Source: a virus
Reading direction: 5' to 3' (one strand)
IMG/VR virus record: IMGVR_UViG_3300042691_027344
Location: 1-30,382 of that record
Length of the DNA stretch: 30,382 bases
Both the position numbers and the translations under genes were made by a program. Positions 1 through 30,382 of the stretch are shown here, one piece after another (positions within the stretch are counted from its first letter, which is position 1; every line of letters begins with the position of its first letter). The notes beneath the pieces were generated by a model that saw only the letters and a program-made list of their open reading frames with translations, was not told the origin of the DNA and made no database searches.

Positions 1-1285
1 AGATTTGGTTGATTTTGGTAATCAAAGTTTGGTTCCAATCCTTCTGAGTGTAACCCATGAAAGGTGTACCACTAACAGCACCATACTTCCACTCGTTGTA
101 ATCCCACTTAGTTCTCCAAGCGGCACCTTTACGAATGTCACGTAAGATTTCACGGTCGATTTCTGCCGCAACTTGCTCAGACAATAAAGCTGTTAATTCA
201 GCTTCAGCGTCGATGTTGTGGAATGCAGAAACGTCTTGAGCCAATTCAGGAGACCAGCTAGCTCTTAACTTTCTTTCAGTTACAGAAACTGTTACTGATT
301 GAAGGTCGAAAGATACTTCACCGATTTCTTCTTCGAATTCAAGAGATTCGTAAGTTCTGTAAGAAACAACGATGTTAGCAAGTGCTAAGTCGTTTGTAAA
401 GTCAGCAGCACTGAAACCTGTTGTTGCGTCATAAAGTTCGAAATCTACGTTCAAGTAAATTTTACCTTCTTCATCACAGATGTCGTTGAACTTATTTACA
501 CCACTACCGGCTTTCTGACCGTACTCAACGATACCTTTACCGTATTTCTGAGTTACAACGTTGAAGTTTTTAACGCCATTGTTTGCAGTTGTGTTACCAG
601 TAACAGTGATTGCTAATGAAGCTAAGAATTCTTCAGTGTCCATCACGTTACCATCAGCACCTACCATTTTACCTTGACCATCTTTAGTGAAACCACTAAG
701 AACAACAATCGCACTTGATACTGAACCAGACAAAGCCGCAGTACTTTCAGTTACCGCACCATTGTTGAATGTTACGAACGCGAAAGGTGCTGCTGCTACT
801 GAAGTAGCCGCTCCTCTTGAGTAATCGAAGATACCTGAAGTTGCAGAATCATCTTCCTCATAGAAACGGTCATACAAACTTTGTGAAGAAGTATAACCAG
901 CTCCTGGATTACTTTCGGAATTTGGATATCCGAATGGTGCTTGCTTAGTGTCTTGGATTTTAGGTATGAAGTAGAACAATTTACCGATAGGTAAGTTCAT
1001 TGCTTGTACTGATACGATGTCGTTAGCTAATAATTTAGAGAAAACACGACGGATGATAGGGAAAACTACGGTCTCGAAAGAACCACTAGCATCAGAAACT
1101 GCTGCTTCGTTGATTAAGTAAGACGCTTGGTTTTCGTACAACTGTGCGATGTTATCTTTTTGATGGCCGTCAAGACCTTCTAGGAATCCTAAATCATCCC
1201 ATTTTTTGATGGTATCTTCTTTGATAACACGAAGGTGCTTTAGACCGATGTTACCAACCATACCTGATTCTAATAATGCTCCCAT
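1..1285 (-). CDS. 23: Major capsid protein, T4 gp23-like (3' end outside window)
   Basis: Main shell protein of the phage head. The visible 428 codons start at the ATG at 1283-1285, and no stop is reached before the window edge. Residues 61-110 resemble the region after the T4 gp23 processing site: a short linker, an IIRRVFSKLLANDIVSVQ stretch, then QAMNLPIGKLF, which parallels the T4 QPMNSPTGQVF. An I-N-E triplet at residues 58-60 fits the [LI]xE cleavage rule of the gp21 protease, so about 60 residues are probably removed during maturation. It is the last gene in the run protease, scaffold, capsid protein. There is no Shine-Dalgarno sequence, only an A-rich leader. No TATTTATA motif lies in its 33-nt upstream gap, so it may be co-transcribed with the scaffold gene. 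Confidence 0.92.
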   Translation of the reverse strand, partial: MGALLESGMVGNIGLKHLRVIKEDTIKKWDDLGFLEGLDGHQKDNIAQLYENQASYLINEAAVSDASGSFETVVFPIIRRVFSKLLANDIVSVQAMNLPIGKLFYFIPKIQDTKQAPFGYPNSESNPGAGYTSSQSLYDRFYEEDDSATSGIFDYSRGAATSVAAAPFAFVTFNNGAVTESTAALSGSVSSAIVVLSGFTKDGQGKMVGADGNVMDTEEFLASLAITVTGNTTANNGVKNFNVVTQKYGKGIVEYGQKAGSGVNKFNDICDEEGKIYLNVDFELYDATTGFSAADFTNDLALANIVVSYRTYESLEFEEEIGEVSFDLQSVTVSVTERKLRASWSPELAQDVSAFHNIDAEAELTALLSEQVAAEIDREILRDIRKGAAWRTKWDYNEWKYGAVSGTPFMGYTQKDWNQTLITKINQI

Positions 1286-1318
1286 TTTAGTATTTTTTTG
1301 GTTTTTATTTTATGTTTA

Positions 1319-2539
1319 TTATTTTATTTTTGACATCAAATCTTTCATTCTCTTGAACTGCGGGTTCTCGTAAGCTTTTGACTCAGAAAGAACTTCAGTT
1401 GAAGACGAAGTACTTGGTGCCGAAGTAATCTTATCAACTACTGATTCAGAAATTGGTTTTTTAGTATCTAATTCAGTTTTAATTGTTGAATAAAGATTTT
1501 TCGATTCTTTCAAGGTTGAGATAGAATCAAATCTCTTTAAGATGTTAAGTTTTTCTTGTTTTGTGGTTGAATGTTCTGTGAACAAACGAGTAGCGTAAGC
1601 CAAGTTTGCGTTAAACACAGCAACTTCGTTAAGCTTTTCTTTGAACAACACAAGAGCTTTCTTGTATTCGGCATTTTGTTTTTTCAAGTTCTCAACTTCT
1701 TCGTTGATTGCTCCTGCTGCGAATACTTTTTTACTCTTAATACCTGCTCTTTCAGCTTCACCTTTGTCACCATGTGCGTTCCACTTAGTTCTTGCGGCTT
1801 CACCCATTTCTTCTTCGTGAGGTTCGTCAAAAGTTTCTTCAGATACTTCCTCTTCATTTGACTCTTCCCCTTCTTCATCAAGTTCGATTTCGTAAACCAC
1901 TTCCTCACCTTCGTTCCAATCTTCTGAAACTTCAGGTGCCGGCTCTACCATAGACTCCTCAACATCACCCATTTCTTCCATAGGTTCGTCAAAAGTTTCT
2001 TCCATAGTTTCTTCTTCGTGGGTTTCTTCTTCGTCCAACTTAATGATGTACTCATCATCACCATCTTCAAGTTCGATGTGGTTTTCATCCTTCTTAACGA
2101 TAATACCATCTTCAGGACCCATTGCTTTGAAAACTTTTAAAACTTCGTCTTCGTCGGCGTCAGTCATATCAACAGTGTCATCATCTTCCATTCCTTCAGG
2201 ACCCATGTCATCCATTTCTGGACCCATTTCGTCTTCAGAATCTAATGATTCAATGTCTTTAGATAGTTCGTCGTCAGATGATTCCTCATCACCCTCTTCA
2301 TCGTTATCGAGACCACCTTCCTCATCCCCAGCTTCGGCTGGTACATCGTCTTGAGTCTCTTCTTCAGAATCGGGTTGTTCTGCAACAACCTCTTCCTCTT
2401 CTTCCAATGATTCTTTTAGCAAATCTGTTAGTTCTTGTTTCATGGTAGAAGCAAGTATACCCTTTGCGTTTGCTTTTACTGCCTCTTCAAGAGTCTGTAC
2501 TTGAAGTAATGCTTGTTCTAAAATTGATTTTTCGCTCAT
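1319..2539 (-). CDS. 22: Prohead scaffold (core) protein, T4 gp22-like
   Basis: 406 residues, between the protease and capsid genes as in T4, where gp22 forms the inner scaffold of the prohead and is later degraded by gp21. Residues about 45-250 are extremely acidic (long Glu/Asp runs with Met-Pro). Residues about 280-360 look like a helical coiled coil, as expected for a core protein. Several [LI]xE triplets are present. The last residues, MKDLMSKIK, resemble the C-terminal region of the neighbouring protease. A TATTTATA motif lies 18 nt before the start. The assignment rests on gene order, composition and helical pattern more than on residue identity. The protein is longer than T4 gp22 (about 270 residues) because of the acidic insert. 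Confidence 0.8.
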   Translation of the reverse strand: MSEKSILEQALLQVQTLEEAVKANAKGILASTMKQELTDLLKESLEEEEEVVAEQPDSEEETQDDVPAEAGDEEGGLDNDEEGDEESSDDELSKDIESLDSEDEMGPEMDDMGPEGMEDDDTVDMTDADEDEVLKVFKAMGPEDGIIVKKDENHIELEDGDDEYIIKLDEEETHEEETMEETFDEPMEEMGDVEESMVEPAPEVSEDWNEGEEVVYEIELDEEGEESNEEEVSEETFDEPHEEEMGEAARTKWNAHGDKGEAERAGIKSKKVFAAGAINEEVENLKKQNAEYKKALVLFKEKLNEVAVFNANLAYATRLFTEHSTTKQEKLNILKRFDSISTLKESKNLYSTIKTELDTKKPISESVVDKITSAPSTSSSTEVLSESKAYENPQFKRMKDLMSKIK

Positions 2540-2557
2540 TTGGAAATTTTATTTAAC

Positions 2558-2565
2558 TATAAATA
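2558..2565 (-). promoter_or_regulatory. TATTTATA late-promoter-like motif before scaffold gene
   Basis: On the coding strand the 8-mer TATTTATA lies 18 nt before the ATG. The same 8-mer precedes several other late genes in this window. Confidence 0.5.
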
Positions 2566-2619
2566 TTATGATTATGTAAAAAAGTACTTTTTACGATATT
2601 GAAACCTAAAATAAATTGT

Positions 2620-3303
2620 TTATTTAGATAAAAATCTATCCAATTTTGACATTAGATTTTTCATTTTATCAATTGATTCTGGTCTTTCCTCAATAGATTC
2701 CGCATAGTTATCTCTCTCACCTAAATCCTTAAAAACGTATGCCCCGGGAGTTGATGGGGACGATACTAAATCAAAACATACCAATTCAAAATCTTCTTGT
2801 ACGATGTTTTGACCTTTTACATTTTTTAATGAACCAACACCTCTTGATGATATACCTAATGTTGCTCCATTCATTAATAACATTGCGGCTTGGTCTCCTT
2901 TGGTACTAACTATACCCATCTTCTTCCAACCTGGAGAAGTAAATAATTTTATCTTACCCATTAACATTTTACCATCCCACCACGTTTCCATAATAGAATG
3001 TGATACCCTATCAAGGTCAATAAGTGAAGATGAGGGGTGATTTAATTCATTTAAGGCACCACCTTTCTTTATAAGTGTTTGATATTTTTCGTTTTCTCTT
3101 TTAAGTAACATTTCAGGATAAATCCTTCCGTTCTTATTTGGAGTATCGAATTTTTGTAAAACGGCATAGAGAATAATATCCTGAGAAAAGTCTGTATCTT
3201 TCATCTCGGATATTATTCTTTGATTTTCTTGTGGAGATATATGACCCGCGTCGTATTCGATTAAAATACCCTTGCCGGTCTCGTTAGGTCCAAGTATCTT
3301 CAT
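2620..3303 (-). CDS. 21: Prohead core protease, T4 gp21-like
   Basis: 227 residues, close to the T4 gp21 length. This serine protease acts inside the prohead, degrading the scaffold and trimming the capsid protein. The family pattern is visible: a conserved N-terminal block with NGRIYP (58-63), the histidine in ELNHPSS (H89) and the nucleophile region LGISSRGVGS (Ser152 or Ser153). The N-terminal region also matches the usual start of phage prohead proteases. The C-terminal tail (about 210-227) is basic and helical and contains KMKNLMSKL, nearly identical to the end of the scaffold protein. The gene lies directly upstream of the scaffold gene and has its own TATTTATA motif. Confidence 0.88.
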   Translation of the reverse strand: MKILGPNETGKGILIEYDAGHISPQENQRIISEMKDTDFSQDIILYAVLQKFDTPNKNGRIYPEMLLKRENEKYQTLIKKGGALNELNHPSSSLIDLDRVSHSIMETWWDGKMLMGKIKLFTSPGWKKMGIVSTKGDQAAMLLMNGATLGISSRGVGSLKNVKGQNIVQEDFELVCFDLVSSPSTPGAYVFKDLGERDNYAESIEERPESIDKMKNLMSKLDRFLSK

Positions 3304-3316
3304 TTATCTTTTTATA

Positions 3317-3324
3317 TATAAATA
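3317..3324 (-). promoter_or_regulatory. TATTTATA late-promoter-like motif before protease gene
   Basis: TATTTATA on the coding strand, 13 nt before the ATG of the protease gene. Confidence 0.5.
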
Positions 3325-3337
3325 CCCCAATAACAGA

Positions 3338-3763
3338 TTAATTCTTTGTTTTATAAAAATTAAACAAAGTTTCATCAGTTAAAACGGTATCTATAATATT
3401 TTCAGATATGTCGGATACTATTTGTTTTATCTCTTTTGATTTAACGTCAAAATATTTCTCAACGTATAATGTTATCTCTAAATCCATAAATGACCTTTTA
3501 TTTGTTTTAACCCCGCTAGTTTTGATGTCGAGGTCAACGATAGATTGTGGTTTAAAATACTCACATCTTAGGTCGTAAATTTTATTTTTGATTTGTCTTC
3601 TTGTTTTCGAAATTAGTTTATCGAAATCACAATCGTCCTGATTTGGTTGAGTCCAAGAATTTAATTGGATGTAGATAGTTTTTAGGTTTTTGTAATCAAC
3701 GGTGCCATAACCTATCTTTACGTTATTGTGGACACCAATTGTAATAAACTTGCCCTTTTTCAT
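3338..3763 (-). CDS. Unknown phage protein (141 aa)
   Basis: I do not recognise this protein. It is a 141-residue soluble protein, rich in Lys, Ile and Asp, with alternating hydrophobic stretches that suggest a mixed alpha/beta fold. It has no signal peptide, membrane segment or cysteine cluster apart from two isolated Cys. It lies between the prohead protease and a probable core protein and is read with them, so a head-assembly or accessory structural role is possible. It is divergent from the plus-strand bS21 gene, with a 99-nt AT-rich spacer between the two starts. Confidence 0.65.
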   Translation of the reverse strand: MKKGKFITIGVHNNVKIGYGTVDYKNLKTIYIQLNSWTQPNQDDCDFDKLISKTRRQIKNKIYDLRCEYFKPQSIVDLDIKTSGVKTNKRSFMDLEITLYVEKYFDVKSKEIKQIVSDISENIIDTVLTDETLFNFYKTKN

Positions 3764-3862
3764 TAATATTATTCATACTTAGTATTTTTATGGTGTATTT
3801 AAAATATACAGAATAAACTTAAAAAATCCAAATATTTAAATTATATTTTTAAAAAGACACTT

Positions 3863-4054
3863 ATGATTATCGTAGACGTTACAAAAGAAAGAAACCTTGA
3901 AATCGCACTAAAGAAGTACAAAAACAAGGTTTATAAAACAAAACAGACTGAACAATTAAGGGAAAGACAAGAATTTGTGAAACCCTCAGTCTTAAAAAGA
4001 GAACAAAAGTTAAAAGCTATCTACAAAGAGAAGCTAAACGGACCACAAGATTAA
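3863..4054 (+). CDS. rpsU: Ribosomal protein bS21, phage-encoded
   Basis: 63 residues, the normal bS21 length. The pattern fits the family: short N-terminal strand, then NLEIALKKYKNKVYKT, LRERQEFVKPS and a basic helical tail with KREQKLKAIYKEK. The LRxRQxFxKPS stretch is typical of Bacteroidota bS21. bS21 sits on the 30S platform next to the 3' end of 16S rRNA. In Bacteroidota it helps bury the anti-Shine-Dalgarno sequence. A phage copy could exchange with host bS21 and shift which mRNAs are translated. The gene stands alone on the plus strand inside the late minus-strand block, and its stop overlaps the stop of the convergent gene. No Shine-Dalgarno sequence is visible in the 20 nt upstream. 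Known: several large and marine phages carry bS21. Confidence 0.9.
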   Translation: MIIVDVTKERNLEIALKKYKNKVYKTKQTEQLRERQEFVKPSVLKREQKLKAIYKEKLNGPQD

Positions 4055-4788
4055 TCTAAACTTTTACTAAGTTCAATCAATCTGTAGTAATTGAATTTAC
4101 TCACTGTAGATTCGTTTACTTCTTTTTTTGCTTCTTTAAGTTTGTCAATTAACGTTGAATCGGATTCTCCTGATATTAAAGTATCAAACTTTTGAGTCAT
4201 CGATTCTTTCAACGTATTCATTTCTACAGATAACTCCCCATCCTTCATCGAAACAATTTTCTTAAATGTTTCTTTTTGTTCTTCATTCATGAAGTCAGTA
4301 AACTTAGTGTTGAAATTGTTTACTAAAACTGCATTTAATAATGATTGGTTATCCGTATGTGGAGCAACATCTTCTACCTGAATTTGTTTCGAGGTCGTAA
4401 GGTGTTTAATTAATCTTTCTTTAGATACAACCTTCTTTTCTACATTCAATAGTGTTGTTTCCTCAGACAATACATCTAAACACTCATATACCTCGTTTTT
4501 ATTAGGTGCAACTTCTTTTAACGATTCGGTTAATGTTGAGATACCTTCATTAACAAGTTTTGATTTTTGAATTAAAAGAGTTTCGATTTGTTCCACAAAC
4601 AATTTAGCGGTCTCAATACTTGGGATATGTTTATTTTCAACATCCTCATAAAACAAATACATCTCAATCAAATTCTTATTTGATTTAACTTGTTTTAATA
4701 ATTCCTTGACATCTGATTTTTTATCAGAGGTGTATGATTCTGTTAGTTTTACTAACAACTTTGTTTTTACATCACCAAAATTTGACAT
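4051..4788 (-). CDS. Probable prohead core or internal protein (245 aa)
   Basis: No family recognised. It is a 245-residue, highly charged, Lys/Glu-rich and largely helical protein with no signal peptide or membrane segment. It follows the portal gene by 1 nt, the place where T4 keeps its small core proteins gp67 and gp68. It contains many [LI]xE triplets (for example LTE, LIE, SIE, LSE, LKE), the sequence rule of the gp21 protease, so it may be a core component digested during head maturation. This is inference from position and composition; such triplets are common in any Leu/Glu-rich helix. Its stop overlaps the end of the convergent bS21 gene. Confidence 0.7.
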   Translation of the reverse strand: MSNFGDVKTKLLVKLTESYTSDKKSDVKELLKQVKSNKNLIEMYLFYEDVENKHIPSIETAKLFVEQIETLLIQKSKLVNEGISTLTESLKEVAPNKNEVYECLDVLSEETTLLNVEKKVVSKERLIKHLTTSKQIQVEDVAPHTDNQSLLNAVLVNNFNTKFTDFMNEEQKETFKKIVSMKDGELSVEMNTLKESMTQKFDTLISGESDSTLIDKLKEAKKEVNESTVSKFNYYRLIELSKSLD

Positions 4789-4789
4789 T

Positions 4790-6595
4790 TTATTGTTCGT
4801 TTAGTATATCTTTTAATTTATTTTCTATTTCATAAATATTCTGTTGGGCTTTATTGACATCAAAAAGGTCATTTAAATTATCGCCCTCACCCAACATACT
4901 TAAAATATTACGACGTTTTGTGGATTCACTTAACGGTGCGGCGGGTTCCGCTGCTGCCGGTTCTGCGGCTCCTCCACCCATTTCGGCTCCTCCACCCATT
5001 TCACCACCTGCCGGTGCTTCTCCACCTTCTTGTCTTTCTTCCTCAGGTACACCGTATTTCGCGTCAACATCATCAAATACACCAGAACGTTTAATTACGT
5101 TTTGAGTGTTTGTTAATTCAAATCCCATTGCTCTCTCGATACGTTGTTGTTGTAGGTCAAGTAATACCTCACTATCACTCATACCAAGAATGTTCTTCTT
5201 AGCCCATGTATGTGACACAGGTAAGATACCTACTTGAGATTGGTCTGAGGTTGCGTTTTTATAAAGTTCAATTTTTTCTTTCCACTGTTCAATCTTTAAT
5301 AAGTCGGATTGTGCGGACGGATTGGTTAATGAAAGTGAGAAATTATCTAACTCATCTTCCATACCAAGAAGATACAAGTGAACAAGAGCGATTTTATTCA
5401 ACTCTTGAATTAATGATTTTTGAATTCTATTAATGGTTCTTGCGAAACGAATATCCATTAATGCTAATTGCTTACCGTCACCCACAACTTCTTCAAATCC
5501 CAAAAATGCTTTTGGAATACGAAGTGCAGCTAGCATCTTCTTTTGAATATATTCTATATCGGCAATCTCACCTAAATTCTGAGCTCCCGCCAATGTTTCA
5601 ATTGGATTTGTTTGTGCCGGGTCACGAATAGGAATGAAATAATCTTGGTCTACTGCCATTTGATTATATCTCATATCTACTTGACCATTTCTTGGGTCAA
5701 CTACTTGGTCTCTTTTAAATTTATTGGCAACACGTTGTACGTAAGCTTCAATGTCCTTATCGTCCATGTTACCAACAAATACTTTGAATACACGTCTTTC
5801 AGGTGCTCTTGTCGTTCTATAAATCAACATCGCATCCTCCGCAAGAAGTAATTGTTTCCAAATTCTTCTAATCTTATCCAACATGGAAGTACCATACGGA
5901 AGCTTTCTATCGTCACCCAATAATCTAAAATGTGCAATTTCCCATGCTTGGAATTCCAATTCTTTATTCTTCCATTGGAATCTTAATTCTCTTGTAGGTG
6001 CTTTAATATCTCTTTGATGTGGAGTTTTTGATTCTCTACCTTCAATTCTTTCAATCTCAATATTAGGTAATTGTTGACATCCAATTATACCTCTTTCGGG
6101 GTCAATTTTTAAATAAACAAAATCATCCCCGTATTTACAAACCCCTCTTGCCCACATCTGTAGATTCGTATTCAAATCTAAACGATTGATGAACAAATCT
6201 TCTAAAATACTTTTAATTCTTGTTGATTCTGAAAATATGGTTAAAATATCGCCCTTTTCAGAAAGTGTCGTAGATTCTTCAGCGTAGATGTCAAGTGCTG
6301 CCGAAATTTCTGGAGTAAACTCCATGGATTCATAATCATAATATGCTGCTAATCTATTTGGTTCGTAGTAAACAGATTGATTATAAAGGGATTGTTCAAG
6401 TTTTGTCCACTTATCTGCAATGTACTGACTTTGTTGCGCTTGTAACATTGCTTTTTCATAATCTTCTCTACTACTTGTTTTTAGTATTTCGTCTTTAGAA
6501 AAATTAAAAGATGGGACCTCCTCAGATTTTACTGCTCCGGGATACCCAAACATCTTGGTTAATCTCTGAAATACTGTTAAATTATTATCTGCCAT
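4790..6595 (-). CDS. 20: Portal vertex protein, T4 gp20-like
   Basis: 601 residues. This protein forms the dodecameric ring at the head vertex through which DNA is packaged and to which the neck attaches. The N-terminal half carries the gp20 family pattern: an ALDIYAEEST helix near residue 100, a CKYGDDFVYLKID strand, then LPNIEIERIEGRESK. The central KAFLGFEEVVGDGKQLALMD segment matches the clip and stem region of T4-like portals. The C-terminal 120 residues are an extension rich in Gly, Ala, Pro and Glu, followed by a helical end, which explains the extra length over T4 gp20 (524 residues). It lies next to the terminase gene as expected. Two TATTTATA motifs precede it, one only 3 nt before the ATG. 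Confidence 0.92.
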   Translation of the reverse strand: MADNNLTVFQRLTKMFGYPGAVKSEEVPSFNFSKDEILKTSSREDYEKAMLQAQQSQYIADKWTKLEQSLYNQSVYYEPNRLAAYYDYESMEFTPEISAALDIYAEESTTLSEKGDILTIFSESTRIKSILEDLFINRLDLNTNLQMWARGVCKYGDDFVYLKIDPERGIIGCQQLPNIEIERIEGRESKTPHQRDIKAPTRELRFQWKNKELEFQAWEIAHFRLLGDDRKLPYGTSMLDKIRRIWKQLLLAEDAMLIYRTTRAPERRVFKVFVGNMDDKDIEAYVQRVANKFKRDQVVDPRNGQVDMRYNQMAVDQDYFIPIRDPAQTNPIETLAGAQNLGEIADIEYIQKKMLAALRIPKAFLGFEEVVGDGKQLALMDIRFARTINRIQKSLIQELNKIALVHLYLLGMEDELDNFSLSLTNPSAQSDLLKIEQWKEKIELYKNATSDQSQVGILPVSHTWAKKNILGMSDSEVLLDLQQQRIERAMGFELTNTQNVIKRSGVFDDVDAKYGVPEEERQEGGEAPAGGEMGGGAEMGGGAAEPAAAEPAAPLSESTKRRNILSMLGEGDNLNDLFDVNKAQQNIYEIENKLKDILNEQ

Positions 6596-6598
6596 GTA

Positions 6599-6606
6599 TA
6601 TAAATA
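6599..6606 (-). promoter_or_regulatory. TATTTATA motif 3 nt before the portal start
   Basis: TATTTATA on the coding strand, followed by TAC and the portal ATG. If it is a -10-type element the transcript would be nearly leaderless. Confidence 0.5.
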
Positions 6607-6619
6607 GTTTTCTTTAGAA

Positions 6620-6627
6620 TATAAATA
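6620..6627 (-). promoter_or_regulatory. Second TATTTATA motif upstream of portal gene
   Basis: A second TATTTATA on the coding strand, 24 nt before the ATG. The two copies lie in the 57-nt gap between the terminase and portal genes. Confidence 0.4.
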
Positions 6628-6652
6628 ATTTTATCCTTTTAATAAAGTCGTA

Positions 6653-8422
6653 TTACCTCTTCTTACCAAATAACCAAGAGTATTCCTTGTAATGGTCTTT
6701 TGTTGGGGAACCTAATGGATGATTGTTATTACCATTATTTCCGGCGAACATAGCCCCCACAGAATCCATAGTAGAACCGTATGAATAGAATGTTCTGTTT
6801 GCTTCATATGTTCTTTCAGAAACTGTCCAAGATTCTAACATCGCCCTATTTGCGTTTTCGTTCTTTTGTAACTGATTGAAACACATATCACCAGCATAGA
6901 GTGCCATTGATAAACTCATAATAGAATCATCGTGAGCACCTTTCATGTGGTCAGGTCTCCCGTTGATATAAACGAATGTGTTTAATTCGTTCATCAGTCT
7001 TGCTGACCTAACGGCGAATCCTTTTCTTAGTTGTTCTTCAAATGCTGCAACGATTTGGGTTCTTTTGTTGTTGAAATTTAAACCGGGAATTTTATCCTGT
7101 GCTTTACGGTTATAATCCCAAATATTTTGAGTGTTAACACCATCAATGTACAGGTTTTTATAGTTCATTTCTTGTAACTTACGTGATGTGGCAATACCCA
7201 TACCACCTGTAATATCAATTACAATAAATGCTTCATATAGAATACCCCATTTGTATGCAATAGATGCTAAATCGTCGGGTGGTATCTTCCCAATATATTC
7301 CGCAACTTGTTCTCTTTCATCGAAATCAACAATATTAATTGATGAAAAATCCTCACTATCTCCACGACTTACGTCGACACCCATAATGTATCTATGACCT
7401 TGTATAGGTTCCTTCCATTGCCAAAAAGTACCTTGCATGTACTTCTCTTTTGGTTCTCGAATAAAGTTCTTGGTAATATGGTCTTGCACATCACCGGGAA
7501 TTACCCCGTCACCTGAACCCAAGAAATCACATTCCAATTCCTGTGCAATCTTTCTTCTATCATACTTGAATTTTTTTGACATTGATTCGAACCAAGACGA
7601 GAACGGTTTATATCCTTGTTCCTCATATTCTTGGTATTTGTTTATGTCAAATTCATATATCACAACTTCATTGTCGTCATACTGTTCTCTATTTAACATG
7701 TAATGTGTAATATCACTACACTTAACCCATCTAAGGTCTTTAGTATAACGAGGGTCTTTAAACCATCTTAAATCAGTAATATGAAAGTCATTTATCTTTC
7801 TGATTGCTTGGTCATAAACACCGTAATAAATTGGGTCATAACCATTTGGTGTTGAGATTAAAATGATTTTACCTCCCGTAGAAAGAGATGCCATAGATGC
7901 CGCCCAAAAGTCGTCACCCGCTTCGATATATGCAGCTTCGTCAAATACAAGGATTGTTGGGGTATAACCACGTAACGCATCCGCAGATGTCGCAACGGCT
8001 TTAACCTCACATCCATTATTTAATCTAAATCTACTTTCAGAGTTTTTATCGGGAGAAAACCCAACATTAATCCAATCGGGCCACTGCTCTAAAAAGTGAC
8101 GAATTTTATTCGCCATTTCAATTGCAGTATCTCTTTTGTTAGCAATTACAAGAACTCTCTCAGGATTCTCGGGTTTGGCTAGCTGTAATCTTCTTGATAT
8201 CCAAGCCGATGTAACAGTAGATACACCCGCCTGACGATATTTTCTTGTTATATTTTCGTTGTAATCCTCGTAATCCTGAATCAACTGTATTTGGTCAGGA
8301 AATAACTCAAGAGGAACGAATTTCTTCTGTGTATTATCATAAGTCTGCAAATACGTCTTTAACGAATATGGTGCATCCTTTAGTATTCTAGCATACTCTT
8401 TAAGTTGTTCAACTCTTGTCAT
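6653..8422 (-). CDS. 17: Terminase large subunit, T4 gp17-like
   Basis: 589 residues. ATPase and nuclease that pumps DNA into the prohead and cuts the concatemer. The Walker A region is YRQAGVSTVTS (about 62-72), a variant loop like the RQxGKTT loop of T4. Walker B is ILVFDEAAYIE (157-166, with D161 and E162), followed by motif III at about 188-193 (LISTPNG). The RNase-H-like nuclease domain shows GVDVSRGD (D350), VIDITGG (D403) and AHDDSIM (D498, D499) as metal-binding acidic residues. It starts 3 nt after a TATTTATA motif and directly behind a terminator for the upstream gene, so it heads a transcription unit with the portal gene. Confidence 0.95.
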   Translation of the reverse strand: MTRVEQLKEYARILKDAPYSLKTYLQTYDNTQKKFVPLELFPDQIQLIQDYEDYNENITRKYRQAGVSTVTSAWISRRLQLAKPENPERVLVIANKRDTAIEMANKIRHFLEQWPDWINVGFSPDKNSESRFRLNNGCEVKAVATSADALRGYTPTILVFDEAAYIEAGDDFWAASMASLSTGGKIILISTPNGYDPIYYGVYDQAIRKINDFHITDLRWFKDPRYTKDLRWVKCSDITHYMLNREQYDDNEVVIYEFDINKYQEYEEQGYKPFSSWFESMSKKFKYDRRKIAQELECDFLGSGDGVIPGDVQDHITKNFIREPKEKYMQGTFWQWKEPIQGHRYIMGVDVSRGDSEDFSSINIVDFDEREQVAEYIGKIPPDDLASIAYKWGILYEAFIVIDITGGMGIATSRKLQEMNYKNLYIDGVNTQNIWDYNRKAQDKIPGLNFNNKRTQIVAAFEEQLRKGFAVRSARLMNELNTFVYINGRPDHMKGAHDDSIMSLSMALYAGDMCFNQLQKNENANRAMLESWTVSERTYEANRTFYSYGSTMDSVGAMFAGNNGNNNHPLGSPTKDHYKEYSWLFGKKR

Positions 8423-8425
8423 ATA

Positions 8426-8433
8426 TATAAATA
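8426..8433 (-). promoter_or_regulatory. TATTTATA motif 3 nt before the terminase start
   Basis: TATTTATA on the coding strand followed by TAT and ATG. It sits immediately downstream of a hairpin-plus-U-tract terminator, the arrangement expected for the promoter of a new unit. Confidence 0.6.
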
Positions 8434-8435
8434 TG

Positions 8436-8460
8436 AAAAAAGGGTGGTAAAACCACCCTT
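8436..8460 (-). terminator. Rho-independent terminator after the 445-aa gene
   Basis: On the minus strand, AAGGGTGG pairs with CCACCCTT (8 bp, plus one possible closing pair), followed by a run of six T. It ends the unit of the gene at 8464-9801 just before the terminase promoter motif. Confidence 0.85.
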
Positions 8461-8463
8461 CAC

Positions 8464-9801
8464 TTACTCATCATCATCTGATAACTTTATTCCGAGACTT
8501 CCTAAAAAGTCCCCCAAATCGTCATCATCAGTGTTATCGGTAATATTATTTAAGTCTTCGTTAAATGCCGCAACAGCGTCTTGATAGTCTTGGTCTTTAA
8601 ACATTTGGTCAATACCGGTCATTAATTCATTCATTAAACGTTTACCATTCTCAGAACCTGAAAGTACTTCTTTCATGAATACCAAAAAGTGTTTTGCCGG
8701 TAACTTGAAAATCTCAACTAACAAGTAGTTTTGTAATTCAAATTTGTTTTCGTCTAATAAAATTTCATCAGGAAATTGTCTTCTAATTCTATCCCAAATT
8801 GCGGGACCTAAACGTAAATCCCACATTTCTTTTTCAAGAGTATCCTCAGAACCTTCAATTTCTGACCACGCTTCGGCATCTTCATTACCTTCTTCATCTG
8901 TAGGTCTTCCTTGAATTGCGAACAATTCCATAACACCCTTAATTAACTCATGAACAAGAATCGGAAAATTAAGACCTCGAGCAACGATTGTTGGGGGATT
9001 GGTATTTCTTTTTACCTCTTCCTTACCACCAACAGAACCACCACCTTCAGGTCCGCCCATCATCATTTTCATGGTTTCATCACTTAATTGCCAATACAAC
9101 GTATCGTTGATTGACATAAGAATACCATACTGACCAATAATTCTATCTGAACCAGTGATTTCTCTAATCTTATCCGCAGCATAATGATACATGTAGTGAC
9201 CTTTTTTCGATGCCCCTTGTATCATATTGTTGATTAATCTTCTTTTTGCTTTTTCCATTGTCATTGATTCCAAATCACTCATCAAATCTTGTTCGATGTC
9301 GACTGGGTCAACGTTTTGTTGTTGTTGTTGCATTTCTCGATTGAAGTTTTGGGTATCAATTTCACCCATCCCAACAATCTTAGCATCGAATTGTAATGCT
9401 CCTTCTGGAATACCCATTTCTTTCATTACTAATTCAACTGCAAGTCTCTCTAATTCTTCTCTATGAGCGGCTTCAGTTTGAACAATTTCATTATGCGCTG
9501 ACATCATCATTTGAGCCAACGGCATAATACCTTGTTCACCTTGCATTGGTGCTTCAACTCCCGTATATTCTCTAACTTTAGCAACTACTTGTCTGTATCT
9601 TTCAGATGCAAGTAATTCTTGGAAATTCTTATTAGGTTCTTCACCGGTTGACGGTAACGGAATCTTTTTTAACGGGGTATCTCCTTGTGCTAATTTGTCT
9701 TGTAATCCCTGATATGGTCTATCAGGTGTATCGAAATCCATTGCCATCTCTTCTAAGTTTTCACCTAATAAAGATAACAAATCTTTTTTAGAAAACTCCA
9801 T
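8464..9801 (-). CDS. Unknown probable structural protein (445 aa)
   Basis: No family recognised. 445 residues, acidic, with no signal peptide. Residues about 150-165 contain a short Gln run. A central hydrophobic segment, PTIVARGLNFPILVHELIKG, and the following helices look like the folded core. The C-terminus is a very acidic tail of Asp repeats. The HELIK sequence resembles part of a zinc-protease motif but lacks the second histidine, so I do not call a protease. It overlaps the upstream gene by 1 nt and ends in a terminator before terminase, so it belongs to the late structural set, perhaps neck or head completion. Confidence 0.7.
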   Translation of the reverse strand: MEFSKKDLLSLLGENLEEMAMDFDTPDRPYQGLQDKLAQGDTPLKKIPLPSTGEEPNKNFQELLASERYRQVVAKVREYTGVEAPMQGEQGIMPLAQMMMSAHNEIVQTEAAHREELERLAVELVMKEMGIPEGALQFDAKIVGMGEIDTQNFNREMQQQQQNVDPVDIEQDLMSDLESMTMEKAKRRLINNMIQGASKKGHYMYHYAADKIREITGSDRIIGQYGILMSINDTLYWQLSDETMKMMMGGPEGGGSVGGKEEVKRNTNPPTIVARGLNFPILVHELIKGVMELFAIQGRPTDEEGNEDAEAWSEIEGSEDTLEKEMWDLRLGPAIWDRIRRQFPDEILLDENKFELQNYLLVEIFKLPAKHFLVFMKEVLSGSENGKRLMNELMTGIDQMFKDQDYQDAVAAFNEDLNNITDNTDDDDLGDFLGSLGIKLSDDDE

Positions 9802-10370
9802 TATTTCTTCTTTTTTTCTTCTCCCATTGCTTTGGGTTTAGGGTCCGTGCCAGGTCCTGGTTGATATGGAGTTTTTGGTTTACTTGGTTTTTCTGTTGGT
9901 GGAGCGTCAGGAATTACTTCAGGTTGTGCCGGTGTTGGTGCGGGTTCCGCTCCAACAATCGCATCAAATGTCATGAATTCAGGTACATCATTGTGACCTT
10001 TAGTGGCTTTAGTTGCCGGCATTGGTATTGCGGCTTCTTTTACCTTTTCTGTAATAATTCCCATTATATCTGATTTTGAGGTGAAATGTGAAAATTTAGA
10101 TTCCGCTAAATTCAACACCCATTCTTCAATCTCAGACTTATTTTCTTCACCATCCTTTTCTTCTTCTTCGTATGTTACAATTGTTTGATTTGATTTTTTA
10201 GCATTAGCAACTTTCTGTTGGAGCTGCGGGTCTTTTTTAGATATCATCACATCCTCTTCAGATAAAACAGTTTTAGCTAAAGTGGTGAGTTGATTGTCAC
10301 TCAAACGAGATAAGGTTTTTTCAGTAAAACCTTCAGATAGTAATTTCTCTATGATTTCTGTACGTTTCAT
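9801..10370 (-). CDS. Unknown late protein with Pro-rich tail (189 aa)
   Basis: Not recognised. 189 residues. The N-terminal 50 residues look helical and may be a small folded domain (MKRTEIIEKLLSEGFTEKTL). A charged middle part follows, and the tail from about residue 135 is a Pro/Ala/Lys-rich, probably disordered linker ending in five Lys. It overlaps both neighbours by 1 to 4 nt, so the three genes are translationally coupled. Virion or assembly accessory protein is the best guess from context. Confidence 0.65.
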   Translation of the reverse strand: MKRTEIIEKLLSEGFTEKTLSRLSDNQLTTLAKTVLSEEDVMISKKDPQLQQKVANAKKSNQTIVTYEEEEKDGEENKSEIEEWVLNLAESKFSHFTSKSDIMGIITEKVKEAAIPMPATKATKGHNDVPEFMTFDAIVGAEPAPTPAQPEVIPDAPPTEKPSKPKTPYQPGPGTDPKPKAMGEEKKKK

Positions 10371-10768
10371 ATTTGTTTAAATTTAAGTTCTTGTTGTTCT
10401 AATGAGAAACCTCTTGATTTTAATTTTTTTGTGACTGACTCAATACTCTCACCGAATCTAAAAAATAATCTATCGGATTCTAAGTCAAAGTTTGATTTTT
10501 CCCAAGCCATGGCAATTATACCATCCACAGCATCAATAACACCGAAGTAGTCAGAATTTTGTATTAATTCTAAAACTAAATCGGTGTCTCTGAGTAGACC
10601 TACAAGGTCAATATATTCAATGCTTGGGGATTTCGATGTCATTGTAGAAGACGCGGGAACGTCAAACCACTCCTCTATGTCAATTTCGGCAGATTCACTG
10701 AAGATGAATTCGTACTGTCTTTGACCTTTATAATCGGAGCCGATTTCATTGACATAGATTAAACGCAT
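10367..10768 (-). CDS. Unknown late protein (133 aa)
   Basis: Not recognised. 133 residues, acidic, compact alpha/beta-looking sequence without signal peptide or membrane segment. The N-terminal MRLIYVNEIGSDYKGQ and the central IEYIDLVGLLRDTDLVLELI are the most ordered-looking parts. It overlaps the next gene by 4 nt (ATGA type) and follows the 321-aa gene by 1 nt, so it is part of one co-translated late operon. Confidence 0.65.
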   Translation of the reverse strand: MRLIYVNEIGSDYKGQRQYEFIFSESAEIDIEEWFDVPASSTMTSKSPSIEYIDLVGLLRDTDLVLELIQNSDYFGVIDAVDGIIAMAWEKSNFDLESDRLFFRFGESIESVTKKLKSRGFSLEQQELKFKQI

Positions 10769-10769
10769 C

Positions 10770-11735
10770 TTACTTAAAGTATTTTCCTAAAGTCTCTTCA
10801 ATACTTTTGTTAATTTCTTTTTTAATTTCTTCCAAGTCAACTTCTTTAACTTCGTCTTCTTGTACTGAACCTAAATCAGCGTATTTTGATAAATCAATTT
10901 CTTCATCTTGAACGGCTGGCATATTAACAAAACTTTCCAGTTTATCCATCATTGACATTTCACCCAATTCCTCGTCACCTGTTGGTTCCTCGGCAGGCAT
11001 TTCAGGTTCTTCTGCGGGAATTTCTTCTCCACCCATCTCTTCTTCGTCTCTCTCGAATTTTTTCGATATCTCTTCGATATCTTCATCTTCAAGTTTGTCT
11101 AAGTTTACCGCTGAAATGACCATATTAAGAACGTACTTAATATCATCACTTTCCATCTTTTCTTTTTGGTCTCTTAATTCTTGACCAAGTTTACCTGCGA
11201 ATTTTTGAATTTCAGCCATATAATCAGATGGTTTAGCTTCACCACCCATTTCATCTGATGGCATTTCTTCAGGTGAAGGTTCCATCATAGGTTCCTCTGA
11301 GGGAACTTCTGCTGTAGGTTCTGGCATTGGAGCCGGTTCGGCTGGCATGTCTGCAACGGGTTCGGGTGTAGTGGCTTCCGCATTTGATACAGGTGATTTT
11401 GGTTTTAAAACATATTTTGTTGCTTCCTGTAATTCCTGTCCGTTTAACAAATCTAATCTCTTAAATGCTTCTGCATATGAGTTAAATCTATTTTTATTTT
11501 TCATGAATAGACCACCGATATAATCAAGTGAACTCTCATTTAAACCTTTTTTTACGTAATACCCATCCTTTTCTCTTACAATACCGTAAACACCGTTTAC
11601 AGATTCGGTAACATATTCAGCTTTGGCTGAGGATGTGGATTTTGATTTATTACCGTAATAAGTCAACTCAAGGATTCTCTTTAGTTTATCGTCACCTTGA
11701 AGTTTCTCACTTCCTAATGGTTTTAAGTCTGCCAT
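10770..11735 (-). CDS. Unknown acidic late protein (321 aa)
   Basis: Not recognised. 321 residues. An N-terminal folded-looking part (about 1-115, with NGVYGIVREKDGYYVKKG) is followed by a Pro/Glu/Met-rich disordered region (120-175), a helical segment (about 180-235), a second acidic linker and a helical C-terminus. The alternation of short ordered pieces and acidic linkers resembles core or internal head proteins, but this is a guess. It is the first gene of a late unit, with two TATTTAT-type motifs upstream. Confidence 0.65.
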   Translation of the reverse strand: MADLKPLGSEKLQGDDKLKRILELTYYGNKSKSTSSAKAEYVTESVNGVYGIVREKDGYYVKKGLNESSLDYIGGLFMKNKNRFNSYAEAFKRLDLLNGQELQEATKYVLKPKSPVSNAEATTPEPVADMPAEPAPMPEPTAEVPSEEPMMEPSPEEMPSDEMGGEAKPSDYMAEIQKFAGKLGQELRDQKEKMESDDIKYVLNMVISAVNLDKLEDEDIEEISKKFERDEEEMGGEEIPAEEPEMPAEEPTGDEELGEMSMMDKLESFVNMPAVQDEEIDLSKYADLGSVQEDEVKEVDLEEIKKEINKSIEETLGKYFK

Positions 11736-11775
11736 GTTTTTTTAATTATTGATAAATATATTATTCTTCGTATCC

Positions 11776-11783
11776 TATAAATA
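11776..11783 (-). promoter_or_regulatory. TATTTATA motif upstream of the 321-aa gene
   Basis: Exact TATTTATA on the coding strand, 40 nt before the ATG. A near copy, TATTTATC, lies at 11751-11758, 15 nt before the ATG. Confidence 0.5.
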
Positions 11784-11813
11784 TATGCATATAAAGAAAA
11801 AAATTAAGGTTTA

Positions 11814-12599
11814 CTATTGTGGGAGGGACAATTTCTTATCCCTGACAGTAGTTTTTATTGACATTAATTTTTCTATATACCCATTTCTTCTTAGTAATTT
11901 GAAAGTTAAATTTTCGTAGGAGTACTCTCCACCATCCTCAAGACCGCTCTGTCTGAATTTTTTAATTTTGTCTTTTAGGTCATCCACTTTTTTTGTTACG
12001 TCTTCACCATTTTCCGCCAATTCTGATAAACTATCTATCATCTTGGCATATTCCTCACCCTTATCTAGTATTTTCTTTTCATCTAAGTCAAATGCAGACT
12101 CTAATTTCTTAGGTTCGACAATCCATTCGTTATTCAAAACTGAGTATACTCCGGTAGACAAATGTTTTTCATCAATGTCTTGTACATATAACTCAACGTC
12201 ATAATCTTTTATCGTTATGTCGGTGTTTGAGTTCCAAATATTTTTCTTACTATCAAAAAATTCTTTTACTATTTGATGATATGCGGTCGAATTAACTTTA
12301 GCAGAATCAAATTCATCTAAATCTATTAGAATGTGTAAGTCCACATCTGAATATTTTGACCAATTAAAGTTTGCGAGAGAACCCGTTAAAACGATATCAA
12401 AAACAAAAAAATCAATACCAATAAATTCTAAAAACTCAGAACTGATTTCTAATAATTTTTCTCTTACTTCTTTTTTTAAAAGAAATGATTCCCCGTCTTT
12501 ATCAAAGATAGTATCAGGTAACGAATCTTTAGGGACAAATGATTTTACAATGTCCTTATCTTGTTCAATATCTTCTATTAGTTCTTTAATTAAACTCAT
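11814..12599 (-). CDS. Nucleotidyltransferase-fold protein (261 aa)
   Basis: 261 residues. The polymerase-beta-type nucleotidyltransferase signature is clear: LTGSLANFNW (G73, S74) followed by SDVDLHIL (D85, D87), with a third carboxylate likely in YDVELYV (E136). Proteins with this core move nucleotides onto RNA, proteins or small molecules. The actual substrate cannot be read from the sequence. The C-terminal 80 residues are charged and helical. It overlaps the upstream KTSC gene by 4 nt, so the two are co-translated and may act together. The stop is TAG, followed by a T-rich stretch without a clear hairpin. Confidence 0.75.
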   Translation of the reverse strand: MSLIKELIEDIEQDKDIVKSFVPKDSLPDTIFDKDGESFLLKKEVREKLLEISSEFLEFIGIDFFVFDIVLTGSLANFNWSKYSDVDLHILIDLDEFDSAKVNSTAYHQIVKEFFDSKKNIWNSNTDITIKDYDVELYVQDIDEKHLSTGVYSVLNNEWIVEPKKLESAFDLDEKKILDKGEEYAKMIDSLSELAENGEDVTKKVDDLKDKIKKFRQSGLEDGGEYSYENLTFKLLRRNGYIEKLMSIKTTVRDKKLSLPQ

Positions 12600-12841
12600 T
12601 TCACTTTTTGGTACTTATATGTCTTCGATATACTGGTGTTAAAGTACTTACCCTGTGATTCAGCCATTCTGAATTTTGTAAATACTTCCCACGGCACATC
12701 ATTATACTCATAAATAGAGCCGTTGTTGAATTCCACCAAAAGTGATTTGGATTCAGTATTGTATGTTGAAGATTTTAGATTTGATGAATTTATTGAGACC
12801 TCAATAAGATTACCATTAATTTTTTCAGATAGAATAGCCAT
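12596..12841 (-). CDS. KTSC-domain protein (81 aa)
   Basis: 81 residues from the ATG at 12839-12841. The whole protein matches the KTSC domain pattern: an INSSNLKSSTYN strand, LLVEFNNGSIYEYNDVP, then AESQGKYFNTSISKTYKY. KTSC domains are small, sometimes fused to lysyl-tRNA synthetases, and suspected to bind RNA; their role is not settled. A longer reading from a TTG at 12877 is possible, but it would put the start inside the TATTTATT motif, so the ATG is preferred. The gene heads the late minus-strand block and overlaps the nucleotidyltransferase gene by 4 nt. Confidence 0.8.
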   Translation of the reverse strand: MAILSEKINGNLIEVSINSSNLKSSTYNTESKSLLVEFNNGSIYEYNDVPWEVFTKFRMAESQGKYFNTSISKTYKYQKVK

Positions 12842-12865
12842 AATGTTTTTGAGTATAATATACTC

Positions 12866-12873
12866 AATAAATA
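12866..12873 (-). promoter_or_regulatory. TATTTATT late-promoter-like motif before KTSC gene
   Basis: TATTTATT on the coding strand, 24 nt before the chosen ATG and directly behind the terminator of the small heat-shock gene. Confidence 0.5.
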
Positions 12874-12875
12874 TC

Positions 12876-12902
12876 AAAAAGAAAACCCCGATTTCTCGGG
12901 GT
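12876..12902 (-). terminator. Rho-independent terminator after hsp20
   Basis: On the minus strand, ACCCCGA pairs with TCGGGGT around a GAAA tetraloop, then TTTTCTTTTT. It lies 6 nt behind the hsp20 stop. Confidence 0.9.
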
Positions 12903-12907
12903 CCCCA

Positions 12908-13279
12908 TTAATTCAACGAAATAAAACGTTCAAGAGATTTCTTTTTGAGTTTGGGAAGAAGGATTTCTAAAACACCATTCTCCACTTTACCTGTGATGTC
13001 TTTTTCGTTTACATCCTCAGGAAGAGAATATGTTTTCTTAAAGGAGCTTACAAAAGAATAATTAATATCATCCTTTTCTTCCTTTTTATATGAGATACTC
13101 AACAAACCATCTTTAACCGAAATAGATAAATCATCTTTTGTTAATCCGGGTACCGCAAGATAGAAAGAGTACTCATTATCTCTCGTAACGAGTTTAGTTG
13201 AATTCTCCCTAGTTAGGGACGGTTTTTCAAAGAAAGTGTCTAACACATCTTTGAAGGGGTCTTTGTGAAATACTAACAT
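12908..13279 (-). CDS. hsp20: Small heat-shock protein (Hsp20/alpha-crystallin)
   Basis: 123 residues, one alpha-crystallin domain. Visible family marks are LAVPGLTKDDLSISVKDGLLSI (about 40-62), KKTYSLPEDVNEKDITGKVENGVLEILLPK (about 80-110) and a short C-terminal tail. Such proteins hold unfolding proteins in a refoldable state without ATP. Hsp20 genes are known in cyanophages and other T4-like phages. Here it is divergent from a Clp unfoldase gene, so the pair probably acts on the same clients: one holds and the other unfolds. A TTG-N21-ATACTTTG promoter-like site lies upstream. The tail lacks the classic I-x-I motif and ends in FISLN. Confidence 0.93.
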   Translation of the reverse strand: MLVFHKDPFKDVLDTFFEKPSLTRENSTKLVTRDNEYSFYLAVPGLTKDDLSISVKDGLLSISYKKEEKDDINYSFVSSFKKTYSLPEDVNEKDITGKVENGVLEILLPKLKKKSLERFISLN

Positions 13280-13308
13280 AGCTTTATTTTTTTTTGTATA
13301 TTCGTACT

Positions 13309-13340
13309 CAAAGTATGTTCCATTTAAAAAAAGTAGACAA
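13309..13340 (-). promoter_or_regulatory. Host-type promoter candidate for hsp20
   Basis: On the minus strand, TTG (13338-13340), a 21-nt spacer, then ATACTTTG (13309-13316), which resembles the Bacteroidota -33 TTG and -7 TAnnTTTG boxes with the TA pair swapped. Confidence 0.4.
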
Positions 13341-13378
13341 TATGACAGTTATATTATTATAACAACTGAAAAATTGTC
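13336..13378. promoter_or_regulatory. Dyad between hsp20 and clp genes
   Basis: Two nested inverted arms share one centre near 13357: GACAAT (13336-13341) with ATTGTC (13373-13378), and CAGTT (13346-13350) with AACTG (13364-13368). The outer arms contain the TTG of the leftward and rightward promoter candidates, so a protein bound here could control both genes. Confidence 0.45.
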
Positions 13379-13405
13379 ACCTACTTGTTTTTTAAATGAA
13401 TTTTG
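13374..13405 (+). promoter_or_regulatory. Host-type promoter candidate for the clp gene
   Basis: TTG (13374-13376), a 21-nt spacer, then GAATTTTG (13398-13405), one mismatch from TAnnTTTG. If used, transcription would start after the ATG at 13396, and translation would begin at the second ATG (13435). Confidence 0.3.
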
Positions 13406-15453
13406 ATTATATTTCTATAAAAGATTCAAAAACCATGGCAGTAGATTTTTTCGAAGAAGGTCAACAAACCACACCGAAAAGGAGTCGAAAGGGTTCAACA
13501 ACACCCGTTTTAGACAACTTTTCAAGAGACCTAAATAAATTAGTGGAAGAGGGTAAGATAGACCCAATCATAGGTAGAGAGAAGGAAGTTAAAAGAATAG
13601 CACAAATACTTTCTCGAAAGAAGAAAAATAACGTAGTGGTTGTTGGAGATGCCGGTGTAGGTAAATCCGCTTTAGTAGAAAAATTGGCGTTATTGATTGT
13701 AAAAGGAGAATGCCCAACAAATCTATTGGATAAACGAATCGTATCGTTAGATTTGACTTCATTAGTTGCGGGAACAAAGTACAGAGGTCAATTTGAAGAG
13801 AGAATTAAAGCAATCTTAAACGAACTACAACACGAACCCAATGTGATTGTCTTTATCGATGAATTACACACAATGATTGGTGCGGGTAACGCGAGTGGCT
13901 CAATGGATGCCGCAAACATTTTAAAACCAGCATTAGCTCGAGGAGAAATTCAATGTATTGGAGCAACTACCTTTGATGAGTTTAAAAAACACATTGAAAA
14001 AGATTCTGCGCTTGTAAGAAGATTTCAAAAAATTATTTTGAAGGAACCAACACAAGTAGAAACAATTCAAATTTTGGAAAACCTCAAGGATTCATACCAA
14101 ACATATCATAAGGTTTTCTATGATGATGGTGTTATAGAAACGATTGTTAAATTGTGTTCTCGTTTTATTACTGACAGGCAATTTCCCGACAAGGCAATCG
14201 ATGTTCTTGATGAACTAGGTTCGGAAAAGAAAATCAACACTAAAGTTCCTGATATAATTGAGAATCTCAAAAAAGAATCTGAAGAAATAAAGAACAGAAA
14301 AATTCAAGTAGTAAAAAGTCAGAACTATGAGCAAGCGGCGAAATTAAGAGACGAAGAAAGAAAGGTATTGACTAAACTTGAAGAAGAAAAAAACATTTGG
14401 TTAGAGAAACAAAAGGATAACAAAATACCTATTGTAGTAAACGATGTTTACGAAATTGTTTCACAAATGACGGGAGTACCAATCACCAAATTAGATGAAA
14501 GGGAAACCGAAAACTTATTGAAATTAGAAGAACGATTATCTTCAAAAGTAATTGGTCAAGATGAAGCAATCTCTATTATATCTAAATCAATAAGAAGAAA
14601 CAGAGTCGGAATTAAAGATACAAACAAACCAATAGGTTCGTTTATCTTCTTAGGTTCGACAGGTGTGGGTAAAACATACTTAGCAAAATCCATTGCTGAA
14701 CTTTTATTTGGTGACCCCGATAAAGTTGTTAGGGTGGATATGAGTGAGTTCATGGAAAAACACAACGTATCTCGTTTAATTGGTTCACCTCCCGGTTATG
14801 TTGGTTATGATGAAGGTGGTCAATTGACCGAGAAGATTAAGAATAATCCCTTTTCTGTTGTCTTATTTGATGAGATTGAGAAAGCACATAAAGATGTCTT
14901 CAACATCCTACTTCAGATTCTTGATGAAGGTCATTTAACAGATTCGTTTGGTAGAAAGGTTAACTTCACAAACACAATCATCATCATGACCTCTAATGTT
15001 GGTGCAAAGAAAGTTTCTGATTTTGGTGGTGGGGTTGGTTTCAATACAACATCAAGCGAATCTCAAAAACATGAGGTAAAGAAATCAATCATACAGAAAT
15101 CTTTAAAACAACAATTCAATCCTGAATTCTTAAATCGCATTGATGATGTAATTTTGTTTAACCCGTTAAATGAAGAAACGATTAGCAGAATCATCGAAAT
15201 TGAATTGAGTAAATTGATTGTTAGATTAAAAGAAAAGAACTTCAACATCGTTTTTGATAAAACTGTCACCTCAAGAATTGCAGAACTTAACACACAAGAA
15301 GAGTACGGAGCAAGACCGATTAAAAGAATCATACAGAATTTGTGTGAAGATTTCCTGTCGGAAGAGATTTTGAAGGGTAGTATTAAAGAAAATCAAACGA
15401 TAACTTTGAAGTTTAAAGACGGTCAACTAAAAATTTTTAAGAAAATGGTGTAA
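13396..15453 (+). CDS. clpC-like: ClpC-like AAA+ unfoldase lacking the N-domain
   Basis: 685 residues with two AAA+ modules. D1 has Walker A GDAGVGKS (84-91) and Walker B VFIDELH (E156). D2 has GSTGVGKT (420-427) and VLFDEIEKAH (near 489-498). The middle insert (about 285-345, with SQNYEQAAKLRDEE) is the short UVR-type coiled coil of ClpC, not the long ClpB M-domain. A VGF tripeptide at 547-549 lies where ClpC and ClpA carry their ClpP-docking loop. The usual N-terminal adaptor and substrate domain (about 140 residues) is absent; only a 40-residue basic linker precedes D1. It could thread phage or host proteins into host ClpP. A second start at 13435 (MAVDFFEE) is possible. Divergent from hsp20. 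Confidence 0.9.
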   Translation: MNFDYISIKDSKTMAVDFFEEGQQTTPKRSRKGSTTPVLDNFSRDLNKLVEEGKIDPIIGREKEVKRIAQILSRKKKNNVVVVGDAGVGKSALVEKLALLIVKGECPTNLLDKRIVSLDLTSLVAGTKYRGQFEERIKAILNELQHEPNVIVFIDELHTMIGAGNASGSMDAANILKPALARGEIQCIGATTFDEFKKHIEKDSALVRRFQKIILKEPTQVETIQILENLKDSYQTYHKVFYDDGVIETIVKLCSRFITDRQFPDKAIDVLDELGSEKKINTKVPDIIENLKKESEEIKNRKIQVVKSQNYEQAAKLRDEERKVLTKLEEEKNIWLEKQKDNKIPIVVNDVYEIVSQMTGVPITKLDERETENLLKLEERLSSKVIGQDEAISIISKSIRRNRVGIKDTNKPIGSFIFLGSTGVGKTYLAKSIAELLFGDPDKVVRVDMSEFMEKHNVSRLIGSPPGYVGYDEGGQLTEKIKNNPFSVVLFDEIEKAHKDVFNILLQILDEGHLTDSFGRKVNFTNTIIIMTSNVGAKKVSDFGGGVGFNTTSSESQKHEVKKSIIQKSLKQQFNPEFLNRIDDVILFNPLNEETISRIIEIELSKLIVRLKEKNFNIVFDKTVTSRIAELNTQEEYGARPIKRIIQNLCEDFLSEEILKGSIKENQTITLKFKDGQLKIFKKMV

Positions 15454-15481
15454 ATATTTTGATTTTTCATAAAATCATATA

Positions 15482-15489
15482 TATTTATA
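15482..15489 (+). promoter_or_regulatory. TATTTATA motif ahead of a gene-free transcript
   Basis: The same TATTTATA 8-mer as at late genes, here on the plus strand. No open reading frame of normal size follows before the terminator ending at 15589. Confidence 0.5.
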
Positions 15490-15492
15490 TCT

Positions 15493-15589
15493 ACAAGGAA
15501 ATCTTTGCCGATAACCTTTCGTTTTTTAGTCCGTGGGGTTGAACCCACAAAATGACCTCCAAGCCCCGATTCCCATCGGGGCTTTTTTT
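15493..15589 (+). ncRNA. Candidate small non-coding RNA
   Basis: Between a TATTTATA motif and a strong terminator lie about 95 nt with no plausible gene; the only ATG gives 14 codons running through the terminator. The interval contains a hairpin GTGGG-GTTGAA-CCCAC (15533-15548) and ends in the terminator stem at 15562-15583. Promoter, short structured body and terminator together suggest a small RNA. Function unknown. The alternative is a long 3' end of the clp transcript. Confidence 0.45.
15562..15589 (+). terminator. Rho-independent terminator
   Basis: AGCCCCGAT, loop TCCC, ATCGGGGCT: nine perfect pairs, then seven T. It ends the candidate small RNA and probably also read-through from the clp gene. 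Confidence 0.95.
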
Positions 15590-15605
15590 ATTCTAGAATT
15601 TTTTG

Positions 15606-15613
15606 TATATTTG
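15606..15613 (+). promoter_or_regulatory. TATATTTG, Bacteroidota -7 box candidate
   Basis: Perfect TAnnTTTG, ending 4 nt before the ATG at 15618. A TTG is missing at the -33 distance. If used, the transcript would start at or beside the start codon (leaderless). Confidence 0.45.
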
Positions 15614-15617
15614 TGGC

Positions 15618-15797
15618 ATGAAGAATTATATTTTCGTATTTGCTGCGGTTCTCACAATGGGAATCACGGCGTGTGGTAATGAATCAACCACATCGACAGA
15701 AACAACCGATTCAACCGCCGTTAATGTGGATTCAAGCGCAGTAACTGCAAATGATACTACAACTGCTCAGATTACTGACAGTACTGTAAATCAATAA
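15618..15797 (+). CDS. Small lipoprotein (59 aa)
   Basis: 59 residues from the ATG at 15618. An upstream in-frame ATG at 15603 lies inside the -7 box and is not preferred. Residues 1-18 form a lipoprotein signal peptide (MKNYIFVFAAVLTMG) with lipobox ITAC (C19). After the Cys comes a 40-residue tail almost wholly made of Thr, Ser, Asp, Ala, Val and Asn, with no folded domain. Lipidated, it would sit in the inner or outer membrane facing the periplasm. Small phage lipoproteins often block receptors or superinfection (T5 Llp is an example), which is only an analogy here. The gene stands alone between a terminator and a structured leader. Confidence 0.75.
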   Translation: MKNYIFVFAAVLTMGITACGNESTTSTETTDSTAVNVDSSAVTANDTTTAQITDSTVNQ

Positions 15798-15874
15798 TTT
15801 GGATGAGTGCTCACTACCCCTCGGGTGGAAATGTGAGTTTAATGTATTGCATTTGACACCACGGCTCCCAAATT
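15796..15874 (+). promoter_or_regulatory. Structured leader before the RNA-repair genes
   Basis: Nested pairings: outer AATTTGG (15796-15802) with CCAAATT (15868-15874), a middle CTCAC (15810-15814) with GTGAG (15833-15837), and an inner ACCC (15816-15819) with GGGT (15823-15826). The outer stem is followed by further T, so it could end the lipoprotein transcript or regulate the kinase gene starting at 15891. Confidence 0.4.
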
Positions 15875-15890
15875 TTTTAAACGAACAACT

Positions 15891-16304
15891 ATGACATATA
15901 AAGGAGATTTAATACTATTAAGAGGTTTACCGGGTTCAGGTAAAAGTACATTAGGTGAAATCATTATGACTTCACCCGGAAGTCCACAATTACCATTATC
16001 TGCGGATGATTTCTTCACTGATAGTAAAGGTAACTACAATTTCGACCCGACGAAATTAAAAGAAGCACACAATCAGTGTAAACAACGTTGTGCATTATTG
16101 ATGCAAAACGAGGTTAAAAAAATTGTCGTTTCTAATACATTTACCCAAGAGTGGGAAATGGATGAATACTTGGAGATGGCTAAAAGATATGATTATCGAA
16201 TACATACAGTAATCGTAGAAAATCGTCATGGTGGTGTAAACATACACAATGTACCAGAGGATAAGTTACAACAAATGAAAGACCGTTTTAACATTGTACT
16301 GTGA
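15891..16304 (+). CDS. Polynucleotide kinase domain protein (AAA_33 P-loop)
   Basis: 137 residues, about the size of the kinase half of T4 Pnkp. The P-loop is RGLPGSGKST (11-20). SADDFF near 37-42 and FDPTKLKEAHNQCKQRC fit the AAA_33 kinase family that phosphorylates 5'-OH ends of RNA or DNA. VSNTFTQEWEM is the usual post-Walker-B segment. Unlike T4 Pnkp there is no HAD phosphatase domain to remove 3'-phosphates or cyclic phosphates. The stop overlaps the GTG start of the RNA ligase gene, so the two enzymes are co-translated: kinase prepares the 5' end and ligase seals. The third gene in the set may supply the missing 3'-end function. Confidence 0.85.
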   Translation: MTYKGDLILLRGLPGSGKSTLGEIIMTSPGSPQLPLSADDFFTDSKGNYNFDPTKLKEAHNQCKQRCALLMQNEVKKIVVSNTFTQEWEMDEYLEMAKRYDYRIHTVIVENRHGGVNIHNVPEDKLQQMKDRFNIVL

Positions 16305-17386
16305 TTGAAATTTTAGAAAAATATCACAAAGATGGTTTGTTGATGAAACAAACTCACCCAACCAAAGATTTGTACATATGGAATTATACACCGAGAGTAC
16401 AGTACGAATCGTTGTGGGATGATATTACTATGCAATGCCGTGGTCTTATTACAACTCATTCAGGAGAAGTAATATCAAAACCATTCGGTAAGTTTTTTAA
16501 TTACGAAGAAGTCATCGACAAAAATCTAATTCCTTGGGATAGTGAGTATGCACACATCCAAGATAAAATGGATGGTTCTCTCGGAATTCTTTTCTTTTAC
16601 GACGGTGAATGGATTATGTCAACAAGAGGTTCTTTTACCTCAGAACAATCTATTCGTGGTTTAGAAATTCTTAAATCAAAATATGATTTAAGTAAATTCA
16701 TGAAGGAAGTTACATACCTATGTGAAATCATTTATCCAGAAAATAGGATAGTAGTGAACTATGGTTGTGATAAGATTACATTTTTATCCGTAACAACACC
16801 CATAGATGAATTGAACTGGCACACCACCCAAGCAATTTTTCATTCATCGGACATTGCGGAAGAAGATGTTGTTGAAAGTACAATGGTGACTTTTAATAAA
16901 AAAACATTTGACAGATATAAACAATTAAACACTCCGAATAGTGAAGGATTTGTTGTTCGTTTCTACCCATCAAATTTTAGAATGAAAATAAAGTTTGAAG
17001 AGTATGTTCGTTTACATAGAATTCTAACCAACGTATCAAATAGAGATGTTTGGGAATATTTGAAAGACGATAAACCATTCGATGATTTACTTGAAAAGGT
17101 ACCTGATGAATTCAATGATTGGGTAAAAGAAACTGTAAGAGATTTGGTAGTTAGATTTGAAAACATAGAAAAAGAATATCAATGGATATTCAATAAAATT
17201 CGAAATGTTTATTTTGAATCATATCAAAAAGAATTTAACCGACGTGAGTTTGCAGAGTTGGCTCAAAGATACACACACCCATCAATACTGTTTAATATGT
17301 TGGACGGTAAGTCATATAAAAGTATAATATGGAAAATTTTATATCCACCATATTCAAAACCATTCAAAAAGGATGAAGAGAATTAG
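16301..17386 (+). CDS. rnlA: RNA ligase, T4 Rnl1-like
   Basis: 361 residues (T4 Rnl1 has 374). ATP-dependent ligase joining 3'-OH and 5'-phosphate RNA ends. The nucleotidyl lysine is K89 in motif I, KMDGSLG. Upstream QCRGLI (45-50) and KPFGKFFNYEE (60-70) are typical of the Rnl1 group. LCEIIYPENRIVVNY is motif IIIa, SEGFVVRF motif IV, and MKIKFEEYVRLH motif V. T4 Rnl1 repairs tRNA-Lys cut by the host anticodon nuclease PrrC; a like role is probable, since this phage carries 14 tRNAs including Lys. Start is GTG, overlapping the kinase stop by 4 nt. Confidence 0.93.
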   Translation: MIEILEKYHKDGLLMKQTHPTKDLYIWNYTPRVQYESLWDDITMQCRGLITTHSGEVISKPFGKFFNYEEVIDKNLIPWDSEYAHIQDKMDGSLGILFFYDGEWIMSTRGSFTSEQSIRGLEILKSKYDLSKFMKEVTYLCEIIYPENRIVVNYGCDKITFLSVTTPIDELNWHTTQAIFHSSDIAEEDVVESTMVTFNKKTFDRYKQLNTPNSEGFVVRFYPSNFRMKIKFEEYVRLHRILTNVSNRDVWEYLKDDKPFDDLLEKVPDEFNDWVKETVRDLVVRFENIEKEYQWIFNKIRNVYFESYQKEFNRREFAELAQRYTHPSILFNMLDGKSYKSIIWKILYPPYSKPFKKDEEN

Positions 17387-17402
17387 TAAGAAGAATTATA
17401 CC

Positions 17403-17816
17403 ATGAAAAAAAGAATTTATTTAGACGATGTAAGAACACCTATTGAAAAGGACCAATGGGTTATTGTTCGTTCTTACGAAGAATTTGTAGAAAAAGTAAC
17501 CGAGATTGGTTTAGAAAACATTAGTTTAATTTCTCTTGACCATGATTTGGGTGACACCGCAATGGCGGAATGGCATCGTAATGTTTATCATCATTATGAA
17601 TTGGATTATGATAACATTTTGGAGAAGACCGGAATGGATTGTACCAAGTGGTTGGTGGAACGGTGGTTGAATGGGGAACCAGTTGTGGATGTTGTTATCC
17701 ATTCAGCAAATGCGATTGGTAGTGCCAACATGATGGGTTACATCAACAATTACAGACACATACATAGATTACCTCAAAATTGTATTAGGGTTCAGATTGA
17801 ACATACGGTCAATTAA
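17403..17816 (+). CDS. Cyclic-phosphate-processing receiver-fold protein (cREC-like)
   Basis: 137 residues from the ATG at 17403; an earlier ATG at 17373 would overlap the ligase by 14 nt and adds no conserved sequence. The pattern fits the cREC family: IYLDDVRTP (D7, D8 region), a W-V-I-V-RSYEEF segment, ISLDHDLGD, TGMDCTKWLVE and VHSANAIGSANMMGYIN. The family is a receiver-domain relative proposed to process 2',3'-cyclic phosphates in RNA repair. Here it follows a kinase without phosphatase domain and an RNA ligase, so it is the best candidate for 3'-end healing. That step is inference. Confidence 0.82.
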   Translation: MKKRIYLDDVRTPIEKDQWVIVRSYEEFVEKVTEIGLENISLISLDHDLGDTAMAEWHRNVYHHYELDYDNILEKTGMDCTKWLVERWLNGEPVVDVVIHSANAIGSANMMGYINNYRHIHRLPQNCIRVQIEHTVN

Positions 17817-17838
17817 CATGGAAATGTTGAAAAGATGA

Positions 17839-17870
17839 TTTGGATATCTTAAATATCTTTCTCATCTTTG
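17839..17870 (+). promoter_or_regulatory. Host-type promoter candidate for the 109-aa gene
   Basis: TTTG (17839-17842), 20-nt spacer, CATCTTTG (17863-17870), one mismatch from TAnnTTTG. It lies 35 nt before the ATG at 17906, with a small GATAT/ATATC hairpin between the boxes. Confidence 0.5.
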
Positions 17871-17905
17871 TAAGACCGATTAATTAATTCAAAAACTAAC
17901 CCTAT

Positions 17906-18235
17906 ATGAGTTTGACAAAGACTGGCGTTGCCATAAAAAAGTTGAGTATCAAAGGAAAATACAACGAGTTTTCCGATTTCTATGATATTAACAAAGTGGT
18001 CATATACAAGAACATCCTTAAACTATTTAAGGAACTAAAAAACAAAGAAAAAGATATTCTTATCCTTACTATCTCCGCAAAAATCAAAGGTCTTGATTGG
18101 GAAACCGATTTAAGATTTCAACGTGAAGAATTGATTGTTTTGAAGAGGGACATCATGCCATACTTCGAACAAATTGAGGACTACGAAACTTGTGGTGAGA
18201 TTTGTGAGCTCTATACCAAACTCATTGAATCTTAA
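17906..18235 (+). CDS. Unknown protein (109 aa)
   Basis: Not recognised. 109 residues, Lys/Glu/Ile-rich, probably helical, with no signal peptide or membrane segment. It has its own host-type promoter candidate, so it may be expressed early, unlike the late genes around it. Its stop overlaps the stop of the convergent lectin gene, and no terminator separates the two units, so the transcripts may overlap. Confidence 0.65.
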   Translation: MSLTKTGVAIKKLSIKGKYNEFSDFYDINKVVIYKNILKLFKELKNKEKDILILTISAKIKGLDWETDLRFQREELIVLKRDIMPYFEQIEDYETCGEICELYTKLIES

Positions 18236-20544
18236 TTCGAAGAGTGAGATAAATCTACATCCCCTAACATACAGAACTTTATATTCTGAATCACACTACT
18301 TGATACAGATGTAAAACTGAATGATGTTACAGGTGAAATGCTTCCGAAGTTGTTTTTGGTTATTGAATTGTAATTAGTTTCAGTAAACCATAACACTTCG
18401 GAAATTGTTTTTAAACCTGTGATATGTGCGGCAACGAGATATGAATCCCCTAAATCTAAAATCCCATTCTTATTTACATCGGCTGCTTTCCATTGTTTGG
18501 TTCCTGTAATCACTAATCCCGAAGCGGTGTTGGTTGGGGTATTAACATTTTTTACCTCACCAAAAGATAAATCAAAATCGTTACTTGTGATTCCTTGATA
18601 AGTTAAAGAGGGGACAATTTTATAATTAGCACCATTCTCAGGAACATTAAATGAGTATGTTCCATTAGTGTTCACAGTATCTGTTTCAATCAACGTTTCG
18701 GTACTACCAACAACTTTATAAAGAGTAAGTGTTACCATCGGACTGAGTGTGTTACTTGTCGGTAATGTTACAGTACCCGATATTGTGTAAACAATTTGCA
18801 CCGTTCCATTAGATGAATATGCAAATCCACAGGTACCACTTTGTAACTGTGCTCTAAATAATGTTTTTGTATTAATGTTGGTGTAGGATTGTGATGTCGT
18901 TGTATTTGCGATATCGGTCCAAGTCACCCCATCATTAGTTGAACGTTGCCATTTTACAATAGTTCCTGTATAACCACTTAACGTCACACTTCCCGAGTTA
19001 GTGGTACTTGAAAGATTTACAGACGAAACCGAACCACCGACAGGTGGAGTACCGGAAGTAACCGTAATTGTTTTTGAATCTGAATTAACTGCAGAACCAC
19101 AGTTTGGGGTTTGTACCTGTACTCTATAATAGTATGTTCCCGCAGAACTAATCGTCTCTGTTAAACTTGTTGTCGTGTTTGATATGTCCGTCCAATTAAC
19201 GTTATCTGTTGAACGTTGCCATTTATTTACGTTACCCTGTTGACCTGATAGAGTCAACTCAACTTGACCACCCGCACAAATTGAATTATTGACCGCGAAC
19301 ACACTTCCCGATTTTGTTGGTTTTACCGATAAGAAAACGCTAGATGTCGCTAAGTTACTACAACTAGTTGGGCTTGTTGAATTTACAATTGCTCTGTAGT
19401 ATGTTGTTTTAGTTAGATTGGTAACTGTAATACTTGAAGATGTACTTGATATTGTTGTTCCCGCAGTGAAAAAGTTATCAAATGACGATTCCCATCTGAC
19501 AACCGAACCAGTATAACTGTTAAGAGTTAATGTCGTACTGTTACTTCCTGAACAAACATTTATATCCCCACCACTTATGTAACCACTTGAAGCACCACTA
19601 ACCTCAACATTTCTTGTGAGTATTGTTGTGCTTGAAGTTATATCACCCGGCATATCTCCATATTCACAAACATATCCACCTAAATTTGTGTTGGGTAAAT
19701 CATTCCACTGACCATTATTAGATGAATAGAATTGTCCATAGTGTTCACCTCCTGCATTATTTGGTTCACCACTGGCCCATTTATGATATTGACCACTAAC
19801 TAACGTAATACTTGGGGTATTCCCATTTGAAAAGTTTTGACCTTTTTCAGGACCAGTTACCCAGTGCCACTTACCTTCTACCGCCGATTGTGATGCAAAT
19901 GCGGTACTACCCTTTGCCGTATTTACTGCAGATACTTCATCGGAAGCACCAAACCACGCATCAGAGGACATTAGTTTCCAAACAAAATTATTTTCCGCCT
20001 CGGATGACATCGTTGCCAAATAACCGGCCTTACCAAAATAAGAACGATTTTCTGCCGATGTTTTTGCATTCGTCCAAGTCGTAGTTCCTGAAACATATTC
20101 ATAAAAATGTTCAGTCAATGGGTTGTAAAAAACCGTACCTGCAACAAATGTTACTCTTCTTTGTAATGCATAACAACTTGATGAGGTTGATTTAAATTCA
20201 ACACCCCTTAATATTGTTTCCCAATTCGATGCGGTGGTTGTTCCATTAAAAACTAGCACACCCGTAGTTGTGTTGAAAGATGAAACACTAATACCCGACG
20301 GTAATGTTACAGTTGACCTTAATTGGTCTCCACTTGCGCCACTTATGTAACTTTGAGAAATCTGAACTCTAAATCCGGTGATGTTACCATTCGCACTTAA
20401 TGTCACATTTGGGTCCACCTTTGTCCACGTATTGTTTGTAACAGATAAGGTACCACTACTTGATGTTCCAAGAGTGACAGATGTTGCCTGAGAGAACCCT
20501 AACACAGGTAATAATAAAAATAATATGTAAAGTAGTTTCCTCAT
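18232..20544 (-). CDS. Secreted surface protein with C-type lectin and dockerin-like modules
   Basis: 770 residues. A signal peptide (1-18) is followed by Gln. Residues about 25-135 form a beta-rich domain. Residues about 138-297 form a C-type lectin domain with the sugar-binding pair EPNN (260-263) and WND (280-282), the residues that bind calcium and mannose-type sugars in this fold. Residues about 310-585 hold three Ig-like or SprB-like repeats, each with a WQRS/WESS-type core. A CarboxypepD_reg-like beta domain follows (about 590-680), then a dockerin-like calcium loop ADVNKNGILDLGDSYL (688-703) with a second loop GDVDLSHS near the end. There is no T9SS domain. The layout is common in flavobacterial adhesins, so host origin is likely. 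It overlaps the barrel-protein gene by 4 nt. Confidence 0.85.
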   Translation of the reverse strand: MRKLLYILFLLLPVLGFSQATSVTLGTSSSGTLSVTNNTWTKVDPNVTLSANGNITGFRVQISQSYISGASGDQLRSTVTLPSGISVSSFNTTTGVLVFNGTTTASNWETILRGVEFKSTSSSCYALQRRVTFVAGTVFYNPLTEHFYEYVSGTTTWTNAKTSAENRSYFGKAGYLATMSSEAENNFVWKLMSSDAWFGASDEVSAVNTAKGSTAFASQSAVEGKWHWVTGPEKGQNFSNGNTPSITLVSGQYHKWASGEPNNAGGEHYGQFYSSNNGQWNDLPNTNLGGYVCEYGDMPGDITSSTTILTRNVEVSGASSGYISGGDINVCSGSNSTTLTLNSYTGSVVRWESSFDNFFTAGTTISSTSSSITVTNLTKTTYYRAIVNSTSPTSCSNLATSSVFLSVKPTKSGSVFAVNNSICAGGQVELTLSGQQGNVNKWQRSTDNVNWTDISNTTTSLTETISSAGTYYYRVQVQTPNCGSAVNSDSKTITVTSGTPPVGGSVSSVNLSSTTNSGSVTLSGYTGTIVKWQRSTNDGVTWTDIANTTTSQSYTNINTKTLFRAQLQSGTCGFAYSSNGTVQIVYTISGTVTLPTSNTLSPMVTLTLYKVVGSTETLIETDTVNTNGTYSFNVPENGANYKIVPSLTYQGITSNDFDLSFGEVKNVNTPTNTASGLVITGTKQWKAADVNKNGILDLGDSYLVAAHITGLKTISEVLWFTETNYNSITKNNFGSISPVTSFSFTSVSSSVIQNIKFCMLGDVDLSHSSN

Positions 20545-22217
20545 AAATTAATCTTACTACCTATTAAGAAGAAAGATAAGATTGGAATTTCAGGATTTGT
20601 ACTCAAATTTGCTTTGTAGTTCATATTCACTTTAAAACGTTTTGATATTTGATAATCAAATCCACTTCCTAAGAATCCACTAAAATATCTATCTGTTATT
20701 GTTACTTGTTCTTTAGTTGAATAAACTAAAGGTGTTGACATCACATATATCTCAGGTGACATCGTAAATTTTTTACTTACTTTGATTGGTTTAGTATAAA
20801 ATGCTGTAATTGATGGAGAATAAAATCCACTCTTATCTTGTGCAATTATTGAAACCGCACCTGATATATTAAATCCGGTTACACCATATTTTCCACCATT
20901 AAGGATACCACTGTATCCAACAAATGCAAGTATGTTACCATATGTGTAAACACCTGTAAGGTTAACATTATGGATGTATTTTAAAGTTTGTTTTTTATTA
21001 TAATTCAGTTTTGTCCATTTAGTAGAAATCGCAAACTGTCTAAGATTTGCCCATATCATAGCGGTTGCTCCGACACTTGACAAACCTGTCATAGATGATT
21101 TACTCATACTTAAATTCAGAATTGGGGTGAATGTCTTATCTAAGTTTTGTGCTGTGGTTAAATCTGAAGATATTATCATGGGATTACTATTACCACCTTT
21201 ACCTCCCGATTTACCTCCACCACCTTTACCTCCACCGGAACCACCATCTGAACCTCCACCATTATCGTTGTGAGCATCGTTATTCATTGTGGTAGTTGCG
21301 CCAACTTCTTCACCTTGTTGTTGTGAATTATTTTGATTACCACTTCCCGTAGTTCCTCCTTGTGTTCCTGTTCCACCACCCGTGGTAGAACCTCCCGTAG
21401 TTGAACCTGAGCCACCAGTGTTTCCACCCGATGAACCTGAGCCACCAGTGTTTCCACCCGATGAACCTGAACCACCAGTGTTTCCCGAACCACCGGTATT
21501 AGAACCTCCCGAGGAACCACTTCCTCCTGTTGTACTTCCACCTGATGAACCCGAACCACCTACAGGTGGCTGAGACGTTCCACTTCCCCCCTGAGGTGGG
21601 TTATTTGTATTTCCATTGTTTCCACTTTGTGTACCTGTTGAGCTTCCCTGAGACGAATTATTTCCTCCAGACGATGTAGTTGTTCCTCCTGAACTCGAGG
21701 ATTGATTTCCGTTTGAATTTCCTTGAGAAGACGAAGAACTTCCGCTATTGTTATTTGAGCCATTTGAGTTTGAATTAGAATTATTATTTCCGCTCTTCTT
21801 GTTGTTATTTCCTTGAGATGCGTTAAGATTACCACCTCCTGAAGTTGCGGAACTTTGGGCTGACGCCATTATACTACCAACCACTGATTGGACAGTATTA
21901 CTAATAATTTGAGACGTGATTTGGTTTTGAGTTACTTGTCCTTGTTGTTGTGAACATGGGTTTGTTTGACGGTATTGTGTATACACTTGATTAATCCACG
22001 CATTAAAAGCACCACTGGTCACATCTGCAGCAGTAAAATATCGACTTTGATTTAAGAAGAATATTGTGGTACCACCTTGAAGTGGTACTGTAAATAACGT
22101 AACCTCTTTTGTACACGGGTCAATAAATGTTGTAGTTGACACCTGTGCATAAGATTTTTGAGTTGTGAAGAACAAAACTCCAATGAAAATTAATAATTTA
22201 AATGTCCTCCAATTCAT
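20541..22217 (-). CDS. Secreted protein with Gly/Ser/Asn-rich region and outer-membrane-barrel-like end
   Basis: 558 residues. Signal peptide 1-24, then Gln (SYA-Q). Residues 25-125 form a small domain with two Cys. Residues about 128-345 are low complexity: Asn/Ser-rich, then Gly/Ser/Thr repeats with a 30-bp DNA repeat. Residues about 348-558 alternate polar and aromatic or hydrophobic residues in short strands ending SFFLIGSKINL, as in an outer-membrane beta barrel. It probably sits in the host outer membrane with a flexible loop or passenger. It lies between the CsgG-like gene and the lectin gene and is coupled to the latter by an ATGA overlap. I do not recognise the family. Confidence 0.75.
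   Translation of the reverse strand: MNWRTFKLLIFIGVLFFTTQKSYAQVSTTTFIDPCTKEVTLFTVPLQGGTTIFFLNQSRYFTAADVTSGAFNAWINQVYTQYRQTNPCSQQQGQVTQNQITSQIISNTVQSVVGSIMASAQSSATSGGGNLNASQGNNNKKSGNNNSNSNSNGSNNNSGSSSSSQGNSNGNQSSSSGGTTTSSGGNNSSQGSSTGTQSGNNGNTNNPPQGGSGTSQPPVGGSGSSGGSTTGGSGSSGGSNTGGSGNTGGSGSSGGNTGGSGSSGGNTGGSGSTTGGSTTGGGTGTQGGTTGSGNQNNSQQQGEEVGATTTMNNDAHNDNGGGSDGGSGGGKGGGGKSGGKGGNSNPMIISSDLTTAQNLDKTFTPILNLSMSKSSMTGLSSVGATAMIWANLRQFAISTKWTKLNYNKKQTLKYIHNVNLTGVYTYGNILAFVGYSGILNGGKYGVTGFNISGAVSIIAQDKSGFYSPSITAFYTKPIKVSKKFTMSPEIYVMSTPLVYSTKEQVTITDRYFSGFLGSGFDYQISKRFKVNMNYKANLSTNPEIPILSFFLIGSKINL
21402..21484. repeat. 30-bp tandem repeat (about 2.8 copies) in the low-complexity region
   Basis: The unit begins TGAACCTGAGCCACC on the plus strand at 21402, repeats at 21432 and partly at 21462 with one substitution. 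It encodes the GGNTGGSGSS repeat of the surface protein. In-frame gain or loss of units would change the linker length. Confidence 0.85.
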
Positions 22218-22221
22218 ACTA

Positions 22222-22229
22222 TATAAATA
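22222..22229 (-). promoter_or_regulatory. TATTTATA motif 4 nt before the barrel-protein start
   Basis: TATTTATA on the coding strand, followed by TAGT and ATG, directly behind a terminator hairpin of the upstream unit. Confidence 0.55.
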
Positions 22230-22231
22230 TT

Positions 22232-22256
22232 AAAATGGGGGTCATATAACCCCCAC
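22232..22256 (-). terminator. Terminator-like hairpin after the CsgG-like gene
   Basis: On the minus strand, TGGGGGT pairs with ACCCCCA-type sequence (7 bp with a 6-nt loop), then ATTTTA. The U-tract is short, so termination may be partial. Confidence 0.65.
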
Positions 22257-22285
22257 TTAAACATAATCTTATAATAAATTATCCA

Positions 22286-23059
22286 TTAATTCGGGAAAAC
22301 ACCCTTCTTAATCATTCTAAGAAGAATTCTACTACATGCAATATCTAATGATTTCTTTGTTGCGATACCAATTGTTGATTGATTAAATTTTACTTCACTT
22401 AGATTATCATCGTTCAATAAACTTAATTCCCTAACAGTTGTTGCCTCACCCAAACCACTTGCACCTATGATTGCTCCCGTTTCGGCATCGGTAAACCTAA
22501 CTTGCATACCTATACGTGTTGTAACGGTATTCTTAACTCCGTTTGCCATATTAACAGTTTCATCTTCACTAACCGAATAATCGTATAGTTCAATTGTAAC
22601 AAAATAATGTGCTAAACGTATTTTACCTCTACCATTTAAAGTATCCTGAGAAATTCCCGCTTGAGATGCTTGGAATTGTTTAACCATTCTATTCTTAATT
22701 TCTGTTTTATCTTCAGTAAAAATAAAACGATTAAGATTTTCAAGATATTCAAGTGTCATATTAGCAACACCTAAACCAACTTTCTTTTCTTTTAATTCAG
22801 GGTATAATTCATATACCTCGTCAGAAATACCAATCTTTAGAATTTGAATAGGTATTTGTGGTCCATCATAATCTAATAATGAATCGATATCAACACTTGT
22901 TTCAAATGATGCTTTGTATTGTTCTGTTTGTGTTTTACCTACAACTTGAGCGGTTGCCTTTGTTGCGAAAATAAACATAAACAAAAACCAAAGAATAATA
23001 ATACCAAGAGTGGTTAGAATCTCTTTTGTTCTTTCATTCATTTTAAACATAATTGCCAT
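22286..23059 (-). CDS. csgG-like: CsgG-like outer-membrane secretion channel subunit
   Basis: 257 residues. The N-terminal 38 residues hold a hydrophobic signal segment ending ATA-Q. The rest follows the CsgG order: GLGVANMTLEYLENLNRF with an amphipathic helix, MVKQFQASQAG, LAHYFVTIELYDYSV, the strand IGMQVRFTDAETGAIIGASG (compare the E. coli NLRVVNVSTGEVLSSV) and the final helix ATKKSLDIACSRILLRM. CsgG forms a ring-shaped outer-membrane pore that exports curli subunits. E. coli CsgG is a lipoprotein; this one has Gln, not Cys, after the signal peptide. No CsgA or CsgB repeat protein is seen in the window, so its cargo is open. The surface proteins beside it are candidates. Confidence 0.8.
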   Translation of the reverse strand: MAIMFKMNERTKEILTTLGIIILWFLFMFIFATKATAQVVGKTQTEQYKASFETSVDIDSLLDYDGPQIPIQILKIGISDEVYELYPELKEKKVGLGVANMTLEYLENLNRFIFTEDKTEIKNRMVKQFQASQAGISQDTLNGRGKIRLAHYFVTIELYDYSVSEDETVNMANGVKNTVTTRIGMQVRFTDAETGAIIGASGLGEATTVRELSLLNDDNLSEVKFNQSTIGIATKKSLDIACSRILLRMIKKGVFPN

Positions 23060-23064
23060 TTTAA

Positions 23065-23655
23065 TTATTCGATATCTTTAATTTTACCACACTTCAGACA
23101 TTCTTCATCGCCGTCACCATCAGCATCACCCCATACGTGCTCACATTGTCTGTGAGTGAAGTATTCGTCAATGATACCATCATTATCGAAATCTAAACCA
23201 TCCATAACACCATCACCATCCTCATCAATCTCCACACCTACTTTTGGTGTCTCAACAGTAACCGATGTTGTGGGTACTGAATTATTAATTGATGAAGTGA
23301 ATTGTTCTGGTACTATCGGTGTTGAACCCGGTTTAGGTCCGTCAGGCATGTCAGCCGTATTTGATAGTGAAATACCATCCTCTTCGTCCATTTTTTGAAC
23401 TAACATTTTATCCTTATCGGTATCACTAAACCAATAATCAATAATTTTACCATAGGAACCAATAAATGCACCAAGTAAAAGAAGTAATAACTCCTTCCAC
23501 TCCCCACCAATTTCATTTTTACCTATAATTGCTGCGAATATTCCACCCATTATTAACATAAATCCACCAAGAACAATGGCCGTAATAAACCATCTTCTTT
23601 TCATCATTGAATTTAATAACTCTTTAAATCCTGTTGGTTGTTGCATTTTTGACAT
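23065..23655 (-). CDS. Membrane protein with calcium-loop and zinc-ribbon-like tail
   Basis: 196 residues. Two membrane segments, about 21-44 (WFITAIVLGGFMLIMGGIFA) and about 54-72 (ELLLLLLGAFIGSYGKIIDY), are followed by DYWF, a pattern seen in some phage holin-like proteins. The tail has a Ser/Thr/Pro linker, then DEDGDGVMDGLDFDNDGIID, a thrombospondin-type-3 or EF-hand-like calcium loop, then CEH...CLKCG, a possible zinc site. Function unknown: a holin-like or envelope scaffold role fits. It lies between two other envelope genes in the same operon. Confidence 0.7.
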   Translation of the reverse strand: MSKMQQPTGFKELLNSMMKRRWFITAIVLGGFMLIMGGIFAAIIGKNEIGGEWKELLLLLLGAFIGSYGKIIDYWFSDTDKDKMLVQKMDEEDGISLSNTADMPDGPKPGSTPIVPEQFTSSINNSVPTTSVTVETPKVGVEIDEDGDGVMDGLDFDNDGIIDEYFTHRQCEHVWGDADGDGDEECLKCGKIKDIE

Positions 23656-23677
23656 CCTATTAAATTAAATTATATTA

Positions 23678-23998
23678 TTACCATTTTGGTTCTTCTGACG
23701 CAAATTCGTCTTTTTTCTTTTCTTTTGGTTTTTCCGCCGGTTGAGATGCTGGTTTTTCAACAACACGCTCAATCACTTTGGTAGTACCACCTGATTGTTG
23801 TTGTTGAGCATTACTGTTAGTAATATTAATTACAGGAGCAGCTTGTTGTACAGGGGCTTGTTGCGGTTCTTCACCTCCACCAAAAAGTGTGGTTCCAACC
23901 CAAGTACCCGCACCTAATACAACAGTACTAATTGTACCGATAATGGTCTTTTTTAAACCAGACCATGTTCCGTCTTGTTCTTGTGTTTCTTCTGACAT
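23678..23998 (-). CDS. Single-pass membrane protein with disordered tail (106 aa)
   Basis: 106 residues. One membrane segment (about 18-40, IIGTISTVVLGAGTWVGTTLFGG), then a tail rich in Gln, Pro, Lys and Glu with APVINITNSNAQQQQ and a Lys-rich end. No signal-peptidase site or lipobox. Topology suggests a short cytoplasmic or periplasmic head and a long flexible arm, somewhat like an inner-membrane spanin, but the length and sequence are not enough to say so. It starts 4 nt after the stop of the T9SS-protein gene's neighbour region and is part of the same unit. Confidence 0.6.
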   Translation of the reverse strand: MSEETQEQDGTWSGLKKTIIGTISTVVLGAGTWVGTTLFGGGEEPQQAPVQQAAPVINITNSNAQQQQSGGTTKVIERVVEKPASQPAEKPKEKKKDEFASEEPKW

Positions 23999-24002
23999 AG
24001 TT

Positions 24003-25925
24003 TTAGACTTTTAAGAATTGTTTAGTTAATTGTTTATTATAATTATTCAGAACTAAATAATAATTTCCTCTAGTTGCTGAAGTTAAATCAATTTGTTTGT
24101 AAACAGTATTCATGTAACCTTCACCTGATACCGTACCAACTTGTTTTACCAACCTACCTTGTACATCATATATTGATGCCATCATAGTTGTGTTTACATC
24201 TGGGAATTTAACCTCTAACTCAAACCAACCTGTTGTTGGGTTGGGTCTGATGTGTGCGGTAATTTCTTCAGGTGTAACTGAACCCGGTATTGGTGCTGAC
24301 TTATATGAAATAGTTGATACGTGACTTGTAAAATCGATGTTTAAATGGTCTCCATTTTTATCCGATGCATCCATTATATTTCTCACATAAAGATTCGCCA
24401 CTACATCATTATTACCAATTGAAGAGAATTTAAGTTTAAATGGTGTTGCCGAACCAATCAAACCTTCTTTCATTTGGTTATTCATACCACCAAATCTGAT
24501 AGTACCAGCAGCTTCGTCATGTGTAACATATTGTAACCATGGACCACCGTTAAAATTAGATACGATTTCTTCAAATTTAACTTTGGTTTTATCGTACTTC
24601 ATTTCAAATTGTAAACCGTAGTTTTCGTCACCATTTGTGTTTATATTAAATGGAACCCAAACAGGTTGACCTACAGAAGCCATTGTATTAGGAATATCTA
24701 CATCCAAATCACCTTTGAAAATGGCTTTAGTCACTAATTGACCTGAAGAGTTATAAACAGGAGATGAATGAGTTCTATCTACGTCACCCAAAATAAAGTA
24801 TTTGATATCAACGTTAGTTAAGTTAGTTGTACCAATACTATCGGTAATGTAATTATATGCCGTTAAATAGTTTGGCCAATCATTCCATTGATTCACACCC
24901 ATCGCCAATGAATCAAATACATTCTTATGGAATGCGTGAATCATTGTTGTGGTATCTATCTTTTTAAGACCACTTACGTTTGCGTATATTAAATACGGGT
25001 CACCACCATCGTGTGCTCCTGATTTGTTAACATCCGCAATCAAATACGCTAATCCATTTTTTAAATAAAGTTTAGACGGGTTTTGGTTTACGTCGGTAAT
25101 TGAGTATTCGTCGTATGATTTAACCGCATCTGAGATGGTTACCGAATTATCTCTAATGGTGGTCATACTATCAGCGGGGAATCTAACTGTTAATTTATAC
25201 TTTGTATTTTTATCTACATTATTAAGAGAATAGTTTCCTCCGGTATCAACTTGTTGAGATGATACAAATTCCCCTGTGTTAAACTTAGTACAGATAACTG
25301 TAGGTCTCACACCTGAACCTGTCATAGTAGATGGTAACCATACCTTACCACTAATAACTAAGTTACCCAAAAGTTCAAGATGCATATCCTGTACGTTTAA
25401 AACGGCAACATTATCTCCAATTGAAGTACCATCAAATTTGAACATACGAGCCCAGTTAATTTCAACACTATCAGCATCGAAGTTTGATGCTACGTCATTA
25501 ATAAGGAATTTATTATGAATCAAAAATGTATCTGCGGTGATTTGAGAACCGCTTGATAATACCAAGTAATTTCTTGCCACAGTATAGTTTGTGTCAGAAA
25601 CATAGGAATATGTACTCGTACCTGAATTATATCCCGAATATTTGTTATTGGTAAAGAATTTAATAGACAATGCTGGAGTCATACTACTAACTGTCGCATC
25701 AACAGTTGTTGATACGTGAGTAAAAAGTTGTTTTCTATATTGGAAATCAACTTGGAATGTTCTAACATCGACCGATGGTGCGGCATCATACTTAAACACC
25801 ACATCCAATGTGTCACCACGTTTAATGGTTTTATAGGCAACAGGGTTACCAATACCGGGGGTTGTTTGAGCGAATGTTGCTGTCGTTAATATCAATCCAA
25901 ACAGCACAAAGATTAGTTTTTTCAT
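24003..25925 (-). CDS. Secreted protein with cohesin-like, dockerin-like and T9SS sorting domains
   Basis: 640 residues. Signal peptide 1-19, cut before Gln20. Residues about 25-190 look like a cohesin-type beta domain (KRGDTLDVVFKYD, TFQVDFQY). Residues 191-260 form a CarboxypepD_reg-like domain (ISGKVWLP). Residues 297-320 are a dockerin-like loop (ADVNKSGAHDGGDPYL) with a later GDVDRTHS (380-387). Residues about 404-540 form a second cohesin-like domain (VGQPVWVPFNINTN). Residues about 558-640 form a T9SS type A sorting domain: RPNPTTGWFELEV, SIYDVQGRLVKQ, DLTSATRGNYYLVLNN, TKQFLKV. It should cross the outer membrane through the host T9SS and be anchored at the surface or released. It overlaps the upstream 167-aa gene by 4 nt. 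Confidence 0.88.
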   Translation of the reverse strand: MKKLIFVLFGLILTTATFAQTTPGIGNPVAYKTIKRGDTLDVVFKYDAAPSVDVRTFQVDFQYRKQLFTHVSTTVDATVSSMTPALSIKFFTNNKYSGYNSGTSTYSYVSDTNYTVARNYLVLSSGSQITADTFLIHNKFLINDVASNFDADSVEINWARMFKFDGTSIGDNVAVLNVQDMHLELLGNLVISGKVWLPSTMTGSGVRPTVICTKFNTGEFVSSQQVDTGGNYSLNNVDKNTKYKLTVRFPADSMTTIRDNSVTISDAVKSYDEYSITDVNQNPSKLYLKNGLAYLIADVNKSGAHDGGDPYLIYANVSGLKKIDTTTMIHAFHKNVFDSLAMGVNQWNDWPNYLTAYNYITDSIGTTNLTNVDIKYFILGDVDRTHSSPVYNSSGQLVTKAIFKGDLDVDIPNTMASVGQPVWVPFNINTNGDENYGLQFEMKYDKTKVKFEEIVSNFNGGPWLQYVTHDEAAGTIRFGGMNNQMKEGLIGSATPFKLKFSSIGNNDVVANLYVRNIMDASDKNGDHLNIDFTSHVSTISYKSAPIPGSVTPEEITAHIRPNPTTGWFELEVKFPDVNTTMMASIYDVQGRLVKQVGTVSGEGYMNTVYKQIDLTSATRGNYYLVLNNYNKQLTKQFLKV

Positions 25926-26425
25926 AGTAGTTTATCGAGTAAGTTTATTGTTGTTTTTTTAATTGCAGAACTTGCAGATTCTTGGTTGAACTTTCCGCCT
26001 TCATCTATTATTATTGTTGATGTTGATATCTCGGATGATTTACCTTCCGCAAATTCACTTTTTATTTTTTTACCCTCTTTATTATAGAGGACACCTTTCA
26101 TTCTTATTACAGTAGTTGCTTTATCTTGGTGAAAAACCGCCACTCCCGATTTCGTTGTTACGATATCAAAGAAGATTAATTCAATATAAACTGTATAGTC
26201 AGCTTTTTCTTTAGCCCCAACCAAGATTAAACTGTCTTGCTCATTTATTATTTCTTGAGCAATGTTTCTAACTCCAAACGCTAAGTTCTTGTTACCCACC
26301 AAAGCACCAACTCTAATATTGTTGACAACGGGTTCAACGAAAATAGTGGAACCATTCTGAGCAGTTACGCTCAAGAATGGTAATAGGGTTAGTACAGCAA
26401 ATATTATGTTTCTCAATGATTTCAT
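25922..26425 (-). CDS. Second CsgG-like periplasmic or outer-membrane protein (167 aa)
   Basis: 167 residues. Signal peptide 1-22 (PFLSVTA), then Gln. The mature part repeats the order seen in the CsgG-like protein at 22286-23059 in shorter form: a strand TIFVEPVVNNIRVG, helix, ADYTVYIELIFFDIV, the strand pair VIRMKGVLYNKEGKKI, and a final helix after KFNQESASSAIKKT, similar to KFNQSTIGIATKKS in the larger protein. It lacks an insertion matching the pore-forming hairpins and may be an accessory ring or plug. The relation is inferred by eye. It is coupled to the T9SS-protein gene by an ATGA overlap. Confidence 0.65.
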   Translation of the reverse strand: MKSLRNIIFAVLTLLPFLSVTAQNGSTIFVEPVVNNIRVGALVGNKNLAFGVRNIAQEIINEQDSLILVGAKEKADYTVYIELIFFDIVTTKSGVAVFHQDKATTVIRMKGVLYNKEGKKIKSEFAEGKSSEISTSTIIIDEGGKFNQESASSAIKKTTINLLDKLL

Positions 26426-26457
26426 CGGTTACGTGGTATTTGGTTAAAAACTAAGAA

Positions 26458-26721
26458 TTATTCAACAGGAGTTTCTTCTCCACCTTTTGAATTCTTGTTG
26501 TTAATCCACTTATCGACAGACGCGATACCGAAAGAACCTAACGTAATGACTAAGAATCCGTCGAAAATAAATTCATTGATTAATAATTCCTTACCCATCC
26601 AACCTGTAATAAGGTCGACGAACATGGCAATCATCATCATTGTAAAGGATAAAAAACCTACAACGGACTTCTCATTAATAGTGTTGTTATCATTGAACAA
26701 CTGACTGAAGAATTTTTTCAT
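26458..26721 (-). CDS. Small membrane protein, holin-like (87 aa)
   Basis: 87 residues with two membrane segments (about 19-40, VVGFLSFTMMMIAMFVDLITGW, and about 49-69, LINEFIFDGFLVITLGSFGIA) and a charged C-terminus with KGGEETPVE. Size and two-segment topology fit phage holins, which open the inner membrane at lysis, but no lysin gene is seen nearby. It is the first gene of the export and surface operon, 35 nt behind a TATTTATT motif. It could equally be a structural membrane partner of that system. Confidence 0.65.
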   Translation of the reverse strand: MKKFFSQLFNDNNTINEKSVVGFLSFTMMMIAMFVDLITGWMGKELLINEFIFDGFLVITLGSFGIASVDKWINNKNSKGGEETPVE

Positions 26722-26756
26722 AGTTTTAGTTTGTGTTTAGTTTATGTTTGGTTATC

Positions 26757-26764
26757 AATAAATA
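26757..26764 (-). promoter_or_regulatory. TATTTATT late-promoter-like motif before the surface cassette
   Basis: TATTTATT on the coding strand, 35 nt before the first gene of the cassette. The context TATTTATTGA is shared with the motif before the KTSC gene. Confidence 0.45.
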
Positions 26765-26830
26765 CTTCGGCAACATGATAATGTGTGTTTTATGGTAAAA
26801 ATTCTTTATCAAAAATTTTTTGCGATTTTC

Positions 26831-26861
26831 TTGTTTTTTCGAATACTTATTATTATCTTTG
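26831..26861 (+). promoter_or_regulatory. Host-type promoter at the head of the tRNA region
   Basis: TTG (26831-26833), 20-nt spacer, TATCTTTG (26854-26861), a full match to the Bacteroidota TTG/TAnnTTTG pattern. It precedes a 29-codon ORF and the tRNA cluster. Confidence 0.6.
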
Positions 26862-26892
26862 TAAAAGATTTTAAAACTTAAATAAACTTTCA

Positions 26893-26982
26893 ATGAGACA
26901 GTTCACACATATGACATCATTTACAATCTGTTCGAAATGGGCGGAGGTACGTGATATTGCTGTGTCCCGAGGTGTCTTGTAA
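26893..26982 (+). CDS. Possible micro-ORF (29 aa)
   Basis: ATG to TAA, 29 codons, beginning MRQFTHMTSF and ending AVSRGVL. It is placed exactly between a good host-type promoter (26831-26861) and a strong terminator (27011-27038). The 26722-27044 interval holds no larger gene. It may be a small peptide, a leader, or a by-product of a small RNA. No family recognised. Confidence 0.35.
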   Translation: MRQFTHMTSFTICSKWAEVRDIAVSRGVL

Positions 26983-27010
26983 GTTGTTTAGTTTAAAACG
27001 ATATAAAGGA

Positions 27011-27038
27011 ACCTCGGGAGAAATCTCGAGGTTTTTTT
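27011..27038 (+). terminator. Rho-independent terminator before the tRNA cluster
   Basis: ACCTCGGGA, GAAA tetraloop, TCTCGAGGT: nine pairs including one G-U, then seven T. It ends the short transcript that begins near 26868. Confidence 0.93.
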
Positions 27039-27044
27039 GTTTTA

Positions 27045-27117
27045 GGGCTGTTGGTATAGTTGGCTAACACACGACATTTGCACTGTCGAATCCCCGGTTC
27101 GAATCCGGGACGGTCCA
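27045..27117 (+). tRNA. tRNA-Ala (TGC)
   Basis: Full cloverleaf. Anticodon stem CGACA/TGTCG with loop TTTGCAC gives TGC. The acceptor has G3 opposite T70, the alanine identity pair. CCA is not encoded. It begins 7 nt behind the terminator T-run. Confidence 0.93.
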
Positions 27118-27122
27118 CAAAG

Positions 27123-27140
27123 TGTTCTTTGACATATTGG
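27123..27140 (+). promoter_or_regulatory. boxA-like element 1
   Basis: TGTTCTTTGACATA between tRNA-Ala and tRNA-Phe. It resembles the rRNA antitermination boxA (E. coli TGCTCTTTAACA) and the leader found before Bacteroidota 16S genes. Confidence 0.55.
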
Positions 27141-27148
27141 TTTTTTTT

Positions 27149-27221
27149 GGTACCGTAGCTCAGTTGGTAGAGCACCAGACTGAAAATCTGGGTGTCACCG
27201 GTTCAAATCCGGTCGGTACCA
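27149..27221 (+). tRNA. tRNA-Phe (GAA)
   Basis: Acceptor GGTACCG with CGGTACC, anticodon stem CCAGA/TCTGG, loop CTGAAAA gives GAA. Discriminator A. CCA not encoded. Confidence 0.95.
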
Positions 27222-27226
27222 CATTT

Positions 27227-27300
27227 GTCCTCGTAGCTCAGTTGGTTAGAGCACCTCACTTTTAATGAGGGAGTCATGCGTTCGAGTCGCATCGGGGACA
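27227..27300 (+). tRNA. tRNA-Lys (TTT)
   Basis: Acceptor GTCCTCG with CGGGGAC, anticodon stem CCTCA/TGAGG, loop CTTTTAA gives TTT. tRNA-Lys is the classic target of the PrrC anticodon nuclease, relevant to the RNA-repair genes upstream. CCA not encoded. Confidence 0.95.
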
Positions 27301-27442
27301 CAAAGGTTGATTGGGGAATGATTACATCTATATCTCGAGAGTGAATATTGGATGATGTAGTCGGAGTTTGCAGATATTCACCTGAAGTAATGCCAATCAT
27401 AAAAGGGGTTGTCCACGGAACCATCCTCCCCTTTCCTTTCAC
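27301..27442 (+). ncRNA. Structured RNA between tRNA-Lys and tRNA-Val
   Basis: 142 nt without a gene but rich in pairing: a closing stem 27308-27314/27393-27399 (7 bp); ATTACATC 27321-27328 with GATGTAGT 27354-27361 (8 bp, one G-U); GTGAATAT 27341-27348 with ATATTCAC 27374-27381 (8 bp), which crosses the previous stem as a pseudoknot; then a hairpin AAAGGGG 27402-27408/CCCCTTT 27428-27434. T4 also has stable non-tRNA RNAs in its tRNA cluster. Function unknown. Confidence 0.5.
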
Positions 27443-27515
27443 AGTTCCTTAGCTCAGTTGGTAGAGCACTTGTCTTACATACAAGCTGTCACTGGTTCGA
27501 TTCCGGTAGGAACTA
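27443..27515 (+). tRNA. tRNA-Val (TAC)
   Basis: Acceptor AGTTCCT with AGGAACT, anticodon stem CTTGT/ACAAG, loop CTTACAT gives TAC. Discriminator A. CCA not encoded. Confidence 0.94.
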
Positions 27516-27518
27516 CAA

Positions 27519-27576
27519 TGATGGTTAAATCGTGCATTAAGTAAAAAATGGGGTTTAATGCATGAAATAACCATCA
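27519..27576 (+). other. Long double-stem hairpin between tRNA-Val and tRNA-Trp
   Basis: Outer stem TGATGGTTA (27519-27527) with TAACCATCA (27568-27576), 9 bp, and inner stem TGCATTAA (27533-27540) with TTAATGCA (27555-27562), 8 bp. It fills almost the whole spacer and may guide tRNA processing. Confidence 0.6.
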
Positions 27577-27579
27577 AAT

Positions 27580-27650
27580 ACGGGTATGGTGAAATGGTAT
27601 CATGATGGTCTCCAAAACCACAGTTCCGAGTTCGAATCTTGGTACCCGTG
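27580..27650 (+). tRNA. tRNA-Trp (CCA)
   Basis: Start chosen at A27580 so that position 8 is T and the discriminator is G, both normal for Trp. Acceptor ACGGGTA with TACCCGT, loop CTCCAAA gives anticodon CCA. The lowest anticodon-stem pair is A-C. The 3' CCA is not encoded. Confidence 0.9.
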
Positions 27651-27653
27651 CAA

Positions 27654-27701
27654 TATTATACCAAGAGGTATAATACCGAGCAGTAATATTTCGACGGTAT
27701 T
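27654..27701 (+). promoter_or_regulatory. Two mutually exclusive hairpins in the leader of the 142-aa gene
   Basis: TATTATACC (27654-27662) pairs with GGTATAATA (27667-27675), 9 bp. AATACCG (27672-27678) pairs with CGGTATT (27695-27701), 7 bp. They share 27672-27675, so only one can form at a time. Confidence 0.35.
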
Positions 27702-27759
27702 GTGTAAAAACAATCGAGTTTATTACCTATCGGGAATACAAAATTTTAAAACAAATAAT

Positions 27760-28188
27760 ATGGAAAGAAATGACAGCTTCGACGCAATCAAAATGAAATT
27801 TGAAGCGGAGAAAATGAAGATTAAAGAAGAAAGGGAAAGGGTAATTAAACGGTATTGGGAAAATTTACCAAAGATTAATAATCCCGAAGATGTCCCAACT
27901 CTTCCAAGAGCGGATGAAAAAGAATGGAGAGAGTTCTATGTACCAAAACTAATTGAAGCCGGAGCAATTCCTAAGAGGGATTTAGTTCATGGTCAAATTT
28001 ATATTGGTGAACATAGAAACACAACCATCGCAAGATGGAATCAAGAAACAAACAAATTTGTACACATGAGATATAAGTTTGGTTGGAGAGAAGATGATTG
28101 TAACCATTTTGAAGATGATGATGGATTTGCATTGTTCGTTCCAATTAGATTGGGAACCCAAGAAGAATGGGATGAACGAATTAAGTAA
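27760..28188 (+). CDS. Unknown protein within the tRNA cluster (142 aa)
   Basis: 142 residues from the ATG at 27760. An in-frame reading from 27586 would begin inside tRNA-Trp and is rejected. Not recognised. The N-terminal 40 residues are a charged helix (KMKFEAEKMKIKEERERV). The rest has a compact, Trp- and Phe-rich pattern: LIEAGAIPKRDLVHGQIYIGE, FVHMRYKFGWREDD, DDDGFALFVPI. No signal peptide. It ends 1 nt before tRNA-Arg, so it is co-transcribed with the tRNAs. The leader has two alternative hairpins. Confidence 0.75.
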   Translation: MERNDSFDAIKMKFEAEKMKIKEERERVIKRYWENLPKINNPEDVPTLPRADEKEWREFYVPKLIEAGAIPKRDLVHGQIYIGEHRNTTIARWNQETNKFVHMRYKFGWREDDCNHFEDDDGFALFVPIRLGTQEEWDERIK

Positions 28189-28189
28189 T

Positions 28190-28261
28190 GGTTCTTTGGT
28201 GTAATGGATAGCACGCAACGCTACGGACGTTGAAGTATGGGTTCGAGTCCTTTAGGAACCA
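28190..28261 (+). tRNA. tRNA-Arg (ACG)
   Basis: Acceptor GGTTCTT with AGGAACC, anticodon stem CAACG/CGTTG, loop CTACGGA gives ACG. Discriminator A is followed by an encoded CCA (28262-28264), one of two such cases here. The T-stem has one T-T mismatch. Confidence 0.9.
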
Positions 28262-28265
28262 CCAC

Positions 28266-28339
28266 GGTCCTGTACCCAAGTGGTTTAAGGGGGGAGTCTG
28301 CAAAACTCTTATTCGGTGGTTCGAATCCACTCGGGACCT
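28266..28339 (+). tRNA. tRNA-Cys (GCA)
   Basis: Acceptor GGTCCTG with CGGGACC, loop CTGCAAA gives GCA. The discriminator is T (U73), the cysteine identity base. CCA not encoded. Confidence 0.92.
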
Positions 28340-28342
28340 CAC

Positions 28343-28391
28343 TATAAGGCACAGACCTAATAATTGACCATTATTAGGTTATAACCTTATA
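28343..28391 (+). other. Nested hairpin between tRNA-Cys and tRNA-His
   Basis: Outer stem TATAAGG (28343-28349) with CCTTATA (28385-28391), 7 bp. Inner stem ACCTAATAAT (28355-28364) with ATTATTAGGT (28370-28379), 10 bp. No T-run follows, so it is not a terminator. Confidence 0.6.
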
Positions 28392-28395
28392 ATAT

Positions 28396-28470
28396 GGTGG
28401 ATATAGTTCAGTTGGTTAGAACGTCTGATTGTGGTTCAGAAGGTCGTGGGTTCGAATCCCATTATTCACC
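28396..28470 (+). tRNA. tRNA-His (GTG)
   Basis: An extra G at -1 (28396) faces C73 (28470), the histidine identity pair. Acceptor GTGGATA with TATTCAC, loop TTGTGGT gives GTG. Confidence 0.93.
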
Positions 28471-28505
28471 CATCCGATGTGTTTACCGAGCTAGGTCGGT
28501 TATAT

Positions 28506-28579
28506 TGGAATATAGCTCAGTTGGTTAGAGCATTCGTCTGATACGCGAAGGGTCGGTGGTTCGAGTCCACCTATTCCAA
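28506..28579 (+). tRNA. tRNA-Ile (GAT)
   Basis: Acceptor TGGAATA with TATTCCA, anticodon stem TTCGT/GCGAA, loop CTGATAC gives GAT. Discriminator A. A short ACCGA/TCGGT hairpin lies in the spacer just before it. Confidence 0.92.
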
Positions 28580-28586
28580 CAAACAT

Positions 28587-28660
28587 TGCGGGGTGGTCTG
28601 GAGAGGTTCCAGCTCGGTCTCATAAGCCGAATCACGTGGGTTCGATTCCCACCCCCGCAA
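28587..28660 (+). tRNA. tRNA-Met or tRNA-Ile2 (CAT)
   Basis: Acceptor TGCGGGG with CCCCGCA, anticodon stem TCGGT/GCCGA, loop CTCATAA gives CAT. The first pair is T-A and the anticodon stem lacks three G-C pairs, so it is not a typical initiator. Elongator Met and lysidine-modified Ile2 cannot be told apart here. Confidence 0.9.
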
Positions 28661-28698
28661 CATTTTGAAATGTGGAATTTATTTCTTATATTTTAAAT

Positions 28699-28716
28699 AG
28701 TTCTTTGACTTAATGG
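28699..28716 (+). promoter_or_regulatory. boxA-like element 2
   Basis: AGTTCTTTGACTTAATGG, a close copy of element 1, in the spacer before tRNA-Thr. Confidence 0.5.
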
Positions 28717-28727
28717 AAAAGAAATAC

Positions 28728-28801
28728 GCCTCCTTAGCTCAGTTGGCCAGAGCAGCTGATTTGTAATCAGCGGGTCGGCGGTTCGAATCCGTCAGGAGGC
28801 T
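28728..28801 (+). tRNA. tRNA-Thr (TGT)
   Basis: Acceptor GCCTCCT with AGGAGGC, anticodon stem GCTGA/TCAGC, loop TTTGTAA gives TGT. Discriminator T, followed by an encoded CCA (28802-28804). Confidence 0.94.
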
Positions 28802-28807
28802 CCAATT

Positions 28808-28879
28808 GGTCCTGTAGTTAATCGGCTATAACGCCGCCCTGTCACGGCGGTATGCCGGGTTCGATTCCCGGTGGGACCG
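28808..28879 (+). tRNA. tRNA-Asp (GTC)
   Basis: Acceptor GGTCCTG with TGGGACC, anticodon stem CCGCC/GGCGG, loop CTGTCAC gives GTC. Discriminator G, as expected for Asp. Confidence 0.94.
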
Positions 28880-28881
28880 CA

Positions 28882-28971
28882 ATGAGTAAGAGATACTCAG
28901 AGTCTTTGGTTCAAGACTTAAACAATGAACTCGCAGAATGTCTACGGCGTGAGTGGGACATCGTTGGGTAA
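28882..28971 (+). CDS. Possible micro-ORF in the tRNA spacer (29 aa)
   Basis: 29 codons, MSKRYSESLVQDLNNELAEC then a basic and acidic end. The sequence looks like an amphipathic helix. A 7-bp hairpin (28972-28978/28984-28990) follows the stop at once. The spacer 28880-29088 otherwise holds a second hairpin (29030-29035/29046-29051) and nothing I recognise. It could instead be non-coding RNA. Confidence 0.3.
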   Translation: MSKRYSESLVQDLNNELAECLRREWDIVG

Positions 28972-29088
28972 AGGGATTCACACAATCCCTCCAAGTAGTG
29001 TTGGATGTTTTTAACGGGTAAGACCATCAGGTTTTTAAGAAATAGAAAACCGATATATCTACTTATCGTAATCTCAGATAGGGAAATT

Positions 29089-29174
29089 GGAAGGATGGCA
29101 GAGTTGGTCTATCGCATCGGTCTTGAAAACCGAAGTACTGAAAGGTACCGTGGGTTCGAATCCTACTCCTTCCG
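29089..29174 (+). tRNA. tRNA-Ser (TGA)
   Basis: 86 nt with the long variable arm of serine tRNAs (GTACTGAAAGGTAC hairpin). Acceptor GGAAGGA with TCCTTCC, loop CTTGAAA gives TGA. Discriminator G. Confidence 0.94.
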
Positions 29175-29175
29175 C

Positions 29176-29189
29176 AAACGATTGTTGTT
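29176..29189 (+). repeat. Left arm of a 14-bp inverted repeat around the 112-aa gene
   Basis: AAACGATTGTTGTT, perfect inverted match to 29574-29587. It starts 2 nt after tRNA-Ser and overlaps boxA-like element 3. Confidence 0.6.
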
Positions 29190-29203
29190 CTTTGACATAC
29201 TAA
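29186..29203 (+). promoter_or_regulatory. boxA-like element 3
   Basis: TGTTCTTTGACATACTAA, identical to element 1 over TGTTCTTTGACATA, between tRNA-Ser and the 112-aa gene. Confidence 0.55.
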
Positions 29204-29218
29204 ATAAAAATTAAAAAT

Positions 29219-29557
29219 ATGGATACAATATCATTTATTTTAGGAATGTCCTCGGTGGTGGTTATCGCAATTGCGGTGGTTGCTGTCATGGGATTTTTTA
29301 AGGTCAGAAATGTTGCGAAACAATTCAATAATTACAAACAAAACTTTACAGTTGAGTTTGATAATAGAACAAAAGATATTCACGATAATATAAATCATGT
29401 AAATGATGAATTACATCGTAGAATTGATAACACAGAAAGAGAAATCTTTTCCCAATTAGATTCTCGATTAGATAAATTGGAAAACAAATTAACAGACACG
29501 ATTAAAAATGGTTGTGACCCTGTTAAAGATTCAATAAACATCGGCCGTAAGGCATAA
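29219..29557 (+). CDS. Membrane-anchored coiled-coil protein (112 aa)
   Basis: 112 residues. One membrane segment (about 5-27, SFILGMSSVVVIAIAVVAVMGFF), then a long charged coiled coil (about 30-95) with Asn-rich heptads such as IHDNINHVNDELHRRIDNTE. It has no cleavage site, so it is probably an inner-membrane protein with the coil in the cytoplasm. Proteins of this shape occur in other T4-like phages without a known role. It lies between tRNA-Ser and tRNA-Glu, has boxA-like element 3 before it, and is bracketed by a 14-bp inverted repeat. Confidence 0.75.
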   Translation: MDTISFILGMSSVVVIAIAVVAVMGFFKVRNVAKQFNNYKQNFTVEFDNRTKDIHDNINHVNDELHRRIDNTEREIFSQLDSRLDKLENKLTDTIKNGCDPVKDSINIGRKA

Positions 29558-29573
29558 TAAATAAATCGTCAAA

Positions 29574-29587
29574 AACAACAATCGTTT
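29574..29587 (-). repeat. Right arm of the 14-bp inverted repeat
   Basis: AACAACAATCGTTT, reverse complement of 29176-29189, running into a T-run before tRNA-Glu. Confidence 0.6.
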
Positions 29588-29592
29588 TTTTA

Positions 29593-29666
29593 GCTCCTGT
29601 CGTCTAATTGGTTAGGACATCCCCCTTTCACGGGGAAGCTTGCGGGTTCGAGTCCCGTCGGGAGTA
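29593..29666 (+). tRNA. tRNA-Glu (TTC)
   Basis: Acceptor GCTCCTG with CGGGAGT (first pair G-T), anticodon stem TCCCC/GGGGA, loop CTTTCAC gives TTC. Discriminator A. Confidence 0.9.
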
Positions 29667-29684
29667 CAACTTATAAAGTATAGA

Positions 29685-30382
29685 ATGAAAGTATTAGTTA
29701 CCGGAGGTAATGGATTTATTGGTTCAAATCTAATAAGGAAATTACTTAGTGAAGGACACGAGGTGTTCTCCCTTGATGATTTATCTACCGGTTCAAAAAA
29801 TCATGAAATTAATGGTTGTCATTATTCATATGGCGACATAGAACAACTACTTACTTGGAGAAATGATAACTTCAATGTTTGTTTTCATTTGGCGGCACTC
29901 AGTAGAGTTCAACCATCATTTGAAAATCCACATGAAACATTTAGAGTAAATGTGGGTGGGACACAAGTTGTTTGTGAATGGGCAAGAAAGAATAACGTAA
30001 AAGTTGTTTATGCTGGTTCCGCATCAAAATGGGGAAACTACTTTGAATCTCCATACGCAACATCAAAGAAACTCGGTGAGGATATTATCAAAATGTACCG
30101 AACAGTTTATGAATGTGATTTCGAAATTGCCAGATTCTATAATGTATATGGACCCAATGAAGTTGTTAACGACAAGTGGGGCGCATTAATTGGAATATGG
30201 AGATATCAAATGGAAAAGAATCTACCATTAACAATTGTTGGTGATGGAGAACAAACAAGAGATTTCACTCACGTTTTCGATATCGTTGATGGATTAATTA
30301 AAATAGCATTTAGTGATGAAAAACATGAAGATGCTTGGGAACTCGGAACAGGTAAACCATACTCAGTTAATGATGTATTCGA
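29685..30382 (+). CDS. NAD-dependent sugar-nucleotide epimerase/dehydratase (3' end outside window)
   Basis: The first 232 codons are visible. Extended short-chain dehydrogenase of the UDP-glucose 4-epimerase type. NAD-binding VTGGNGFIGSN (5-15), LDDLSTGS after the second strand, HLAALSRVQPS, an AGSASKWG active-site Ser region, then SPYATSKKLGED with the catalytic Tyr and Lys, RFYNVYGPNE, and GDGEQTRDFTHVFD. Such enzymes reshape nucleotide sugars and could feed glycosylation of phage DNA, of virion proteins, or of host surface sugars. The exact substrate cannot be read. It starts 18 nt after tRNA-Glu without a Shine-Dalgarno sequence. Confidence 0.92.
   Translation, partial: MKVLVTGGNGFIGSNLIRKLLSEGHEVFSLDDLSTGSKNHEINGCHYSYGDIEQLLTWRNDNFNVCFHLAALSRVQPSFENPHETFRVNVGGTQVVCEWARKNNVKVVYAGSASKWGNYFESPYATSKKLGEDIIKMYRTVYECDFEIARFYNVYGPNEVVNDKWGALIGIWRYQMEKNLPLTIVGDGEQTRDFTHVFDIVDGLIKIAFSDEKHEDAWELGTGKPYSVNDVF

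Follow-up and report, generated by a model that had tools for sequence, protein, structure and literature searches.

The stretch of DNA analysed (hereafter, the window) spans positions 1 to 30,382 of the IMG/VR virus record IMGVR_UViG_3300042691_027344, 30,382 nucleotides in full. The record is a fragment of a T4-like phage and carries genes for a T4-like portal (3.5e-76), terminase, major head protein (2.4e-37), head protease and an RnlA-like RNA ligase. The gene under study, here termed the scaffold gene, occupies positions 24003 to 25925 on the minus strand and encodes 640 amino acids, with exactly the coordinates given in a first-pass annotation of the same DNA, which named no strand. That annotation had placed a type IX secretion system (T9SS) sorting domain in a phage protein, and the T4-like structural genes sharing the record with the ORF confirm the viral setting. 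Contamination, or a passenger gene, was rejected on the strength of these same structural genes, about 300 viral relatives and the kept gene order. The scaffold gene and its parts were delimited as follows.

24003..25925, minus strand: scaffold protein, with signal peptide, N-terminal beta domain, dockerin-like module, cohesin and T9SS type A sorting domain
25866..25925, minus strand: signal peptide, residues about 1-20 (MKKLIFVLFGLILTTATFAQ), from sequence reading and a hydrophobic core
25371..25862, minus strand: N-terminal beta domain, residues about 22-185, from the AlphaFold model
24759..25358, minus strand: carboxypeptidase-regulatory-like and dockerin-like module, residues about 190-389, from homology to the C-terminus of a neighbouring lectin
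24297..24713, minus strand: predicted cohesin domain, residues about 405-543, from VIA and Foldseek on the predicted structure
24006..24254, minus strand: T9SS type A sorting domain, residues about 558-640, from PF18962 and TIGR04183 above cut-offs; all-beta in the model

Relatives of the scaffold protein were found by profile search on about 300 IMG/VR contigs, with close relatives (67-80% identity) on 15. The only annotated phages matching in the phage collection were the Flavobacterium phages vB_FspM_immuto (hereafter immuto), whose host is Flavobacterium sp. LMO8. The immuto protein gp015 matched the cohesin model at 36.7 bits and the sorting-domain models at 34.6 (Pfam) and 44.8 bits (TIGR04183), all above cut-offs, and as a query it returned 27 IMG/VR loci, the immuto genome itself among them.

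The type A pattern that had been read in residues 558-640 is present in full in the ORF (NPTTG, IYDVQGRLVKQ, DLTSATRGNYYLVL and KQFLKV). The searches that the first-pass annotation had proposed were run with both model collections and returned PF18962 at 34.2 bits (cut-off 27) over scaffold residues 561-637 and TIGR04183 at 29.4 bits (cut-off 23) over residues 560-639 of 640. Six-frame translation of the entire record yielded no sorting-domain match other than the scaffold protein. An HMM of the relatives, with the window left out, scored the window tail at 130.8 bits, compared with at most 9.6 bits for 2000 shuffles, and residues 556-639 are all-beta in the AlphaFold model. Among 50 related phage records, comprising 49 IMG/VR contigs (up to 321 kb) and immuto and picked via the CsgG-like neighbour described below, PF18962 matched 39, of which 35 pass the cut-off. 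Values of dN/dS across the sorting domain ran from about 0.07 to 0.45, i.e. below 0.5 in 11 of 11 pairs, and are rough, with synonymous sites near saturation in several pairs; they exceed those of the rest of the scaffold protein in most pairs, yet always indicate purifying selection. Given the relatives on about 300 contigs, the purifying selection and the 44.8-bit match in immuto, the sorting-domain match is not a chance one. A related phage (IMGVR_UViG_3300021963_000050:35728-35844) has a second, weak sorting-domain match of 19.1 bits in a 1613-aa frame.

The domain had also been taken to occur only in Bacteroidota and thereby to fix the host phylum. Both statements go too far: an Ignavibacteriales genome gave 150 matches, nearly all above cut-off, and Deinobacterium chartae matched in the control. 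What stands of the original claim is a genuine type A domain at the very C-terminal end of a Sec-exported protein, conserved in a phage clade with a Flavobacterium isolate; what falls is the exclusivity to Bacteroidota. The cohesin, the dockerin-like module, CsgG, the lectin and the lipoprotein variant, all described below, had not been noticed in that annotation. By sequence, the sorting domain points to Bacteroidota or relatives and is by itself no proof of phylum. Taken together with the Flavobacterium host of immuto, it makes a host in Bacteroidota likely.

The AlphaFold model of the scaffold protein (mean pLDDT 81.6) resolves an N-terminal beta domain, a module at residues 190-389, a cohesin and a C-terminal domain. 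The predicted structure contains a cohesin fold: VIA aligned it to the type I cohesin 6kgf with Z 17.6 and an rmsd of 2.0 A over 136 residues, and Foldseek agreed. The cohesin model PF00963 scored the window protein at 18.6 bits, below its cut-off of 24.1, and matched 11 of 23 relatives at E <=0.05. Cohesins fill the match list of the whole-model VIA search, which is hardly informative on the sorting and N-terminal domains; the one two-cohesin chain that aligns across the N-terminal beta domain does so at an rmsd of 32 A, giving no support for a cohesin fold there. Residues 190-389 are homologous to the last 180 residues of the lectin protein (hhalign E 3.2e-22) and contain an EF-hand-like loop, DVNKSGAHDGGD, at residues 298-309 with D298, D306 and D309 invariant; the PDB dockerin match of this module is weak (E 0.076). 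The signal peptide was called from the sequence and its hydropathy.

The scaffold gene lies within a set of genes, here termed the cassette, whose usual order is small exported protein, scaffold, 106-aa protein, membrane protein, CsgG-like protein, barrel-like protein and lectin. This order was read in loci with long enough flanks and is constant in most, a minority being rearranged or short of members. The other genes in and beside the cassette in the window are listed here.

25922..26425, minus strand: small Sec-exported protein, 167 aa, immediately preceding the scaffold gene in most loci (signal peptide, synteny)
23678..23998, minus strand: 106-aa protein with a low-complexity C-terminus ending in a conserved W (sequence, synteny)
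23065..23655, minus strand: membrane protein, 196 aa, with a zinc-ribbon-like C-terminus (sequence, synteny, hydropathy)
22286..23059, minus strand: CsgG-family protein, 257 aa, with a signal peptide and without a lipobox (structure model, bacterial homologue)
20541..22217, minus strand: Sec-exported protein, 558 aa, with a G/S/N-rich middle and a C-terminus barrel-like by eye (sequence, synteny)
18232..20544, minus strand: C-type lectin protein of 770 aa, Sec-exported, with Ig-like repeats and, at its C-terminus, a dockerin-like module (Lectin_C in relatives)
26458..26721, minus strand: holin-like two-TM protein (two hydrophobic segments)

The lectin is classed as such by Lectin_C (PF00059), which was found in 18 of 18 of its relatives at E <=0.05 (the window protein alone scores 21.1 against a cut-off of 22.6), and by the calcium-site motifs EPN and WND, invariant among those relatives. 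Its dockerin-like module scores weakly in Pfam and departs from the canonical tandem dockerin; Dockerin_1 was matched in 6 of the 18 relatives (best E 0.0022), with one good loop and a second, atypical one. Searches of Pfam, NCBIfam and PHROG gave no meaningful match for the CsgG-like, barrel-like and small proteins, the 167-aa exported protein and the 558-aa protein each being without a Pfam family. Matches of cassette proteins to ABC transporter, Zot-like and TssN families were below cut-off and were taken as chance. The 106-aa protein shows one hydrophobic stretch by eye, and a hydropathy scan gave no segment above threshold. A CxxH...CxxC zinc-ribbon-like motif, conserved at the C-terminus of the 196-aa membrane protein, was noted by eye. 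The holin-like gene is a neighbour only, its position varying among loci, and is no constant member of the cassette. Signal peptides are present on the scaffold, lectin, CsgG-like and barrel-like proteins alike, and for this reason a reading of these products as virion components was disfavoured.

Several further features of the record were recorded. Fourteen tRNA genes lie on the plus strand at 27045-29667, beside the cassette, and a nucleotide-sugar epimerase gene lies near it at 29640-30380; a marine phage carrying csgG together with an epimerase was reported to be one of the most abundant in its data set (PMC7003362). Genes for a phage Hsp20 and a ClpB-like ATPase are adjacent and divergent at 12908-15453, and a polynucleotide kinase-like gene is followed by that of the RnlA-like RNA ligase / tail-fibre attachment protein at 15891-17386. 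At 11814-12599, a nucleotidyltransferase-like GS...SDVD motif was seen by eye in a protein belonging to a PHROG of unknown function.

Identification of the CsgG-like protein needed a structure model, as a sequence-profile search of the PDB found nothing. The best PDB matches of the model (mean pLDDT 73) were to E. coli CsgG, with E 6.3e-7 and an overall TM of about 0.4. PF03783 did not match the window protein directly; the protein is 34% identical (1e-38) to an Ignavibacteriales protein on contig L098 that passes PF03783 (28.6 against 20.8). No lipobox for the lipidated N-terminal cysteine of CsgG was found in the window protein or in the relatives inspected, and CsgA, CsgB, CsgE and CsgF had no Pfam match among the cassette proteins; the cassette was not classed as curli (type VIII). 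The CsgG-like protein has 552 relatives. In the phylum of the Ignavibacteriales genome, just 3 of 395 sampled genomes gave a match, a rarity indicating that this is essentially a phage subfamily. The single match in a scan of cellular genome contigs was an Ignavibacteriales cellular operon and no prophage. This operon (L098:9986-17422) encodes a CsgG-family lipoprotein and transglutaminase-like, CHASE2/cyclase-like and outer-membrane-like proteins, and its second small exported protein looks, by eye, like the product of window positions 25922-26425. It is a possible cellular source of the phage genes.

Immuto carries the same gene set at gp013-gp018 (NC_055915), from the lectin and cohesin genes through the CsgG-like and barrel-like ones, and has a cultured host; its public record annotates the lectin and cohesin domains only. 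It differs from the window in that the lectin gene is at the opposite end of the set and the scaffold is divided between two genes, gp014 matching scaffold residues 1-385 (hhalign E 1.7e-7) and gp015 residues 411-631 (hhalign E 1.2e-13). That the two halves are split in immuto and fused elsewhere suggests that the parts work together.

Sixty-nine loci contained a full cohesin ORF. The sorting domain was fused to it in 52, namely 46 detected by script, five of the L020 type in which the pattern had missed the tail, and immuto, with the sequences also read by eye; one locus (L065) was ended by its contig. In the remaining 16, which belong to sister lineages, the cohesin protein ends after the cohesin, and one or two separate lipoproteins of 113-124 aa are encoded between that protein and the membrane-protein genes. 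Stand-alone lipoproteins with sorting-related domains were located at the following positions.

L074:8184-8896: stand-alone lipoproteins with sorting-related domains
L084:8595-8945: the same
L089:8308-9016: the same
L095:6233-6959: the same

The lipoproteins of L084 and L082 pass TIGR04183 (24.2 and 23.6 bits), the match is weak in L074 and it is lost in others; several of the stand-alone lipoproteins are without the PxP motif. The optimal signal for lipoprotein surface export in Bacteroidota is C-X-K-(D/E)2-X (PMC5080379). It is matched by CYKDDI (L089), CFKEDL (L094) and CYKDDI (L095), and most of the lipoproteins deviate from it (CSGPEL, CQNEEL and others). As a T9SS tag and a lipoprotein, which represent unrelated surface routes, occur at the same cassette position, surface display seems to have been kept by selection. 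Among the sequence evidence for the importance of surface display, this apparent swap of routes would be the strongest.

Two loci from two metagenomes, L032 and L033 (99.8% identical), have most of the cassette deleted but retain an intact CsgG-like gene. In L032:6016-7538, as in the corresponding part of L033, the small exported gene continues into the sorting-domain tail, the two membrane-protein genes have merged in shortened form, and neither the barrel-like nor the lectin gene is left. Unless it is an assembly error, this deletion indicates that any lectin coat is dispensable in at least one lineage, and the retention of CsgG without most of the cassette indicates that CsgG may have another job.

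Phage-encoded proteins with type A T9SS sorting domains have been described in the Bacteroidetes Cryophage, for which use of the host machine was proposed (Bellas et al. 2020, PMC7468147). The Cryophage has a size of 76 kb, and what it carries as cargo varies among strains (an endoglucanase, a GH39 enzyme, a PA14 protein), whereas here a T4-like phage carries a single conserved cohesin scaffold in a fixed cassette with a lectin and CsgG. Phage CsgG is also found in marine viromes (PMC7003362), and the pelagimyophages and methylophage Melnitz (PMC7029224, PMC9004378) are likewise aquatic myophages with a CsgG-family pore protein; there CsgG is paired with CsgF and no adhesin was identified, whereas here no CsgF, CsgA or CsgB was recognised and a CsgG without lipobox stands beside a lectin, a cohesin and a sorting domain. 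With cellulosomes the cassette has in common the cohesin fold (Z 17.6) and, in a partner gene, a module resembling EF-hand dockerins. Unlike them, it has no enzymes, one cohesin, a lectin and atypical dockerin repeats, and the cohesin-dockerin pairing is a putative one. In the literature searched, which covered few subscription journals and no bioRxiv preprints, no paper on phage-encoded cohesin or dockerin was found, and none in which a sorting domain and a cohesin occur together with a dockerin-like lectin and CsgG; lectin, cohesin and type IX secretion all go unmentioned in a paper on Baltic Sea Flavobacterium phages (PMC7077304). T9SS cargo and CsgG in phages are each already known.

The explanation favoured here, held to be slightly more likely than not, is that the scaffold gene encodes the surface anchor of a phage-made lectin scaffold on the host outer membrane. 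In outline, Sec would take the scaffold protein to the periplasm by means of the signal peptide read in its sequence. The type A domain, from its identity, would then pass the protein to the host T9SS and so to the cell surface, where the host sortase would cut the tag and tether or release the protein. The scaffold cohesin is assumed to bind the dockerin-like module of the phage C-type lectin, a protein with a complete EPN/WND sugar-binding motif. The CsgG-like and other envelope proteins may together build a platform in the outer membrane, or a pore through which untagged parts, e.g. the lectin, are exported; this is the weakest step of the scheme. The infected cell would end up coated with lectin. 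The most likely benefit would be exclusion of a second phage, with glycans of the host surface or receptors displayed through T9SS being blocked or modified, followed by capture of neighbouring cells as the next best. In flavobacteria, T9SS-exported adhesins can be phage receptors, and T9SS or gliding mutations confer phage resistance (PMC13288928); superinfection exclusion is preferred on these grounds, as a coat could mask or compete for such receptors. Counting against the surface-scaffold reading, the lectin has no T9SS tag, and nor does the cohesin protein of the sister lineages. The non-canonical dockerin-like module, the lipoproteins without the optimal export signal or the PxP motif, and the retention of CsgG in L032/L033 also weigh against it. 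The generalisation that T4-like phages of Bacteroidota, as a widespread group, display their own cohesin-dockerin lectin scaffold via T9SS in some lineages and lipoprotein export in others, thereby controlling infection or sticking, is put forward tentatively, at somewhat less than even chances.

Display of the lectin might instead serve to make infected cells sticky, holding siblings or other prey near the burst. This reading shares its surface-display steps with the favoured explanation and differs in purpose; it has been proposed for the curli-like genes of pelagimyophages (PMC7029224), and the cassette places a candidate adhesive, a C-type lectin with invariant EPN/WND, in a CsgG neighbourhood. 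Melnitz, however, showed no clumping (PMC9004378), and capture as the main purpose is considered unlikely, if the nearest of the rivals. Slightly less probable again is that the sorting-like domain has ceased to act as a T9SS signal and now has a structural or docking role in a CsgG-like envelope complex in the periplasm or at the inner leaflet of the outer membrane. The stand-alone lipoprotein versions in 16 loci need no T9SS, some of the lipoproteins have lost the PxP motif and the cassette partners are without T9SS tags, all of which would fit such a role. Set against this, the domain is held at the extreme C-terminus with its motifs kept in 52 loci (up to 44.8 bits), an intact type A domain on a Sec-exported protein would be expected to be recognised in a T9SS-positive host, and three lipoprotein sequences have the surface-export signal.

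The cassette could also be lysis machinery, the CsgG-like pore and trans-envelope proteins depolarising or disrupting the envelope late in infection. CsgG was proposed as a gated pore for lysis timing in Melnitz (PMC9004378), and a holin-like gene adjoins the cassette in the window, but that gene is inconstant in position, the immuto endolysin lies about 6 kb from the cassette, most of the cassette is lost in L032/L033, and the lectin, cohesin and sorting domain would be left unexplained; such a role is judged improbable. Type A domains are plentiful in genomes of this superphylum, as would suit a host surface protein acquired by chance and functionless in the phage. The about 300 viral relatives with kept gene order under purifying selection, and the rarity of the CsgG-like partner in cellular genomes (3 of 395), make this the least credible of the readings and very improbable indeed.

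What CsgG-like genes do in abundant aquatic phages is still a question (PMC7029224, PMC9004378), and here a gene of that kind is accompanied by a putative adhesive, a putative anchor and a secretion tag that can be recognised. As immuto and Flavobacterium sp. LMO8 provide the whole set in a phage with a cultured host, superinfection exclusion, capture and lysis can all be put to the test. If the lectin-scaffold reading is true, viruses would make interchangeable use of T9SS and of surface export by lipoproteins, and the cassette would represent a viral cell-surface display system of a previously undescribed kind.
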